Source of the DNA: Ochrobactrum sp. CGA5
GTDB lineage: Bacteria > Pseudomonadota > Alphaproteobacteria > Rhizobiales > Rhizobiaceae
Length of the DNA: 64,000 bases
Direction: 5' to 3'
Assembly: GCF_006345815.1 (NCBI RefSeq)
Contig: NZ_VCIG01000004.1
Coordinates: 62,001-126,000, forward strand
Shown here: positions 1-64,000 of the stretch, in pieces
How the letters are laid out: each line of letters starts with the position of its first letter
How positions within the stretch are numbered: the stretch's first letter is position 1
Translations under genes and position numbers: made by a program
Notes under the pieces: generated by a model
Databases searched by the model: none
Told to the model about the DNA's origin: nothing
What the model saw: the letters and a program-made list of their open reading frames with translations, nothing else

Positions 1-2254
1 TCAGAACGCCGTTGCCGGAAAGGCCATGCAGATAGTCCATCGCGGCGCGCTGGCTTTCGATTGCAAACAGCATCGAGAAGAACTTGCCTTCGGTTTCGTC
101 ACGTTCATAGCCGAAAAGCGCGGAAGCAGAATGGTTCATCGAGCGGATGCGGCCTTCCGGGTCGATCAGGACCACACCGTCCGTTGCCGTGTCGAGAATG
201 GTCTTCAGTTCTTCGACATGATCCGCAAGCGCCTGCTTCTCGTCGTCCGTATTGATAGCGACCGGCATTTCAGCCGGGGCGGCAACAGTTTCAATGGGTG
301 CCGGTGCAGCAGCTACCGGCATCAGGCTCAACATGAGCGCGCGGCCGCCGCGCCAGGAAATAGCATTGAGATGCGCATCGACAGGTTCTTCGCTGCCGTT
401 GGCACGGCGCAGCACCATGCCCTGTCGCGTTTCGCCATCGTCGCTTTCACTGTTGAACAGCACGTCGACGCCACCTGCATCGCGAATGTCGTCGAGCGAT
501 TCATAGCCGGTGAGATCGAGCAGGGCCTGATTGACGTAATGAACCTTATCGCCGGAATGAATGATCACCGGAACAGGAAGATTGGCCAGCAGGGCGGTTT
601 CATCCGCATAGACCTTCCCGGATGTCGGAAGAGAGATCTCATCCGTAGGAACCTCGTCGATGAGCAGCGCTTTCGCGTCTGTGTTCTCGACCGGCTGCGG
701 GCTGTCGGCAACGGTTTCTTCCGATGGGGAAGCCATTTCGACTTCGGCGCGCGAACTGGCAAGCCCCTGCTTGCGCAGACGGTCGGCAATTTCGCGAAAT
801 GCATTGCGCTCGGTCTTGGTCAGCCCGCCTTCCGGGCGCTCTTCGCGCTCCCGTTCTTTTAGTATGCGCGCTTGATCCGCAGCCACTTTCTCCTGTGCGC
901 AGGCATTCAGCAAGCTTATGACCTTGTCGGATTCACGTCGGCCCGGTGTCGGCGCGATGTCCAGCGGCGGTTTGGGCAGCGTTGCTACAGGGCGATCGTC
1001 ATTGGCGACTTCTTCGCCCAGCGCCAGAACATCGTCGTCTTCGACAGGCGCTGCCGTTTCAACGGTTTCGGTGATAGGCTTGCGCGCCTGCGGAATGCCG
1101 CCTGCAAGCACTAGCCCGATCTCTTCCGGGTCCTTTTCAGCATCTGCGGGGCGTACGACGCCAAAGCCGCGAAAGCCGGTAAACTCCCGATCGCGGGAAT
1201 AGACGGGCAATGCGGCAAGCTCGACAGGCACGCGCAAATCCGTGCCCTCTACCGGCCACATCAAGCGTTTGCCCGACCATGTGTCCCGCTTGTCGAGCAG
1301 GGCCGCAATGCTGCCATCCGGGTCGAAGCCGAAAACATTGGCAACATCAGTGAAGCGGCGGCCGACAACATCGGCCGCATTCGGTCCTATCGTCGCGGCA
1401 AGGTCCGGGGATATTTCACTGATTGTTCCGTCCGGTCCCACTTTCCAGATAAAGCGCGCAGGCGGGGCGTCCTGATCGAACACAAAGCTGCGGGGCTTCG
1501 ACTGATCGGTGGAAGCATTTTCAGTGTTTTTACTTACAACAGGCTCAGGAAGCACCTCTTCCAGAATTTCTTCGGCTTTACCTTCCAGAGGAACGGGCGC
1601 TTCCACTGGGGCGACGGGAGCATCGCCGATAATGCAGAGAAGATGCATGGGCGGTATATCGGTCAGTCGCGCAATCGCGCCCGGTACGGAATGTTTTCCG
1701 GCGCGGATACGGCGCTTGACGATACGGTCGGTCGCGTCTGCGGCTTCGATGACAAGGTCTTCCAGCGTGGTTGAGGAAATGTCGAGCGCAGCAAAACGCG
1801 GGCTGGCGGCAATCACTCGGCTGTTGGCGTCAATCAGCGCAATATGCGTGCTGTCATCGCTCAAACCGGAAATGATGGCGTCAGCTTCTGCGTCTTTGCT
1901 ATCGACAGCCAGCAGTAGTCCAGACACGCCATCGGGAAGGGTAATTTGCGAAACGCTGAAACGGGTAAGATCGGAACGCAATCCGCCACCCAGGCGAACC
2001 GCAACGGTTCGGGTCTCGCCATCTGCATTGATGTTAGACGAAGCGATCTGTCGGCGTGTGGCTATGGGCAAATCAAGACCGCCGCCAATCATGTCTTCCA
2101 CACGATCGAAACCAAAAAGCTTCGCGCCGGGGCCGTTCACCCAAAGCACTTCCGAAAGGTCGTGCGCCAGCACGAGCAGCGCATTGCCCTTTGCAAAGCC
2201 TTCGCGGATAGAATCCAGCGCGGCAATATCGATGAAGGGGTATGATCCTGACAT
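1..2254 (-). CDS. pdhS: Multi-PAS sensor histidine kinase, PdhS-like (5' part only)
   Basis: The gene starts at an ATG (complement of 2252-2254) preceded by AAGGA and runs off the left edge after 751 codons, so the kinase core is outside the window. PAS-like segments lie near residues 15-65, 255-370, 555-600 and 680-750; the last contains the typical LIDPEGRI and ALFGYERDE segments. A long acidic, low-complexity linker covers about 370-550. No membrane segment is visible, so a cytosolic sensor is likely. The visible length plus a normal HisKA/HATPase core would give roughly 1,030 residues, about the size of Brucella PdhS, the old-pole kinase acting on DivK. The PdhS identity is inference from architecture and length; another multi-PAS kinase is possible. 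Confidence 0.65.
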   Translation of the reverse strand, partial: MSGSYPFIDIAALDSIREGFAKGNALLVLAHDLSEVLWVNGPGAKLFGFDRVEDMIGGGLDLPIATRRQIASSNINADGETRTVAVRLGGGLRSDLTRFSVSQITLPDGVSGLLLAVDSKDAEADAIISGLSDDSTHIALIDANSRVIAASPRFAALDISSTTLEDLVIEAADATDRIVKRRIRAGKHSVPGAIARLTDIPPMHLLCIIGDAPVAPVEAPVPLEGKAEEILEEVLPEPVVSKNTENASTDQSKPRSFVFDQDAPPARFIWKVGPDGTISEISPDLAATIGPNAADVVGRRFTDVANVFGFDPDGSIAALLDKRDTWSGKRLMWPVEGTDLRVPVELAALPVYSRDREFTGFRGFGVVRPADAEKDPEEIGLVLAGGIPQARKPITETVETAAPVEDDDVLALGEEVANDDRPVATLPKPPLDIAPTPGRRESDKVISLLNACAQEKVAADQARILKEREREERPEGGLTKTERNAFREIADRLRKQGLASSRAEVEMASPSEETVADSPQPVENTDAKALLIDEVPTDEISLPTSGKVYADETALLANLPVPVIIHSGDKVHYVNQALLDLTGYESLDDIRDAGGVDVLFNSESDDGETRQGMVLRRANGSEEPVDAHLNAISWRGGRALMLSLMPVAAAPAPIETVAAPAEMPVAINTDDEKQALADHVEELKTILDTATDGVVLIDPEGRIRSMNHSASALFGYERDETEGKFFSMLFAIESQRAAMDYLHGLSGNGVL

Positions 2255-2606
2255 ACCTGTCCTTACCTGTTCTTTCGACCGCCCGCAGTGCTTGTTAACA
2301 CCCTGTTAATAAGCCTCTTGGGGGCGCGGGTCCACATTGCCGTTGGGTATGGGCCGCATTTTCTGTTTCATTAGTTAATGCGGGAAAGGCAATTTTACCG
2401 GCTCGGACCAATATCCAGGTTGTGCACAGCTGATCGCCTATAATGGTTACCAGCATGTGACTGCTAACAGCGGGATTTGATATAGGTTCCCGCAATTGGG
2501 AATTTCTCACAAAAGAGAGCTATAATCACTTGCAATATGGATCGATTCTCCGTATGTGACCCCCTGTCGGCGATGCTAAGGCGTCACGCAGCCGACACAA
2601 AGGTAC
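2255..2606. other. Intergenic region between pdhS-like gene and tRNA-His
   Basis: There is no convincing coding sequence in these 350 bases. The region must hold the divergent promoters of the kinase gene and the tRNA. A TATAAT hexamer at 2521-2526 with a TTGGGA 19 bases upstream is a possible tRNA promoter, but the spacing is poor and the call is weak. Confidence 0.4.
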
Positions 2607-2683
2607 GCGGTCGTAGCTCAGTTGGTTAGAGCGCAGGATTGTGGCTCCTGAGGTCGTTGGTTCAACTCCAACCGACCGTACCA
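2607..2683 (+). tRNA. tRNA-His (anticodon GTG)
   Basis: A 77-base cloverleaf folds cleanly. The acceptor stem is 2607-2613 with 2674-2680 counted inward from the A73-CCA end, the D arm begins at 2616, the anticodon stem CAGGA/TCCTG encloses GTG at 2641-2643, and the T arm is GTTGG-TTCAACT-CCAAC. CCA is encoded at 2681-2683. The discriminator base is A73, and the usual extra G-1 paired to C73 of histidine tRNAs is not encoded in normal form. This is a known feature of many alphaproteobacteria and supports the taxonomic call. Confidence 0.97.
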
Positions 2684-2891
2684 TTGTCCCTTATATAATT
2701 GTTGCGGTTTTAGATCAGCGATAAGCCCTCTGGCTCGCTGTTTTTGACAGGTTTATATAAAACAACAGTTTAACGCGAACTGCCGGAATGCGATCAGCGT
2801 TTGATGGTTTAATTGGAACCAATAGCCTGTCCTGCCATTAGGTCTATAGCGGCAAGTTTGATGTCGCCGAAACCAACGGAGGAATTGATCC

Positions 2892-3104
2892 ATGAAACAG
2901 GTCAACCCGACTGAGGCAAGGCAAGGGCGCGAAGGTAAGCCCGTTCTCATGGTGTTGCTAGTTAGTATTGCGGCGGCTCTCGCCGTCTGGGTGCTGGTCG
3001 AAATCTACGGCGCCGTCATTTCTCCAGAAGAAAATACTCCCGATGGCGAGAATTCCTTGCCAGCCGCCACAACGGAAGCAGTGCCTCCAGCTTCGGCGCA
3101 ATGA
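2892..3104 (+). CDS. Small single-pass membrane protein, unknown function
   Basis: A 70-residue protein starts at an ATG with a strong GGAGG site eight bases upstream. The N-terminal 16 residues are polar and basic, residues 17-43 form one hydrophobic helix (VLMVLLVSIAAALAVWVLVE), and the tail is acidic and Pro/Ala-rich. This predicts an inner-membrane anchor with the C-terminus probably in the periplasm. I do not recognise a family. The 3' third overlaps the tail of the convergent DUF982 gene. The ribosome site and clean membrane topology argue that the gene is real. Confidence 0.65.
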   Translation: MKQVNPTEARQGREGKPVLMVLLVSIAAALAVWVLVEIYGAVISPEENTPDGENSLPAATTEAVPPASAQ

Positions 3105-3436
3105 TCCACCTCAATGATATCTTGTCGATAAAGGGAAAAGGGGCGCGCGAGGTAAGCAGGCCCGGCCTGCTGGGGTGTCGTGAGCATAGGTCGACGCTCC
3201 TCGGCGCAAACCAATATACCCGCAGCCCTAGCTGCATCGACGAATATTCGGCGCGCCTTTGCCGTCAGCGCTGCATTTCCATCCCAACTCATCAGGCAGG
3301 CCATGATGAGCTTATCACGATGCTCTGGTCGGAATATTATCCAGTGGCGCAAGAAAAATTGTTCGGCATCGGATGTCTGTCGGATGCTGTAAAAGGTGTC
3401 GTAAATATAAACCGCAATTGGGTTGACCCATTTCAT
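3005..3436 (-). CDS. DUF982 family protein with unusual C-terminal extension
   Basis: Residues about 10-75 carry the DUF982 pattern common in Rhizobiales: a W near residue 32, then ACLMSWDGNAALTAKARR and a closing IFVDAARAAGILV. Members are usually about 80-100 residues, but this frame runs to 143. The extra tail is low in recognisable structure and lies antisense to the end of the neighbouring small membrane protein gene, so it may be read-through after loss of an earlier stop or a small frameshift. The start region has no strong ribosome site. The function of DUF982 is not known. Confidence 0.55.
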   Translation of the reverse strand: MKWVNPIAVYIYDTFYSIRQTSDAEQFFLRHWIIFRPEHRDKLIMACLMSWDGNAALTAKARRIFVDAARAAGILVCAEERRPMLTTPQQAGPAYLARPFSLYRQDIIEVDHCAEAGGTASVVAAGKEFSPSGVFSSGEMTAP

Positions 3437-3641
3437 ATTATTACTTCTTGATCATATCTAATTTAATTTTAAATATACACATTTCCAAATTAAACTCAAT
3501 CGATCTTGCGTATTTGTTGTTAATATAACGGGGGAAGTATTTCAAGTATTAGAATAATATTTTGATGTTTGATCTGGCGTCTGGACCATTGTTGAGGGTC
3601 GCCGCTTTCGGAACCAAACTGCTTGGTTTCCGTTATTGGAC

Positions 3642-4145
3642 ATGGAACAATTCTGGGGTGAATTTACACACGACAATGTAATCAGTTTACCGGTGGTTCT
3701 GGCGCGAATGCTGCTTGCAACACTGCTTGGCTTTATCATCGGTCTAGAGCGGGAATGGCGCAGGCGACCGGCAGGGCTGAAGACTCATATGCTGGTCTGT
3801 CTCGCCTCGGCTACCTTTACGATTGTCTCGCTGGAACTGGTCAACGTGCCGGTATTCAACGATCAAAATATACGGATGGACCCTTCGCGACTCGTGGAGG
3901 CGATTACAAGTGGCGTCGCGTTTCTGGCGGCGGGGTTCATCATTTTCGCACGCGGGAAAATAACCGGCATCACAACCGGCGCAGGTATGTGGCTCGCGGC
4001 ATCGGTGGGTCTCGCCAGTGGGCTGGGCCTTTGGCATATTGCGGTCCTCGCCACGTTCATCGCAGTCATGGTTCTGATCGTGGTGGGCAGGATGGAAAAC
4101 TCGGTTGGCCCAGACAACAGCAAGGTAGAGGATCAAGCCTCATGA
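3642..4145 (+). CDS. mgtC: MgtC/SapB family membrane protein
   Basis: This 167-residue inner-membrane protein has the N-terminal MgtC domain. It shows the LGFIIGLEREWRRRPAGLKTH signature around residues 29-48, including the conserved Arg/Glu of the family, followed by three to four further membrane helices. MgtC proteins are linked to growth in low magnesium and to survival inside macrophages; in Salmonella MgtC inhibits the F1Fo ATPase. The protein lacks the extra C-terminal ACT-like domain of longer members. The start is uncertain: ATG at 3642 is used, and a TTG two codons upstream is also possible; neither has a clear ribosome site. It converges on the YdcH-like gene with a shared hairpin between them. 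Confidence 0.85.
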   Translation: MEQFWGEFTHDNVISLPVVLARMLLATLLGFIIGLEREWRRRPAGLKTHMLVCLASATFTIVSLELVNVPVFNDQNIRMDPSRLVEAITSGVAFLAAGFIIFARGKITGITTGAGMWLAASVGLASGLGLWHIAVLATFIAVMVLIVVGRMENSVGPDNSKVEDQAS

Positions 4146-4179
4146 GCTGTTGTCTGGCCTGTGACACTGTCACAACAGC
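4146..4179. terminator. Hairpin between convergent mgtC and ydcH-like genes
   Basis: GCTGTTGT (4146-4153) pairs with ACAACAGC (4172-4179), with an alternative inner stem GTGAC/GTCAC. It lies exactly between two convergent stop codons, so a bidirectional terminator is likely, although there is no long T run. Confidence 0.45.
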
Positions 4180-4182
4180 ACA

Positions 4183-4422
4183 TCAGGCTTTGGCAAGCGC
4201 CTCAGCAATGCCGTCCTTCAAAGTGAGGCGCTGCTTGCGCAGGTTCGTTTCTTCTTCCTGGCTCACCGGGGCAATCTTCGTCTCAGCGCGGTGGATGCGA
4301 TCATTGATGGAATCATATTCTTCCAGAATGCGAGCAAAATGGGCATCCTTTGCTTTCAGGGCATGAATCGCGTCGAGCTGGCCGGGAAACTCTTCTCCAA
4401 GTGTGTGGGGGGTGTTCGACAT
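4183..4422 (-). CDS. YdcH-like (DUF465) small coiled-coil protein
   Basis: A 79-residue protein starts at the ATG complementing 4420-4422, seven bases after an AAGGAG site. An upstream in-frame start has no such site. It is highly charged and alpha-helical, with the DUF465 pattern: a Leu-rich helix around FARILEEYDSINDRIHRAE (residues 29-47), a Glu-Glu-rich turn and a basic LRKQRLTLKDGI helix. DUF465/YdcH proteins are widespread small cytosolic proteins of unknown role. The gene stands alone. Confidence 0.8.
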   Translation of the reverse strand: MSNTPHTLGEEFPGQLDAIHALKAKDAHFARILEEYDSINDRIHRAETKIAPVSQEEETNLRKQRLTLKDGIAEALAKA

Positions 4423-4614
4423 TCTGCAACTCCTTTTGTTGGTTAAAAGGAGCTTCGCAAGTCGGTGAGTGGACGGCATTGATCGCAATCAAGATTGATT
4501 GAAATGAGCATGTCGAAACTGCATGGCTTGCATGCAAATGCCTATCTTCTAAATTGTCGGAACGCTCCCCATCTCATGGCTACGGACCACATTGTGTCCG
4601 TGATGGAGAGAAAG

Positions 4615-4773
4615 ATGTTTACCCGCTTCAATAATCGTTTCGGTCGTGCATTCGCGCAATTCGGTAGCGCTGTTCGTGCGTCTGCTGCTGTGCGTGCTGG
4701 TCGGAAGCCGACTGCTCAGGACCTTGAGACGCTTGGTATTGACGTCGATCAGTTTCGTCGCATTCAGGGTTGA
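4615..4773 (+). CDS. Small basic protein, DUF1127-like tail
   Basis: A 52-residue protein is called from the ATG at 4615, preceded by GGAGAGAAAG. The frame is open further upstream to 4495, but nothing there looks like a better start. The N-terminal half is basic and Ala/Arg/Phe-rich; the C-terminal half (TAQDLETLGIDVDQFRRI) resembles the Leu-x-x-Leu-Gly-Ile hook of DUF1127/YjiS proteins, which in some bacteria bind RNA or affect phosphate and carbon metabolism. The match is partial, so function is open. A strong terminator follows about 30 bases after the stop. Confidence 0.6.
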   Translation: MFTRFNNRFGRAFAQFGSAVRASAAVRAGRKPTAQDLETLGIDVDQFRRIQG

Positions 4774-4803
4774 GCAGTTAAGTAAGTGTATGTGTATCTG
4801 AGT

Positions 4804-4833
4804 AAAAAGCCCCGGATTTCCGGGGCTTTTTTT
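4804..4833. terminator. Bidirectional rho-independent terminator
   Basis: AGCCCCGG (4808-4815) and CCGGGGCT (4820-4827) form an 8-bp stem with a four-base loop, flanked by A5 and T7. It serves the DUF1127-like gene and, on the other strand, overlaps the tctA stop codon. Confidence 0.9.
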
Positions 4834-6376
4834 AGTCTTCGTCCGTCGCCATTTGGCTTAGCAGCTCGCCCTTGCCCCGCTGGCGCATGATCATGGGCAC
4901 GACGACTGCGGCGATCGCCAGCGCGATAAGCACAATCGATACCCAGGAATGTACCAGAGCCATCGGGTTGCCTTGGCTGATCTGCAATGCTTGACGCAAG
5001 CTTTTTTCGGCCATTGGTCCGAGGATCAGGCCGACGACAACCGGTGCGATGGGATACGAGAAGCGCCGCAGCACATAGCCCAGCATACCGAATGCCAGAA
5101 GCAGGCCGAGTTCAAATGAAACCGGCAGGCCGAACAGCATGGAGGTGGAAGCATTCGCGCCGATTGTTCCAAGCGTTGCGAAAACCAGAATACCTGCATA
5201 AAGCCAGTGGCGCGGAATGGTAAGCATCTTTACCCACAGGCCGATCAGCGGCAGGTTGAGAACCAGCAACATCAGGTTGGCGACGAGAAGGCTCGCCACC
5301 AGACCCCAAACCAGCGTGGCGTTGGTCACGAACAGGAGAGGACCGGGCTGCAGGCCGAACTGCTGGAAACCGGCGAGCATGATTGCAGCCGTCGCCGTAG
5401 TTGGCAGGCCGAGTGTCAGAAGCGGGACAAGAGTTCCAGCGGCGGAAGCATTGTTGGCCGCTTCTGGTCCGGCAACGCCCTCTATGGCACCCTTGCCGAA
5501 TTCTTCCGGATGTTTCGAGAACTGCCGTTCCGCCGAATAGGACAGGAAGCTCGACACATCAGCGCCGCCCGCTGGCATGGCTCCGATTGGAAAACCGATG
5601 GCAGTGCCACGCAGCCACGGCATCCACGAGCGTTTCCAGTCGTTTCTGGTCATCCAGACGGAACCCTTGACGGCAATGACTTCATCTTCTGGCCGAAGCT
5701 TTTTCGACACGACCGCAAGGGTTTCACCGATGGCGAACAGCGCGACCGCAAGTGTCGTGACATTGATGCCGTCCAGCAGGTTCGGGGTCCCCATGACGAG
5801 ACGGGCCTGACCGGTCAGCTGGTCGATGCCGATCAGGCCGAGGGCCAATCCGATGAAGAGGGATGTCAGGCCGCGTAGCGTGGAATCACCGAATGCGGCC
5901 GAGACCGTCATGAAAGCCAGAAGCATAAGCGCGAAATATTCGGAAGGCCCAAAGGACAAGGCGAACTTGACGACCCATGGTGCGACGAAGGCAAGCGCCA
6001 GAGTGGCAATCAGACCCGCAACGAACGAGCCGATGGCCGCTGTTGCCAGCGCGGGTCCGCCGCGTCCGGCCCGGGCCATCTTGTTGCCTTCCAACGCCGT
6101 GACGATAGAGGCGCTTTCTCCCGGCGTATTCAGCAGGATCGATGTGGTCGAGCCGCCATACATGCCGCCGTAATAAATGCCGGCGAACATGATGAGTGAG
6201 CCGGAAGGGTCCAGCTTGTAGGTAACGGGCAGAAGGAGCGCGACGGTGAGCGCCGGACCAATACCGGGTAATACGCCGACGGCTGTGCCGAGCGTAACGC
6301 CGATCAGCGCATAAAGAAGGTTCGATGGTTCAAGCGCCACCAGAAGTCCGTTGGCGAGAAGTGCAACAGTATCCAT
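4832..6376 (-). CDS. tctA: Tripartite tricarboxylate transporter, large membrane subunit TctA
   Basis: This 514-residue protein has about twelve membrane helices and the TctA signatures [12 protein letters not shown] (residues 30-41) and [20 protein letters not shown] (about 69-88). It is the ion-coupled channel subunit of a TctABC importer in the inner membrane, working with a periplasmic TctC receptor; characterised examples carry citrate or other carboxylates. It is the last gene of a tctC-tctB-tctA operon, 15 bases after tctB, with GGAG upstream of the start. No two-component system of the TctDE type is adjacent, so substrate and control are not evident. Confidence 0.93.
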
Positions 6377-6391
6377 GAAAGCGCTCCGTCG

Positions 6392-6889
6392 CTAAACGAA
6401 TTGTTCGAGCCAGCCGGACGGCAGCGATAGCTGCAGGCCGCGCGCAAAGATGAACCAGATCACGAAGGCGAAGACGATGCCGACGGGTACACTGATCCAG
6501 AATTTGCGATAGCCGAAGCCACGTGCGGTTGCTGCGAAAAGCAGGCCGGTGGACAAGGAAAAACCGACGGTCTTCATCGTCAGCATCTGGATGGCCAGAC
6601 CGCCGATGATCCAGGCCATAGGGGCAATTTCCTGATGCTCTCGCTCGGGAAAATCACCGCGAAGCGCCTCGAATACGGTCCAGACAGCAAGGCCGAACAA
6701 TCCGCCTGCAATGACATAAGGAACGGTTTTCGGGCCGACCGGCGAATAGCTGGTCACGTCGTTGCCGTAGGTTGTCGACCAGGCAATGGCGATGGCGACT
6801 GCAGCAAGAACGAGGGCGATGATAAGAGCGGCGAAATCGGGCGCCGCCCTTTCGGGGCGGCGTTCTTCCTGCGGTTCTGATCCTGTCAT
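6392..6889 (-). CDS. tctB: Tripartite tricarboxylate transporter, small membrane subunit TctB
   Basis: A 165-residue membrane protein with a charged cytoplasmic N-terminus (about 18 residues, Glu/Arg-rich) and four to five hydrophobic helices, ending in an amphipathic tail. The size and position between tctC and tctA identify it as the small permease. TctB sequences are poorly conserved, so the call leans on context. Its start overlaps the tctC stop by four bases, which implies translational coupling. Confidence 0.88.
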   Translation of the reverse strand: MTGSEPQEERRPERAAPDFAALIIALVLAAVAIAIAWSTTYGNDVTSYSPVGPKTVPYVIAGGLFGLAVWTVFEALRGDFPEREHQEIAPMAWIIGGLAIQMLTMKTVGFSLSTGLLFAATARGFGYRKFWISVPVGIVFAFVIWFIFARGLQLSLPSGWLEQFV

Positions 6890-7836
6890 TTGACGAGGCC
6901 GATTTCCTTGAGGATTGTCTCAGTCGCAGCGATGTCCTTGGCGAGTTGCTCCTTGAACGCCGGACCTGCGAGATAGGTATTCGCCCAGCCCTTGTCTTTC
7001 AGAGCCTTCTGCCAGGCTTCGGACTTCACCATCTTCTCGATATCGGCATTGATTGCAGCTTCCTGTTCGGCTGTAATGCCAGGAGCCGCACCGACCATGC
7101 GCCAGTTCTGGATCGAAACGTCCATACCGCTTTCCTTGAAGGTCGGTGCATCAATGCCTTCAACGCGCTCGTCGCTTGAAAAGCCGATGACACGCAGCGT
7201 ACCGGCCTTGATCTGGGCTTCAAATTCGCCGTAGCCGGAAATGCCGACGGTCACCTGATTCCCGAGAATGGCCGCCAGTGCTTCACCGCCGCCAGAGAAG
7301 GCAATGTAATTGACCTTGGTCGGGTCAACACCTGCCGCCTTGGCAAAAAGGCCAGCGGTGATGTGATCAGTGCCACCAGCCGAACCGCCGCCCCACGACA
7401 CGGAGCCCGGATCAGCCTTCAGTTTTGCGGCAAGATCGCCAAGATTCTGAATGTCGGAAGACGCGGGTACGACAATGGCTTCGTATTCACCGGTGAGGCG
7501 TGCAATCGGCGTGATGGCGTCGAGTGTGACAGGTGATTTGTTGGTCAGGATAGCGCCGACCATGACATAACCGCCGACGATGAGTTGGCTTGGGTCGCCC
7601 TTGTTCTGGTTCACAAACTGCGCGAGGCCGATGGTGCCGCCAGCTCCGGGGACGTTGATGACCTGCACACTGCCGGAAATCTTTTCGTCCTGAAGCACGC
7701 TCTGCATCGTGCGCGCCGTCTGGTCCCAGCCGCCGCCCGGAGCAGCAGGCGCCAGCACCTTGTAATCTTCTGCGGAAGCAGAGCCTGCCATAGCCAACGC
7801 CGCTACCGACGTCAGGGCCAGAATAAATCTACGCAT
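6886..7836 (-). CDS. tctC: Tripartite tricarboxylate transporter, periplasmic receptor TctC
   Basis: A 316-residue solute receptor of the Bug/TctC family. The start is the ATG at 7836, preceded by GGGAGGACAT; a longer frame upstream has no ribosome site. Residues 1-22 are a Sec signal peptide ending ASA. Family segments follow: APAAPGGGWDQTARTMQ (about 31-47), PGAGGTIGLAQFV and the SWGGGSAGGTDHI loop. It delivers a carboxylate substrate to TctAB. As first gene of the operon it is probably the most abundant product. Confidence 0.93.
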   Translation of the reverse strand: MRRFILALTSVAALAMAGSASAEDYKVLAPAAPGGGWDQTARTMQSVLQDEKISGSVQVINVPGAGGTIGLAQFVNQNKGDPSQLIVGGYVMVGAILTNKSPVTLDAITPIARLTGEYEAIVVPASSDIQNLGDLAAKLKADPGSVSWGGGSAGGTDHITAGLFAKAAGVDPTKVNYIAFSGGGEALAAILGNQVTVGISGYGEFEAQIKAGTLRVIGFSSDERVEGIDAPTFKESGMDVSIQNWRMVGAAPGITAEQEAAINADIEKMVKSEAWQKALKDKGWANTYLAGPAFKEQLAKDIAATETILKEIGLVK

Positions 7837-8067
7837 ATGTCCTCCCAGATAGCATATATGCCGCCTTCCGGCGGACCTCCCCAAAGTCCCGCTCCTCTAG
7901 CGGGAATGAACTACATGGAGATTAGCGAAAACAAAATCAATAGGCCAGATCATGCGACTATAGTTTGGCCGCAATTTCATCTTTGGGCTTTCGAATCGCT
8001 CGAAATTGCAGGCCTAAGCAGAGCGTAAGACGCTTGACGGTGGCGCTGCGCGGACGTAATAGTGTAA

Positions 8068-8275
8068 CGACGGTTCCCCGACCGAGAGTGAAGGGGATTA
8101 ATAGGGAACACGGTGAGGACGACCCGAAAAGGGGCCAAGACCGTGGCTGCCCCCGCAACTGTAAGCGGATTGCCGTTCATCCTCGTGACGTTCAAAGCGT
8201 CATGCCACTGTGCCGGAGAAGCGCGGGAAGGCAGATGAACAGCAGACATTCGTGAGCCAGGAGACCTGCCGTCTA
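8068..8275 (+). ncRNA. Cobalamin riboswitch
   Basis: All the hallmark boxes of the AdoCbl riboswitch appear in order: GGGAACACGGTG (about 8101-8112), the CCCCCGCAACTGTAAGCGG block (about 8150-8170), the CCACTG and CGGGAAGGC elements near 8206-8232, and the B12 box AGCCAGGAGACCTGCC at 8255-8270. It sits about 280 bases upstream of a BtuF-like receptor gene on the same strand. Cobalamin binding is expected to lower expression of the importer. The mechanism (terminator or ribosome-site masking) cannot be read by eye from the leader. Confidence 0.95.
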
Positions 8276-8554
8276 GTGTTGTCCATTGTCACGGGCGGGG
8301 ATGCCCGGAGCAGGAGCCGGTTATGACAGATTCCCGCGTCGCAAGACGCATTCTCCCATCGTCATCTTATGATTTTGACATGTCCCCGGATATGCCTGCC
8401 CGTTTCTGGTGTCGGATTTTCCTCACTGTCTGACAGGGCTTGTTTCACGGTTGGGCGGTTGAGTTTGACCGCTTCTTCCGTTTCTTCTCACGCATTTCGA
8501 GCGCAAAACGGGTTCTCGCCTTTGCTGGAAGCGCTCATTACATCGGGGAAATCC

Positions 8555-9583
8555 ATGATTACTTTCGGCAAGATGCCGTTTCGCGCGGCCTTCTGTGCGG
8601 TTGCATTTTTCGCTGGCGGGCTGGCCGCACATGCAGCGGAAACGCAATATCCACTGACGCTAAAAAATTGCGGTCGCGACGTCACCTTCAAGCAGGCGCC
8701 AGGCCGCGCAGTTGCGGTTGGCCAGAGCAGCGCGGAAATTCTCTATAGTCTCGGCCTGGGTAATAAGGTGGTCGGCACGGCGGTTTGGTTCGGCCCTGTC
8801 CTCAAAGGCTTTGAAGCGGTGAACGCCAAGGTGAAGCGGCTCGCCGATAACGATCCGAGCTTTGAAAGTGTTCTGGCGGAAAAGCCTGATATCGTGACAG
8901 CGGATTTCCAGTGGCATGTCGGCCCGACCGGCATCGTGGCAAAGCCTGAACAGTTCGAGGAACTGGGCATACCCGCCTACACATCGCCTTCCGATTGTGT
9001 TGGCAAGGATAATTCCGGCGGTGGTGACGGTGTTCGCACGGCAGCATTCAAGATGGATATAGTCTATCAGGAAATCACTGAACTGGCAGAAATCTTCAAC
9101 GTGCAGGACCGGGGTGAAAAACTCGTCGCTGAACTGAAGGCGCGCGAAGCGGCCGCGCGTGAAAAGGTTGGCTCTGCCGACGGCAAGCTTTCCGCTGTCG
9201 TCTGGTTTTCAAGCACGCAGGTCGACGCCGATCCTTATGTCGCAGGCAAGTTTGGTGCGCCCGCCTATATTCTTTCAGCACTGGGCATCAAGAATGTGAT
9301 CGACAGCAAGGAAGAATGGCCAACAGTCGGATGGGAAACGATCGCGAAGTCGAATCCTTCGATGATTGTTGCTGCAAAGCTGGATCGCCGTCGTTACCCG
9401 GCTGACGACATTGCCATCAAGCACGAGTTCCTCGAAAACGACGCTGTCACGAAATTGATGCCGGCAGTCAAGAGAAAGCATGTTTTCGACATGGATGCGC
9501 AGTCGATGAGCACTTCGCTTCGCGTGATTGAAGGCATCGAGACGTTGGCCGCCGACATTGCCGCATCGGACCTGAACAAGTGA
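8555..9583 (+). CDS. btuF: ABC transporter periplasmic receptor, probable cobalamin/corrinoid uptake
   Basis: A 342-residue receptor of the helical-backbone (FecB/BtuF) class starts at ATG 8555 after CGGGGAA. Residues 1-27 form a signal peptide ending AHA-AE. The fold markers include AVGQSSAEILYSLGLGNKVVG (residues about 48-68) and a long central helix rich in Lys/Glu. Iron-siderophore receptors look alike, but the cobalamin riboswitch directly upstream makes a B12 or corrinoid substrate the best call. It is the first of three genes; the next start overlaps its stop. Confidence 0.82.
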   Translation: MITFGKMPFRAAFCAVAFFAGGLAAHAAETQYPLTLKNCGRDVTFKQAPGRAVAVGQSSAEILYSLGLGNKVVGTAVWFGPVLKGFEAVNAKVKRLADNDPSFESVLAEKPDIVTADFQWHVGPTGIVAKPEQFEELGIPAYTSPSDCVGKDNSGGGDGVRTAAFKMDIVYQEITELAEIFNVQDRGEKLVAELKAREAAAREKVGSADGKLSAVVWFSSTQVDADPYVAGKFGAPAYILSALGIKNVIDSKEEWPTVGWETIAKSNPSMIVAAKLDRRRYPADDIAIKHEFLENDAVTKLMPAVKRKHVFDMDAQSMSTSLRVIEGIETLAADIAASDLNK

Positions 9584-10635
9584 CGGTGCGAGCAGCGACG
9601 ATCAGCTTCAAACACAAGGGCAGGGCACGCTCCGGCGTGTTCTTCCTGGCCTTTTCGTTCGTTCTGCTTCTTCTAGCTCTTTGGCTTGGAGCTGCGATAG
9701 GCGAAACGGCAATACCGCTTGATGTGGTCGCAAAGACCGTTGCCAACCGGGTGTGGAATGCCGGGTATGCGCTCGAGCCAATCGATGAAGGGATCGTCTG
9801 GAGCTACCGCCTCAGCCGTGCGGTCATCGCGGCATGTTGCGGCGCATCGCTCGCTATATCCGGTGTTGTCTTGCAGTCGCTGCTCCGAAACTCGCTTGCC
9901 GATCCTTATATTCTGGGCATTTCCGCTGGTGCGTCGACCGGGGCCGTCGGCGTTGCCATTCTCGGCATTGGCGCGGGTGTGCTGACGCTTTCGCTGGGCG
10001 CATTCATCGGTGCCATTGTTGCATTCGGCCTCGTGTCCTTGCTGGCGTTGCGGGCAGGGCGGGGCAGCAGCGCGATTATTCTTGCCGGCATTGCCGGTTC
10101 GCAGCTTTTTAATGCGCTGACGTCGTTTATCGTCACCAAAGCCGCAAATGCAGAGCAGGCACGCGGCATTATGTTCTGGCTTTTGGGTAATCTTTCCGGC
10201 GTGCGGTGGCCGGATGTCGCTCTCGCTCTGCCTGCCTGCCTGATCGGACTCGCCATCTGTTTGTGGCATGCCCGTGCGCTTGATGCATTTACCTTCGGAA
10301 CGGAATCGGCAGCTTCGCTCGGCATACCGGTACGCCGTGTTTATGCGGTGCTGATCGGTGTTAGCGCCATGATGACAGCGGTCATGGTTTCCATCGTCGG
10401 TTCAATCGGCTTTATCGGTCTTGTTATCCCTCACGCGGCCCGAATGGTGGTCGGGGTCAGGCATGGCAGGCTGTTGCCTGCGGCAGCACTTATTGGCGCA
10501 ATCTTCATGATCGTTGCCGATATTCTGTCACGCATCATTATTCCGGGGCAGGTTCTTCCGATTGGTGTCATTACGGCTTTGTTCGGTGCGCCCGCCTTCG
10601 CCCTGCTGCTCGGACAAAGGAGGGCGTCGTCGTGA
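9580..10635 (+). CDS. btuC: FecCD/BtuC-type ABC permease
   Basis: A 351-residue permease with about ten membrane helices, starting at a GTG that overlaps the preceding stop by four bases. FecCD features are clear: RLSRAVIAACCGASLAISG (residues 69-87), LADPYILGISAGASTGA (about 106-122) and the cytoplasmic GSIGFIGLVIPHAARM loop (about 276-291) that contacts the ATPase. It forms the homodimeric inner-membrane channel of the importer encoded by this riboswitch-led operon. Confidence 0.88.
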   Translation: MTVRAATISFKHKGRARSGVFFLAFSFVLLLLALWLGAAIGETAIPLDVVAKTVANRVWNAGYALEPIDEGIVWSYRLSRAVIAACCGASLAISGVVLQSLLRNSLADPYILGISAGASTGAVGVAILGIGAGVLTLSLGAFIGAIVAFGLVSLLALRAGRGSSAIILAGIAGSQLFNALTSFIVTKAANAEQARGIMFWLLGNLSGVRWPDVALALPACLIGLAICLWHARALDAFTFGTESAASLGIPVRRVYAVLIGVSAMMTAVMVSIVGSIGFIGLVIPHAARMVVGVRHGRLLPAAALIGAIFMIVADILSRIIIPGQVLPIGVITALFGAPAFALLLGQRRASS

Positions 10636-11426
10636 TCCTTTCAGCACGCAATGTCGGCTGGTCGGCAGGCAATGTCGAAATTTTGCGCAATGTTTCGCTG
10701 GATGTGACAGAAGGCGAGTTTCTTGGCATCATTGGGCCGAACGGATCGGGGAAAACCAGTTTTATCTCGCTGCTTTCCGGTGTTCGACGATGCCGTGTTG
10801 GCAAAATCAATCTATGTGGCGCGCCCATTGACAGCTTCAACCGTCGCGAGATCGCTCGGCAAATGGCGCTGGTCGAGCAGCAGGCAGGTACGACAGAACG
10901 CATTACAGCGCGTCAGGCGGTTGAACTCGGGCGGACGCCCTATCTCGGCGCGCTATCTCCATGGTCGGCGAAGGATGAAGCCATTGTTGACCAGGCGCTG
11001 GTTAATGTCGACATGGCTCATCTGGCCGATCGATTTTGGCACACGCTGTCTGGTGGTGAACGGCAACGTTTGCATATAGCACGCGCTCTCGCTCAGGAGC
11101 CGCGAATACTGCTGCTGGACGAGCCGACCAATCATCTCGATATCGGGCATCAGATAGGGCTACTCGATCTTGTCAGTCGCCAGAATCTGACGGTCGTGGC
11201 CGCCTTGCACGACCTGAACCATGCCGCAATGTTTTGTGACCGTATTGCTGTGATGGATAAGGGCAGTCTCGTTGCGCTTGGCACACCGCGCGAGGTGTTA
11301 AGAGCAGAGCGCATTGCCGAGGTTTTTGGCGTCGAAGTCGATGTGGAGTATCAGGGTATCAACGGTTGTCACATCCGCTACCAAGCACCCAGCCGCAGCT
11401 CTCTGGAGCTCAGGCATTCAGCATGA
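10632..11426 (+). CDS. btuD: BtuD/FepC-type ABC ATPase
   Basis: A 264-residue ATPase with Walker A GPNGSGKT (residues 35-42), the Q-loop region around residue 80, signature LSGGERQR (about 139-146), Walker B ILLLDEPTNHLD and the switch His in ALHDLNHA. It starts at a GTG overlapping the permease stop by four bases, completing a btuFCD-like operon. It energises uptake of the same substrate from the cytoplasmic side. Confidence 0.88.
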   Translation: MILSARNVGWSAGNVEILRNVSLDVTEGEFLGIIGPNGSGKTSFISLLSGVRRCRVGKINLCGAPIDSFNRREIARQMALVEQQAGTTERITARQAVELGRTPYLGALSPWSAKDEAIVDQALVNVDMAHLADRFWHTLSGGERQRLHIARALAQEPRILLLDEPTNHLDIGHQIGLLDLVSRQNLTVVAALHDLNHAAMFCDRIAVMDKGSLVALGTPREVLRAERIAEVFGVEVDVEYQGINGCHIRYQAPSRSSLELRHSA

Positions 11427-11917
11427 TGGATTATCCAGAAAGCTTCGTTGTGTTTGATGATTACCATTTAATAAGCGGGAAATAAATAGGAAAGTATAAA
11501 AGGAAAATCTAATATAAATACTGTGAAAATTGACGTAAAATAATGAAATAATGTAGCTTTTCACTTTTAGCTCACAGTAATTTTATCGGATTTGTTGACA
11601 AACTGTTTCCGTTCTGTTGACGGTTGGATTATAAAACCTCAGCGCATCGGGGCAATGTGCTCATTTGAAAGGCTGGGGCCTTTTTGGGTGAGTGCGCGGC
11701 TGAAGGACTGAAGAGATCATAATTTGATTTGTTCCGTCATTCACGGCCCTGATATGCGGGTCTTTCCGGTTATAAGCCGGAAATATCCGTTTTGAATAAA
11801 GAAACATTATTGGCATGCTTGCATGAATGCAGCGTGTGGCGAATGCATTTTTTTCAATGAATTAATATACTTATAATGAGCGGCGGCTTTTCGTTTTGAG
11901 AAGCCGCCGTTGCTTTA
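11427..11917. other. Long AT-rich intergenic region between convergent operons
   Basis: No coding sequence is visible in about 490 bases separating btuD from the SMP-30 gene, which point toward each other. A hairpin TTTCCGG/CCGGAAA spans 11763-11783, and a 9-bp stem CGGCGGCTT/AAGCCGCCG spans 11881-11909 just past the SMP-30 stop and is its likely terminator. The stretch at 11450-11600 is clearly richer in A/T than its surroundings. A small RNA here cannot be excluded. Confidence 0.5.
11881..11909 (-). terminator. Candidate terminator of the SMP-30/ABC operon
   Basis: A 9-bp perfect stem with an 11-base loop lies directly downstream of the SMP-30 stop codon on the minus strand. It is followed by an A/T-rich stretch rather than a clean T run. 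Confidence 0.5.
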
Positions 11918-12838
11918 TCAAGGATATTGAGCGCCGGTTACGGTGAGATAGACGGCATAGAGCGACTTCGTCGCGGCGATGAACAAGCGGTTGCGGCGTG
12001 GCCCGCCGAAAGTAACATTGGCGACCGTTTGCGGCGTTTTGATCTTCCCGAGAAGGGTGCCGTCCGGTGAAAAGCAGTGCACACCGTCGCCAGCGCTGGT
12101 CCACAGGTTGCCGTCCGTATCGAAACGGAAGCCATCCGGCAGGCCATCGTCGATGGTGCAGAACACAGCGCCGCCGGTAACCCGCTTGCCACCGTCCACA
12201 ATGTCAAAGACACGGATGTGACGCGGGGCGGCCTCATCGTGGCTGTAGGCGCTGTCGGCGACATAGAGCCTGGTTTCGTCCGGCGAGAAAGCAAGCCCGT
12301 TCGGCTGGTGGAAGTCGGTGACAACAGCTTCGATTTCGCCGGTCTTCGGGTCGAGGCGATAGACATTGCGCGTAGGCTGTTCCGGGTCGGCCTTGTAACC
12401 TTCATAATCGGCCATGATGCCATAGGTTGGATCGGTGAACCAAACAGTTCCATCCGAGCGCACGATTACGTCGTTGGGTGCATTGAGCTTTCTGCCTTGA
12501 TAGCTGTCCGCCAGCACTGTAACGCTGCCATCTGGCTCCGTTCGGGTGACGCGACGACCTCCATGCTCGCAGGTGACGAGGCGTCCCTTACGGTCGCGCG
12601 TGTTGCCATTGGAAAAATTGGATGGGTTGCGGAATACTGAAACGCCACCATCTGGAACCCAGCGCAGAATGCGCTGGTTCGGAATGTCGCTCCATAGCAG
12701 GCAGTTCTGGTCACCGAACCAGACCGGGCCTTCCGCCCAGCGACAGTCGCTGTAAAGCTCATCCAGATCAGCACTTGGCACAATCATCTGCTTGAAGCGT
12801 TCGTCGTGGATTTCGTAAATCGAAACAGTCTTTAGCAA
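11918..12838 (-). CDS. SMP-30/gluconolactonase family lactonase
   Basis: A 306-residue beta-propeller hydrolase. Family marks are CRWAEGPVWFG (metal-binding Glu, residues about 33-43), KLNAPNDVIVRSDGTVWFTDPTYG (shown in part, about 119-142) and QPNGLAFSPDETRLYVAD (about 178-195), supplying the metal-binding Glu, Asn and Asp residues. Such enzymes open aldonolactones to aldonates, usually in the cytoplasm. The start is taken at TTG 12838, nine bases after GGAG; an ATG at 12787 is an alternative. It closes the ABC operon read from 17316, which suggests that the imported sugar is oxidised to a lactone or imported as one. No partner sugar dehydrogenase lies in the operon. Confidence 0.85.
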   Translation of the reverse strand: MLKTVSIYEIHDERFKQMIVPSADLDELYSDCRWAEGPVWFGDQNCLLWSDIPNQRILRWVPDGGVSVFRNPSNFSNGNTRDRKGRLVTCEHGGRRVTRTEPDGSVTVLADSYQGRKLNAPNDVIVRSDGTVWFTDPTYGIMADYEGYKADPEQPTRNVYRLDPKTGEIEAVVTDFHQPNGLAFSPDETRLYVADSAYSHDEAAPRHIRVFDIVDGGKRVTGGAVFCTIDDGLPDGFRFDTDGNLWTSAGDGVHCFSPDGTLLGKIKTPQTVANVTFGGPRRNRLFIAATKSLYAVYLTVTGAQYP

Positions 12839-12858
12839 GGAAAGTCACTCCGGAAAAA

Positions 12859-13806
12859 CTATCGTTCAGTCCGACGGCCACTAGCAAGGATAATCACCGC
12901 AATGATGGTGAGACCAGTCAGGACAAGACGGACACCGGCGCCGAAACCGTAGGTGTTAAGCATCGAAACTATGAGGAACATGAAGAGGGCTGCACCCCAA
13001 ATACCAGGGATATTGGAATCGCCGCCCGCAACCGCCGTACCGCCGATGATGACAACGGCAATAGACATTAAAAGATATTCAGTGCCCATGTTCAGGGCCG
13101 CTCCGCCTGAAAAGCAGGCAAGCAGGAAGCCGCAAAGCGAAGCGAGCACTGCACAGAGCAGATAGGTGACGAAGCGCGTACCATCGACCGGAACGCCCGC
13201 CATACGCGCAGCGAACGGGTTCTGGCCGATTGCCGAAATCCAGCGTCCATAAATGCTCTTTTTCAGAAGCACCCAACCGATGACCGACAGGATCAGGGCC
13301 ACGATGGCGACGTTCGGGATGCCGAGCGTGGAGGACGTTGTGAATTGCGCAAGGCTTTCCGGCGGCTTTACGCGCAGCCCGCGATTGCTCCAGATAGCGG
13401 TGGACTGAATAAGAAAGCTCATCGACAAGGTGGCGATGATTGGTGGAATGCGCAGAAGCTTGATCAGCGTATAATTACAGATACCAATTCCAAGACCGAT
13501 CAAAATGGCAACGCTTAGCCCTGCCAGCACCATGCCGTCCTGCGTATCCATGAGCTTGAGCGCCAGTGTTGCGGCAAGCGTCATATTGGCGGGTACAGAC
13601 AAGTCGATGTTGCCTGGTCCGAGCGTGATCACGAACATCTGCCCGAGGCCGACAATAACCGAAAAGGACGCGAAAGTGAAAGCCGCGTGCGAGAGCCCAT
13701 GTGCGCCAGCACCTCCGGTAAAGAGGATGGTCATGATCCAGACGACGGCAGTGGCGATGAACGACCATATCCACGGGCGGTTGGTAAGGATAGCGAGACC
13801 GCTCAT
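12859..13806 (-). CDS. Ribose-type ABC transporter permease (second)
   Basis: A 315-residue RbsC/BPD_transp_2 permease with about nine helices. The cytoplasmic coupling segment NPFAARMAGVPVDGTR (about 196-211) is the family's ATPase-contact region. Together with the preceding permease gene (four-base overlap at 13803-13806) it would form a heterodimeric channel, whereas RbsC itself is a homodimer; paired permeases are typical of several rhizobial sugar and polyol importers. Confidence 0.88.
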   Translation of the reverse strand: MSGLAILTNRPWIWSFIATAVVWIMTILFTGGAGAHGLSHAAFTFASFSVIVGLGQMFVITLGPGNIDLSVPANMTLAATLALKLMDTQDGMVLAGLSVAILIGLGIGICNYTLIKLLRIPPIIATLSMSFLIQSTAIWSNRGLRVKPPESLAQFTTSSTLGIPNVAIVALILSVIGWVLLKKSIYGRWISAIGQNPFAARMAGVPVDGTRFVTYLLCAVLASLCGFLLACFSGGAALNMGTEYLLMSIAVVIIGGTAVAGGDSNIPGIWGAALFMFLIVSMLNTYGFGAGVRLVLTGLTIIAVIILASGRRTER

Positions 13807-14744
13807 TGCTTTTTCTCCCTCTTTTCGAGGCGGTTGAGGAAGAGGCGCAATGCCAGCACCACGATGAGAATGCCGCCTTGCGCGCCGATCTGCCAGTCTG
13901 GAGAAATGCGCATGAAGGAGAGGAAGGACCCGGCAAGCGTCAAGGTCAGTGCGCCGATAACGGCTCCGATAGGCGATACGCGCCCGCCGACAAACTCACC
14001 GCCGCCGAGAATAACGCCTGCGATGGACAGAAGCGTGTATCGCAGTGCGATATTGGCGTCGGCCGATGTGGTAAGTCCGACCAGAGCAATCCCCGCCAGT
14101 ACCGCGAAGAAGGCAGCCAGCGCATAGGTTCCAGCCCGGATCATGGTGACAGACCAGCCAGCGCGCTCGATGGAGCGGCTGTTACCGCCTGCACCACGCA
14201 TTAGCACGCCGAAGGTCGAGCGCATGACGATGAAATGCGTGACGACAGCGATCAGGATACTGGCAACAATGGCCATCGGCAAGAAAGACGGCTTGGCGGT
14301 CATGACCCAGCGTGCCCAGTCCGGTGCCTGTCCGCCGGGCGAGGGCAGTAGCAGAACGGCAAACCCGCCCCAGACGAAGCTCATGCCAAGCGTGACGACA
14401 ATTGAGGGCAAATTACGCAGGTGGATCAGCGCGCCAAGCGCAGCATAAGCTGCAATGGCCGCCACCAGGATCAATACTCCGATGACAGGTGTGGTGTTGA
14501 GATAGGTTGCGGCAACACAGACCACGAAACTCACGAAGGTGCCCATCGAAAGATCGAGATCGTTGACCGCCATGATGAGCATTTGAGCGATGGTCGCTAG
14601 CGCAATGGGGACAGCCAGATTGAACAGCAGGTTCAGCCCGGTATAGCTCATGGCGCGCGGCTGTATGTAGAATACGGCGGCAAGCAGCAGAACCAGCGAG
14701 AAAACCGGTGTCAGCAGGCGGATGGAGGAAGAGGAAAGGCGCAT
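13803..14744 (-). CDS. Ribose-type ABC transporter permease (first)
   Basis: A 313-residue inner-membrane permease of the RbsC family. It has the DLDLSMGTFVSFV segment (about 62-74) in the usual place and a coupling loop GGNSRSIERAGWSV (about 186-199). It starts on the last base of the ATPase stop region (14744), so the two are translationally coupled. The substrate cannot be read from the sequence; neighbouring lactonase and receptor suggest a sugar or polyol. Confidence 0.88.
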   Translation of the reverse strand: MRLSSSSIRLLTPVFSLVLLLAAVFYIQPRAMSYTGLNLLFNLAVPIALATIAQMLIMAVNDLDLSMGTFVSFVVCVAATYLNTTPVIGVLILVAAIAAYAALGALIHLRNLPSIVVTLGMSFVWGGFAVLLLPSPGGQAPDWARWVMTAKPSFLPMAIVASILIAVVTHFIVMRSTFGVLMRGAGGNSRSIERAGWSVTMIRAGTYALAAFFAVLAGIALVGLTTSADANIALRYTLLSIAGVILGGGEFVGGRVSPIGAVIGALTLTLAGSFLSFMRISPDWQIGAQGGILIVVLALRLFLNRLEKREKKQ

Positions 14745-16204
14745 TATTCGTGACCTCCCTCAAATGATGCAGCAAGCACGTTCTTTTCCGTAATGTCTTC
14801 GCCGGTCAGTTCTGCAACGATAGCGCCGTCGCGGAAAACATAGACACGGTCGCAAAGTTCGATTTCGTCCATTTCGGTGGAGTACCAGACGAATGTGCGG
14901 CCGTTCTCGGCCTCATGGCGCAGGATTTCATAGACTTCCTGCTTGGTGCCGACATCGACGCCGCGCATCGGATCGTCCATCAAAATCGTGTTGGCGCTGG
15001 TTGCCAGTGCGCGGGCGAAAAGCACTTTCTGTTGGTTGCCGCCTGACAGCGACAGGATGCGGTTGCCCATATCCGGTGTACGTATTTGGATGCGGTCTTT
15101 CCACTCGCTGCCGAGGGCGTCTTCCCGCTTTTGGTCGACCAGTTTCAGCGATGAAAGCCGGTCCAGCGAGCCGATGGTGAGATTGTGCAGGATGCTCCAC
15201 AGCGGGAAAGTGCCGTTGAGGCTGCGGTCGCCAGCAACGAAAGCGATTTCGCAATTGCGTGCCGGAAACCAGTTTGGCCGCCGTGCATAGTAAAGATCGA
15301 CCAGCATTTTGGTTTGTCCGTGTCCGGCCAGACCAGCGAGGCCGATGACTTCGCCCTTGAACGCTTCAAACGGCTTTACGTCGGTGGCGCGTTTCGCGAA
15401 GGACAGAACGGGTGAGCCGGACGCATCGGTCTTAGCGATGCGGCGCGGGGTTTTTTCGCGCTCTACGCTGCCCATGGCTTCGACGAGGCTGCGATTCGTG
15501 AAATCGCTGGCGGCGCGATTGGCGACCACCTTTCCGTCCTTCATCACCACGATACGGTCCGCGGTTGAGAGAATTTCGCCCAGCATATGCGAAATCAGGA
15601 TAACAGCGCCGCCCGTGCCGACAAAACGGCGGACATAGGCCATCAGTTGCGCGGCAATGCCTGAATCTAGCGATGAGGTCGGCTCGTCGAGAATGACAAG
15701 TTTCGGAGTAACACCGGGCGCGGTGAAGTTGATCGCGATTTCGACCATCTGCCGCTCGGCAATAGAAAGCTCTTCAATGGTAGCGCTGCTGTCGATCTTG
15801 TGCCCCGGGAAAATCTCGTCGAGCTTCCTGGAAATAAGTTCGATGGCCTTGCCGCGCCAGCCCGCGCCAGTCAGATCGCGTTGCATGATGCGGACATTTT
15901 CGGCAATGGTCAGGTTCGGGAACAGCGACAATTCCTGAAAGACGCAACGCACACCATGCTTGCGTGCCATTGCTACGCCATGTCCTGCTTCCTCATGATA
16001 GGAAACGCTGCCTTCGTGTGGCGAAAGTCCGCCATTGATGACATTGACGATAGTGGATTTGCCCGCGCCGTTGTGGCCAACAAGTCCCACGCATTCACCT
16101 TCGCGGATCACGAGCTCGGCGCCATCCAGTGCTTTCACCGCACCGAACTGCACGCGGATATTGCGCGCGGCGACGACCTCCCGTTTCTCTGCTGCTTCTG
16201 TCAT
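14744..16204 (-). CDS. RbsA-type double ABC ATPase
   Basis: A 486-residue protein with two fused ATPase domains. The first (about 1-235) has Walker A GHNGAGKS (residues 43-50), signature SIAERQMVEIA and Walker B LVILDEPTSSLD. The second (about 255-480) has a degenerate Walker A (GLAGHGQTK) but intact LSGGNQQKVLFARAL and ILMDDPMRGVD. That asymmetry is normal for RbsA, XylG and AraG. It powers the paired permeases downstream. It is about 15 residues shorter than most members, without any missing motif. Confidence 0.9.
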   Translation of the reverse strand: MTEAAEKREVVAARNIRVQFGAVKALDGAELVIREGECVGLVGHNGAGKSTIVNVINGGLSPHEGSVSYHEEAGHGVAMARKHGVRCVFQELSLFPNLTIAENVRIMQRDLTGAGWRGKAIELISRKLDEIFPGHKIDSSATIEELSIAERQMVEIAINFTAPGVTPKLVILDEPTSSLDSGIAAQLMAYVRRFVGTGGAVILISHMLGEILSTADRIVVMKDGKVVANRAASDFTNRSLVEAMGSVEREKTPRRIAKTDASGSPVLSFAKRATDVKPFEAFKGEVIGLAGLAGHGQTKMLVDLYYARRPNWFPARNCEIAFVAGDRSLNGTFPLWSILHNLTIGSLDRLSSLKLVDQKREDALGSEWKDRIQIRTPDMGNRILSLSGGNQQKVLFARALATSANTILMDDPMRGVDVGTKQEVYEILRHEAENGRTFVWYSTEMDEIELCDRVYVFRDGAIVAELTGEDITEKNVLAASFEGGHE

Positions 16205-16245
16205 ACGCTCAACTGATTGCTGGAAATGCTGAAGAATAGGCGATG

Positions 16246-16271
16246 GAAAAGGGCGGGAACGAAACCCGCCC
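16246..16271 (-). terminator. Intra-operon attenuator after the receptor gene
   Basis: GGGCGGG (16251-16257) pairs with CCCGCCC (16265-16271), followed on the minus strand by TTTT. It lies between the receptor gene and the ATPase gene. Partial termination here would keep receptor mRNA in excess over the membrane complex, a common design in ABC operons. Confidence 0.7.
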
Positions 16272-16299
16272 CAATCGCTCGATTATGTGGAGGGCCGGT

Positions 16300-17316
16300 T
16301 TACTTGGCGGCGTCGATGACCTTCTGTGCGTCTTCCAGCGAATATTCGACATTGGCGACGCCACCCTTCTGGGTGTTGGCAAGGTCCTTGTCGAGCGATT
16401 CCTGGCTGACGCTGAGGAAAGGAACCACGAGGTCCTTTTTCACGTCCTTACCGTCGAGAATTTGCTGGGCAACCCAAAAAGCAAGTGTGGATACGCCGGG
16501 TGCAATAGAAACTGACATGGTTTCATAGCCATTGGCGTCTTTTTGGCTCTTCCACCACTGCAGTTCGTCTTCACGGTTACCCATGATGATGATTGGGGTC
16601 TCGCGTTTGGCGGCGGCGAAAGCCTGTGCAGCACCATAGCCGTCGCCGCCCTGCGTCACGACCGCGTCGATTTTCGGTAAGCTTGGGAGGATGCCAGCGA
16701 CGGCACGCTGCGCGACGTCTGCCGCCCAGTCGCCATTAACGGACCCGACGATCTTGAACTTCGGATGCTTCTTCACGCCTTCTTCGATGCCGGCATGAAT
16801 ATTGTCATCGACCGAAACACCGGCAAGGCCGCGAATTTCAAGCAGGTTACCGCCATCGGGCAAGCGTTTTGCCAGATAGTCGATCTGGCTTTCGCCCATC
16901 GCCTTGAAGTCGACCGCGATGCGCCATGCGCAGGGCTCGGTTACGATGCCGTCGAAGGAAACAACCACGATGCCAGCATCGCAGGCTTCCTTGATCGCGC
17001 CATTCAGCGCGGTCGGCGAGGCCGCATTAACAACGATGGCGTCATAGCCTTGCAGGATCATGTTCTGGATCTGCGCTGCCTGTTCGGTGGCCTGGTTTTC
17101 AGCCGTGGTGAACGGGTCGGCCGCAGCGACCACACCGGCCTTCACAGCTTCTTTGGTGATTTTGTCCCAGCTTTGCAGCATGGCTTGACGCCATGAATTG
17201 CCAGCATAATTGTTGGAGAATGCGATCTTCTTCGACGACGTGTCGGCCAATGCGCTGCCTGCGACGAGAACGCCTGCCAGTGCGACGGATGCGAAAAGCA
17301 TTTTTGCGAGTTTCAT
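16300..17316 (-). CDS. Sugar ABC transporter periplasmic receptor
   Basis: A 338-residue receptor of the Peripla_BP_4/RbsB class with signal peptide at 1-24 (ending ALA-DT). The start has GGGAGG eight bases upstream. The N-lobe begins KKIAFSNNYAGNSWRQAM, a typical ribose/xylose-receptor opening, and the motif VVNAASPTALNGAIKEA (about 95-111) lines the cleft. It is the first gene of a receptor-ATPase-permease-permease-lactonase operon. Its promoter faces that of a two-component system and shares an intergenic region with a large inverted repeat. Confidence 0.88.
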   Translation of the reverse strand: MKLAKMLFASVALAGVLVAGSALADTSSKKIAFSNNYAGNSWRQAMLQSWDKITKEAVKAGVVAAADPFTTAENQATEQAAQIQNMILQGYDAIVVNAASPTALNGAIKEACDAGIVVVSFDGIVTEPCAWRIAVDFKAMGESQIDYLAKRLPDGGNLLEIRGLAGVSVDDNIHAGIEEGVKKHPKFKIVGSVNGDWAADVAQRAVAGILPSLPKIDAVVTQGGDGYGAAQAFAAAKRETPIIIMGNREDELQWWKSQKDANGYETMSVSIAPGVSTLAFWVAQQILDGKDVKKDLVVPFLSVSQESLDKDLANTQKGGVANVEYSLEDAQKVIDAAK

Positions 17317-17452
17317 TCATTCCTCCCGGTTGCCAGTATGCGATCCACAGCGCCCCCGGCACTTCGAATCGTCTGAATTGATTATGATGCGATCCTCCCG
17401 CACCGCCGCTCCTCAACGGCACCAGTCCTCGCCAGACGCGATTTTACGCTCT

Positions 17453-17571
17453 TGTCTTGCGGGCAATTTTCTGGTGAAGCGAGGATGAAAGAAGAGGAGC
17501 CTTCTGTGAAGGCCGATTGAAGCAACTGTCTTGCGGGTTCCTGCAGCAAAATTGCGGGAACCCGCAAGACA
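17453..17571. promoter_or_regulatory. Inverted and direct repeats: candidate response-regulator operator
   Basis: A perfect 15-bp inverted repeat (TGTCTTGCGGGTTCC at 17527-17541, its complement at 17557-17571) is separated by 15 bases. The first 11 bases recur as a direct repeat at 17453-17463, 74 bases upstream, close to seven helical turns. The array lies between the receptor gene (start 17316) and the kinase gene (start 17636), so it probably controls both. The factor is most likely the response regulator encoded at 18888; that link is inference. Confidence 0.65.
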
Positions 17572-17635
17572 TGCTGGCAATATCACTGCGTATTATAGAG
17601 CTTCATGAGCAATTTGCGTTCTGGAGGAGAAACGC

Positions 17636-18886
17636 TTGGCCGAACTCGCGCCTCAAAGGTTGCTCGACCACTATCTGAATATTTCCAGATTGCTGGCGGG
17701 ACAGCTTGACTTCGATTCCATCATTCAAGCGGTGGCGGCGGAGATCAAGCATATTGTGCCTTATGACCATCTGGACGTGTGCATCAAGATGCTGGATGGT
17801 AAATTTCATATCGCCTATGAGAGCGGTATATCGACGGCCTGGAGCCGTAATCCCCCCGCCCTTTTGTCGGGCAGCCCCATCCGCACGGTGCTCTCCGGCG
17901 AGGTCGATTACCTTTTGACCGACGATGCACGCACCGATCAGCGGTTTCACTTTGAAGGGTCGTTCTCCAGCCCGATCATTGAACATGATTTGAAAGGGCG
18001 TCTGCACGTGCCCTTGAAGGCGCAGGGCGATATTATCGGCGCACTCAGTTGTTCCAGTCTCTCACCGGCCTGCTATACCACGCGGGACGTGGAAAATGCG
18101 CAGTCCATTGCAGATCTGCTGACCCCATACTTTTTTGCGATCCGTGCTGCCGAGCAGGCTAAGCGCTCCGCAATTGTGGAAACGGAAGCGCGGGCCCGCG
18201 AGGAAGGCTTGCGCCTTGGCGCCCTGAAACTGACTGAAGCTCTGGAGACGGAGCGCCATCGCATAGGCATGGATCTGCACGATCAGACACTGGCTGATCT
18301 GACACGATTGGCGCGGCATGTCGAACGGCTCACCCATGCGCCGGACCTCTCCGGCGAACAGCTTGAACCACTGTTTCGCGGGCTCCAGCATTGTATGCAC
18401 GACCTCAGGCAAATTATTGAGGAAGCAAAACCATCTATTCTACAGCTTTTCGGCTTTGTGCAGGCGACGGAAAACCATCTTGATCGTTCGGTGCGTGATA
18501 GCGGCTCATCCATCGAATGGACGCTGGACGACCACAGTGAGGGCATGGCTGATCAGCTTGAGGAAACCGTTGCCACTTCACTCTTCCGCATCGTGCAGGA
18601 AGCGATCAACAATGCGATCCGTCACGCCCATGCAAGCTGTCTGCGTGTCACGTTTCGCAACAAGAGCGGTCGCCTGCACGTGGAAGTCGCGGACAATGGC
18701 ATTGGCATGGACCGGCACATGCAAAGGCCCGGTAGCGGGCAGGGTGTCGGGCATGGAATTGACAATATGCGCACGCGCGCGCGATTGATTTCCGCAAGTT
18801 TCGCTATCAGGAAATATGGGGACGGTGGCGGTACGAGCGTGACGATCCATCTGCCAGCAGAGGTGTGCCGGGAGGCAGGAGGGTAA
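17636..18886 (+). CDS. Soluble GAF-domain sensor histidine kinase (NarX/HisKA_3 type)
   Basis: A 416-residue kinase starting at TTG 17636, with GGAGGAG upstream. Residues 1-170 form a GAF domain; there is no membrane helix or signal peptide, so it must sense a cytoplasmic signal. A coiled coil (about 170-205) leads to the HisKA_3 phosphoacceptor box RIGMDLHDQTLADL with His near residue 215. The ATPase lobe has the N box LFRIVQEAINNAIRHAH (about 320-336), G1 VADNGIGMD and G2 GHGIDNMRTRAR. The partner regulator starts one base after the stop. Facing the sugar ABC operon, it probably monitors an intracellular product of that sugar. Confidence 0.88.
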   Translation: MAELAPQRLLDHYLNISRLLAGQLDFDSIIQAVAAEIKHIVPYDHLDVCIKMLDGKFHIAYESGISTAWSRNPPALLSGSPIRTVLSGEVDYLLTDDARTDQRFHFEGSFSSPIIEHDLKGRLHVPLKAQGDIIGALSCSSLSPACYTTRDVENAQSIADLLTPYFFAIRAAEQAKRSAIVETEARAREEGLRLGALKLTEALETERHRIGMDLHDQTLADLTRLARHVERLTHAPDLSGEQLEPLFRGLQHCMHDLRQIIEEAKPSILQLFGFVQATENHLDRSVRDSGSSIEWTLDDHSEGMADQLEETVATSLFRIVQEAINNAIRHAHASCLRVTFRNKSGRLHVEVADNGIGMDRHMQRPGSGQGVGHGIDNMRTRARLISASFAIRKYGDGGGTSVTIHLPAEVCREAGG

Positions 18887-18887
18887 A

Positions 18888-19661
18888 ATGCATGTTCTGA
18901 TCGTGGAAGATGATCCATTGCACCGTGCCTATCTCAGCGAGGCTGTGCGTGCGGCACTGCCCGAATGCCGTGAGGTGCTGGAAGCAGAGAATGGCTCGGC
19001 AGGTGAGAAACTGGCACGCCAGCATCGCGCTGCCCATGTTGTCATGGATTTACAGATGAACGGTCGCAACGGCATCGAGGCCGCGCGCACCATCTGGAAG
19101 GAAAATCCCGAGACGCGTATCCTGTTCTGGTCCAACTATGCTGACGAGGCCTATGTGCGCGGCGTGTCGCGCATCGTGCCGGAAGGGGCCGCTTACGGCT
19201 ATGTGTTGAAATCGGCTTCCGATGACAAGCTAAGGCTGGCGTTGCGCAGCATTTTCGTTGAGGCGCAGTGCGTGATCGATCGCGAAGTGCGTGGCCTGCA
19301 GCAAAAGAGCCTTGGTCATGCCAGCGGTTTCAGCGAAAGTGAATACGAAATTCTGGTCGATATAGCGTTGGGCCTGACGGACCGTGTTATTGCGCGCCGC
19401 CGCAATCTGTCGCTGAGGAGCGTCCAGAACCGATTGCAGCAACTTTATGAAAAACTTGGCGTTTACCAGGAAAAAGGTGAGCCGGAGGAAGGGCGTTTCA
19501 ACCTCCGGGCTCGTGCCGTGACGGTTGCGCTTTTGCGCAAACTACTGAACTACAGCGCGCTGGAACGCGCTGAAGTCGAGCTGAACGAGTGGCTCAGCCG
19601 ACAGCCGCCTTCAGGCGACGCTGCTCAAGATCGAGGCCGAGTTCCGACGCGCGGGCGATGA
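18888..19661 (+). CDS. Response regulator with C-terminal helix-turn-helix
   Basis: A 257-residue regulator. The receiver domain (1-120) has acidic Asp8/Asp9, phosphoacceptor Asp54 (VVMDLQMNG) and the conserved Lys in GYVLKSAS. A LuxR-like DNA-binding domain covers about 140-225; the recognition segment RRRNLSLRSVQNRLQQLYEKLGV is shifted from the NarL consensus, and an insert precedes the last helix, so it is a divergent member. The last 23 codons overlap the convergent uxaB gene. It is expected to bind the repeats at 17453-17571 and regulate the sugar importer. Confidence 0.88.
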   Translation: MHVLIVEDDPLHRAYLSEAVRAALPECREVLEAENGSAGEKLARQHRAAHVVMDLQMNGRNGIEAARTIWKENPETRILFWSNYADEAYVRGVSRIVPEGAAYGYVLKSASDDKLRLALRSIFVEAQCVIDREVRGLQQKSLGHASGFSESEYEILVDIALGLTDRVIARRRNLSLRSVQNRLQQLYEKLGVYQEKGEPEEGRFNLRARAVTVALLRKLLNYSALERAEVELNEWLSRQPPSGDAAQDRGRVPTRGR

Positions 19662-20715
19662 CCGGCGCGAAGCGACGCTGCTTCTTTTCCTCATGGTTGG
19701 AAGCGATGTCCGCAACGCGGTGTTTGAGAAACGGATTGAGAAATCGCTCTCGGACCGAGTCCACATAGGCTTTGGCCTGTTCGCCGATGCCGTCCGCAGC
19801 AAAAACCGGCAGAACTTCCTCACGCCATACCGCTTCCAGTTCACGCCGGATCGTCTCGTCCTGCATGGCTTCCAGCACGATCTCGTCCTTCGAGCGGTCG
19901 CGCTTCAGCCATTGTTCGGCGATGAATGTATGGCCGAGATTGAGCAGATAGAGTTTCAGATGCTCGTAGCGCGCAAGATCGTCGGTGACGACGATATCGT
20001 CGTGTTCGCAAGGGAGTGTCAGGCCATCCGCTTTCTCAATTGCCCAGAGCGCGTAGGGTTCGGCGATAGCGCCGATTGGCTCGATAGGTTCGGAAACGAT
20101 GCGGTCCACAAGGCTGTTGGCGAAGACGCAGCGCGTTTCGAGCCATCGCAGGAAGCTGTCCGGCAGCTTCCAGTCATTTGCGAGACCGATGAGGATCGCG
20201 CGCAGTTTGTCGCCATTGCGCGAGATCAGTTCGCAGGGAAATAACGACAGTGAGGCATCTGGATTTCGCTGCCACCGATGATGCAGAAGCACCAGAAGTT
20301 TTGCCGGGAAACTCTTTGGCAAAGCACTCGGATTAACAAGAAGCGAATTGTCATCACTCGGGTCGAGTTCATAGCCCTTGTCGCCGGTATTGGAAAGGAT
20401 CACATCAACGCTGGTGCCAAGGTCGAGAATCGCCACCCAGTCGTGATGTGCGGAATAGGCAGCGACAACGCCTTTCGCCTGATGTTCAGTCTCGGACGGC
20501 TTACCGTCGACAAGTCCACGAATCCTTACGGGATAGCTGCGGCTGTCGTTCAAAGCCGCAATACGCTGGCTGCTTTGCGGGTTTGAAGTCGTCTGCACGA
20601 CGGCAATTGTCCCGACGGCTTTGCCTTTCAACAGTGCTTCCGAAACAAAGAAATCGGCATGAGCCAACAGAAATCGGCTCGTGCCGAACTGCAGGATCGC
20701 TGGCTTCTCGTGCAT
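19594..20715 (-). CDS. uxaB: Tagaturonate reductase/altronate oxidoreductase-like (mannitol dehydrogenase family)
   Basis: A 373-residue NAD-dependent oxidoreductase. The nucleotide-binding start is ILQFGTSRFLLAHADFF (residues 7-23), and the C-terminal domain has the family's KLYLLNLGHTFIAE catalytic segment (about 248-261). UxaB converts D-tagaturonate to D-altronate. At 373 residues it is shorter than the E. coli enzyme, mainly in the C-terminal domain. Mannonate and mannitol dehydrogenases are related, but the altronate dehydratase gene across the divergent promoter favours UxaB. The 3' end overlaps the response regulator gene by 68 bases. Confidence 0.8.
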   Translation of the reverse strand: MHEKPAILQFGTSRFLLAHADFFVSEALLKGKAVGTIAVVQTTSNPQSSQRIAALNDSRSYPVRIRGLVDGKPSETEHQAKGVVAAYSAHHDWVAILDLGTSVDVILSNTGDKGYELDPSDDNSLLVNPSALPKSFPAKLLVLLHHRWQRNPDASLSLFPCELISRNGDKLRAILIGLANDWKLPDSFLRWLETRCVFANSLVDRIVSEPIEPIGAIAEPYALWAIEKADGLTLPCEHDDIVVTDDLARYEHLKLYLLNLGHTFIAEQWLKRDRSKDEIVLEAMQDETIRRELEAVWREEVLPVFAADGIGEQAKAYVDSVRERFLNPFLKHRVADIASNHEEKKQRRFAPVIARASELGLDLEQRRLKAAVG

Positions 20716-20923
20716 GATCTTCTCCCATTAAGCGTTGGTTTTACCTAAGCGATGCACGCCAAATTGGTCAAGCCAGTAGGAATCTCTATCGGGAGATTGG
20801 TTGGGCTTCAGATGTGGAAATGTGCAATTTGCCGCAATTTCTTGGGGCTTCAAGCATATTGCGCTTCTTTTCGGTCGGAAATATGGTAAGGCCAATTCGA
20901 GGAGAAGCGAATTTGGGAGCACA

Positions 20924-21631
20924 ATGAGCGACTTTACGACAACTGCCGAACCCCGCAGGCTTTATCAGCAGATCGCAGACCGGGTGAGAAGTCTCATCCA
21001 GGAGGGTCAGTTTCCTGCTGGCAGCAGGTTGCCAGCCGAACGTGAGCTGGCACAGCAGCTTGGCGTGTCGCGGCCTTCGCTACGCGAGGCGCTGATTGCG
21101 CTGGAAATTGCGGGTAACGTCGAAATTCGCATGGGTTCTGGCATCTACGTCACGGCAGAGTCGGAAAAGCGATCGTTTTCGCATGGTGCTTCCATCGGCG
21201 AGAGCCCGCTTGAAATCATGCAGGCGCGCGAAATGGTCGAAGGGAGCGTAGTCGTGACGGCCTGTGCTCGCATGACGCCCGAACGGTTGGCCGAATTGCG
21301 TGCAACGATTGACGCGATGAAGGTGAATGTCGATGCCGGTAACAAGGCGATTGAACTCGACAGGCAGTTTCATCTGCTCATCGCCGAGCAATCGGGCAAC
21401 TCCGTATTGGCACGCATCGTGCGCGATCTTTTCGACGAGCGGCATAGTCCGCTGACATCGCATATCAGAACGCGCTTCGAGGACAACGCGACATGGGCTC
21501 TGGCATTGGCTGAGCACGAAGCCATCTATGCGGCGCTGGAAGCAAGGGACCCGCTTCAGGCGCAGGCTGCGATGCGAACGCATCTGGATCGATCCAAGCA
21601 GCGTTGGATGGATAATGAGCCCCGCGACTGA
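20924..21631 (+). CDS. FadR-subfamily GntR transcriptional regulator
   Basis: A 235-residue regulator starting at ATG 20924 after GGGAG. The N-terminal winged helix shows LYQQIADRVRSLIQEGQFPAG, LPAERELAQQLGVSRPSLREAL (residues about 33-54, quoted in parts). The C-terminal FCD domain (about 85-220) has the metal-binding pattern: an Asp near residue 145 (ELDRQFH) and His residues in FHLLIAE, ALAEHEAIY and MRTHLDRS. Such regulators usually respond to a sugar acid. It sits between uxaB and uxaA; a weak ATTGG-N5-CCAGT palindrome at 20763-20777 in the divergent region may be its site. Confidence 0.88.
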   Translation: MSDFTTTAEPRRLYQQIADRVRSLIQEGQFPAGSRLPAERELAQQLGVSRPSLREALIALEIAGNVEIRMGSGIYVTAESEKRSFSHGASIGESPLEIMQAREMVEGSVVVTACARMTPERLAELRATIDAMKVNVDAGNKAIELDRQFHLLIAEQSGNSVLARIVRDLFDERHSPLTSHIRTRFEDNATWALALAEHEAIYAALEARDPLQAQAAMRTHLDRSKQRWMDNEPRD

Positions 21632-21665
21632 TTGACCGGGACGATTTGGGAGTGAGGTCAGACAC

Positions 21666-23210
21666 ATGAATGAAGCCGTTGCTACGGCAGTTGCGCCGGT
21701 TATTCTGCTGCATCCGTCGGACGATGTCGCGGTGGCACGCATTTCGGTTCGCGCTGGTGCGCCGATCGGCTTGCACGGGATCGTGGCTCGTGAACTTATC
21801 GGGCGTGGGCATAAGGTCGCCATTCGCGACATTCCAGAAGGCAAAGAAGTCCTGAAATACGGTCAGGTGATCGGCGTTGCGACGAAGGATATTGCGCAGG
21901 GCGAGCATGTGCATTTGCAGAATCTCGCCATGCTGCCCTCCGAACATGAGCATCAGTTCTCCATTGATATTGATGAACGCGGTATGCTGCCGGAGGCCGA
22001 ACGCCGTCATTTCATGGGTTATGACCGGGGCGCTGGCGGTGTAGGCACACGCAATTTCATCGGCGTGATTTCGTCAGTCAATTGCTCGGCTACGGTGTCG
22101 CGTTACATCGCCGATTATTTCAACCGCATGGGCGGTCTCGATGGTTTTGACAATGTCGACGGCGTCGTGGCTCTGACACACGGCAGCGGTTGCGCGCTCA
22201 ATACCAAATCGGAAGGCTATCGCCTGCTGACCCGCACTATTCAGGGCTATGCCAAGCATCCGAATTTCGGCGGCATATTGCTGATTGGGCTTGGCTGCGA
22301 GACCAACCAGATCGCGCCGATCCTCGAACATTATCGCATGGAGGAAGGCTCGCGCCTGCGCACCATGACGATCCAGCAGCATGGCGGCACGCGCAAGACG
22401 ATCGATCATGCGATTGCCGAGATCAAGGAAATGCTGCCGCTGGTCAATTCTGCGGTACGCACCAAACAGCCTTTGTCGAAGCTGAAAGTGGCGCTGGAAT
22501 GCGGCGGATCGGACGGTTATTCCGGCATCTCGGCCAATCCGGCATTGGGCTATGCCTCGGACCTTATTGTGCGCAATGGCGGCACGACCGTCCTGTCGGA
22601 GACGCCGGAAATCTATGGTGCCGAACATCTTCTGACGCGTCGCGCAGTAACGCCTGCGGTGGCGGAAAAGCTGTTGCAGCGTATCGACTGGTGGCGTGAT
22701 TACACCGCGCGCAATGGCGATGAGCTCAACAACAATCCGTCGCATGGTAACAAGCTTGGCGGGCTGACCACCATTCTGGAAAAGTCGCTCGGTGCGGTTG
22801 CCAAGGGTGGCTCCATGCCGCTCAAGGCCGTCTATGAATTCGCTGAAACCGTGACTGAACCCGGCTTCGTGTTCATGGATACGCCGGGGTACGATCCCGT
22901 CGCTGTGACCGGACAGGTCGCTGGCGGCTGCAATGTCATCTGCTTCACTACAGGTCGCGGTTCGGTTTCCGGCTTCAAGCCTTCGCCCTGTATCAAGATC
23001 GCCACGAATTCCGAAATGTACGAGCACATGAAGGAAGACATGGACATCAATTGCGGTGGCATCGTCACCGGCGATGAGACCATCGAGCAGTCAGGTACTC
23101 GCATCTTCGAGCACATAATCGCGGTCGCATCTGGCGAGAAGACGCTGAGCGAAGTCTACGACTATGGCGACAACGAATTTGTACCTTGGCAGGTCGGCGC
23201 CGTAACTTGA
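21666..23210 (+). CDS. uxaA: Altronate dehydratase (UxaA family, full length)
   Basis: A 514-residue iron-dependent dehydratase of the UxaA/GarD family. The N-terminal SAF domain (about 1-100) includes GHKVAIRDIPEGKEVLKYG. The catalytic part opens with FMGYDRGAGGVGTRNFIG (about 117-134) and contains HGSGCA, GLGCETNQI and CGGSDGYSGISANPALG, which hold the conserved Cys residues. It dehydrates D-altronate to 2-keto-3-deoxygluconate in the cytoplasm. It follows the GntR gene by 34 bases. Galactarate or other sugar-acid dehydratases of the family are alternatives; the uxaB neighbour supports altronate. Confidence 0.88.
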   Translation: MNEAVATAVAPVILLHPSDDVAVARISVRAGAPIGLHGIVARELIGRGHKVAIRDIPEGKEVLKYGQVIGVATKDIAQGEHVHLQNLAMLPSEHEHQFSIDIDERGMLPEAERRHFMGYDRGAGGVGTRNFIGVISSVNCSATVSRYIADYFNRMGGLDGFDNVDGVVALTHGSGCALNTKSEGYRLLTRTIQGYAKHPNFGGILLIGLGCETNQIAPILEHYRMEEGSRLRTMTIQQHGGTRKTIDHAIAEIKEMLPLVNSAVRTKQPLSKLKVALECGGSDGYSGISANPALGYASDLIVRNGGTTVLSETPEIYGAEHLLTRRAVTPAVAEKLLQRIDWWRDYTARNGDELNNNPSHGNKLGGLTTILEKSLGAVAKGGSMPLKAVYEFAETVTEPGFVFMDTPGYDPVAVTGQVAGGCNVICFTTGRGSVSGFKPSPCIKIATNSEMYEHMKEDMDINCGGIVTGDETIEQSGTRIFEHIIAVASGEKTLSEVYDYGDNEFVPWQVGAVT

Positions 23211-23247
23211 CCCCCCTCCCTAATGACCCACTGACAGGAATAATACG

Positions 23248-24264
23248 ATGGTCAAAGCTCTGCGTATCGAGAGCGAAAACGTCACACGTTTTGCAGAAAT
23301 CGACGAAGCGCCATTGCTGGCCGGACAAGTCCGTGTGCGGGTTCGCCATGTGGGTCTTTGCGGTAGCGATCTGAACACTTTCAAAGGGCTTAATCCGCTG
23401 GTGCAGCTGCCGCGTATTCCTGGGCATGAAATCGGCGGCGAGATCATGGAAGCCGGAGAGGGCGTCAGCGGTGTCTACGCCAAGGGCAAGCGGGTCATCG
23501 TGCTGCCTTATACGAATTGCGGTGAATGCTCGTCGTGCCGCAAAGGCCGGCTCAATGCGTGCCGTTATAACAAGACGCTTGGCGTGCAACAAAATGGCGG
23601 TCTGGCCGATCAGATCGTGCTGCCGGCCGAAAAGCTGATCCTCAACGATACGCTGGCACCTCGTCATCTGGCGCTGGTGGAGCCACTTTCGGTTGGCTTC
23701 CATGCCGTTGAGCGCGGGCGCGTTCAGGCCGGTGACACGGTTGCGGTTCTCGGTTGCGGCATGATCGGCATGGGTGTTCTTATCGGCGCGCTCGCCCGCG
23801 GCGCCCAGGTCATCGCCATTGATCCGAGTGCTGAAAAGCGCGAGCTGGCACTACAGTTTGGCGCAACGCATGCTTTGCCGGGCGGTGAGGATGTCGTCGC
23901 AAAGGTTCAGGAACTGACCAACGACGATGGTGTGGATATCGCATTTGAAGCAGTTGGCCTGCCGATCACGTTCACGCAGGCCATCGATCTTGCCGGCTTT
24001 GCCGGTCGGGTGGTTTATGTCGGCTATTCCAAAGCGCCAGTCACCTATCAGACGCAGTTCTTCAACCTGAAGGAACTCGACATCATGGGATCGCGCAATG
24101 CAACGTTCGCGGATTTCGAGGCAGTCATCGCGCATCTGGAAAAGCTTGGGACGGATGCCGACAAGCTGATCTCAAAGATATTTCCGTTCGATGAAGCCGA
24201 AGCGGCACTTCCCTACTGGGACGGCGACCGCAATGTTTTGAAGATCATCATCGAACGCGACTGA
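23248..24264 (+). CDS. Zinc alcohol dehydrogenase, LgoD/L-galactonate 5-dehydrogenase-like
   Basis: A 338-residue medium-chain dehydrogenase. Catalytic zinc ligands are in GLCGSD (about residue 37) and PGHEIGGE (about 58-65). The structural zinc lobe has four Cys in NCGECSSCRKGRLNAC (about 91-106). The Rossmann segment is VLGCGMIGMGVLIG. The C-terminal DIMGSRNATFADFEAVI resembles E. coli LgoD, which oxidises L-galactonate to D-tagaturonate, the UxaB substrate. With uxaB, uxaA and a sugar-acid TRAP transporter this makes an L-galactonate route the best guess; L-gulonate or L-idonate dehydrogenase remain possible. Confidence 0.82.
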   Translation: MVKALRIESENVTRFAEIDEAPLLAGQVRVRVRHVGLCGSDLNTFKGLNPLVQLPRIPGHEIGGEIMEAGEGVSGVYAKGKRVIVLPYTNCGECSSCRKGRLNACRYNKTLGVQQNGGLADQIVLPAEKLILNDTLAPRHLALVEPLSVGFHAVERGRVQAGDTVAVLGCGMIGMGVLIGALARGAQVIAIDPSAEKRELALQFGATHALPGGEDVVAKVQELTNDDGVDIAFEAVGLPITFTQAIDLAGFAGRVVYVGYSKAPVTYQTQFFNLKELDIMGSRNATFADFEAVIAHLEKLGTDADKLISKIFPFDEAEAALPYWDGDRNVLKIIIERD

Positions 24265-24367
24265 AATCGAAGCAAATGTCCGATGCCGGGAAGGAAGGCA
24301 TCGGGCGCTCCTGGAGGAAACCGGCCACAAGGCCAATTGTTGAATGACCCTATAGGGGAGGATAGTG

Positions 24368-25342
24368 ATGAAGAAACTCGTTACCGGCATGATCGCCGCT
24401 GGCATGTTGCTGGCTGGAAGTGTGGCTGCATACGCTGCCAATGTGACGATCAAGGTTGCCTATGAAAACAACCCAGGCGAACCTTTCGATCAGGTTATGC
24501 ATTACTGGAAAGATGATCTTGCAAAGCGCAGCAATGGCGAAATCACGCTTGAGCTCTATCCAAGCTCGCAGCTTGGCTCCAAGAAGGATGTGACCGAGCA
24601 GGCCATGATGGGCCTCAATGTTGTGACGATTTCCGACGTTGGGTTCCTGGCAGAGTATGAGCCTGACCTTGGCGTACTGTACGGTCCTTTCCTCACCGAC
24701 GATCCGACACAGCTTTTCAAGGTCTATGACGGCCCTTGGTTCAAAGAGAAAAGCGAAGAGTTGAAGAAGAAAGGCATTCACATCGTGATGCCGAACTATC
24801 TTTACGGTATTCGCCAGATCATTTCCAAGAAGCCTGTCCGCACCCCGGAAGACCTGAAGGGTATGAAGATCCGCGTGCCGAACAATGTCATGCAGATCAA
24901 GACCTTTGAAGCCATGGGCGCGACGCCCACCCCGATGCCGCTGGGCGAAACCTTTCCGGCGCTGGCGCAGGGCGTGATCGATGGCGTGGAGAACCCGATT
25001 TCGGTGCTCTACGGCCAGAAGTTCCAGGAGGAGGCCAAGTATCTGAGTAAGGTTGGCTATCTGACCAATGTGGCTCTTATCGTCGGTGGCGAAGCCTTTT
25101 TCTCCACGCTGCCGGAAGACCAGCTCAAGATGATTCACGAGTCTGCCTATGATGCGGGCCTTTACAGCCAGAAGCTGACGATCGAAAAAGACAATGAAAT
25201 GATCGAAAAGATGAAGGAAGCCGGTGTCGAGGTCATTGATGTCGACCGTGCTCCTTTCAAGGCGCTTGCTGAAAAGGTCTACACCCAGTTCCCGGAATGG
25301 TCGCCTGGTCTTTATGAGAAGATCAAAGCCGAACTGAACTGA
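24368..25342 (+). CDS. TRAP transporter receptor DctP (sugar-acid type)
   Basis: A 324-residue periplasmic receptor. The start is the ATG at 24368 after GGGGAGGATAG; a GTG directly before it is less likely. Signal peptide 1-24 ends AYA-AN. Family marks are ELYPSSQLGSKKDVTEQAMMG and RTPEDLKGMKIRVPNN (about residues 158-173), whose Arg binds the substrate carboxylate. TRAP receptors of this type commonly bind uronates and aldonates, which suits the uxaA-linked operon. Confidence 0.9.
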   Translation: MKKLVTGMIAAGMLLAGSVAAYAANVTIKVAYENNPGEPFDQVMHYWKDDLAKRSNGEITLELYPSSQLGSKKDVTEQAMMGLNVVTISDVGFLAEYEPDLGVLYGPFLTDDPTQLFKVYDGPWFKEKSEELKKKGIHIVMPNYLYGIRQIISKKPVRTPEDLKGMKIRVPNNVMQIKTFEAMGATPTPMPLGETFPALAQGVIDGVENPISVLYGQKFQEEAKYLSKVGYLTNVALIVGGEAFFSTLPEDQLKMIHESAYDAGLYSQKLTIEKDNEMIEKMKEAGVEVIDVDRAPFKALAEKVYTQFPEWSPGLYEKIKAELN

Positions 25343-25412
25343 TCCATCCTTATTCGGATATCACCATGTCGCGGCTTTGCTGCGACATGGTTCGCTCGTG
25401 GAATTCAATCCG

Positions 25413-25883
25413 ATGAAACTGTTTGAAAAACTGATCGAATGGTTGGCTGTACTGCCGCTGTTCATCCTGCTTGCGATGTTCAACATCGCCGTTGTCATGC
25501 GCTACTGGATGCAGCAGCCATTGCAATGGACCGAAGAAATGGCCGGTCTGTTGATGATCTGGATCGTGATGCTCGGCAGCGTTGCCGCAGAACGCAGCAA
25601 CCAGCATCTTGCCATTCCTATGCTTGTGGACATGTTGTCGGAAAAGGTGCGCGACGTTGTAAATGCCATCGTCTCTACCCTGTCGGGGCTCTTCCTGCTT
25701 TACGTTTCCTATGCCGGTTACAAGCTCTCGGTTGCCACTCAGTTTAAAGTCACCGACGTGCTGCGGGTTTCTTATTACTGGATCGATATCGCAGTGCCCG
25801 TCGGCTTCATTATCATCGCTTTTTATATGTTTGCAGCAGCATTCAAGTCCTTGCGTGCCGCTTTTGCGGGGGGCAAGGCATGA
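25413..25883 (+). CDS. TRAP transporter small permease DctQ
   Basis: A 156-residue membrane protein with four helices, starting at ATG 25413; upstream in-frame TTG codons look less likely. The LQWTEEMAGLLMIWIVMLGS segment (about 39-58) is the DctQ signature. It docks the receptor and pairs with the large permease, whose start overlaps its stop by four bases. Confidence 0.9.
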   Translation: MKLFEKLIEWLAVLPLFILLAMFNIAVVMRYWMQQPLQWTEEMAGLLMIWIVMLGSVAAERSNQHLAIPMLVDMLSEKVRDVVNAIVSTLSGLFLLYVSYAGYKLSVATQFKVTDVLRVSYYWIDIAVPVGFIIIAFYMFAAAFKSLRAAFAGGKA

Positions 25884-27154
25884 ACCTGATGACCATCGTT
25901 CTCATCATGTTGGCGCTGATCGCGCTCAATATGCGCCTTTATGTAGCCATCCTTATTGCGGTCTTCACCTATTTCATCTTCTTTAACCAGATGCCGATAG
26001 CGATTGCCGTGCAGCGCTTTATCAGTCCGGCACAGAACACGTCGCTGCTCGCCATTCCGTTCTTTATCATGCTTGGCACGGTAATGTCGCATACCGGCAT
26101 TGCAGAACGTCTGATCAAGGTTGCGGAAATTCTGGTTGGGCGCATGCGCGGCGGCATGGCACTCACCAACATCATGGTTTCGACCCTGATGGGTGGCGTC
26201 AGCGCTTCCAATCTGGCCGACAGTGCCATGCTCACCCGCATGATGGTGCCGGAGATGGTCAAGCGTGGCTATGACAAGGCATTTTCCTGTGCCGTGACGG
26301 CTTCGGGCTCGCTGATCACGCCGATCATTCCTCCGGGCATTGCACTCATTATCTATGGCCTGATCGCTGACGTTTCGATCGGCAAGATGTTCATGGCGGG
26401 TGTGCTGCCGGGCATTCTGGGCGCCGTTATCCTGATGATCGCGGCCTATGCGACGTCAGTAAAGCGCGGCTACAAGCCAAGCCGTGAAAGGCGGATGAGC
26501 GGCGCCGAGGTTGCTTCGACGCTTGCTTCGGCGTGGCCTGCGGTCCTGTTGCTGTTCGCTATCATCGGCGGCATTCGCATGAACATATTCACGCCGACGG
26601 AAGCCGGTGCAGTTGCTGTTACGCTGGTTCTGATCATCGGTTTCGTGATCTATCGCGAAATGCGCATCTCGCATGTGGTGGATTCGTTGATCGAGACGGC
26701 GAAATCGACCGCGTCCGTCATGCTGGTCATCATGGCATCGTCAGCGCTTGCATGGGTGTTCTCGCTTGAACAGGCTGGCCAGTCACTCATGCAGCTTATC
26801 TCATCCGTCACCAGTAATCCTTATGTGTTCCTGCTGGCAGTCAACGTGATCCTGCTGGTTCTGGGTGCATTGATTGAGGGCACGGCGCTGATGATCGTGC
26901 TGGTGCCGCTTCTGATGCCGACGGTAAAGGCTCTGGGTATCGATCCGGCCCATTTCGGTATCATCGTGATTATCAATTTGTCGATTGGCACGCTAACACC
27001 GCCTGTCGGGACGGTCATGCTGATGGTCTGCAATATCGCGAAGGTGAGAGTTGGAGATTTCACCCGCCAGGCATTGAGTATGTATCTGGCGCTGTTCATC
27101 CTGCTGGCGCTAGTCACTTACGTGCCGATTATCTCAACATATCTGGCTCATTAG
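25880..27154 (+). CDS. TRAP transporter large permease DctM
   Basis: A 424-residue membrane protein with about eleven to twelve helices. Family features are AIPFFIMLGTVMSHTGIAERL (about 58-78), GGVSASNLADSAMLTRMM and ASGSLITPIIPPGIALIIYG (about 137-156). It carries the sodium-coupled transport step of a sugar-acid TRAP system. It is the last gene of the GntR-uxaA-dehydrogenase-TRAP operon and is followed by an interspersed repeat and a strong terminator. Confidence 0.93.
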   Translation: MNLMTIVLIMLALIALNMRLYVAILIAVFTYFIFFNQMPIAIAVQRFISPAQNTSLLAIPFFIMLGTVMSHTGIAERLIKVAEILVGRMRGGMALTNIMVSTLMGGVSASNLADSAMLTRMMVPEMVKRGYDKAFSCAVTASGSLITPIIPPGIALIIYGLIADVSIGKMFMAGVLPGILGAVILMIAAYATSVKRGYKPSRERRMSGAEVASTLASAWPAVLLLFAIIGGIRMNIFTPTEAGAVAVTLVLIIGFVIYREMRISHVVDSLIETAKSTASVMLVIMASSALAWVFSLEQAGQSLMQLISSVTSNPYVFLLAVNVILLVLGALIEGTALMIVLVPLLMPTVKALGIDPAHFGIIVIINLSIGTLTPPVGTVMLMVCNIAKVRVGDFTRQALSMYLALFILLALVTYVPIISTYLAH

Positions 27155-27159
27155 GGCAT

Positions 27160-27255
27160 CTCCAGCACAGGCGCGAAGCGGTTTTGCGTAGGATAATGCG
27201 TAAAAGACAAAGAGGCAGAGCATTTCGATTGTTTCAATTTAAACTGGAAATGCTC
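27160..27255. repeat. Interspersed intergenic repeat, likely Brucellaceae palindromic family
   Basis: The segment holds GGCGCGAAGCGG followed by GGATAATGCGTAAAAGAC and ends in a 9-bp perfect inverted repeat, GAGCATTTC (27218-27226) and GAAATGCTC (27247-27255). From memory this wording recurs in intergenic regions of Ochrobactrum and Brucella genomes. It directly abuts the terminator. No coding potential is seen. Confidence 0.55.
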
Positions 27256-27286
27256 AAAAAAAGCGCGGGGTTTCCCGCGCTTTTTC
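27256..27286. terminator. Bidirectional rho-independent terminator
   Basis: AGCGCGGG (27262-27269) pairs with CCCGCGCT (27274-27281), flanked by A7 and T5. It ends the TRAP operon on the plus strand and the M81 metallopeptidase operon on the minus strand. Confidence 0.9.
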
Positions 27287-27292
27287 ATTTGT

Positions 27293-28762
27293 TCACCACG
27301 GGTTTTCAACACGCGGCCAGATGGCACGACTGAGCTTGTGATAATTGGTTGTGCGTGGATCGCTCGGATAGGAACTGGGCGCGGCGACATAGATGATTTC
27401 GGCAGCGATCGGAGCGAAGCCCGCGTGGAAATGATTGGTGGATTTGACCACCAATATATCCTTTTTCATGGGCTCAACGCCGACATTTGAAAAGATATTT
27501 GGCTCGAATGTCTGCGTTCGGTTGGTGTTGAGAATAATGTCAATCTCGGTGCCTTCAATGCGCACCACCGCCGACGCTCCCAGTGTCACGCGGCTTGGAC
27601 CAAAACTCTGCCAGCCTTCGGTAAGGGTTTTCATGACCATTACGCGGGCATCGATGGGTTCGCCCCCCAGCGGACCGGATTTGCCGCCGAAACGCAGATC
27701 GATCACAGCGCCTTCGCCCGCCGCATGACAGAATGTCACTGCGATAGGGTCCCAGATCGTAGCAACGCCGATGTTGGCGATGCCGCGCTCGATCAGGCGA
27801 CGAAGGATATAGGTCCCGTCGCCCGCGACGCCACCGCCGGGATTGTCCCATACGTCTGCGATTACAGCTGGCTTTGCAGGATTGTCCGCATGGGCGGCCA
27901 ACGCCCGGTCGATGCCTTGATCTGTGTCAAACATCGTCATCAAGGTTTGCTCGCGCATGGCGATCAGTTCACGTCCGAGCTTTTCTGCAAGTGCTACACC
28001 CTTTGCCGGATCGTTGTCGGTGACCACAAGAATGCGGGTTCCCATTTCCGGCACATCGGCAGCCATGAAGCCATGAATGACGGAAATGGACAGAATGCCA
28101 TCCTTACCGTGCATTGCCTTTATACGGTCGATGAAGGAGCGCATCGGCTCCTTACTCGTAGGGAACACACCGATCATACGGCAGTCGAAGGTGGATATGA
28201 CCGGCTTGGTGCGATCCCTCAGGGCATCGAGTGCAAGATCAACCACGTGTTCGCCGCGTTCGTAAAAATCCGTGTGAGGAAATTCGAGGAACGACGCGAA
28301 AATATTGAGGTTTTCGACACGCTTCGGCGTCAGATGGCTATGTGGATCGAACTCGCTTGCGACGAGTACATCCGGTCCGACAATAGCTCGCACGTGCTCC
28401 AGAAGGTCGCCTTCGCAATCATCGTAGCCTTGGGCGACCATGGCGCCATGCAGGCCAAGGACGACCGCATGGACGGGCATTGCGGCCTTGAGCTGATCGA
28501 GAATTTCATCGCGCAATTCCTCGAAAGCCTGTCGCTGCAACAATCCGCCCGGCTCCGCCCAGGTGGCCGTGCCTTCGATGATAGTCAATCCTTCCGCGGC
28601 AGCGCGTTTACGCAATGCCACGATGGGCGAGGAGCACAATGTTGGCGTTTCCGGGTGCTTGCCCGGTTTGGCATAGAAGGCCATTTCAAACGAGGCCTTG
28701 TCTGTCGGAACCGGCGAGAACGTGTTGGTTTCTGTCGCAAGCGACGCGGTGAAAATGCGCAT
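27293..28762 (-). CDS. M81 (MlrC-like) zinc metallopeptidase
   Basis: A 489-residue enzyme of the MlrC/M81 family, named for microcystin-degrading MlrC. The N-terminus TASLATETNTFSPVPTD (residues 5-21) is diagnostic. Likely metal and active-site motifs are GLHGAMVAQGYDDCEGDLLEH (about 103-123; quoted in two families of ligands), SEFDPHSHLTP and DVWDNPGGGVAGDGTYILR. Most family members have no proven substrate, and many sit in amino-acid or amide catabolic loci. It is the last gene of the minus-strand ABC-RidA operon, 31 bases after ridA. Confidence 0.88.
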   Translation of the reverse strand: MRIFTASLATETNTFSPVPTDKASFEMAFYAKPGKHPETPTLCSSPIVALRKRAAAEGLTIIEGTATWAEPGGLLQRQAFEELRDEILDQLKAAMPVHAVVLGLHGAMVAQGYDDCEGDLLEHVRAIVGPDVLVASEFDPHSHLTPKRVENLNIFASFLEFPHTDFYERGEHVVDLALDALRDRTKPVISTFDCRMIGVFPTSKEPMRSFIDRIKAMHGKDGILSISVIHGFMAADVPEMGTRILVVTDNDPAKGVALAEKLGRELIAMREQTLMTMFDTDQGIDRALAAHADNPAKPAVIADVWDNPGGGVAGDGTYILRRLIERGIANIGVATIWDPIAVTFCHAAGEGAVIDLRFGGKSGPLGGEPIDARVMVMKTLTEGWQSFGPSRVTLGASAVVRIEGTEIDIILNTNRTQTFEPNIFSNVGVEPMKKDILVVKSTNHFHAGFAPIAAEIIYVAAPSSYPSDPRTTNYHKLSRAIWPRVENPW

Positions 28763-28793
28763 TGAAGTACTCTGTGCGGATGAGGTGGAGTGC

Positions 28794-29165
28794 TTATTTC
28801 TGCGGTGCGTAGGCGATGGCCTCGACTTCGATTTTGATATCGATCATCAGGCGGGATTCGACCGTGGTGCGCGCCGGAGGCTCCTTTGGAAAATAGGTGC
28901 CGTAAACAGTATTCATCCGTCCGAAATCGCGCGCATCCTCCAACCAGACAGTTGTCTTGACCACGTCGTCCATGGTGGCTCCGGCCAATGCCAGCACGGC
29001 CTTGACGTTTTCGAGCACCTGCTTTGTTTGAGCTTCGATGCCGCCTTCTACGACGTGACCGTCAGGTCCGACCGGGACCTGTCCCGAAATATAGACTGTG
29101 TCGCCTGCGCGGACAGCGGGGGAAAGAGGCACATGCGATGCGCCGAAGACCTGCTTTCTGGACAT
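28794..29165 (-). CDS. RidA-family protein with catalytic arginine
   Basis: A 123-residue YjgF/YER057c/UK114 protein. It has YISGQVPVGPDGHVV and VVKTTVWLEDARDFGRMN, and the active-site Arg is present in VESRLMIDIKIEVEA near the C-terminus. RidA trimers hydrolyse reactive enamine/imine products of PLP enzymes. The ATG at 29165 is preferred because GGAG is six bases upstream; the ATG one codon earlier is too close. It sits between an ABC permease and the M81 enzyme, and a PLP enzyme (35079) lies in the divergent arm, which fits an imine intermediate in this pathway. Confidence 0.88.
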   Translation of the reverse strand: MSRKQVFGASHVPLSPAVRAGDTVYISGQVPVGPDGHVVEGGIEAQTKQVLENVKAVLALAGATMDDVVKTTVWLEDARDFGRMNTVYGTYFPKEPPARTTVESRLMIDIKIEVEAIAYAPQK

Positions 29166-29177
29166 CATTTTCTCCGG

Positions 29178-30005
29178 TTATTTGACGGCTCCAAGGGCCA
29201 GTCCCTTGATGAGATAGCGCTGGAGCCAGATGAAAAGGACGGCGACTGGGAGCGTGGCAAGGAAGGTCGCCGCCATTACGTAATGCCATTCGACGGTGTA
29301 GCGTCCCGCCACCAGTGAGAAGACTTGAATGGGCAGGGTGTAACTCTCCTGCCTGCGCAACATCGTCAGGGCAACGACGAATTCGTTCCATGCATTGATG
29401 AAGGTGAAGATACCCGTGACGGCAATGGCAGGCAGGCAAAGCGGCAGGAACACTTTTATCAGTGTCTTGCCGCGTCCAGCCCCTTCCATCCATGAGGCTT
29501 CTTCCAGATCGCGTGGGATGGTGTCGAAATAGCTTTGCAGCATCCACACCGTAAAGGCGATGTTGAAGGCCATGTAGACCGCACCGACCGCAGAGACACT
29601 TTCGATCAGTCCATAGGCGGCGAGAAGCCGGAAAAGGCCCAGTACCAGAACAATGGGCGAGATCATCTGCGAAATAAGCAGGAATTGTCGGAATGCGCCA
29701 TGGCCATCAAAGCGAAAGCGCGACATCGCATAGGCGGCAGGAATAGAGACAATGATTGCGCCAACGGAAGCAATGACCGAAACATAAAGCGAGTTCAGAA
29801 GTGCCTGCCCGAACTTGGTTTGACCCCACATTTCCGAAAAGTTCTGCCAGCGGAAGCTGCTGGGCCACCATGTGGGAGACAGGACTTCCTGTGGCGGCTT
29901 GACGGCGGTGAAAAACATTACCGCAAAGGGAAACAGTGTCAGCACGATGAGGGGCGATAGAACCGCCCAGGCGATGAGCGTGCGTTTCAGCTTTGAACCT
30001 GTCAT
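29178..30005 (-). CDS. MalG-type sugar ABC permease
   Basis: A 275-residue permease starting at ATG 30005 with GAGGAG upstream. It has six helices and the EAA loop [21 protein letters not shown] (about 182-202, first 20 residues match the consensus). It starts inside the last codons of the preceding permease gene (four-base overlap). With its partner it forms the channel of a CUT1-type importer whose ATPase is encoded on the opposite strand at 33134. Confidence 0.9.
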
Positions 30006-30871
30006 GTACGTTCTCCTCGCATCGCAAGGCGGATATAGATCGCTGTGAAGACCAGGAGTATCGCCAGCATGATAAGTGATACGGCGGAGGCCTCCCCCAG
30101 CTTTCCGAGGCGGAAAGCGAGCTTGTAGAGATGCGTCACGAGAATATCGGTGGAGTTTGCCGGTCCGCCCTGTGTCATGACCCAGATGATTGGGAATGAA
30201 TTGAAGACATAGATCGTATTGAGCACGATAGCGATATTCACGAATGGTTTGAGCAGCGGAAAGGTGATCTCTCGAAACTGCTGCCACAGACTGGCGCCTT
30301 CGAGGGACGATGCTTCGTAGAGATCTTCCGGGATGGATGACAGTCCGCCGAGAAAGATCGTGGTCGTGAAGGGCACGGTGACGAGAATGCCGACCAGTAT
30401 TTGCATCGGAAAGGCGGTAGCCGCACTGGCCAGCCATTGAATATTGCTGTCGATGATGCCGAGATTGCGCAGGGCGGAATTGAGCATTCCGCTTTCGCCG
30501 TTGAGTGCCCAACGCCAGACGATGGCTGTCATGGTAAGAGAAACTGCCCATGGCAGCATGACGATGACGCGCGCTACAGAGCGGCCGTAGAAATCCATGT
30601 TGAGAATGATAGCGACCGGAATGGAGACGATCAGCGCACCGCCCACAACCGCTACGGTCCAGATCGCGGTGCGCCAGAGTGAGTTGAGAAAATCGGGCGT
30701 TGCGAAAAGCGCAGTGAAGTTTGCGCCATTATTGAAATCGCTAAGCTGCCCGAAGCGGTTCACGTCATGGCTGGCAATTTCAACGAGATGCACCACGGGC
30801 CAGAAGATTACCACCGCAGCCAGGAGCAGGCTCGGTAGGATCAGGAGATAGGGCAGAGTGCGGCTTTGCAT
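30002..30871 (-). CDS. MalF-type sugar ABC permease
   Basis: A 289-residue permease with six helices and the EAA loop [20 protein letters not shown] (about 187-206). It is the first permease of the operon and is separated from the receptor gene by 70 bases that contain a terminator-like hairpin. CUT1 permeases normally import oligosaccharides, glycerol phosphate or related compounds; nothing in this sequence fixes the substrate. Confidence 0.9.
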
Positions 30872-30891
30872 CGGCTATCAATGTCCCGGAA

Positions 30892-30930
30892 AAGAAAAAA
30901 GCCCGGCAGAGCGAGAGACGCTGCCGGGCA
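30892..30930 (-). terminator. Attenuator after the CUT1 receptor gene
   Basis: GCCCGGCAG (30901-30909) pairs with CTGCCGGGC (30921-30929); on the minus strand the stem is followed by TTTTTT. It lies between the receptor and the permease genes and would reduce transcription into the permeases. Confidence 0.85.
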
Positions 30931-30941
30931 GGCTGGGAGCG

Positions 30942-32177
30942 TCACTTCTTCAGGATCGCGTCCGCCTTCGCGGCAGCTTCTTTTAGTATGGCATCGGGTT
31001 CGCCTTTGCCGAGATAAATGCTCTGCATGGCGTTCGACGTGATATCGGCAATTTCTTCCCAGCCCGGAATGATCGGCGCAAAGCGGGCATCCGGCAGAAG
31101 TGCTGTAAACGCGGCAAGATCGGCATTATTGACGTAATAATCCATCTTTGCTTCTTCCTTGTTGACCGGAAGGAAACCTTCGCCCTGTGTGAATTTGGCC
31201 CGCCACTCGGTCTGGAACAGGAAGTTGAGTACCTTCCAGGCTTCTTCCTTGTTTTTGGAATTCTGGAACATGATGACGGAATCAGTCACGCCATAAGTAC
31301 CTCGTGCACCTGTCGGCCCGGCAGGAATGGCTGCAACGCCATATTTGAGATCGGGCGCTTCTTCCTTGATCTGGTTGGACAGGAAAGGAGCGGTAATCAT
31401 CATGCCAACCTTGCCCTGCTTGAACAGGTTTTGCACGTCCTCGCGTGCATAGGAAGTAACGCCTGGCTGGGTCAGGCCATCATCGATCAGCGACTTATAA
31501 AGCTTCGCAGCTTCAAGTGCGCCGGAAGTGCTAAGGCCCGAGGTGCCATCCTTGTTGAGGATTTCTGTCCCGTAGGACCACATACCGTAATAGTAATAGA
31601 CGTCTGTCTCGATTTCCTTGCCCTGGAGACCAAAACCGTAATTCTCTCCGCCCAGCGCCTTGATCTTGGTGGCCGCGGCTTTCAGTTCGTCCCACGTTGC
31701 GGGCGGGTTTTCGACACCTGCCTTGGCCAGCAAGTCCTTATTGTAGTACATGGCACGGGCGGAGGCTGCGATCGGCAGGCCGTAGGTCTTGCCCTCAAGG
31801 ACTGACGGTGACAGGAAAGTCTCGATGAAGCGACCCTTGAACTCGTCATTCATGTAACCGTCGAGCGGTTCAGCGATGTCCTGCTGCACGAAATCGATCA
31901 GCCAGCGTGTGCCGATGATCGAAAGGTCTGCATTGGTGCCCGCTGAAATGTCGGTCGTCAGTTTCTGCAGAAGCACATCCCATGGCACAACTTCGAAATT
32001 GAGCGTGATACCAGGGTTTGCAGCTTCAAACGCTTTTTTGACCTCTTCGAAATAAGGGGCGGTCTTGGAGCTGTACTCTGCCACGGTCATGCGCACTTCG
32101 CCCGCATTCGCAACCGACGACAGCGCCAGAATGCTCAATCCGGCCAAAAGACCGGCCTTCCATTTGTTGATAGACAT
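30942..32177 (-). CDS. CUT1-type ABC transporter periplasmic receptor
   Basis: A 411-residue SBP_bac_1 receptor with signal peptide 1-25 (ending ANA-GE). The pattern FEAANPGITLNFEVVPWDVL (about 48-67) and the TWDELKAAATKIKALGGENYG hinge segment are typical of extracellular sugar-binding proteins. It is the first gene of the minus-strand arm, facing an SDR gene across about 180 bases. Receptors of this type also bind amino sugars and peptides' sugar parts, so a non-sugar ligand cannot be ruled out. Confidence 0.9.
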   Translation of the reverse strand: MSINKWKAGLLAGLSILALSSVANAGEVRMTVAEYSSKTAPYFEEVKKAFEAANPGITLNFEVVPWDVLLQKLTTDISAGTNADLSIIGTRWLIDFVQQDIAEPLDGYMNDEFKGRFIETFLSPSVLEGKTYGLPIAASARAMYYNKDLLAKAGVENPPATWDELKAAATKIKALGGENYGFGLQGKEIETDVYYYYGMWSYGTEILNKDGTSGLSTSGALEAAKLYKSLIDDGLTQPGVTSYAREDVQNLFKQGKVGMMITAPFLSNQIKEEAPDLKYGVAAIPAGPTGARGTYGVTDSVIMFQNSKNKEEAWKVLNFLFQTEWRAKFTQGEGFLPVNKEEAKMDYYVNNADLAAFTALLPDARFAPIIPGWEEIADITSNAMQSIYLGKGEPDAILKEAAAKADAILKK

Positions 32178-32271
32178 CTTTCCGTTCCCTTGTTTTGCAC
32201 CGCATTGTGGCGATGACTGTATATTTTGTTATTTTCCTACATTATCGGCTTTATTGTTAGCTTCAAGCGAA

Positions 32272-32289
32272 AAGTTTTGTTGCAAACTT
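32272..32289. promoter_or_regulatory. Candidate operator in the divergent ABC/SDR promoter region
   Basis: AAGTTT and AAACTT form a 6-bp inverted repeat with a six-base spacer, in an A/T-rich region between the two divergent starts (32177 and 32357). It could be a site for the RpiR regulator at 34194. Short arms make chance likely. Confidence 0.25.
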
Positions 32290-32356
32290 ACATTTTGCCT
32301 TCTAGGTTGATAAGAAGAAACACATGCAGAAAGCTGCTGCATAGAAGGGGATTAGT

Positions 32357-33130
32357 GTGGAGCAAGCAGGCGAATTTGCCGGAAAGTCGGTGCTGGTCAC
32401 CGGAGCCGGTGGCGGGGTGGGTAGGGCGCTCGCCAGGCTCTTCTCTGAACGCGGTGCCCGCGTGATTGGTTGCGATAAGACACTGGAGGCAATGACAGGC
32501 GACGACTTTCATGCGCAGCATGCCTTCGATCTGCTCGATCGTGAGGGGTTGGAGCTGGCTGCAAAGCGGATCATAGCGGAATCGGGACTGCCCGATATCG
32601 TCATCAACAATGCTGGCTGGACACGTGCCGAGACCTTCGGTGGGTTGGATCAAAGCAATATCGACGCTGAGATTGATCTCAACCTGACTGCGGTTGCCAG
32701 ATTTTCCAATGTTGTGGCACAAGCCATGGCAAAGCGCGGCAGTGGCATCTTCGTCTTCGTTTCCTCGGTCAACGGTCTCTCGCATTTCGGCAATCCGGCC
32801 TATGCGGCCGCAAAGGCCGGGATCAACGCCTTTGCACGTGGTATAGCAGTGGAGTTCGGCAGGAAGGGAGTGCGCGCGAATGTCGTCTGTCCCGGATCGA
32901 TACGAACGCCTGCATGGGATCATCGTATCGCGCAAGATGCGGGCGTGCTGGAGCGCTTGCAGCGCTTCTATCCGCTTGGACGTATCGTCGATACCCACGA
33001 GGTAGCTGAAGCCGTAGCATTCCTGGCTTCTGACCGCGCATCAGGGATTACCGGCGCGATCCTTCCGGTAGATGCCGGGCTGACTGCCGGCTGCCGACCA
33101 TTCATCGAAGATATTCTCGGAGGAGGCTGA
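32357..33130 (+). CDS. Short-chain dehydrogenase/reductase
   Basis: A 257-residue classical SDR starting at GTG 32357 after AAGGGG. NAD(P)-binding TGAGGGVGRALA (residues 15-26), the NNAG motif (about 86-89), catalytic Ser in FVSSVNG and YAAAKAG (Tyr and Lys, about 149-155) are all intact. Asp40 after the second beta strand (IGCDK) favours NAD over NADP. It is the first gene of the plus-strand arm and probably oxidises an alcohol on the imported compound. The true substrate is unknown. Confidence 0.88.
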   Translation: MEQAGEFAGKSVLVTGAGGGVGRALARLFSERGARVIGCDKTLEAMTGDDFHAQHAFDLLDREGLELAAKRIIAESGLPDIVINNAGWTRAETFGGLDQSNIDAEIDLNLTAVARFSNVVAQAMAKRGSGIFVFVSSVNGLSHFGNPAYAAAKAGINAFARGIAVEFGRKGVRANVVCPGSIRTPAWDHRIAQDAGVLERLQRFYPLGRIVDTHEVAEAVAFLASDRASGITGAILPVDAGLTAGCRPFIEDILGGG

Positions 33131-33133
33131 TCG

Positions 33134-34186
33134 ATGAAAGAGGTTTCACTGCGCGGGATCAGCAAGACCTTCGGACAACTGACGGTCCTCGACCGTGTGG
33201 ACCTTGATATTCAAAGCGGGGAATTTCTCGTTCTGGTCGGTCCTTCGGGCTGCGGAAAATCCACGCTTCTGCGGATGGTGGCGGGGCTTGAACCTATTTC
33301 CAGCGGCGATCTTTTGATCGGTGGACAACGGGCTAACGACTTGCCACCGCAAAAGCGCAATATCGCGATGGTGTTTCAATCCTATGCGCTGTTTCCGCAT
33401 ATGACGGCGCGTGAAAATATTGGATTTGGTCCGCGAATTCGCGGCGAGAAGTCGGGAGAAACCGCGGCGAAGGTGGACAGGGCGGCTTCCATCCTCAACC
33501 TCCATTCCTATCTTGACCGCTATCCGCGTCAGCTTTCGGGTGGGCAGCGTCAGCGTGTCGCCATGGGACGGGCCATTGTTCGCGAGCCATCGGTGTTTCT
33601 TTTTGATGAACCGCTTTCAAATCTGGACGCGCAATTGCGTGTGCAGATGCGCACCGAGATTAAGGCGTTGCATCAGCGCCTGAAATCGACGGTGATTTAC
33701 GTCACCCACGATCAGATCGAGGCCATGACAATGGCTGACCGGATCGTGGTTATGAATCAGGGTAAGATTCAACAGGTCGGTGCGCCCTTGGATCTTTATG
33801 ATCGTCCGGCCAACAAGTTTGTCGCGAGCTTTATCGGTTCTCCCTCCATGAGCTTCATTCCAGGAACGGTTTCGGGTGGTATATTCCGTACCGGAGAGGG
33901 GGAACAAATCACCGTTTCTGGGGGATCATTCGATACTCGACAGGCGGAAGCTGGAATTCGACCGGAGAATTTTATGGTCGCACCGGAAGGGAAGGGGCTG
34001 AAGCTCATCATCGAGGTGATCGAGCCGACAGGTCCCGAAACGCATATTTATGGCCGGATTGCTGGGCAGCCCATACGAGCTGTGTTTCGCGAGCGCATGC
34101 ATCTTGCGCCGGGCGAGCAAGTGCCCGTAACTGCAAAGAGCGAATACATTCATCTTTTCGACAAGGATAGCGGTCTCCCGCTTTGA
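33134..34186 (+). CDS. MalK/UgpC-type ABC ATPase
   Basis: A 350-residue ATPase with Walker A GPSGCGKST (about 36-44), Q-loop MVFQSYALFPHM, signature LSGGQRQRVAMGRAI and Walker B VFLFDEPLSNLD. A C-terminal TOBE regulatory domain covers about 240-350. GGAGGA precedes the start. It must energise the two permeases encoded on the opposite strand (29178-30871), since no other ATPase is in the cluster; splitting one importer over both arms ties their expression together. Confidence 0.92.
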   Translation: MKEVSLRGISKTFGQLTVLDRVDLDIQSGEFLVLVGPSGCGKSTLLRMVAGLEPISSGDLLIGGQRANDLPPQKRNIAMVFQSYALFPHMTARENIGFGPRIRGEKSGETAAKVDRAASILNLHSYLDRYPRQLSGGQRQRVAMGRAIVREPSVFLFDEPLSNLDAQLRVQMRTEIKALHQRLKSTVIYVTHDQIEAMTMADRIVVMNQGKIQQVGAPLDLYDRPANKFVASFIGSPSMSFIPGTVSGGIFRTGEGEQITVSGGSFDTRQAEAGIRPENFMVAPEGKGLKLIIEVIEPTGPETHIYGRIAGQPIRAVFRERMHLAPGEQVPVTAKSEYIHLFDKDSGLPL

Positions 34187-34193
34187 ACGTCCG

Positions 34194-35075
34194 ATGAGCA
34201 AGGTTGCTGATATCATCACGCGGCTGCATGTCGTTGCACAGGACGGGTCGAAATCCGACCGGCGGCTGGCTGCACTCGTTTTGGCTGATCCCGATTACGC
34301 ATCCAAGGCGGCAATCTCGGAAATTGCGGCCAGGGCCGGAGTCAGCGAGCCCACGGTGACACGTTTTTGTCGGGCGCTGGGCTGCGATGGCGTGCGCGAT
34401 TTCAAGTTCTTTCTGGCGCAGGCACTGGCCATTGGTGGCCAGTATCTGACGGCGGAAGTTCCTGCACGGGATGTGCGTGAAAGCCGCATAGCCACGGCGG
34501 TGACAGATGCAGCGATCACTGCCATCCAGCGGGCCAGCGACGGACTTGATATGGGCGTATTGCTGAAAGTGGCCGAAAGGCTTGCCGCCGGTGGCCCTGT
34601 GCTATGTCTCGGGTCCGGCGGTATCTCGTCCATGCTGGCAACAGAAATGCAGAACCGTTTGTTCCGGCTAGGTATTCCGGTCTGCGCGCAAGTGGATGGG
34701 CAGTTGCAGCGTATGTATGCGGCCGTCACTACACATGACACGACGGTGATTGCTTTTTCGGTCTCTGGATTCGCGCGTTCGGTGGTGGAGGCCCTGCTGG
34801 TTGCGCGGCAATATGGTGCACAGACGGTGGCGATCACACCTGCTGGCTCCGATCTCGCGAAGGCGACAGATCTGCTCATTCCTTACCAGGCCAGTGAAGA
34901 CGGTAATATTTACAAGCCGACATCATCACGTTTCGCGCTGCTCGCCATCCTCGATATGATTGCCACGGCTACGGCTGAAGCGCGTGGACCGAAGGTTTTG
35001 GAAAGTCTGCGTCGTATCAAACATAGCCTTAATACACTCACCATAGACGATCCGCGTTTGCCGCTGGGAGACTGA
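34194..35075 (+). CDS. MurR/RpiR family transcriptional regulator
   Basis: A 293-residue regulator. The N-terminal HTH_6 domain (1-80) contains ISEIAARAGVSEPTVTRFCRALG (about 42-64, recognition helix at the end). The C-terminal SIS domain (about 120-260) has LCLGSGGISSMLA and TVIAFSVSGFARS, the usual sugar-phosphate binding loops. It probably senses a phosphorylated or amino-sugar-like intermediate of the pathway and controls both arms. It lies between the ATPase gene and the PLP-enzyme gene in one operon. Confidence 0.88.
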   Translation: MSKVADIITRLHVVAQDGSKSDRRLAALVLADPDYASKAAISEIAARAGVSEPTVTRFCRALGCDGVRDFKFFLAQALAIGGQYLTAEVPARDVRESRIATAVTDAAITAIQRASDGLDMGVLLKVAERLAAGGPVLCLGSGGISSMLATEMQNRLFRLGIPVCAQVDGQLQRMYAAVTTHDTTVIAFSVSGFARSVVEALLVARQYGAQTVAITPAGSDLAKATDLLIPYQASEDGNIYKPTSSRFALLAILDMIATATAEARGPKVLESLRRIKHSLNTLTIDDPRLPLGD

Positions 35076-35078
35076 CTC

Positions 35079-36143
35079 ATGACCAGACCGAAAACAGTCC
35101 ACGAGGTGGATACGCCAGCTATCATCATCGACGTTGATCGTGTGAAAGCAAACATCGCCAAGGCTCAAGCCCATGCAGATGCAATCGGTGTTAAGCTGCG
35201 ACCGCATATCAAAACGCATAAACTCCCGCTGTTCGCAAAAATGCAGGTGGAAGCGGGAGCAGTCGGTATCACTTGCCAGAAGCTCGGCGAGGCGGAGGTC
35301 ATGGCCGATGCCGGACTGACGGACATTTTTCTGCCCTACAATATTTTAGGCCAGGAGAAGCTCGACCGGTTGCATGCGCTGCATCAACGCATCACTCTAT
35401 CGGTGACTGTTGATAATTCAACTTGCCTCGCCGGATTGGCGGCGCGTTTCACCGATGAAAGGCACCCGCTGAAAGTGCTCGTCGAATGCGACACAGGCAT
35501 GGGGCGCTGTGGCGTGCAGACGCCAGCCGAAGCATTGGAGTTGGCGCAGATTATCGGTCAAACTACGGGACTGTGTTTCGGCGGTCTGATGACCTATCCC
35601 GCGGCGGGGAAACCCGATGAAGCTGAGCAATGGCTTTATTTGGCACGGGAACTACTGGAAGCAAACGGTCTTCCTTGCGAGACGATTTCGAGCGGCGGCA
35701 CGCCTGACATGTGGCACAAACCCGGTAACAGTGTCATCACCGAATATCGTCCCGGTACCTATATCTATTTCGATCGTTATCAGGTCAACAAGGGGGCTGC
35801 GACTACAGACGACTGTGCCTTTACCGTGCTTTCAACCGTCGTCAGCCATCCCACCTCCGAACGTGCGATAATCGATGCCGGGTCCAAGGCACTGTCCAGC
35901 GACACGCTGGGTCTGAGCGATTTTGGCGAAATAATGGGCCGTCCCGATGCTCGTGTAGTCGGTCTGAGTGAGGAGCACGGCAAGCTGACTGGCGACGTCG
36001 CCAGCCTGAAGGTTGGCGAGCGGGTGCGGATTATTCCTGACCATGTCTGCGTTGTCTCCAATCTCTTTGAGGAGGTCCATCTTGTGTCGGGCGAGAACGT
36101 CGTCGTTATCCTGCCGGTCGCTGCACGTGGAAAGTTAAGATAG
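35079..36143 (+). CDS. D-threonine aldolase/DSD1-type PLP enzyme
   Basis: A 354-residue fold-III PLP enzyme (alanine-racemase-like barrel). The PLP lysine is in LRPHIKTHK (about residues 42-50). The C-terminal domain carries the zinc site of the DSD1/D-threonine aldolase family in IPDHVCVVSNLFEEVH (His and Cys, about 322-337). Members cleave D-beta-hydroxy amino acids or dehydrate D-serine and D-threo-hydroxyaspartate. Co-occurrence with RidA suits a dehydratase that releases an enamine. Start follows GGAG closely after the regulator gene (four bases). Confidence 0.87.
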   Translation: MTRPKTVHEVDTPAIIIDVDRVKANIAKAQAHADAIGVKLRPHIKTHKLPLFAKMQVEAGAVGITCQKLGEAEVMADAGLTDIFLPYNILGQEKLDRLHALHQRITLSVTVDNSTCLAGLAARFTDERHPLKVLVECDTGMGRCGVQTPAEALELAQIIGQTTGLCFGGLMTYPAAGKPDEAEQWLYLARELLEANGLPCETISSGGTPDMWHKPGNSVITEYRPGTYIYFDRYQVNKGAATTDDCAFTVLSTVVSHPTSERAIIDAGSKALSSDTLGLSDFGEIMGRPDARVVGLSEEHGKLTGDVASLKVGERVRIIPDHVCVVSNLFEEVHLVSGENVVVILPVAARGKLR

Positions 36144-36155
36144 TCGGAGGATAAC

Positions 36156-36629
36156 ATGAAGGCTGCGGTCAATCCGTTCGCTGGCGATAAGGATCGCGAG
36201 CAGATTTGGGAAATGCTTGTGCGGCGCGATATAGAAGCTTTTGTATCGCAGGACTGGTCCTTGGTGGCCGATGATTTTGATGAAGCACGGTTCCTTGGCA
36301 TTCATGCGCATAATGATCGCGATCCCGATAAATGGGATGCCGGATTTCCTACACTCGCAAGCTATCGCGACGAATGGCTGCGGCAGGCGGCGGAAAGCGC
36401 GGCGGTTGAATACGCGGAATCTCTGGCAGACGGCATCTTTCGCGCGACCAACCTGAGTGTAATCGATATTAACGGTGACGTCGCTGTTGCGCGGAAAAAA
36501 TTCGATGGAACGATAGCTAGGAAGGACGGAACAGTCGATCGTCTAAACTGGCAAACACTCTATTTCTGCCGCCGTAACGGGGCCCGCTGGAAGATCAACG
36601 GCTTTGTCGGATATATGGCTTATCGTTGA
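36156..36629 (+). CDS. NTF2/SnoaL-like protein, function unknown
   Basis: A 157-residue protein with a good GGAGGATAAC start. An early helix with Trp (EQIWEMLVRRDIEAF), a sheet rich in charged residues and the closing WQTLYFCRRNGARWKINGFVGY resemble the NTF2-like/SnoaL fold used by small hydrolases and isomerases, and by ring-hydroxylating dioxygenase beta subunits. No catalytic residue can be assigned. It ends the SDR-ATPase-RpiR-DSD1 operon, 12 bases after the PLP enzyme, so it probably acts on the same compound. Confidence 0.6.
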   Translation: MKAAVNPFAGDKDREQIWEMLVRRDIEAFVSQDWSLVADDFDEARFLGIHAHNDRDPDKWDAGFPTLASYRDEWLRQAAESAAVEYAESLADGIFRATNLSVIDINGDVAVARKKFDGTIARKDGTVDRLNWQTLYFCRRNGARWKINGFVGYMAYR

Positions 36630-37181
36630 AAAATCAGGGCTTTTTGAAACTGCTCCATCCCGGTGCGGGTCGAATAATTCGCACTGTGATTATGTATAAA
36701 CTATATAGTCTCCAGACACAGTATAATCATACAATTTTTCTGTAATTATACTCATTTAAATCCCGAACTATAATAGTTTGGGCAATGTCGCAGCTGATTG
36801 CGTATTTGTCGCAGACTATTCTGATAAATGACTGGAGCGGGATTACTATCTTCGTCAGGCTGGTCGATTGCATCCTGCTTTTGACGCTATTGAGCGGCCC
36901 CCTGAATTTGTCACACAACCCTTCAAAAAATCATTCAAGGGGACGGTTGTCGGACAAAACGTTTCGATGAAATCACGGCTGTGGGTGGACATGTCGGGAA
37001 ATGACCTATATAGAATCAGGAAAATTATCAATAATCATTCCATGCGGACCGTTAGCGGAACGCAGATCGCGTGTGGGCACTTTGCGATGGAATGAAGTTC
37101 TGTCATTGTAAAAAGGAGATTAAGTCCGCCAGCACAGCGGGGTTAAACTTAATGCATGGTATTTTATACAAGGAAGAAAGT
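36630..37181. other. Long AT-rich region upstream of proVWX
   Basis: No reliable gene is seen in 550 bases. The stretch 36690-36800 is much richer in A/T than the surrounding genome and contains several TATAAT-like hexamers (for example near 36721 and 36770). A 61-codon frame at 36785-36970 lacks a ribosome site and is not called. The region probably holds the osmotically controlled promoter of the betaine importer. Confidence 0.45.
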
Positions 37182-38366
37182 ATGAAGTCGCCGGCTGAGA
37201 CTAAGATAAGCTTGAAAGGCGTTTTTAAAGTCTTCGGCGATGACCCGGAGCGTGCAATGCAAGAATTGCGCGCAGGTAAGTCAAAAACCCAGATTCACAG
37301 TGAACTTGGCGCAACGATTGGCGTCGATGATGCGACCTTCGATATCTACGAAGGTGAAGTATTCGTAATTATGGGCCTCTCTGGCTCGGGTAAATCTACG
37401 CTACTGCGTCTGCTCAATCGCCTGATCGAACCGACGGCCGGTTCCATTGAAGTGGATGGCCGCGATATCGTCAAAATGACGAAGCGTGAGCTGATCGATC
37501 TTCGTCGTCGCGACATGAGCATGGTTTTCCAATCTTTCGCACTTCTGCCCAATCGTTCAGTCCTGAATAATGCGTCCTTCGGTCTTGAAGTGGCCGGAAT
37601 GAGTGAGGCGGAACGTCACGAGAAGGCCCTGAAGGCTCTCGCAGCCGTTGGACTCGAGCCCTATGCTCACAGCATGCCGGACCAGCTTTCGGGCGGAATG
37701 AAACAGCGTGTTGGTCTGGCGCGCGCTTTGGCAAGTGAGCCGACCATTCTTCTGATGGACGAAGCTTTTTCTGCCCTCGATCCGCTTATCCGCACCGAGA
37801 TGCAGGACGAACTCAAGCGGCTGCAGGCAGAACACAGCCGGACGATCATTTTCGTCAGTCATGATCTGGATGAAGCTATGCGCATCGGTGACCGCATCTG
37901 CATCATGCAGCACGGTAAGGTTGTGCAGGTGGGGACGCCAAATGAAATCGTGTCCGCACCGGCCAACGATTACGTCCGTTCCTTCTTCCGTAATGTCGAT
38001 GTTTCCCGCGTGTTCAAAGCTGCTGATGTGGCGCGTGAGGACGAACTAATCACCTTTGAGCCTGAACAGTTGGCAACAGCGCTTGAACGTTTCGATGCCA
38101 GCGGAAAAACGTTTGGCGTGTTGATCGACGCTGACCGCACCTACCGCGGCATGGTCAGTCGTGATGCCCTCGCAAAGGGGGTTGTCGTGCAGGATGGCGA
38201 GAGACTGGATAGTGTCTCTGCAATCGAGGCCGAAGCGCCGCTATCTGGGTTGCTGACGCAGGTGGCGGAAAGTCCTTGGCCAGTTCCGGTGACAGACCGC
38301 CAGAACCGTTATGTCGGTGCTATCAGTAAATCGGCCTTGCTTGAAACGCTTGGACGCGCAGGCTGA
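37182..38366 (+). CDS. proV: Glycine betaine/proline ABC transporter ATPase ProV
   Basis: A 394-residue ATPase starting at ATG 37182 with AAGGAAG upstream. The N-terminal extension (KGVFKVFGDDPERAMQEL) is typical of ProV/OpuAA. Walker A GLSGSGKST, Q-loop VFQSFALLPNRSV, signature LSGGMKQRVGLARAL and Walker B ILLMDEAFSALDPLIR are intact. The C-terminal region (about 285-390) is a degenerate pair of CBS domains, the ionic-strength sensor in OpuA. It energises osmoprotectant uptake with ProW and ProX. Confidence 0.95.
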   Translation: MKSPAETKISLKGVFKVFGDDPERAMQELRAGKSKTQIHSELGATIGVDDATFDIYEGEVFVIMGLSGSGKSTLLRLLNRLIEPTAGSIEVDGRDIVKMTKRELIDLRRRDMSMVFQSFALLPNRSVLNNASFGLEVAGMSEAERHEKALKALAAVGLEPYAHSMPDQLSGGMKQRVGLARALASEPTILLMDEAFSALDPLIRTEMQDELKRLQAEHSRTIIFVSHDLDEAMRIGDRICIMQHGKVVQVGTPNEIVSAPANDYVRSFFRNVDVSRVFKAADVAREDELITFEPEQLATALERFDASGKTFGVLIDADRTYRGMVSRDALAKGVVVQDGERLDSVSAIEAEAPLSGLLTQVAESPWPVPVTDRQNRYVGAISKSALLETLGRAG

Positions 38367-38447
38367 GACCTGTGCGCCAACGGCCTTTTGCCTGACGAAG
38401 GCAGAATTGGTCCAATCCAGAAGAACTACGGAAATGGACGGTAGAAC

Positions 38448-39353
38448 ATGGATTTGAATTTCAGTGTCGGTGGATGGGCGGATGTTGTGGTCAATTACAT
38501 CCTCGACCACTTTACGCCAGCGCTCGATACGATCGCAGCAGTCATCGGTTTTGTAACTGACGGTATTCAAAACGCTCTTCTCGCGGTGTCGCCGATAGGT
38601 GGGGTCGCAATTCTTACCTTGCTGGCACTTTGGCGCGTAGGGTGGAAGTTCGCGATATTTACGGCTCTTGCACTGGGCCTCATCATCCACATGGGTTTGT
38701 GGACCGGTACGATGGAAAGTCTTTCCCTGGTGCTTGCGTCAACGGTTATTGCTGTTGTGATCGGCATTCCGCTCGGCATCGCCATGGCACGTAGCGACAC
38801 GGTGGCTTCGATCGTGCGCCCGGTGCTCGATCTTATGCAGACGATGCCTGCGTTTGTCTATCTCATTCCGGCAGCGATGTTTTTTGGCCTCGGCGCCGTA
38901 CCTGGAACGATTGCGACGGTGATTTTCGCCATGCCTCCTGTCGTGCGTCTGACCAACCTCGGTATTCGTCAGGTTCACGCGGAGTTTGTGGAAGCAGGGC
39001 TCGCCTTCGGGTGTACGTCGCGACAGCTCTTGTTCAAGGTGCAGCTTCCAAACGCAATGCCCTCGATCATGGCCGGTATCAACCAGACGATCATGCTGTC
39101 GCTGTCAATGGTGGTCATCGCGTCAATGATCGGTGCGGGCGGCCTTGGCAATACGGTTTTGACCGGTATCCAGCGCCTCAATGTGGGGCTCGGTTTTGAA
39201 GGTGGCCTTGCAGTGGTCATTCTGGCGGTCATTCTCGACCGAATCACCCAGAGCTTCGGCAAGGGAGGAGCCGGGTTTTTCAAAAGGCTCGCGTCTTTAA
39301 GAAAGGCGGCGGATACCCAATCCGCCTCTTCCTTTCGTAAGCAGGAAGCGTGA
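38448..39353 (+). CDS. proW: Glycine betaine/proline ABC transporter permease ProW
   Basis: A 301-residue permease with a 60-residue hydrophilic N-terminal part including the ALLAVSPIGGVA segment and six to seven helices. The core LVLASTVIAVVIGIPLGIAMA and the coupling loop VEAGLAFGCTSRQLLFKVQLP are ProW/OpuAB hallmarks. It follows proV by 81 bases. Confidence 0.94.
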   Translation: MDLNFSVGGWADVVVNYILDHFTPALDTIAAVIGFVTDGIQNALLAVSPIGGVAILTLLALWRVGWKFAIFTALALGLIIHMGLWTGTMESLSLVLASTVIAVVIGIPLGIAMARSDTVASIVRPVLDLMQTMPAFVYLIPAAMFFGLGAVPGTIATVIFAMPPVVRLTNLGIRQVHAEFVEAGLAFGCTSRQLLFKVQLPNAMPSIMAGINQTIMLSLSMVVIASMIGAGGLGNTVLTGIQRLNVGLGFEGGLAVVILAVILDRITQSFGKGGAGFFKRLASLRKAADTQSASSFRKQEA

Positions 39354-39413
39354 AGCGAGCAAAAATAATCAAGAATAACAACGGGAACTGATACCAATCG
39401 AAAAGGAGAAGCT

Positions 39414-40280
39414 ATGTTAGGCAAACTAACCAAATTCGGTCTGGCGGCAGTTGTGGCGGGAACGATGACCATGGGCGCAGCATTTGCGCAGGACGGCAAG
39501 CCGGTGAAAATCGGCTGGGCACCTTGGTCGGATGCCGAATTCGTCACCAAACTTGCCAAGAAGCTGATCGAAGACAATCTCGGTCAGAAGGTGGAGCTGG
39601 TTCAGACGGATGTGGCCCCGCTTTATCAGGGTGTAAGCCGTGGTGATATCGATGCCATGATGATGGCCTGGTTGCCGGAAACGCACGCAGACTACTATGC
39701 TCGCGTAAAGGACAAGGTCGAAGACCTCGGCCCGCTCTATGAAGGTGCGAAACTCGGCTGGATTGTTCCTGCTTACATCCCGGAAAGCGAGATCAGTTCT
39801 ATTGAAGATCTGAAAAAGCCGGAAGTCCGCGAAAAGCTCAAGGGCGAAATTCAAGGCATCGATCCGGGCGCTGGCCTCACACGTCTGTCGCAGGAAGCAA
39901 TCAAGGAATACGGGCTAGACTACAAGCTCAATATTTCGAGCGAAGCAGCGATGCTGACAACAGTAGACCGCGCCACCCGTTCCGACGGCTGGTTCGTGGC
40001 AACCTCGTGGAGTCCGCACTGGATGTTCGGCAAATACAAGCTGCGGTACATTGCCGATCCTAAAGGCGCTCTGGGCGGTGCGGAACACATTGATGCCATT
40101 GCACGCAAGGGTTTCAAGGAAGACAATCCGAAGGTTGCTTCGCTGCTGACCAAGATGAGCATTCCCATCAGCGAGCTTGAAGCTGCGATGTTTGATGCGC
40201 AGGAAACATCCTATGAGAAAGCCGTCGATAAATATATCGCGGACCATCCAGACCGCATCAAGGAATGGCTGGCTGAGTAA
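39414..40280 (+). CDS. proX: Glycine betaine-binding periplasmic protein ProX-like
   Basis: A 288-residue OpuAC-type receptor with AAGGAG before the start and signal peptide 1-25 (AFA-QD). Aromatic residues that form the betaine cage are visible in IGWAPWSDAEF, AMMMAWLPETHADYY and FVATSWSPHWMF. In this family the Trp boxes bind the trimethylammonium group. It is the third gene of proVWX and is followed immediately by a terminator. Confidence 0.94.
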   Translation: MLGKLTKFGLAAVVAGTMTMGAAFAQDGKPVKIGWAPWSDAEFVTKLAKKLIEDNLGQKVELVQTDVAPLYQGVSRGDIDAMMMAWLPETHADYYARVKDKVEDLGPLYEGAKLGWIVPAYIPESEISSIEDLKKPEVREKLKGEIQGIDPGAGLTRLSQEAIKEYGLDYKLNISSEAAMLTTVDRATRSDGWFVATSWSPHWMFGKYKLRYIADPKGALGGAEHIDAIARKGFKEDNPKVASLLTKMSIPISELEAAMFDAQETSYEKAVDKYIADHPDRIKEWLAE

Positions 40281-40287
40281 TCAAAAG

Positions 40288-40319
40288 CTAAAAAAGGCCC
40301 CGGGAAACCGGGGCTTTTC
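40288..40319. terminator. Bidirectional rho-independent terminator
   Basis: A perfect stem of AAAAGGCCCCGG (40293-40304 region) with CCGGGGCTTTT around a GAAA loop lies between the convergent proX and EamA stops and works in both directions. Confidence 0.92.
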
Positions 40320-40324
40320 ACGCC

Positions 40325-41224
40325 TTATGCCCGCCGTGCAATCAAAATCCCTGATATCACGATGATGCCGCCAAGCGCCTGCAATAGGCCGATAGGTTCC
40401 GACAGGATAGTCCAGGCTAGAAATGCCGCGACGACCGGTTGCAGAAGCAGAGTGAGTGACGAGAACGATGCCGGAAGATAGGCGAGGGCATAAGCGATCA
40501 TGCTTTGGCCTGCGGCATGGGTTATCCATGCGAGGCCTGCGAGAATAAGCCAGCCATAGACCGTGGCAGGCAGTATCTGACCTTCGATGAAATATGCGAT
40601 CGGCAGTGAAAAGACAGCGGCAATAGCGCTGCTCCAAAGCATGATGCGCATGGTGGAAAAGCGGCTACGCAAGCGCCCGACCGAAAGAATGTAACCGGCA
40701 TAAAAGACTGCCGCCAGAAGCGCCATCGCATCGCCGGAAGATTGGGAATGGAGCAGCGCGCCTGGTCCCCCCTTCAGCACAACGACACCGATGATAGCGA
40801 CGGCAAGGCCGACCATGAAGGAGGTGCTCACACGCGATTTGAAAAGCAACCAGGCACCCAGTGTCACGAAAATTGGTGCCATGTTGGCAAGCAGCGTTGC
40901 ATTGGCAACGGATGTCATGTGCAGCGACAAGTGCCATGCGCCGAGGTCGAAAGCGATGAACAGGCCCGGCAGCGCGAGGCGCAGACAGTCGGATAGTGTG
41001 AGGGGCCCCGCATCCGTTTCGTTGCGTCGTTCGTGGCTATCCATGAGTAGAAGCGGAAGAACTGCAAGCGCTAGACGCCAGAATCCAGTTGCCAGCGGAC
41101 CTACCTCCGAGAGCCGGACAAAAATCGGCGAACTGCCGATAGCGATACCGCCGACGATCAGGGCCGTCATAGCCAATCGTTGTGCGTTCGGAGATGCGGA
41201 GCTTGCGGCGGTAGTATGCGACAT
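40325..41224 (-). CDS. EamA/DMT-family transporter
   Basis: A 299-residue membrane protein with ten helices in two EamA repeats (about 15-145 and 160-292). The first begins GGIAIGSSPIFVRLSEVGPLATGFWRL, quoted in part. Members export amino acids, metabolites or drugs. The ATG at 41224 is chosen; an upstream TTG at 41281 would add 19 polar residues without a better ribosome site. It stands alone and has no regulator beside it. Confidence 0.85.
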   Translation of the reverse strand: MSHTTAASSASPNAQRLAMTALIVGGIAIGSSPIFVRLSEVGPLATGFWRLALAVLPLLLMDSHERRNETDAGPLTLSDCLRLALPGLFIAFDLGAWHLSLHMTSVANATLLANMAPIFVTLGAWLLFKSRVSTSFMVGLAVAIIGVVVLKGGPGALLHSQSSGDAMALLAAVFYAGYILSVGRLRSRFSTMRIMLWSSAIAAVFSLPIAYFIEGQILPATVYGWLILAGLAWITHAAGQSMIAYALAYLPASFSSLTLLLQPVVAAFLAWTILSEPIGLLQALGGIIVISGILIARRA

Positions 41225-41551
41225 TTTCAAACTCGATGTTATGCCTTGATGTGGCTTCTGCTCGCGCAATGCGGCAGTCAATAAACCTTCTTCGGCTTCG
41301 GACCGAACCAGTTATGGAGAAAGTCTGAGCACATTTCTTCCAAGAACCCGTTCTGAATGCTGTTTTCATGCCGCATAAGACCAGGAAAGAAAAAATTTTG
41401 CCCGCGACATTGATATGACGCGGGCTTCCTTATTCCTCTTTGGGGAAAGCGTCTAGCGTTTGCGTGCTGCGGTGACCTCAAACTTCGTCAAATTCTGTTC
41501 GTGGAACTTTCGGTTACAAAAAGCGCCCTTGTAAGGGCGCTCTTGCGACTT
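41225..41551. other. Intergenic region between EamA and BA14K genes
   Basis: About 330 bases hold the EamA promoter and the BA14K terminator (41515-41541). I see no other gene or repeat. Confidence 0.5.
41515..41541 (-). terminator. Terminator of the BA14K gene
   Basis: AGCGCCCTT (41522-41530) and AAGGGCGCT (41533-41541) form a 9-bp stem; on the minus strand TTTTT follows. It lies 10 bases past the BA14K stop. Confidence 0.9.
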
Positions 41552-42007
41552 TTAGCGGTAGTAGGGTGAATAGCACTGTTTGCGGGGCCCATTGTATGGC
41601 TGGAATGTGTTGTCTGAGGACCGATAGGACCGGTAGCGATTATAGCACCACTGGACATGTGCATTCGACATTCTCGGAGCCCGATAGACAGGACGAGGCT
41701 GGCTTATAGCTCCACCAATTATCGCACCTGCACCGAACGCTGCGAGTGGATACCACCATCCATCACTGTGGCGGCGATAGCCGTGACGATAATGCCGGTA
41801 GCCGCGATGTCCGTTCCAATGTCCTGGCCGATTGTGCCTATTGCCATGATAGTGACGAGGCGGGCGGCGATGGTCACGCACTTGCTCGACATTCTGGTTG
41901 ACGACAGGGCGTTCCAGATTCATCGGTGCAGCCATTGTCGGAGTGATGGACGTTGCTCCAAAGATTACGGCGAACGCTCCGACCCAAGTCTGTTTGAAGA
42001 TATTCAC
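41552..42007 (-). CDS. BA14K family secreted protein
   Basis: A 151-residue exported protein. Signal peptide 1-26 ends TMA-AP. The middle (about 44-82) is a His/Arg/Gly/Tyr-rich segment, then a hydrophobic Gly/Ala stretch ([13 protein letters not shown]), and residues about 117-150 carry the BA14K signature [19 protein letters not shown] and [11 protein letters not shown]. Brucella BA14K is a 14-kDa immunoreactive protein with lectin-like activity, anchored at the cell surface. It is a single-gene unit with its own terminator. Confidence 0.85.
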
Positions 42008-42120
42008 GTGCGACTCTCCATTTTAGATGGTCAAAACAAACGCTTGAAATATCGATTTGTTCCCACGCATCTCCGGGCATTAAGACTGTCTACACCGAGT
42101 TTTGGTGGAGACGATGCGCA

Positions 42121-42195
42121 AAAGGAAAGGGAGCAGGCTCCTCCCCAAGAACCTGCTCCCTAATGCATCGCCCCCCGCCATAGGTGGTGCGATGC
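42121..42195 (-). terminator. Terminator hairpins downstream of the iron alcohol dehydrogenase operon
   Basis: GGGAGCAGG (42129-42137) pairs with CCTGCTCCC (42152-42160) and, read on the minus strand, is followed by TTTCCTTTT. A second stem, GCATCGC/GCGATGC (42165-42195), lies before it. Together they separate the operon from the BA14K promoter. Confidence 0.75.
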
Positions 42196-42231
42196 TTATT
42201 ATTTGCCTTTGACAGGGCCGAATTCAGAGTT

Positions 42232-43404
42232 TCAGACCTTACCTTCGAGTGCGGCGTTTAGCAACTTCAACGCGCGTTCTTTTGTCAGTTCAATCGGGTT
42301 GCCGCCAGCCGTCGGATCAACGATAGCCATTTCGGCGATGAGGTCCTTCCGGGCGTCGTCCATTTCGAGGCCTTTGATAAATTCCGGCAGCGTATTGGGG
42401 ACACCTAGATCACTCCGCAGCTTCATAACAGCAGCCAGAAATCCATCAAAGCCGCCCTTGATGCCGAGATAGTCAGCCAGCCTTTCGATGCGCTTTTCGA
42501 TAGCCGATCGGTTCTGAAGCAGGACATAAGGCATGAAAACTGCATTCGTCATGCCATGATGGGTATCATAGAGGGCGCCGATAGGGTGCGAGAGTGAATG
42601 GATTGCGCCAAGACCTTTCTGAAAAGCCGTTGCCCCCATGGCGGCGGCGGCCATCATGTTTGCACGCGCTTCAATATTCTTGCCATCGGCATAAGCCTTT
42701 GGCAGATTCTCAAAAACCAGACGGATACCTTCCACCGCGATGCCATCAGCCATCGGATGAAACCCCGGAGCACAATAGGCCTCAAGGCAGTGTGCCAGCG
42801 CATCCATGCCTGTACCTACGGTGATGAAGGGGGGCATTCCGGTAGAAAGCTCAGGATCGGCAATGACAGTTACCGGCAGCATCTTCGGGTGAAAGATGAC
42901 TTTCTTGGTGTGGGTTGCTTCGTTGGTTAAAACGCCCGCGCGACCAACCTCCGATCCGGTGCCGGCAGTAGTGGGTACGGCAATGATTGGCGCAATCGCT
43001 TTGCTGTCAGCGCGAGTCCACCAATCGCCAATGTCTTCAAAATCCCAGACCGGTCGCGTCTGCCCCGCCTGAAAGGCTATCAGTTTGCCAAGATCCAGTG
43101 CCGAACCACCGCCAAAGGCAATGACGCCATCATGCTTGCCGCTTTTGAAGACTTCAACGCCCGCATAGAGATTGCTTTCGACTGGGTTGGGTTTGACGTC
43201 GGAGAAAACCCCATGTTTCAGGTCGGTTTCATCGAGAATAGCGAGGGTGGACGCCACGACCGGAAGTTTCGCCAAGCCGGGATCGGTTACAAAGAGTGGG
43301 TTCTGAATGCCTGCGGCCTTGAGGACGGCAGGCAATTCCTTGATACGGCCTGGGCCAAAAAGCACTGTGGTGGGGAAATTCCATTTGGCTGTCAAAGTAG
43401 TCAT
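42232..43404 (-). CDS. Iron-containing alcohol dehydrogenase
   Basis: A 390-residue group III dehydrogenase. NAD-binding FGGGSALDLGK (about 97-107), TAGTGSEVGRAGV (about 146-158) and the metal ligands in GTGMDALAHCLEAY and HSLSHPIGALYDTHHG are intact. Family members oxidise primary alcohols, 1,2-propanediol, gamma-hydroxybutyrate or amino alcohols. It is the last gene of the glutamine-synthetase-like operon, next to an aldehyde dehydrogenase, which suggests an alcohol to aldehyde to acid sequence on one substrate. Confidence 0.9.
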   Translation of the reverse strand: MTTLTAKWNFPTTVLFGPGRIKELPAVLKAAGIQNPLFVTDPGLAKLPVVASTLAILDETDLKHGVFSDVKPNPVESNLYAGVEVFKSGKHDGVIAFGGGSALDLGKLIAFQAGQTRPVWDFEDIGDWWTRADSKAIAPIIAVPTTAGTGSEVGRAGVLTNEATHTKKVIFHPKMLPVTVIADPELSTGMPPFITVGTGMDALAHCLEAYCAPGFHPMADGIAVEGIRLVFENLPKAYADGKNIEARANMMAAAAMGATAFQKGLGAIHSLSHPIGALYDTHHGMTNAVFMPYVLLQNRSAIEKRIERLADYLGIKGGFDGFLAAVMKLRSDLGVPNTLPEFIKGLEMDDARKDLIAEMAIVDPTAGGNPIELTKERALKLLNAALEGKV

Positions 43405-43434
43405 GTCGATTGCTTTCCAGAAACTGAATTCAGA

Positions 43435-44820
43435 TCAGATTTTCTCGCGCAGATGGAACGATTTCGGGCGCGTGAGATTGCCGTAGCCGATGGGTGAAAG
43501 GGCAGCGCCTTTGCCCGTGTCTTTTACGCCTGTCCAGACAAGTGCGGGATCGAGATAATCGCAGCGATTCATGAAAACGGTGCCCGTTTCGATGCGGTCC
43601 CCGAGATCAGACGCGTGGTCCGTATCTGCCGTCCAGAGCGAAGCCGTCAGGCCGTAGATACTGTCGTTCATCAGGGCGAGGGCTTCCTCATCGTTGCGCA
43701 CTTTCATGATACCAACGATGGGGCCGAAGCTCTCTTCACGCATGACGCTCATTTGGTGGTCGACATTGGTGAGCACTTCCGGCGCAATGTAGGGAGAACC
43801 TGCGTGATCGTTCTCGACGCTCATATTGACGTGAGCCTTCGCGCCTTTGCGCAAGGCTTCCGCCTTCTGTTCGCGGATGAGATCGGCAAAGCGCGCCTGC
43901 GCCATTGGTCCGAGCGTCGTTGAACTATCCAGCGGATTGCCGACCACATACTGCTTCGTCAGGTCGATGAACCCGTCGACGAAGCGGTCATAAACAGATT
44001 CGTGGACATAGATACGCTCAATGCCGCAGCAGCACTGGCCGGAGTTGAAGAAGGCACCATCGACCAGATTGGCGACGGCATGATCCAGATTGACATCCGG
44101 CAAAACATAGGCCGGGTCTTTGCCACCCAGCTCCAACCCTAGAGTCATGAAGGTGCCTGCGGCAGCCTTTTCGATGGCGCGACCGCCGCCAACCGAGCCG
44201 GTGAAATTCACATGATCGATCGCGCCGGACGCAAGCAGCTTCTCTGTCGATGCATGATCCAGGACGATGTTCTGGAAGACCCCCTTGGGCAGCCCGGCCA
44301 TCTCAAACGCTTTTGCAAAGCGTTCGCCTGCCAGAAGCGTCTGTGTTGCATGTTTGAGGATTACAGAGTTTCCGGCCATGAGGGCCGGGATGATCGTGTT
44401 GACAGCCGTGAGATATGGATAGTTCCACGGCGCAATCACCAGAACAACGCCAAGCGGTAAGTGCTTCACATACCGGCGGAAGCCATCTTTTTGCGCTGGC
44501 ACATAGGGTTTCAGCGCTTCTTCGGCGATGTCGATCATATATTGACCGCGTTCCTGAACACCACCATTTTCGCCGCCGTAGCGCGTTGGACGTCCCATCT
44601 GCCATGCGAGTTCAGGGACAATCTCTTCCTGCATCCCGGCAAGAGCATCCAATGCGGCTTGGCAATAGCGTGCGCGCTCGGTGATGTTCAACTGAGCCCA
44701 GCCTGATTGCGCATCGCGTGCGGCAGCCACCGCTGAGGCGACTGCAGCTTCGCTTAAAAAAGGACGCTCGGCATAAACCGAGCCGTCTATCGGAGAGATG
44801 ATTTTGGCCGTGCCGCTCAT
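43435..44820 (-). CDS. Aldehyde dehydrogenase family protein
   Basis: A 461-residue NAD(P)-dependent aldehyde dehydrogenase. The substrate-channel VIAPWNYPYLTAVNTIIPAL (about 132-151), general base in LGLELGGKDP (Glu near 230) and nucleophile region FFNSGQCCCGIERIYV (Cys near 262-264) are present. The three consecutive Cys residues are unusual but occur in the family. PuuC, which oxidises gamma-glutamyl-aminobutyraldehyde, is a functional analogue suggested by the adjacent ligase. It lies 58 bases after the ligase gene. Confidence 0.9.
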   Translation of the reverse strand: MSGTAKIISPIDGSVYAERPFLSEAAVASAVAAARDAQSGWAQLNITERARYCQAALDALAGMQEEIVPELAWQMGRPTRYGGENGGVQERGQYMIDIAEEALKPYVPAQKDGFRRYVKHLPLGVVLVIAPWNYPYLTAVNTIIPALMAGNSVILKHATQTLLAGERFAKAFEMAGLPKGVFQNIVLDHASTEKLLASGAIDHVNFTGSVGGGRAIEKAAAGTFMTLGLELGGKDPAYVLPDVNLDHAVANLVDGAFFNSGQCCCGIERIYVHESVYDRFVDGFIDLTKQYVVGNPLDSSTTLGPMAQARFADLIREQKAEALRKGAKAHVNMSVENDHAGSPYIAPEVLTNVDHQMSVMREESFGPIVGIMKVRNDEEALALMNDSIYGLTASLWTADTDHASDLGDRIETGTVFMNRCDYLDPALVWTGVKDTGKGAALSPIGYGNLTRPKSFHLREKI

Positions 44821-44878
44821 CTGCGATTTCCTCTGAAGTCTGGCATTGCGTTATTCATTTCGGGATCGGTCACGCGGG

Positions 44879-46249
44879 TCAATAGCGCTCGAACCCGCGA
44901 TGCAGTTCCCAGTCGGTTACACGCCGGTCATATTCGATCTGTTCCCAATGGGCGGTGTGGACGTAGTGGTTGACGACAGCTTCCCCGAAAGCCTCTTTGA
45001 GGAACGCGGAGTTTTTGAGCGCCTGTGCTGCCTCGCGCAACGTATAGGGGATCTCCTTGAGCTTCACCGCACTATAGGCATCGCCGACGAACGGTTCATC
45101 AAGTTCCAACTGTTCATCTATTCCCCGCAGACCCGATGCGATCAGCGCTGCAAAAGCCAGATATGGATTAAGGTCGGCGCCTCCGATGCGGCATTCGATG
45201 CGAATACCTTTCGTGCCTTCCCCGCAAAGTCGAAATCCGGCTGTGCGATTATCCTGGCTCCACATGATCTTTGTCGGAGCAAACGTGCCGGCCTGAAAGC
45301 GCTTGTAGGAATTGATATAGGGTGCCAGGAAATAGGTGTAGTCAGTGGCGTATTTGAGCTGTCCGGCCACCCATGAACGCATGAGGGGCGTCATGGTATA
45401 GGGCGCTTTCGGATCGAAGAAGAGCGGCTCCTTACCGTCGGCGCTCCAGATGGAATTGTGCACGTGGCTTGAGCTTCCAGCCTTGCTGTAATCATATTTG
45501 GCCATGAAGGTGATGCATTTGCCGTGTGCCTCGGCAATTTCCTTCATTGCGTTCTTCATGATGACATGGCGGTCTGCCATTTCAAGCGCCTCGGCGTAAC
45601 GCACATTCAGCTCTTCCTGCCCCGGACCCCATTCGCCCTTGGAGTTTTCGACCGGGATGCCGGCTGCTGCAAGCTGGTTGCGCATTGCGCGTAGAACTGG
45701 CTCCTCCTTGGTGGTCAGGTGGATGACATAGTCCTGCACGTAAGGTGAGGCCGTTTCCATACCCTGCCAGTGCTTGGCACGGGCCGTCTTGTAAGTCTCG
45801 TCGAACAGATAGAATTCAAGCTCGGACGCAAAGTACGCGCGATAGCCGCGCTCGTGCAGGCGCGCAAGCTGCTTCTTAAGAATAGCACGCGGGGAATGCG
45901 CCAGATCCTGATGGTGGTGGTGGTCGAGCACGTCGCAAAGCACGATGGCGGTCTTTTCCAGCCATGTGGCGACACGCAAGGTCGAAAGGTCCGGCTTGAT
46001 GACAAAATCACCATACCCCTTGTCCCATCCGGCAGCTTCGTAGCCCGGCACGGGCTCCATATCGATATCGTCGGCAAGAAGATAGTTGCAGCCGTGGGTC
46101 TCGTCGTAACCAGATTCCACGAAGAACGGTCCGTAGAAGCGCTTGCCGATCAGGCGACCTTGCATGTCGACAAAACATGCGAGAACCGTGTCGATTTCGT
46201 CCTCCGCTACTGCCCTTTTCAATGCGTCGAATGTCAGTTGTCCGGCCAT
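44879..46249 (-). CDS. Glutamine-synthetase-like gamma-glutamyl ligase (PuuA/GlnT type)
   Basis: A 456-residue member of the glutamine synthetase superfamily. Catalytic features include ASELEFYLF (metal-binding Glu), GPGQEELNVRYAEAL, the ATP-binding SSSHVHNSIW and the Arg-rich QDNRTAGFRLCGEGTKGIRIECR, quoted in part. It lacks the adenylylation-loop Tyr context of GlnA and ends in the TDWELHRGFERY tail of GS-like catabolic ligases. These add glutamate to an amine, for example putrescine, ethanolamine or isopropylamine. TRAP uptake genes precede it and two oxidising enzymes follow, so it likely protects an imported amine before oxidation. Confidence 0.87.
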   Translation of the reverse strand: MAGQLTFDALKRAVAEDEIDTVLACFVDMQGRLIGKRFYGPFFVESGYDETHGCNYLLADDIDMEPVPGYEAAGWDKGYGDFVIKPDLSTLRVATWLEKTAIVLCDVLDHHHHQDLAHSPRAILKKQLARLHERGYRAYFASELEFYLFDETYKTARAKHWQGMETASPYVQDYVIHLTTKEEPVLRAMRNQLAAAGIPVENSKGEWGPGQEELNVRYAEALEMADRHVIMKNAMKEIAEAHGKCITFMAKYDYSKAGSSSHVHNSIWSADGKEPLFFDPKAPYTMTPLMRSWVAGQLKYATDYTYFLAPYINSYKRFQAGTFAPTKIMWSQDNRTAGFRLCGEGTKGIRIECRIGGADLNPYLAFAALIASGLRGIDEQLELDEPFVGDAYSAVKLKEIPYTLREAAQALKNSAFLKEAFGEAVVNHYVHTAHWEQIEYDRRVTDWELHRGFERY

Positions 46250-46315
46250 TTAATTTGCTGTGCTCCCTCGGAATGAAATGAGAGGCGCCGCGCGAATGCA
46301 CGGCGCCTTCGTTCG

Positions 46316-47383
46316 TCAGGTGTAACGGTACGGTGCGCCTGCATCGCGCATGGTCTTCTGGTATTTCTTGAGTATTTCCACCACCTTCGCGTTTCGGGCG
46401 CTCTTGGCGGCAATCTCATCCCAGAACTGTTCGGCGGCGTCCTCAATCTGCTTCCATTCCGCTTCCGGAATAGTCGTCAGTTCCAACTTCCCGCCGTTGG
46501 TGCGATAGTGAGCTTCACCCCACCAGTACCAGTGCTGGCGGTAGTAATGCGATGAATCCATCGCCAGCTTGAACAGGGTCTTCAAGTGATCCGGCACGGC
46601 TTCCCATTTTTCGGTATTTGCGAAATAGGACCCTGCCCAAGCACCGTTGATGTTGTTGGTCAGATAGTACTTGTTGATGTCCGCCCAGCCGACCGTATAG
46701 GCTTCGGTAGCACCGCACCATGCAACGCCATCGAGCTCGCCGGTCTGGATTGCAACTTCAATATCCTCCCATGGCAGCGTGACCGGCACGACGCCGAATT
46801 TGGTCAGGAAACGCCCGCCAGTCGGGAAGGTGAAGACGCGAAGTCCCTGCAGGTCAGCGACACTGCGGATCGGTTTGGTGGTCACGAAATTGCAAGGGTC
46901 CCAGGAACCGGCGCTCAGCCAAGTAACGCCCGGAATTTCCTTATACGCTTCTTCCCAGATCTCATTGAGCCCATACCAGTTGAACAGGGCCGGGACATCA
47001 AGGCTGTAGCGTGAAGCGAAGGGGAAATAAGCCCCAAAGACGGCTACGTCGACTGGCGAAGCCATGGAGTCGTCGTCGCTTTGCGCGGCGTCGATTGTGC
47101 CGGACTGAACCGCGCGGAAAAGCTCGCCCTGTGGCACGAGCTGGTCGGAAGTATAGAGTTCGATCACCATGTCGCCATTGGCAGCTTTGTTGAAAGCGTC
47201 GATAGACGGTTTGATGACATGCTCTGCAAGTGCAGGGCCCGCATAGGTTTGGAGCCGCCACTTGATCGGGCTCTGCGCCCTGACGTAAGGCGTCGCAAGT
47301 GTGCTTGCGCCCAGTGCGCCAACGGTTGTAAGCCCGGCTTTTTTGAGAAAATCGCGTTTGTTAAGCTTGCTATTCTCACTCAT
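46316..47383 (-). CDS. TRAP transporter receptor, DctP/TakP type
   Basis: A 355-residue receptor. ATG 47383 is preferred to one two codons upstream, since GGGAG then sits seven bases away. The N-terminus KRDFLKKAGLTTVGALGAS resembles a Tat-type signal but has KR in place of RR, so the export route is uncertain. The mature part begins SPIKWRLQTYAGPALAEHV and includes SVADLQGLRVFTFPTGG. TakP-like members bind 2-oxo acids or other carboxylates, often as dimers. It is the third transport gene of the operon, after the two permeases. Confidence 0.88.
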   Translation of the reverse strand: MSENSKLNKRDFLKKAGLTTVGALGASTLATPYVRAQSPIKWRLQTYAGPALAEHVIKPSIDAFNKAANGDMVIELYTSDQLVPQGELFRAVQSGTIDAAQSDDDSMASPVDVAVFGAYFPFASRYSLDVPALFNWYGLNEIWEEAYKEIPGVTWLSAGSWDPCNFVTTKPIRSVADLQGLRVFTFPTGGRFLTKFGVVPVTLPWEDIEVAIQTGELDGVAWCGATEAYTVGWADINKYYLTNNINGAWAGSYFANTEKWEAVPDHLKTLFKLAMDSSHYYRQHWYWWGEAHYRTNGGKLELTTIPEAEWKQIEDAAEQFWDEIAAKSARNAKVVEILKKYQKTMRDAGAPYRYT

Positions 47384-47484
47384 GCCCATTCTCCCACTCT
47401 TGTTTGAGTTCACCCTTTATTTGTTCCGGTCTGGCCCTTCGGGCTTCTTGTCACCGGCTTCTGCGTATTCTCCCGTAACTATCG

Positions 47485-48810
47485 TCATCGCCCGGTATAC
47501 CAGTTGGGCAACCACATCGCGATCTGTGGAAAGATCATGAGGATAATGATGGTCAACACCATCAGAAACAGGAACGGAATGATTGAATGATAGATGTCTA
47601 TCAGCGTTACTTCTTTCGGAGCCAAGGCCCGCATCATGAACAAATTGTACCCGAACGGCGGCGTGATGTATGCGATCTGGCAAGTGATTGTGTAGAGCAC
47701 GCCAAACCAGATGGCATTGAAACCGAGGCTCTTGACCAATGGTATGTAGAGCGGCGCCACGATGACCAGCATTGCCGTGTCATCAAGGAACATGCCCAAT
47801 ATGATGAACGAGAACAGCATCAGTATCAGGATTGTCCATGGCGATAGATCGAAGGTGTTCAGTAACACGTTTTCAATGGCTTTCACCGCGCCGAGGCCGT
47901 CATAGACCGACGAAAAGCAGAGCGCTGCCAGAATGATCCAAAGGAACATGCAGGTAACGGTGAGACTGTTCCGTGTTGTGGTTTCCCAGACAGTTTTGTT
48001 GAGACGTCCGGTGAACAGTGCGGCAAGTGTCGCGAGTAGGGCGCCGACGGCTGAGCTTTCGATGAGGCTGGTTACGCCCGTGAGGAACAGGCCCATCATT
48101 GCGCCGAAGACCACCAGCGGAAGAATGCCGGCGCGTAGTGCGACGAAACGGTCGCGCCATGTGATCCTGTCCAACTCTTCCTGTGGTAAAGCCGGTCCGA
48201 GCTCAGGCCGGATGCGGCAGCGTATATAGATGTAGATTGCAAAGAGTGCGGCCATGAGCAGGCCGGGGCCTATGCCGGCGAGCCAGAGCTGCAAAACTGG
48301 TTGCCGTGCAATCATCGCGTAGAGGACGAGCACGACGCTGGGCGGAATGAGGATGCCGAGCGAGCTGCCAGCCTGAATAACGCCTGTCACCATGACCTTG
48401 CTGTAACCGCGTTTCAGCAATTCGGGCAGTGCGACGGTAGCGCCGATTGCCATGCCTGCGACGCTTAGACCATTCATGCAGGAAATGATGACCATCAAGC
48501 CAATCGTACCCAGCGCCAAACCGCCGCGAATCCCGCCAAACCACACGTGAAACATGCGATAGAGATTGCTGGCGATGCCCGATTCCGAGAGCATGTAACC
48601 CATGAAGACAAAGAACGGTACTGTGATAAGCGGATACCAGTTCAACACTGCAAAGGTGGCATTGTAAGGCAGCTCGAACGAGCCTTTGCCCCAGAGCAGG
48701 AGTGCGGCGAGCGAGCCGACAAAGCCGATCACGCCGAATACACGCTGCCCGGTCATGAGTAGCACCATCATGGTGGCAAACATGAAGAGCGTTATGAATT
48801 CTGAGCTCAT
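47485..48810 (-). CDS. TRAP transporter large permease
   Basis: A 441-residue DctM-family permease with twelve helices. FFVFMGYMLSESGIASNLYRM, GLSVAGMAIGATVALPELL and AGSSLGILIPPSVVLVLYAM are the usual conserved loops and are all present (quoted in parts of up to 20). Its start overlaps the small permease stop by four bases, and about 100 bases separate it from the receptor gene. Confidence 0.92.
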   Translation of the reverse strand: MSSEFITLFMFATMMVLLMTGQRVFGVIGFVGSLAALLLWGKGSFELPYNATFAVLNWYPLITVPFFVFMGYMLSESGIASNLYRMFHVWFGGIRGGLALGTIGLMVIISCMNGLSVAGMAIGATVALPELLKRGYSKVMVTGVIQAGSSLGILIPPSVVLVLYAMIARQPVLQLWLAGIGPGLLMAALFAIYIYIRCRIRPELGPALPQEELDRITWRDRFVALRAGILPLVVFGAMMGLFLTGVTSLIESSAVGALLATLAALFTGRLNKTVWETTTRNSLTVTCMFLWIILAALCFSSVYDGLGAVKAIENVLLNTFDLSPWTILILMLFSFIILGMFLDDTAMLVIVAPLYIPLVKSLGFNAIWFGVLYTITCQIAYITPPFGYNLFMMRALAPKEVTLIDIYHSIIPFLFLMVLTIIILMIFPQIAMWLPNWYTGR

Positions 48811-49358
48811 ATGTGATGCCCCTCCTCAATGGCAGGACCCGCGATGGTACTGATCGGCTTTCCACGCAGGGAGGCCCAGTCCTTGAAGAAATTGGAGACG
48901 CATTGGAGGAGCAGCAGAAATATCCCAACCGTCATGATGAGCTTGATCGGCCAGAGAAGTGGCGCCCAAGAGGTATAGTTCTTCTGATTGTAAACGATAG
49001 CGTAGTTGGTCGAGGATATGCCGCCGGCGACCATCACACCGAGATAGAAGATGATGAACAGGATTGTGATCATGTCGGTGATCATTTTCCGGCGCGGTGA
49101 AAGACGGTCGAAGAAGAGGTCCATTCGCACATGGGCACCTTGCTGCATGGCATAGGCACCGCCCAGCAGATAATAGGCTGAGAGCAGAAACTGGGACATT
49201 TCCAGGACCCAGTTGACCGGCACGCCGAAGATAACACGTGAAAGAGTCGAATAAAGAAGGCAGGCGCCGAGCACGAAGATGAGGTACATCGCAAAGCGCC
49301 CGACATGGTAATTCACTGCATCAACAGATTTAACGAACAGTCTGATCAGCTTCGGCAT
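48807..49358 (-). CDS. TRAP transporter small permease
   Basis: A 183-residue DctQ-family protein with four helices. The segment WVLEMSQFLLSAYYLLGGAY (about 50-69) and GAHVRMDLFFDRLSPR are characteristic. It is slightly longer than usual (typically 160-175) because of a C-terminal tail. It follows the amidohydrolase gene by 11 bases. Confidence 0.9.
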   Translation of the reverse strand: MPKLIRLFVKSVDAVNYHVGRFAMYLIFVLGACLLYSTLSRVIFGVPVNWVLEMSQFLLSAYYLLGGAYAMQQGAHVRMDLFFDRLSPRRKMITDMITILFIIFYLGVMVAGGISSTNYAIVYNQKNYTSWAPLLWPIKLIMTVGIFLLLLQCVSNFFKDWASLRGKPISTIAGPAIEEGHHI

Positions 49359-49369
49359 TTCCGGCTCCT

Positions 49370-50164
49370 TCAGGCTTTCTGTTCAGAGTTGTGAGAACCA
49401 ATTGCTGTCGCAATCTCCTTCAATATCGTGGCGAGCTTTTCGGCCCATTCAGTTTGGGTCCGAGCATCGGTAATCTCATTATTGCGAAGTTCGATCATCG
49501 CACAGGGCGCATTGCGCGGGCGGGCGTGTCGCTCCAGCGTGTAGTAGACGCGGTCGGCAGGTGAATAAGGTTCGTTGACGCCGACGTTGAGGTTGGGATC
49601 TTTCCGCAGCGCGGCGATTAGCGGTGCACCAATCCGCTCATCTTCATCGTGGATGATCCCGATCTGCCAAGGGCGCCAGATGTCGCGGTAGACGGGGGTA
49701 AAGGAATGGATCGTCACCACCCACGAGGGCAGTCCGCGTCGCGCACGATCTGCGATTACGTTTTCGACAGCCGTATGGAACGGACGATGCGAAAGATCGA
49801 TACGCGCCAGACGTTCCATTGGGTTGAGAGCTTGGTTTCCGGGGACCACGGTTGTCTCGCTGATTTCCGGAATGAGGTCGTGAGCGTCGAGCGGACGATT
49901 GCAATCGATCAACAGTCGTGAAAGCTGGCTTTCGACAAGGGGCGCGTCGAGAGACGTGGCGAGATGTCTTGCGACTTCCACTGCACCGGGGTCCCAGGCA
50001 ATATGGGCTCGCAAGGCATCGGCATTCAGCCCGAGTCCTTCAAACGTCTCGGGAATGAAATTGGATGCATGTTCACAGACAAACAGATAGGGACTCCCCC
50101 CATCCTTGTTGAAGACAGAAACAGGCTCACACGAAACCGTGCGATATTCTCGCTCGTCCGTCAT
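49370..50164 (-). CDS. N-formylglutamate amidohydrolase family protein
   Basis: A 264-residue zinc hydrolase of the FGase/HutG2 family. Marks are VCEHASNFIPETFEGLGL (about 29-46), HIAWDPGAVEVA, SRLLIDCNRPL (about 83-93), TIHSFTPVYR and a late EPYSPADRVYYTLERHA. HutG2 removes formate from N-formylglutamate in histidine breakdown, but no hut gene is here. In this operon with a gamma-glutamyl ligase it may hydrolyse a gamma-glutamyl amide or release an acyl group instead. It is the first gene of the operon and faces the RpiR regulator. Confidence 0.87.
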   Translation of the reverse strand: MTDEREYRTVSCEPVSVFNKDGGSPYLFVCEHASNFIPETFEGLGLNADALRAHIAWDPGAVEVARHLATSLDAPLVESQLSRLLIDCNRPLDAHDLIPEISETTVVPGNQALNPMERLARIDLSHRPFHTAVENVIADRARRGLPSWVVTIHSFTPVYRDIWRPWQIGIIHDEDERIGAPLIAALRKDPNLNVGVNEPYSPADRVYYTLERHARPRNAPCAMIELRNNEITDARTQTEWAEKLATILKEIATAIGSHNSEQKA

Positions 50165-50183
50165 TCCGTTGGTTCCCCGCGCT

Positions 50184-50197
50184 GTAACTTATGTTAC
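50184..50197. promoter_or_regulatory. Candidate operator in the divergent amidohydrolase/RpiR promoter region
   Basis: GTAAC-TTAT-GTTAC is a perfect 5-bp inverted repeat with a four-base centre, 20 bases upstream of the amidohydrolase start in an A/T-rich region. It is a possible site for the RpiR regulator at 50306. Arm length is short. Confidence 0.35.
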
Positions 50198-50305
50198 GTT
50201 TTTTCCAATTATGCGCTATTGCGAATTATTTGATACATCCTATGATTATTTGTCAAACACAATTTCGCCCAAACTCAAAAAGGGCCTGCGGAAACAGAAA
50301 GTGTC

Positions 50306-51136
50306 GTGCCGGTGCATGCAAGCGTTGCAGAACTGATCAATGAGCGGATCGATACGATGCCAGCGGGCGAGCGAAGTGCCGCACAGACGCTGATCGCCAA
50401 CTATCCGATGCTGGGCCTGAAAACCGTCGCGGAGTTTTCCGGCTTGGCTGGCGTCAGTTCCCCGACAATACTGCGCTTTGTTAACCGGCTCGGGTTCCAG
50501 AGCTATCCTGATTTTCAAGCCCGCTTGCAGGATGAACTGGCGGCTCAATTACAGTCACCGCACCATCGCAACAAACAGCCGGGAACCGGGCAAGATACCG
50601 CCTATCCGGCGGTGGAACATACACTGGAGAATATACGCGAGAGTTTCCGGCATTTGGGTGCAAAGCAGTTGCGGCAGGCCGTGTCCACTCTAAGTGATGC
50701 GAAAGGAAATATCTATCTGATTGGTGGACGCTTCACCGACCCCATCGCACAGTACATGGCCGCGCATATGACTGTCATTCGCCCGCATGTTTTTCATCTG
50801 GGCGGGCAAGAGAGCGTGTGGCGTGACCGTCTTCTCGATATGGGAAAGCGTGATGTTCTCGTGGTTTTCGATATTCGCCGTTATCAGGATAGTCTCTTGA
50901 AACTGACTGAGAAGGCACGGGCCCGAGGGGTTGAGGTGATCCTAATTACCGACCAGTGGCTTTCGCCGATTGCGCGGGTGGCCCGGCATGTTCTAGCGGG
51001 GCGGACAGCCGTACCATCAGCTTGGGATTCGTCAGCAGCGCTCTTTGTGTTGGCGGAAACGGTCATTCGCGAAATGACGAGAATGCTAGAAAAAGGCAGC
51101 GCCGCCCGCATTGCGGAACTTGAAGGGCTACGCTGA
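50306..51136 (+). CDS. MurR/RpiR family transcriptional regulator
   Basis: A 276-residue regulator starting at GTG 50306. The HTH_6 domain has FSGLAGVSSPTILRFVNRLGF (about 52-72, recognition helix). The C-terminal SIS-like domain (about 115-250) contains GNIYLIGGRFTDPIAQYMA and VLVVFDIRRYQDS, in which the sugar-phosphate loop is less canonical than in the paralogue at 34194 (RRYQ replaces the usual SG). It is divergent from the TRAP/ligase operon and most likely controls it; its effector may not be a sugar phosphate. Confidence 0.87.
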   Translation: MPVHASVAELINERIDTMPAGERSAAQTLIANYPMLGLKTVAEFSGLAGVSSPTILRFVNRLGFQSYPDFQARLQDELAAQLQSPHHRNKQPGTGQDTAYPAVEHTLENIRESFRHLGAKQLRQAVSTLSDAKGNIYLIGGRFTDPIAQYMAAHMTVIRPHVFHLGGQESVWRDRLLDMGKRDVLVVFDIRRYQDSLLKLTEKARARGVEVILITDQWLSPIARVARHVLAGRTAVPSAWDSSAALFVLAETVIREMTRMLEKGSAARIAELEGLR

Positions 51137-51155
51137 AAGGTTTTCGGTACGCGCT

Positions 51156-51809
51156 TTATTCCAGTCCGCAAGCTCGCAAGAATAGTGCCGAGACTTCCTT
51201 CTCGATCCGTTCAAGGTCAAGCGGTTCGTCCTCGCCGAGTTCCATCATGTTGCGGACCTGCGCTTCAAAGTCGGCGTAGTGCTGGGTAACGGCCCATATA
51301 TGCATCTGAAACAGTAGCGGATCGACCGGCTTGATGCGACCGTCGTCCACCCATGACTGGATAAGCTTCACCGCATTATGGGTCGCAGATACATGTTTCT
51401 TCCAATGGCGGCTCAGATATGGTGCGCCATTGGCAATTTCAGTGGTGAAAAGGCGTGAAGCCTTCGGATTTTTCTGGCTGTATTCGAGCTTGGCGCGGAT
51501 ATATTGACGGATCACCTTTGCGGGATCATCCTCGGTGCTGGCTCCGAGGAATATGTCTTCCCAGTCTTCGAGGATATAAACAATTATATCCTCGTAAAGC
51601 TCTTCCTTGCTCGAAATATAGTAGTGCAGTTGAGGTTTGGTGAGGCCGGCGCGATGCGCAATGCCCTGCGTGGACGCCCCCGCAAGACCTTTCTCGGCAA
51701 ACTCGTCAATCGCAGCAGCTCGTATTGCGCCAAGAATGCGCCGCCTACGTCCGAGAACCTTGTCCCGTCCGGTCAGTTCGGTGTAGCCATTCTCGTCGCC
51801 GTTGCTCAT
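51156..51809 (-). CDS. TetR family regulator, RutR-like
   Basis: A 217-residue regulator. The N-terminal HTH (about 25-70) contains GIAHRAGLTKPQLHYYISSKEELY (quoted within two helices). The C-terminal part (KNPKASRLFTTEIANGAPYL, IKPVDPLLFQMHIWAVTQHYADF) matches the RutR/YcdC ligand domain, which binds uracil or thymine in E. coli. It is the last gene of the creatininase-ABC operon. The perfect palindrome TGACCGATCGGTCA at 58019 resembles RutR sites (TGACC-GGTCA halves) and is its likely target, so it probably senses a ring compound of the pathway. Confidence 0.85.
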   Translation of the reverse strand: MSNGDENGYTELTGRDKVLGRRRRILGAIRAAAIDEFAEKGLAGASTQGIAHRAGLTKPQLHYYISSKEELYEDIIVYILEDWEDIFLGASTEDDPAKVIRQYIRAKLEYSQKNPKASRLFTTEIANGAPYLSRHWKKHVSATHNAVKLIQSWVDDGRIKPVDPLLFQMHIWAVTQHYADFEAQVRNMMELGEDEPLDLERIEKEVSALFLRACGLE

Positions 51810-51836
51810 CCATACCTGCCGCGATTGAGGAGGGGT

Positions 51837-52847
51837 TTATTGGCCCAACTTCTTCTTGATGTCGAGCCCCACGCCCTTGTTTACGAAGGCATTGGTCGCG
51901 ACCTTGCTCATGTCGAGCTCCTCCTCGCTGACAATTCCTGCCTTGCGGGCGAGTTCGTAGAACGCCTTGACCCGATCCATTGAGATTGCGCCAATGCCCT
52001 TTTCAAGCGTGTCGCCACTGTCGATGAGCTGAAGGCTCTTGATGCGCTCCAGTTCCGCATCCAGCGTTTCCTTGCTCATGTCCGGATTGTCTTTCAGAAT
52101 AAGTTCATATGCTTTGCTACGGTCGCCATAGAGGAAGTTTGTCCAGCCTTCGATAGAAGCGCTGACGAAGCGTTGTACAAGATCAGGGTTCTTTTCTATG
52201 AGATCCTGACGGGTTTCGATCGTGTTGCCGTAAGTGCTGTAGCCGTAGTCTGCGAGAAGATAGGTCGTAACCTTCGCGCCTTCCTTTTCAGCGTAGATCG
52301 GTTCGGCGGTCGCATAGGCCTGTTGCACGACTTTCTTGTCGTTGAGGAACTGGGCAAGGCTATAGCCATAGGGACGTAACTGTTCGTCCTTGAAACCAAA
52401 GTCCTTGACGAGCCATGGCCAGAACGAGAACTGACCATCTTTCGAGATCAGGATCGTTTCGGCATTGGCCAGATCCTTGAAGTCCTTGTATGCCCCTTCA
52501 TGCGCCATCAACGCCTGCGGATCCTTCTGGTAGAAGGCGGCAACTACCGTCGTCGGCACGCCGTTGGCGACATTATTGAACGATAGAAGCAGGTTGCCTG
52601 TCAGCAGGAAGTCGAGACGGCCCGCAGCAAGCATCGGCCGATTGTTGACCTGCGGTCCGCCCATTTCAATTTGCACGTCGAGGCCGTGCTTCTCATAGGT
52701 GCCGTCGGCCACAGCCTGATAAAACCCCCCGTGACCGGCTTGCGCCAGCCAGTTGGTGCCGAGCGTCACTTTGTCGAGCGCATAAGCCATTTGTGCGGAA
52801 AGGCCCATGGAAAGTGCAGCCAACGCTGCAACCAGTGTCTTTTTCAT
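51837..52847 (-). CDS. NMT1/THI5-type ABC transporter receptor
   Basis: A 336-residue periplasmic receptor with signal peptide 1-23 (AYA-LD). The NMT1 features are TLGTNWLAQAGHGGFYQAVA (about 28-47), VQIEMGGPQVNNRPMLAAG and VDRVKAFYELARKAG near the end (seen as MDRVKAFYEL). Such receptors bind thiamine pyrimidines, sulfonates, riboflavin and similar small ring compounds. It belongs with the ATPase and permease at 55434-57096 although two enzyme genes separate them. Confidence 0.88.
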   Translation of the reverse strand: MKKTLVAALAALSMGLSAQMAYALDKVTLGTNWLAQAGHGGFYQAVADGTYEKHGLDVQIEMGGPQVNNRPMLAAGRLDFLLTGNLLLSFNNVANGVPTTVVAAFYQKDPQALMAHEGAYKDFKDLANAETILISKDGQFSFWPWLVKDFGFKDEQLRPYGYSLAQFLNDKKVVQQAYATAEPIYAEKEGAKVTTYLLADYGYSTYGNTIETRQDLIEKNPDLVQRFVSASIEGWTNFLYGDRSKAYELILKDNPDMSKETLDAELERIKSLQLIDSGDTLEKGIGAISMDRVKAFYELARKAGIVSEEELDMSKVATNAFVNKGVGLDIKKKLGQ

Positions 52848-52862
52848 ATTGGTTCCCCTTAC

Positions 52863-54242
52863 TTAATCATTCAAAGCCATGTCGGCAGTCCAGCCGCGCG
52901 TTTTGCCCGGATTGAGCAGGCCATATGGGTCGGCCAGCTTCTTGAAGTCGATCTGGACATCGTCGATTTCCTTCATGCCACCATCCTCGATGGTGTAGGC
53001 ATGGGGATCGTAAATGTCGCAACCGTCAACCTTCTCCAACTCCTTGATCAGGCGGTACATCTCGTCACGGCCTTCAAAGCGGACAAGCGGAAGCGCAAAA
53101 ATCTGCACTTCGCCTTCAAGGCGGGCCATTTCGTGATGCATATATTGCTTTTCGCCGTAGCGCTCGATCTGGCGTGTCACCACATCGACATCGAAAGGAC
53201 GCGGATAGGCGACCTGAAGATAGGTCCAGCCTTCCTCTGCTTTCAGCGCCTGCAAGGTTGTGTGGTTCCAACCGCATTCATAAGCGGGCTGCAGTCCGTT
53301 TTTATGCAGTTCATCCAGTGTCATGGCGAAGGAAACCTCGCCGGAAAATTCGTTGGCGAGCGCTTCGAAACGAGCCATTTCTTCCGGTGCGATCATGGCA
53401 AAAACCGCATCCTTGTCGGATGGGAACAGATCCCCGAACTTCGTGTAAAAGCGTGCAAAACGGCGATCAACCGTGGTTAGAAGATAGCAATCAAGATTGT
53501 CTTCCAGGGCCCTGAGACAGAAGTTGAGCGTTGCCTCGTAACTATCGAACAACGCTGCAGTATGTATCCAGTCAGTTGCCTTGGTGAGGCCGATCTCCAA
53601 TTCCAGAATAATGCCGTTGGTGCCATAGGCATGCTGGACTTTATGAATGTCACGTCCGGTCAATTCAATAATCTTCGGTTCCGGTTCGACAGTCAAAACC
53701 TTGACCGAATAGACATTGCCATCATCACGCAGCATGCCATGACGCAGCGAGCCGATGCCGCCTGAACCGCCTGAGAAAAAGCCGCCAATTGTGGCGATGC
53801 GGCGGGTCGAAGGATACATCAACAGTTCCTGACCTGTCTCGCGTACGGCATCGTCAAGGCGCGAAATGCGAGCACCGGCTTCAACGCGAACCTTGCCGGT
53901 TTCGATAGAAACGATACGGTCGATCTTGGTCATGTCCAGAATGATGCCGCCCTCGAGCGGAACGCACTGACCGTAATTGCCTGTGCCACCGCCACGAACG
54001 GTGATAGGAATACGCAATTTTGCGGCGGCCGCCGCTACACGACGAACTTCATCCTGATCTTTCGGGATGACGACGAGGTCGCCGACATAATGGCCGATAT
54101 CTTCGGTGAGGATCGGGCTGTACCAGAAATAATCGCGTGAACGCAGTTCGACTTGCTTCGGGTCGTCATAGATGCGGATTCCATCGATTTCGGCGCGGAA
54201 TGCGGCCCAGTCGTAAATGCGCTGCGAAGCGGCAGAATTCAT
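52863..54242 (-). CDS. FAD-linked oxidase (PCMH/GlcD-like)
   Basis: A 459-residue flavoprotein. ATG 54242 is used because GGGAGA precedes it; the frame extends 53 codons further without support. The PCMH FAD domain (about 50-230) has VRGGGTGNYGQCVPLEGG and GGFFSGGSGGIGSLRHG. The C-terminal part is variable. Relatives oxidise alpha-hydroxy acids, alditols or lactones. Its start overlaps the deaminase-like gene's stop by four bases. In this cluster it may oxidise a hydroxy acid released from ring opening. Confidence 0.85.
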   Translation of the reverse strand: MNSAASQRIYDWAAFRAEIDGIRIYDDPKQVELRSRDYFWYSPILTEDIGHYVGDLVVIPKDQDEVRRVAAAAAKLRIPITVRGGGTGNYGQCVPLEGGIILDMTKIDRIVSIETGKVRVEAGARISRLDDAVRETGQELLMYPSTRRIATIGGFFSGGSGGIGSLRHGMLRDDGNVYSVKVLTVEPEPKIIELTGRDIHKVQHAYGTNGIILELEIGLTKATDWIHTAALFDSYEATLNFCLRALEDNLDCYLLTTVDRRFARFYTKFGDLFPSDKDAVFAMIAPEEMARFEALANEFSGEVSFAMTLDELHKNGLQPAYECGWNHTTLQALKAEEGWTYLQVAYPRPFDVDVVTRQIERYGEKQYMHHEMARLEGEVQIFALPLVRFEGRDEMYRLIKELEKVDGCDIYDPHAYTIEDGGMKEIDDVQIDFKKLADPYGLLNPGKTRGWTADMALND

Positions 54243-55462
54243 GTGGTTCTCCCGTTGATTGGGCCCGTTGAGTTGGGTTGGGCAATGCCATTGCGCCAGA
54301 CGGTGCGGCGGGACTGCGGACGACTGATGAGATCGTTCAGGTCTACTGCGTCGTGCCAGACAAAACTGGCCGCGCCACCTGCCTGTGGCTGCTGCAAGCA
54401 TTTGTTGCCAATAAGGCGGGCGGGCAGAGTGGTGATACTGTCGAGCCAGTCCTGCGGTTCTAAATGGCAGACCGGTGCTGCGAGACGAAGAACAGCGAGC
54501 GGGTCATAATCACCATAAGGGTAAAATGCATCGCGGACATTGTCTGAACCGAGCATGACATCCATTCCCGCCTCGCGCGCCTCTTTAAGCGGCGCAACAC
54601 CGCGTAAGCGCGGAGACTTTCCGCCGATCCTATCTTGCAGATAGAGATTTGTGGTGGGCAGCGAAACGAGTGCCGTGCCTGCATCTGCGGCAGCGCCAAG
54701 GATACGCTGCAGTTCGTCCGGTTCGCGCAGCGACAGCGAACAGGCATGACCACACAATACGCGACCACTCATGCTATGGCGTTTGGTTGCCGATACGATA
54801 AGCGAAAACCCGTCTGCATCGAAATCCAGACCCTCATCGACATGGAAATCGAGCGTGAGATCATGTCGTACGGCGAGGCGGAACATCTCTTCGATTTTGG
54901 CTTCGAGATCGACGTTGCGATAGAAAAATGCACCGAACACGCCGCCATCTTTCGCGACATGGGCGGCGATTTGCGAGCCCACGTCCAGCACGAGATCGCC
55001 GTGGACAAGTGCCGCCAACTGAAGGTCGATCCGGCCGTTCCATTCCTCGCGCAATTCGTTCAGAACGGGCCACGCAATGGGGATTTCCGGTGTTGTCCAG
55101 TCAACGTGGCTGCGCATTGCGCCGACACCTTGTTCAAACGCAGCCTCAAGACCTTTGCTCGCGCGGGCACGGATATCTTCCGCGCTCCAATTCGTGCGGT
55201 CAGTTGACATCAGGTCTATAGCGTCGAAAAGGCAATTCACTCTGGCGCTGCCATTTTCTGCAATACGCTGGATCGTGAACGTCTTGTCGAGGTGAACATG
55301 GATATCCGCAAAGAGCGGGGTGACAAGGCCGCCACGCACTGATTGTGTCGGCACAAGAGCGGCAATGCGATCACCTTCGATCTGGATGTCGTAATGTCCG
55401 GAAAGTCCGGCTATGGCGACGCCAGTCAGCATGTTAGCGCTCACGACGGATTTCGCTTTCAT
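54239..55462 (-). CDS. Cytosine-deaminase-like amidohydrolase
   Basis: A 407-residue metal-dependent hydrolase related to CodA. Metal ligands are in FADIHVHLDKTF (His-x-His), DFHVDEGLD, CGHACSL and GSDNVRDAFYPYGDYDPL (Asp). The start at ATG 55462 keeps the N-terminal beta strand VVSANMLTG; an ATG at 55432, directly after the permease stop, is an alternative. Family members deaminate cytosine, isocytosine or triazines or open cyclic ureides. With creatininase and RutR-like genes nearby, a pyrimidine- or imidazole-like ring is a fair guess. Confidence 0.85.
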   Translation of the reverse strand: MKAKSVVSANMLTGVAIAGLSGHYDIQIEGDRIAALVPTQSVRGGLVTPLFADIHVHLDKTFTIQRIAENGSARVNCLFDAIDLMSTDRTNWSAEDIRARASKGLEAAFEQGVGAMRSHVDWTTPEIPIAWPVLNELREEWNGRIDLQLAALVHGDLVLDVGSQIAAHVAKDGGVFGAFFYRNVDLEAKIEEMFRLAVRHDLTLDFHVDEGLDFDADGFSLIVSATKRHSMSGRVLCGHACSLSLREPDELQRILGAAADAGTALVSLPTTNLYLQDRIGGKSPRLRGVAPLKEAREAGMDVMLGSDNVRDAFYPYGDYDPLAVLRLAAPVCHLEPQDWLDSITTLPARLIGNKCLQQPQAGGAASFVWHDAVDLNDLISRPQSRRTVWRNGIAQPNSTGPINGRTT

Positions 55463-56282
55463 GCCAGCGCCCGAGGACAAGGCGCGAAAGCCAGCTTGTG
55501 ATGAGGAAGATTACGATGCCGAGTAGCGACACAAGGAAAAGTGCCGCAAACATACGGGGAATTTCGTTGCGAAAGCTCGATTCCAGAATACGCGAGGCAA
55601 GACCTGTGCTCTGACCTGCCGTACCAGCAACGAACTCAGCCACAACTGCACCGATCAGTGACAGGCCGCCAGCGATTTTCAACGCGGCCATGAAATATGG
55701 CAATGCACTTGGTGCCAGCAGGTAACGCAGGCGCTGCCATGGAGACGCACGGTAGAGTTTGAACAGATCGCGCAAATTGTGGTCGGCGCTGCGCAATCCA
55801 ATCACCGTGTTGGAAAGGATCGGGAAGAAGGCCACGATCCAAGCGCAGATCAACAGAGCCGAAAACGTATCGCGCACGTAGATTAGGATGAGCGGTGCAA
55901 TAGCGATGACCGGCGTGACCTGAAGGATAACGGCAAAGGGAAAGAACGCCATTTCGATCGGACGTGACAGGGCGAAGATCATTCCAAGCAGAACGCCGCC
56001 AATGATGGCGCAGGCGAGCGAGATCAACGTCAGCTTGACGGTGAACCACATGGAAGTCATCAGGGATGGACCATCCTTGAAAAGCGTTTCGGCGACCAGC
56101 GAGGGGGCGGGGATCAAGTAATGCGGCACCTGATAGTAACGGACGAGGCCTTCCCATAAACCGAGTGCGATGATGATTGCCAGTGTCGGCATGGCGATGC
56201 GCAAGGTGCGCTCGCGCCGCGCAAGGCGATCCTGTTCGGAATTGAGAACTGGCAGTTTGTTTTGCATCTGGTTCATTTGCAT
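55434..56282 (-). CDS. SsuC/ThiX-type ABC permease
   Basis: A 282-residue permease with six helices and a typical cytoplasmic loop DLFKLYRASPWQRLRYLLAP (about 160-179). It pairs with the ATPase four bases upstream and the NMT1 receptor at 51837. The last ten codons overlap the amidohydrolase start chosen here. Confidence 0.9.
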   Translation of the reverse strand: MQMNQMQNKLPVLNSEQDRLARRERTLRIAMPTLAIIIALGLWEGLVRYYQVPHYLIPAPSLVAETLFKDGPSLMTSMWFTVKLTLISLACAIIGGVLLGMIFALSRPIEMAFFPFAVILQVTPVIAIAPLILIYVRDTFSALLICAWIVAFFPILSNTVIGLRSADHNLRDLFKLYRASPWQRLRYLLAPSALPYFMAALKIAGGLSLIGAVVAEFVAGTAGQSTGLASRILESSFRNEIPRMFAALFLVSLLGIVIFLITSWLSRLVLGRWHESEIRRER

Positions 56283-56286
56283 GTCC

Positions 56287-57096
56287 TCAGTGATCTATGT
56301 CTTCAGAGGAAAGCGTCGCGGTCAGCGCATCGGAAACCTTGGCGCAATATTTCGCATATGCATCTGTCGTGCGGTAATTCTCAGCGCGGGGATAGGACCC
56401 GATAATCGGTAGGTCGGCAACCACCCGGCCCGGTCGCGCCGCCATGACGATGACGCGGTTCGACAGATAGACAGACTCGTAAACGCTGTGGGTGACAAAG
56501 ATCACGGTCAGGCCGTGTTCTTGCCAAAGACGCAGCACATCATTGTTGAGCTTGAAGCGCGTCATTTCATCGAGCGCTGCAAAAGGTTCATCCATCAAGA
56601 GAAGACGAGGACGCGTAACCAGCGCGCGGGCGATGGAAACGCGCATTTTCATGCCGCCTGAGAGTTCGCGCGGAAAAGCCTTGGCAAAGCGTGACAAGCC
56701 AACCTGTGCAAGAGCTTCTTCAACACGCGGGGTAGCTCCCTTGCGCGAGATACCGGTAAGGCGCAGCGGCAGATAGACATTCTCGAAAACGCTGGCCCAG
56801 GGCATCAGAGTCGGCTCCTGAAAAACGAAGCCGATGTCCTGAGCGCCTATAGGCCCCTTGCCGGGAGCATGGCCATTAACGCGAATATCGCCAGCGGAAA
56901 TCGATTCCAGACCGGCAATCATGCGCAGTGCGGTGCTCTTGCCGCAGCCCGACGGACCAAGGAAGCTGACGAACTGGCCGTGCTCAATCTTGAGCGACAT
57001 GTCGCTCACGGCCATCACACCAGTACCGTATTGCTTGTAGACGCCGTCTATCTCGATCAGAGAGGGTTGAGTTTGCGAGTTGGGGGCCACGCTCAT
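56287..57096 (-). CDS. SsuB/TauB-type ABC ATPase
   Basis: A 269-residue ATPase starting at ATG 57096, five bases after the creatininase stop, with TAAGGAA before it. Walker A GPSGCGKST, Q-loop FVFQEPTLMPW, signature LSGGMKMRVSIARAL and Walker B LLLMDEPFAALDEMTR are intact. The EPTLMPW variant is common in nitrate/sulfonate/taurine/NMT1 importers, which fits the receptor type. Confidence 0.92.
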   Translation of the reverse strand: MSVAPNSQTQPSLIEIDGVYKQYGTGVMAVSDMSLKIEHGQFVSFLGPSGCGKSTALRMIAGLESISAGDIRVNGHAPGKGPIGAQDIGFVFQEPTLMPWASVFENVYLPLRLTGISRKGATPRVEEALAQVGLSRFAKAFPRELSGGMKMRVSIARALVTRPRLLLMDEPFAALDEMTRFKLNNDVLRLWQEHGLTVIFVTHSVYESVYLSNRVIVMAARPGRVVADLPIIGSYPRAENYRTTDAYAKYCAKVSDALTATLSSEDIDH

Positions 57097-57100
57097 TTCC

Positions 57101-57901
57101 TTACCAAGCCGGTGGATTGTCGAGCCAGGAAAGCGGTGCTCGTTCGATTTCCTCAAGAACCTCGACCAACCGCTCTGCAGCAAAATTGATGGTCGCACGG
57201 CCCTTTTCCGCAGTTGCGAGCGTTGCATCGCCAGCAGCGCCATAGGGATTAATGTCTTGAATCTGCCAGGCAGGCTTCGCACCGCCGCTCAATGAAAGAT
57301 GCTTGAAGTCGCTTGCAAAAATTTCCGTAAGGGTACGAAAATCCTGTGTTTTGGACATATCAACCAGATCGGGATGCATTTCCAGCATCACTGAGGTTTC
57401 CATGTCACCTGCATGAATGCCGTGCTGTGCGTCGTGGTCGCTGTAGACCCCTTCCGGCATTCCCAAGCCGAACCAGTTGATGCTCACGACCATCATATTG
57501 TGGCGAACACGAAGCTCTCGCGCCACAATATCCATGACACTGATCTGGCCGCCATGACTGTTGAGAAACGCCATCTTGCGAACACCGCTTGCCGCCACGC
57601 AGCCGCCGATCTCACACCACATGCGAATGATTGTCTCTGCAGAGAATGTCAGCGTACCGGGATAAAGGCTATGCTCGTTGCTTTTGCCTATAGCCTGCGT
57701 CGGCAGGAAAAGCGCGTGGCTTGTCGCGGGCAAGCGGGCGATCGTTTCCTTGACCATGCCGTCGACAATGGCGGCATCAACTGCCAGCGGCAGGTGAGGC
57801 CCGTGCTGTTCGATTGCGCCAACGGGCAGAACTGCCACGAGCTTTTCACGCTCAAGGCGGGAGAATGCCTCGCTCGTATAATCGGACCAATATCGTTTCA
57901 A
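57101..57901 (-). CDS. Creatininase family amidohydrolase
   Basis: A 266-residue enzyme. Metal ligands lie in GAIEQHGPHLPLAVDAAI (Glu, His, Asp, about 28-45), LNSHGGQISVM (His) and HAGDMETSVMLEMHP (Glu). The family includes creatinine amidohydrolase, FAPy deformylase ArfB and mycofactocin MftE, so the exact reaction is open. It is the first gene of the minus-strand ABC operon, and an interspersed repeat sits between its start and the palindromic operator. The neighbouring deaminase-like enzyme suggests stepwise hydrolysis of a small N-heterocycle. Confidence 0.87.
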   Translation of the reverse strand: MKRYWSDYTSEAFSRLEREKLVAVLPVGAIEQHGPHLPLAVDAAIVDGMVKETIARLPATSHALFLPTQAIGKSNEHSLYPGTLTFSAETIIRMWCEIGGCVAASGVRKMAFLNSHGGQISVMDIVARELRVRHNMMVVSINWFGLGMPEGVYSDHDAQHGIHAGDMETSVMLEMHPDLVDMSKTQDFRTLTEIFASDFKHLSLSGGAKPAWQIQDINPYGAAGDATLATAEKGRATINFAAERLVEVLEEIERAPLSWLDNPPAW

Positions 57902-57934
57902 GATTGCAACTCCTACACGCTCGGGCCAAGGGCG

Positions 57935-58008
57935 TTAGAGCGCATCCCGAAAAGTGTGAAACGGCCTTCGGAACAAGATGCGCGTCAAACCAAACTTAGC
58001 GCATCCTA
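57935..58008. repeat. Interspersed repeat of rhizobial type
   Basis: GCGCATCCCGAAAAGTGTGA followed by GGCCTTCGGAACAAGATGCG matches from memory a very abundant intergenic element of Brucella, Ochrobactrum and Rhizobium. The ends GCGCATC (57940-57946) and GATGCGC (57977-57983) are inverted repeats, and GCGCATCC recurs at about 58000. It lies within the divergent promoter region of the creatininase operon. Confidence 0.65.
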
Positions 58009-58018
58009 CTAAACAATC

Positions 58019-58032
58019 TGACCGATCGGTCA
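58019..58032. promoter_or_regulatory. Perfect palindromic operator, likely RutR-like site
   Basis: TGACCGATCGGTCA is a perfect 14-bp palindrome midway between the divergent starts at 57901 and 58147. RutR of E. coli binds TGACC-type half sites of the same geometry, and a RutR-like gene ends the operon at 51156. The link is inference. Confidence 0.65.
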
Positions 58033-58146
58033 AACTAAATGTTTTAAATATTCAAATTGCGTGCAATTAAGGTGTGAATCCGTGGCTAATTGGTCACGTG
58101 ACGGGCCGCGACAGGTTTATGATGTGCGGAAATTTCTGGAGGTCCT

Positions 58147-59379
58147 ATGGACGATAGATGCATTATCATTGGAGCTGGTCATGCTGGCTCGCAGGCCGCG
58201 ATCAGCCTTCGACAGGAAGGCTATGCAGGCGAAATCATTCTCATCAACGACGAAACCGATATTCCCTACCATAAGCCACCGCTGTCCAAGTCCTATCTGA
58301 AAGCGCCCGAAGGTGGAGGATTGGTTCTGCGTCCAGAGTCGGCCTACCGCGACAATAATATCGAGATGATGTTTGGCCGTCGCGTCGATGACGTATCTCT
58401 TGCAGACAAGACGGTCACGCTCGATGACGGGCAGGCCCTGGGTTGGTCCGAATTGATCTTCGCGACCGGTGCGCGTGCCCGCATTCCCGATGTGCCGGGT
58501 ATCGAGCTTGACGGTGTTTTCACGCTGCGCCGGATGGAAGATGCACGCCGTATCGCGGCGGCGATGCCCAATGTTGAGAATGTGGTTATTATCGGCGGCG
58601 GCTTCATCGGCCTCGAAATGGCTCATAGCGCAATCGCGCTTGGCAAAAAGACAGTTCTGATCGAGGCTGCGCCTCGCGTACTGGGGCGCTCGGTGGCAAC
58701 GCATATCTCCGCCCATGTGGAAGCGCGCAGCCGCGCCGCCAGTATCACGGTTTTGACCAATCTCGGCGTGATGGCGATTGAGGGTGAGAATGGCCGCGTG
58801 ACAGGCGTTAAAGCTGCGGACGGAACCATCTTCTCGGCGGATATGGTTGTGATCGGTACGGGCGCGGTGCCAAACGTGGAACTTGCAGTAACGGCCGGGC
58901 TTGCAATCGACAACGGCATTGTAGTGGATGAGAATCTGTGCACGTCCGCGAGCCATGTCTACGCAATTGGCGATTGCGTGAGCTACGATCATTTTCACGC
59001 CGGCCGTCGGGTGCGGCTTGAATCGGTGCAGAATGCTACAGACCAGGCAAAGCATGTGGCGCGGACTATTGTCGGACGCGAATCGCCGTTTCGGGAAGTA
59101 GCCTGGTTCTGGTCCGATCAGGGCGATATGAAGTTGCAGACCGCAGGCCTATCCTTCGATGCTGATCTGCATGTGCTTTCCGGGAACCCGGAAGAAAATG
59201 CGTTCTCCATCTTTCATTTCGCCGGTGACAGGCTTGTGGCTGTCGATTCCATCAATCGCCCAGCGGATCATATGATCGCGCGCCGCCTGCTGGCGGCAGG
59301 GATCAATCCGACTGAGGCTGATATTGCCGCCGGGGCAGCACGGCTGAAAGAAATGTTGGCTGCTGCGCCGAAAACTTGA
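58147..59379 (+). CDS. FAD-dependent ferredoxin/rubredoxin reductase-like protein
   Basis: A 410-residue flavoprotein of the Rieske-dioxygenase reductase (ThcD/PdR) class. GGAGG precedes the start. FAD motif GAGHAGSQAA (residues 8-17), PYHKPPLSKSYL, NAD motif GGGFIGLEMA (about 143-152) and YAIGDC (about 274-279) are intact; a C-terminal reductase domain ends the protein. Such enzymes pass electrons from NADH to a ferredoxin that feeds an oxygenase or P450. No ferredoxin or oxygenase gene lies within the window's cluster, which is odd. It is cotranscribed with a Rid gene and divergent from the creatininase operon. Confidence 0.88.
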   Translation: MDDRCIIIGAGHAGSQAAISLRQEGYAGEIILINDETDIPYHKPPLSKSYLKAPEGGGLVLRPESAYRDNNIEMMFGRRVDDVSLADKTVTLDDGQALGWSELIFATGARARIPDVPGIELDGVFTLRRMEDARRIAAAMPNVENVVIIGGGFIGLEMAHSAIALGKKTVLIEAAPRVLGRSVATHISAHVEARSRAASITVLTNLGVMAIEGENGRVTGVKAADGTIFSADMVVIGTGAVPNVELAVTAGLAIDNGIVVDENLCTSASHVYAIGDCVSYDHFHAGRRVRLESVQNATDQAKHVARTIVGRESPFREVAWFWSDQGDMKLQTAGLSFDADLHVLSGNPEENAFSIFHFAGDRLVAVDSINRPADHMIARRLLAAGINPTEADIAAGAARLKEMLAAAPKT

Positions 59380-59388
59380 GGATATACG

Positions 59389-59778
59389 ATGAGCGCTTTG
59401 AAACATCTGCTGCCGCAGGATATGGCGGCTCCCTTTGCCGCCTATAGCCATGGTGTGAAAGTAAAGACTGGCGCGGAAATGATCTTCTGCTCCGGCCAGC
59501 TGGGTATCGCGCCGGATGGCAATGTTCCTCAGGATGCGGGGGCGCAGGCGGAGCTTTGCTTTGAGAATATCCGGCGTATCCTGCGTGACGGCGGCATGGA
59601 CCTTGCCGATGTAGTGCGCATCAACGCCTACGTGACGGATCGCGCTTACATGCGGCCATATATGGACGTGCGCGACAGGCTGTTTCCCGAGCCAGCGCCC
59701 GCTTCCACGCTGATGATCGTCTCCGGTTTCACGCGCGAGGAATTCAAGGTCGAGATCGAGGTCGCCGCCGCGCGGTAA
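59389..59778 (+). CDS. Rid-family protein lacking the catalytic arginine
   Basis: A 129-residue YjgF-type protein. The trimer-fold segments IFCSGQLGIAPDGNVPQDAG and DVVRINAYVTDRAYMRPYMD are clear. By eye, the position of the catalytic Arg (ARLPKD in E. coli RidA) reads SGFTREE, with Phe or Gly in place of Arg, so enamine deaminase activity is doubtful; this fits Rid subfamilies other than RidA. It starts nine bases after the flavoprotein stop and is followed by a terminator. Its partner operon degrades N-rich compounds, so a role with an imine, carbamate or aminoacrylate is likely. Confidence 0.85.
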   Translation: MSALKHLLPQDMAAPFAAYSHGVKVKTGAEMIFCSGQLGIAPDGNVPQDAGAQAELCFENIRRILRDGGMDLADVVRINAYVTDRAYMRPYMDVRDRLFPEPAPASTLMIVSGFTREEFKVEIEVAAAR

Positions 59779-59788
59779 TCTCCAAACG

Positions 59789-59826
59789 AAAACACCCGCC
59801 GCGGGAGGAAGCGGCGGGTGTTTTAT
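59789..59826. terminator. Rho-independent terminator
   Basis: ACACCCGCCGC (59792-59802) pairs with GCGGCGGGTGT (59811-59821), flanked by AAA and TTTT. It ends the flavoprotein-Rid operon and may also stop transcription from the DUF1127 gene. Confidence 0.92.
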
Positions 59827-59981
59827 GGGGAAGACCGGACTGGGAGGAGGGTATCCGGTCTTGAATCACCGAGGGAATGGGAGGAGGAGAAAGCCCCCGG
59901 TGATATTCTTGAAACTGTAGGACCGCGCAATTCTGGGGTTTCGCGATCCTTGAAGAAGGCGGATGCCTTCCGGCGGCGCTA

Positions 59982-60128
59982 TTAGCGAGCAGCGGCCTTG
60001 CGGGCGACGAACGGAATTTCCGAAGGCAGGATGCCGAGGTCGTTCAGTTCACGTGGGCTCAGACGGCTCAGCTCGTTTACGGTGTTACGGTAACGGCGCC
60101 AGTTGTTGTACGAGCGGATCAGGTTCAT
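59982..60128 (-). CDS. DUF1127 (YjiS-like) small protein
   Basis: A 48-residue basic protein starts at the ATG complementing 60126-60128, with AGGTGAG eight bases upstream, and ends at the TAA complementing 59982-59984. The sequence opens MNLIRSYNNWRRYRNTVNEL and contains the DUF1127 hook LSPRELNDLGI followed by a basic tail. In alphaproteobacteria small Arg-rich DUF1127 proteins bind RNA and affect sRNA turnover, phosphate and carbon metabolism; whether this one does is not known. It is too short for common gene-length cutoffs and is easily missed. It is a single-gene unit. Confidence 0.85.
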   Translation of the reverse strand: MNLIRSYNNWRRYRNTVNELSRLSPRELNDLGILPSEIPFVARKAAAR

Positions 60129-60630
60129 TTCTCTCACCTAGTAAAATCTTATCTCTTTGTTGCAAACAGCATATAGGCTCGAAGCATTTCGAATTGGAGA
60201 GACAGATTTGCATAGCTGCAATGCGTTAAAGCTTGTCAGTTGCACGTCTTTTGCGCAGCTTGGTCATCATGCGATCACAATCTGATGCCCTGTTAGGCAA
60301 ATCGGCTGATTTCAGGCCGCTTGGGAAGCTAACTGGTTAAAACTTCATTAAAATTTAACCGATCGGAAAATAGGTCCACAGAATGGGCCGCAGAGCGGTC
60401 GCGTCCTCGGCTTCGGTTGCCGATAAATGCTCGTCTCCTCTATGCCGCAATAAGCATGTATAATGAAGTATAAGTCAGAGCCTTCTGTCTTCCTTAATTT
60501 TTGTCGCAAAAGTCCGGGAAATCGTCGGTTAGAGACAACAATTCTGCATGACTCCTAAAGCGGATTGAGCTAAGTCAATCATGTCGTGTGCAAGAGTGTT
60601 GCGTTTAAACAAAACAAGCTTGCACTGTTT
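60129..60630. other. Intergenic region upstream of the glycine riboswitch
   Basis: No coding sequence is seen in 500 bases. The region must hold the DUF1127 promoter (minus strand) and the gcv promoter (plus strand). A run of A/T-rich sequence at 60300-60375 and 60455-60510 is notable; no repeat or tRNA is present. Confidence 0.45.
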
Positions 60631-60808
60631 GTCTGCGGGAGAGAGCTGACGCAAGTTGGCCACCGAAGGGGAAATCGCCCGAAATCTCTCAGGTACCATG
60701 AACCGCAGACAGGTAAGGCAACTCTGGAAAGTCAGGGGAAACCCTGCGCCGAAGGTGTAAGTATGGCTTTATAGCCATGCGAGTCTCTCAGGCCTGAGAC
60801 AGAGGGGC
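60631..60808 (+). ncRNA. Tandem glycine riboswitch (gcvT element)
   Basis: Two glycine aptamers lie in series. Aptamer 1 (60631-60710) is closed by GTCTGCGG with CCGCAGAC and holds GCCACCGAAGGGG and AATCTCTCAGGTACC. Aptamer 2 (about 60720-60808) is closed by ACTCTG with CAGAGGG and holds CGCCGAAGGTGTAAG and GTCTCTCAGGCCTGAGACAG. The short linker between them is typical. Glycine binding is expected to turn on gcvTHP. The start codon of gcvT lies 50 bases downstream. Confidence 0.95.
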
Positions 60809-60857
60809 ACGAAGCAGCCGCATTTTGCGGAGGTACACGTGCGACTCTGGAGTTGTT

Positions 60858-61961
60858 ATGGGCGATACCGCACATTTGAATACCCTGCCTTTGCAGGATC
60901 TGCATGAAGAAGCTGGCGCGCGCTTTGGTGCTTTTGCTGGCTGGAACATGCCCATCACCTATCCGCTCGGCGTGATGAAGGAGCACCTTCATACGCGTGA
61001 GCATGTCGGCCTTTTTGATATTTCACATATGAAGCTGATTGAAGTTGCGGGCGCGGATGCAATCGCATTGCTGACAGAAACCTGTCCGCTTGATCCGTCG
61101 GCTCTGAAAACCGGCCAGTCAAAATACACTTTCTTCCTCAACGAAAAGGGCGGCATTCTCGACGATCTGATCATCACTCGTCTTGGCGAAGATCGCTATA
61201 TGGTTGTCGCCAATGCTGGCAATGCTGATGCTGATATTGAGCATCTTCAGGAAGAAGCTGCTGGCAAAGACGTAAAGGTCAATCCGCTTGACCGTGTTTT
61301 CATCGCCATTCAGGGGCCGGAAGCAGATAGCGTGATTAAGGATTTGGGACTTGCTGGTTCCGATCTTTCTTTCATGAACGGTTTTGAGCCAAAGGCCGGC
61401 TGGTTCATGACCCGCTCAGGCTATACCGGCGAAGACGGTTTTGAAATTGGCCTGCCTGCCGATGAAGCGCGTGAACTGGTGAAGAAACTCCTCGCCGATG
61501 CGCGCGTCGCATGGATCGGCCTTGCCGCTCGCGACAGCTTGCGCCTTGAAGCCGGACTTTGCCTGCATGGCCAAGACATCACGCCGGAGACCGATCCGGT
61601 TTCGGCTGGGCTCACCTGGGCAATTTCCAAGTCAGTACGGGAAAAAGCTGCGTTCAACGGTGCGCCAGCCGTTCTTGCGAGACTTGAGCAGGGCGTTGAT
61701 GCCAAACGCGTTGGCCTGAAGGCCGAGGGGCGCCAGCCAGTGCGTGCAGGCGTTGATCTTTTTGACGAGAGCGGCCGTCAGATTGGCACCGTCACTTCGG
61801 GCGGCTTTGGTCCGTCCGTCGGTTTCCCGGTCGCCATGGGCTATGTCGAGGCAAGCCTCGCAGTCCCGGGCACCCGCATTTTCGCTGAAGTACGCGGGAA
61901 TAAGGTTCCCGTTGACGTTTCAGCACTTCCCTTCACACCACATCGCTATCGCAAAGGATGA
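60858..61961 (+). CDS. gcvT: Glycine cleavage system aminomethyltransferase GcvT
   Basis: A 367-residue T protein starting at ATG 60858, five bases after GGAG. It transfers the methylene group from aminomethyl-lipoyl GcvH to tetrahydrofolate and releases ammonia. Folate-binding features include [17 protein letters not shown] (about 22-38), FDISHMKL and [13 protein letters not shown] (about 188-200). The C-terminal part ends in [19 protein letters not shown]. It is the first gene of gcvTHP and is controlled by the upstream riboswitch. Confidence 0.97.
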
Positions 61962-61966
61962 ATTCC

Positions 61967-62335
61967 ATGGCCAATATCCTGTTCACCGAAGATCATGAGT
62001 GGATCAGCGTCGAAGCTGGCGTTGCCACTGTCGGCATTACGATCCACGCACAGGAACAGCTCGGCGACCTCGTATTTGTTGATCTGCCGGAAGTCGGTCG
62101 CACCGTTTCCAAGGGCGAGGGCATCGTCGTTGTTGAGTCCGTCAAGGCTGCTTCCGACGTTTACGCTCCAGTTGATGGCGAAGTGGTTGAAGTCAACGAC
62201 GCCGTGTCGAGCGATCCAGCACTCATCAATCAGGCTGCAGAAGGCGAAGGCTGGTTGTTCAAGCTGAAGCTTTCCGACGAAGGCCAGCTCTCCGGCCTGC
62301 TCGACAAGGCCGGTTACGACAAACTTGTAGGATAA
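61967..62335 (+). CDS. gcvH: Glycine cleavage system H protein
   Basis: A 122-residue lipoyl carrier. ATG 61967 is chosen because AAGGA lies ten bases upstream; the ATG at 61958 overlaps the gcvT stop and has no spaced site. The lipoyl lysine is in [20 protein letters not shown] (Lys near residue 62). TEDHEWISV and [13 protein letters not shown] are canonical. It shuttles the aminomethyl group between GcvP, GcvT and the L protein. Confidence 0.97.
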
Positions 62336-62340
62336 ACAAA

Positions 62341-64000
62341 TGACGGTAACTGTTCTTCCCTTTGTTGCCCGTCATATCGGGCCAAGATTGGAAGACGAGC
62401 GCGCAATGCTTGCAGCGCTCGGCCTTCCTTCCATGGAAACGCTGATCACGCAGGCCGTCCCGGCGTCGATCCGGCTCAACCGCGCGCTCGATCTGCCAGC
62501 AGCTTTGAGCGAACACGCAGCACTTGCGGAACTCAATGAAATTATGGACCGCAACGTGGTGAAGAAGAGCTTCATCGGTGCGGGCTATCACGGCGTGTTG
62601 ACGCCGCCGGTCATCCAGCGCAACCTGTTCGAGAACCCGGCATGGTACACGGCTTATACGCCTTACCAGTCAGAAATCAGTCAGGGTCGCCTGGAGCTGC
62701 TGTTCCATTTCCAGACGCTTGTTGCCGAGCTTTCCGGTCTTCCGGTGGCCTGTGCATCGCTGCTGGATGAAGCGACTGCCGTGGCTGAAGCAGTTGGCGT
62801 TGCCATTCGGCATCACCGCGACAAGCGCAGCCGTATCTTGCTTGCGGGCGAACTGCATCCGCAAACGGTTGATGTGATCAACACCCGCGCCGAGCCGCTT
62901 GGCTGGCAGGTTGAAGCCGGTAGTGTGGTTGACGACAACACTGCTGCCGTCATTGTGCCTTGGCCGGATACGCGTGGCGTTTATGGTGATTTTAGCGCTG
63001 TTATCGCTGATGCAAAGGCCAAGGGCGCTCTGGTGATCGCCGTTGCCGATCCTCTGGCGCTGACTATTCTGGAAGCCCCTGCAACGTGGGGCGCAGATAT
63101 GGCTGTCGGTTCCATGCAACGCTTTGGCGTACCGATGGGCTTTGGTGGTCCACATGCTGCGTATATGGCTGTGTCTGAACCTCTGACCCGCATCATTCCG
63201 GGGCGTATTGTCGGCCAGTCGGTCGATGCGCATGGCCGCGCGGCCTATCGTTTAGCGCTCCAGACCCGCGAACAGCACATCCGTCGTGACAAGGCCACGT
63301 CGAACATCTGCACTGCGCAGGCATTGCTTGCCAACATGGCTGCGTGTTTTGCCATCTGGCATGGTCCTGCTGGTTTGCAGGCGATTGCAACGCGTGTCGC
63401 AGGTCTTGCATCGCGCTTTGCAACAGGCCTCAAGGCCGCTGGCATTGAAATTGCAGGCGACAGCCTGTTCGACACCGTTACCATCAAAGTTCCGGGCAAA
63501 GCCGCAAATATTGCCGCAGAAGCCGATAATGGCGGTCGTCTGATCCGTATCATTGATGCAGATACAGTCGGTGTGACTTTTGATGAAACCTCGACTGAAG
63601 ACGATCTTGCAGCGCTTGCCGTTCTGTTTGGTGCAAAGCCGGTCGGCAATGATGGTCTGCTCGTGCCGTCCAAGGGACGCGGTGAAGGTTTCCTGACGCA
63701 GGATGTGTTCCATTCGCACCGTTCGGAAACCGAGATGATGCGCTTTCTGCGCCGTCTGGCAGACAAGGATCTGGCGCTTGACCGTGCGATGATCCCGCTC
63801 GGTTCGTGTACCATGAAGCTCAACGCGGCAGCAGAAATGATGCCGGTGAGCTGGAATACGGTCGCAAACCTGCATCCGTTTGCTCCTGCGGCACAGACCG
63901 AAGGCTATGCCAAGATGACGTCTGACGTCGAAGCATGGCTTTGTGAAGTCACCGGCTTTGCTGGCGTTTCGCTACAGCCAAATGCTGGTAGTCAGGGCGA
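62341..64000 (+). CDS. gcvP: Glycine decarboxylase GcvP (5' part only)
   Basis: The gene starts at ATG 62341, five bases after gcvH, and runs off the right edge after 553 codons of about 930-950. The N-terminal half contains FVARHIGP at the start, [18 protein letters not shown] (about 102-119), FGGPHAAY (about 267-274) and the bridge to the C-terminal half with [11 protein letters not shown] (about 486-496). The PLP lysine lies beyond the window. It decarboxylates glycine and loads GcvH. No frameshift is seen in the visible part. Confidence 0.97.

What the first reader, a model, noticed from the sequence alone, without database searches (positions are those of the whole stretch)
42232..51136. 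Possible gamma-glutamyl-protected amine or amino-alcohol degradation module
Seen: one minus-strand operon of N-formylglutamate-amidohydrolase-like protein, TRAP transporter, GS-like ligase, aldehyde dehydrogenase and iron alcohol dehydrogenase, with a divergent RpiR regulator. Known: GS-like ligases (PuuA, IpuC, GlnA4) protect amines as gamma-glutamyl amides, and dehydrogenases then oxidise the side chain. Inferred: the ligase glutamylates an imported amino alcohol, the two dehydrogenases turn alcohol to acid, and the FGase-like enzyme removes glutamate in place of a PuuD-type hydrolase. A hydrolase of this family in that role, and TRAP uptake of such a substrate, would be new to me.
Basis: partly seen in the sequence, partly recalled or inferred. 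Interest (0 to 1): 0.7.

Follow-up and report, generated by a model that had tools for sequence, protein, structure and literature searches.

The report
Known ethanolamine uptake and breakdown operon

Summary
Window 42232-50164 (minus strand) encodes an iron alcohol dehydrogenase, an aldehyde dehydrogenase, a GS-like ligase, a TRAP transporter and an FGase-family hydrolase, with a divergent RpiR regulator at 50306-51136. The proposed chemistry is supported, but both points called new are in print. Phaeobacter sp. MED193 has the same gene order; five of its operon's proteins rise on phosphorylethanolamine, and its TRAP binding protein EtoX binds ethanolamine, Kd 7.9 uM (PMC10132767). A review lists a PF05013 hydrolase as gamma-glutamylglycine amidohydrolase for C. 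salexigens (PMC9397018). The window's binding protein is 67% identical to Csal_0678, crystallised with ethanolamine (PMC12410723). The genome has its own GlnA and HutG elsewhere and no EutB match. The hydrolase lies beside the ligase in 30 of 43 ligase-anchored loci. Ethanolamine is the likeliest substrate (0.9); the enzyme steps in this organism are inferred. Verdict: an ordinary member of a known pathway, low interest. Two side points seem less familiar: an amino-acid permease in place of TRAP (12 of 43 loci carry one), and three genomes that keep the ligase with no PF05013 match.

The parts
42232..43404 (-). iron-containing alcohol dehydrogenase (GETADH-like, gamma-glutamylethanolamide dehydrogenase)
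   Evidence: PF00465 and PF25137; position matches MED193_10056; substrate inferred
43435..44820 (-). aldehyde dehydrogenase (GAADDH-like)
   Evidence: PF00171; position matches MED193_10051; substrate inferred
44879..46249 (-). GS-like ligase (ETAGA-like, ethanolamine gamma-glutamylase)
   Evidence: PF00120; 239 bits against a GlnA cut-off of 429; 978 bits to PDB 11zs, 552 to 5dm3
46316..47413 (-). EtoX-type TRAP binding protein (DctP); start codon uncertain (longest frame begins with GTG); signal-peptide-like N-terminus by eye
   Evidence: PF03480; 512 bits to 4uab/4xf5, 214 of 318 aligned residues identical
47485..48810 (-). EtoW-type TRAP large permease (DctM)
   Evidence: PF06808
48807..49358 (-). 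EtoV-type TRAP small permease (DctQ)
   Evidence: PF04290
49370..50164 (-). FGase-family hydrolase (GGAH-like, gamma-glutamylglycine amidohydrolase)
   Evidence: PF05013 148.8 bits; 21.4 bits against a HutG cut-off of 278.75; position matches MED193_10026
50184..50256 (-). conserved upstream block: TTGACA-17-TCAAAT (50228-50256) and inverted repeat GTAAC-ATAA-GTTAC (50184-50197)
   Evidence: window plus 15 chosen of 80 loci aligned; window positions; promoter/operator role inferred
50306..51136 (+). divergent RpiR/MurR-family regulator with SIS domain
   Evidence: PF01418, PF01380; RpiR on the strand opposite to the hydrolase in 79 of 80 hydrolase-anchored loci

Best explanation
This is an ethanolamine utilisation operon of the gamma-glutamyl type. 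The TRAP transporter (EtoVWX) imports ethanolamine. The GS-like ligase joins it to glutamate with ATP to give gamma-glutamylethanolamide. The iron alcohol dehydrogenase and the aldehyde dehydrogenase oxidise the side chain to gamma-glutamylglycine. The FGase-family hydrolase splits that into glutamate, which is recycled, and glycine. The RpiR protein probably represses the operon until substrate or an intermediate is present. Shown here: gene content, order, relatedness, no EutB match. Shown elsewhere for relatives: ethanolamine binding and a rise of the proteins on phosphorylethanolamine. Inferred: every enzyme step in this organism and the direction of regulation.
For: Gene order matches MED193_10021-10056, five of whose proteins rise on phosphorylethanolamine and whose EtoX binds ethanolamine at Kd 7.9 uM. 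Best PDB relative of DctP is 4uab at 512 bits against 67 for the next, 67% identical; 4UAB is Csal_0678 with ethanolamine. Csal_0678 lacks the Arg-147 that TRAP proteins use for carboxylates; the window has Phe where a more distant TRAP protein, 4yzz, has Arg (alignment; that this Arg is the Arg-147 equivalent is my inference). PF00120, PF00465, PF00171 and PF05013 are listed as the C. salexigens pathway set. The genome has a separate GlnA (666.6 bits, cut-off 429.15) and HutG (405.4, cut-off 278.75) and no EutB match.
Against: No enzyme of the operon has been assayed in this organism as far as I saw, and the Phaeobacter paper's legend calls the pathway predicted. EtoX of Phaeobacter also rose in the no-phosphate control (2.14), so its rise is not wholly specific. 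Of 43 ligase-anchored loci 13 lack the hydrolase nearby, and three of those genomes have no PF05013 match. From recall only, 4XF5 (same chain sequence as 4UAB) holds L-alaninol, so the pocket may not be ethanolamine-only. Glu220 of Csal_0678 could not be placed exactly.
Confidence: 0.9

Rival explanations
1. Same chemistry, but the main natural substrate is another small amino alcohol such as L-alaninol or 1-amino-2-propanol.
For: The binding protein family may tolerate close analogues (4XF5 with alaninol, recalled); the ligase also matches IpuC at 38% identity (H38).
Against: Ethanolamine is the reported ligand of Csal_0678 and of EtoX; IpuC is more distant than the ligases of the like-built plasmid loci of Sinorhizobium (66%) and Paracoccus (54%).
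Confidence: 0.07
2. The ligase is an ordinary or spare glutamine synthetase and the neighbours are unrelated.
For: It carries the GS catalytic domain PF00120.
Against: 239 bits against a GlnA cut-off of 429; a true GlnA lies elsewhere at 667 bits; where that GlnA reads FDGSS, which holds ammonium-site residues by recall, the window reads VPGYE; the block recurs across many genera.
Confidence: 0.01
3. The operon belongs to histidine or N-formylglutamate breakdown.
For: PF05013 is named after N-formylglutamate amidohydrolase.
Against: 21.4 bits against a HutG cut-off of 278.75; a HutG at 405 bits is elsewhere in the genome.
Confidence: 0.01
4. Putrescine-type (Puu) pathway for diamines.
For: Same gamma-glutamyl logic; weak match to the gamma-glutamylputrescine synthetase model.
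Against: 187 bits against a cut-off of 650; none of the eight genes is a PuuD-type hydrolase or an amine oxidase, and an alcohol dehydrogenase has no clear use for a diamine.
Confidence: 0.01

Closest known systems
Ethanolamine operon of Phaeobacter sp. MED193, MED193_10021-10056 (PMC10132767; section 9 in full and passages read)
   Same: Same eight genes in the same order by locus tag, RpiR at the same end
   Different: Different host; MED193 sequences were not compared here, and the orientation of its RpiR is in a figure I could not see
Chromohalobacter salexigens ethanolamine pathway with Csal_0678 (Vetting 2015, not held; seen through passages)
   Same: Binding protein 67% identical to 4uab; PF00120, PF00465, PF00171 and PF05013 all present
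   Different: C. salexigens gene order was not examined here; that 5dm3 is Csal_0679 is recalled
Streptomyces coelicolor GlnA4 route (PMC6529630; passages read)
   Same: Gamma-glutamylation of ethanolamine, two oxidations; an FGase-family hydrolase (SCO1615) is proposed in the discussion
   Different: The legend seen lists no TRAP genes, a short-chain dehydrogenase (orf2), and a glutamine amidotransferase (orf5) beside glnA4
Puu putrescine pathway of E. coli (recalled)
   Same: Glutamyl protection of an amine before oxidation
   Different: Substrate is a diamine; PuuD-type hydrolase; amine oxidase in place of alcohol dehydrogenase

Membership tests
EtoVWX gamma-glutamyl ethanolamine operon | Gene content and order RpiR-GGAH-EtoV-EtoW-EtoX-ETAGA-GAADDH-GETADH | tested here: met
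   against the locus tags; the same order with RpiR divergent in Paracoccus denitrificans
EtoVWX gamma-glutamyl ethanolamine operon | Binding protein of the Csal_0678/EtoX group without the carboxylate Arg | tested here: met
   512 bits and 67% identity to 4uab; Phe where 4yzz has Arg (alignment, read by eye)
EtoVWX gamma-glutamyl ethanolamine operon | Platform Glu220 of Csal_0678 | tested here: inconclusive
   Chain numbering may differ from the paper's; four chain Glu near that place (196, 199, 206, 217) are all Glu in the window
EtoVWX gamma-glutamyl ethanolamine operon | Ligase makes gamma-glutamylethanolamide; hydrolase cuts gamma-glutamylglycine | not testable with these tools
   needs enzyme assays
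EtoVWX gamma-glutamyl ethanolamine operon | Induced by ethanolamine | not testable with these tools
   needs expression data
HutG N-formylglutamate deformylase | TIGR02017 above cut-off 278.75 | tested here: not met
   21.4 bits
GlnA glutamine synthetase | TIGR00653 above cut-off 429.15 | tested here: not met
   239.1 bits
Puu pathway | Ligase above the gamma-glutamylputrescine synthetase cut-off 650 | tested here: not met
   186.7 bits
Eut ethanolamine ammonia-lyase route | EutB (PF06751) in the genome | tested here: not met
   0 matches in G000; 1 of 14 controls rings, E. coli

The most novel reading that the evidence does not exclude
The FGase-family hydrolase is a replaceable last step: some lineages keep the ligase and dehydrogenases, and at least one the TRAP transporter, but release glycine with another enzyme. 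G372, a single-contig genome, has the TRAP genes within about 3 kb of the ligase core, on the other strand, and no PF05013 match at E 0.001.
Probability: 0.4. Interest if true: 0.25.

Novelty: already known. Interest (0 to 1): 0.12.

Why it matters
It adds a member of the Brucella/Ochrobactrum group to the likely users of ethanolamine without the Eut ammonia-lyase, and it helps correct the label N-formylglutamate amidohydrolase, which the orthologous genes bear in Paracoccus and Sinorhizobium records. It opens no new question beyond which hydrolase serves the lineages without PF05013.

Tried and rejected
Vetting 2015 and Gerlt 2016 are not held. Three five-term paper searches found 0 papers. 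A search for Ochrobactrum with ethanolamine and gamma-glutamyl listed 3 papers, none on this operon by title or start of abstract (listing only). The sigma-70 scan of 42000-51900 found 6 promoter-like sites against 5.9 expected, and did not list the TTGACA-TCAAAT site; terminator-like sites were 16 against 9.7 expected, not followed up. A palindrome script with arms of 6 or more printed no hits in the RpiR-hydrolase gap.

A local substitute hydrolase was sought in 3 of the 13 hydrolase-less ligase loci: 19 chosen ORFs of L131, L144 and L153 gave no FGase or PuuD-type match; a Peptidase_M90 in L131 was the only hydrolase-like hit. Not every ORF was tested, L133 was only listed, and the other 9 loci were not looked at this way. 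PF07722 (the PuuD-type family) occurs in all 6 genomes searched and in all 14 controls, so its presence says nothing.

Full report
What is there. Eight open frames lie at 42232-51136. On the minus strand, in order of transcription: an FGase-family hydrolase, TRAP DctQ, DctM and DctP, a GS-like ligase, an aldehyde dehydrogenase and an iron alcohol dehydrogenase; a divergent RpiR regulator sits on the plus strand. Gaps within the run are -4 to 71 bases. The window is G000:C35:62001-126000. The hydrolase's nearest named relatives are Brucella (Ochrobactrum) tritici at 88-89% identity (which warns that records very near the window's genome may be left out), so the host is of the Brucella/Ochrobactrum group.

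What it is. Phaeobacter sp. MED193 carries RpiR, GGAH, EtoV, EtoW, EtoX, ETAGA, GAADDH and GETADH in this same order by locus tag (PMC10132767, section 9 read in full; the orientation of its RpiR is in a figure I could not see). Growth on phosphorylethanolamine raised GGAH, EtoX, ETAGA, GAADDH and GETADH, and purified EtoX bound ethanolamine with Kd 7.9 uM. Against a wholly specific response, EtoX also rose without phosphate (2.14). The legend calls the pathway predicted; [quoted passage not shown] salexigens and Agrobacterium tumefaciens C58 (its reference 32, Vetting 2015, which I could not read). A review lists PF00120, PF00465, PF00171 and PF05013 as the C. salexigens set, with PF05013 as gamma-glutamylglycine amidohydrolase (PMC9397018, passages). 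The Streptomyces paper proposes the same last step for SCO1615 in its discussion, although its legend lists a glutamine amidotransferase beside glnA4 (PMC6529630, passages). The same eight genes with RpiR divergent stand on a Paracoccus denitrificans plasmid.

The transporter. The window's DctP matches 4uab at 512 bits, the next PDB sequence at 67, with 214 of 318 aligned residues identical. 4UAB is Csal_0678 with ethanolamine (PMC12410723, passages). Csal_0678 lacks the Arg that other TRAP proteins use to hold carboxylates (PMC4646407, passage); in the alignment the window has Phe where 4yzz has Arg. The platform Glu220 could not be placed exactly because of numbering; the four candidate Glu are all kept.

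The enzymes. The ligase scores 239 bits on the GlnA model (cut-off 429) and 187 on the gamma-glutamylputrescine synthetase model (cut-off 650). One search found GS-family matches at 3 places in the genome, one of them a true GlnA at 667 bits. The genome has 4 FGase-family proteins; one is HutG at 405 bits, while the window's scores 21. The window hydrolase has the motifs CEHAS, DCNR, TIHSF and IELRN; its PDB relative Atu2144, 2odf, has them too, the last as IEIRN. EutB has no match in the genome, while the E. coli control rings.

Census. Presence was scored by tblastn with the window's proteins (and a Sinorhizobium permease) at fixed bit thresholds: hydrolase, RpiR and ligase 100, DctP 200, DctM, both dehydrogenases and permease 300. 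Hydrolase-anchored, the best 80 of 240 loci found: RpiR 79, ligase 76, aldehyde dehydrogenase 72, iron dehydrogenase 70, DctM 66, DctP 65, amino-acid permease 8; the 4 without ligase end at contig ends. Ligase-anchored: 398 genomes drawn evenly from the phylum were searched at E 1e-100 and 43 matched, G000 included. The 42 others gave 43 loci: iron dehydrogenase 41, aldehyde dehydrogenase 37, hydrolase 30, RpiR 29, TRAP DctP and DctM 17 each, amino-acid permease 12. The ligase-anchored set is the fairer test of the hydrolase. The permease in place of TRAP is annotated amino acid permease in Sinorhizobium meliloti and is PF13520. In 11 of the 43 loci it stands with the hydrolase, RpiR and both dehydrogenases.

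Results against a fixed role for the hydrolase. 13 of 43 ligase loci have no hydrolase nearby, also by profile search. In the 13 genomes concerned, 10 have a relative somewhere; for G333 one of its two is in its second operon copy, and the one of G130 holds an internal stop. G372, G054 and G387 have none, and no PF05013 match at all. Five of the 13 loci have the iron dehydrogenase but no aldehyde dehydrogenase above threshold and may serve another substrate. In an Arthrobacter plasmid a ligase 47% identical sits beside a PuuD-type hydrolase.

Regulation. Upstream of the hydrolase, the window and 15 loci chosen of the 80 all share a TTGACA element, and 14 of these 16 sequences hold the inverted repeat GTAACATAAGTTAC exactly (positions). 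All but L069 are from close kin, so conservation is weak evidence. The consensus scan found no excess of promoter-like sites in the region. RpiR binding there is inferred.

Conclusion. No claim is made that the side points (permease in place of TRAP, lineages without PF05013) are absent from the literature; no search was made for them.

Noticed in passing
window 60626-60715 and 60825-61961, +: Glycine riboswitch (59.6 bits) ahead of an aminomethyltransferase gene (PF01571), about 10 kb from the operon; glycine is the expected end product of the operon.
   Followed up: no
window 51156-57901, -: RutR-like TetR regulator, NMT1-type binding protein, FAD-binding protein, amidohydrolase, ABC permease and ATPase, and a creatininase-family protein: a separate, perhaps nitrogen-compound, cluster beside the operon.
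   Followed up: no
window 37071-40280, +: Probable glycine betaine/choline-type ABC transporter (PF04069 binding protein, permease, ATPase) near the ethanolamine operon.
   Followed up: no
window 8054-8287, +: Cobalamin riboswitch, 107.9 bits.
   Followed up: no
L030: Record titled Bacillus subtilis SK6B4 carries the operon at 61-89% identity to this window, much like the Pseudochrobactrum loci; probably mislabelled or contaminated.
   Followed up: no
L141, L151, L153, L159, L160: Ligase relatives beside the iron dehydrogenase without the aldehyde dehydrogenase above threshold; in L153, the only one of the five tested, an FAD-dependent oxidoreductase (DAO) is next to them. Possibly another amine pathway.
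   Followed up: partly
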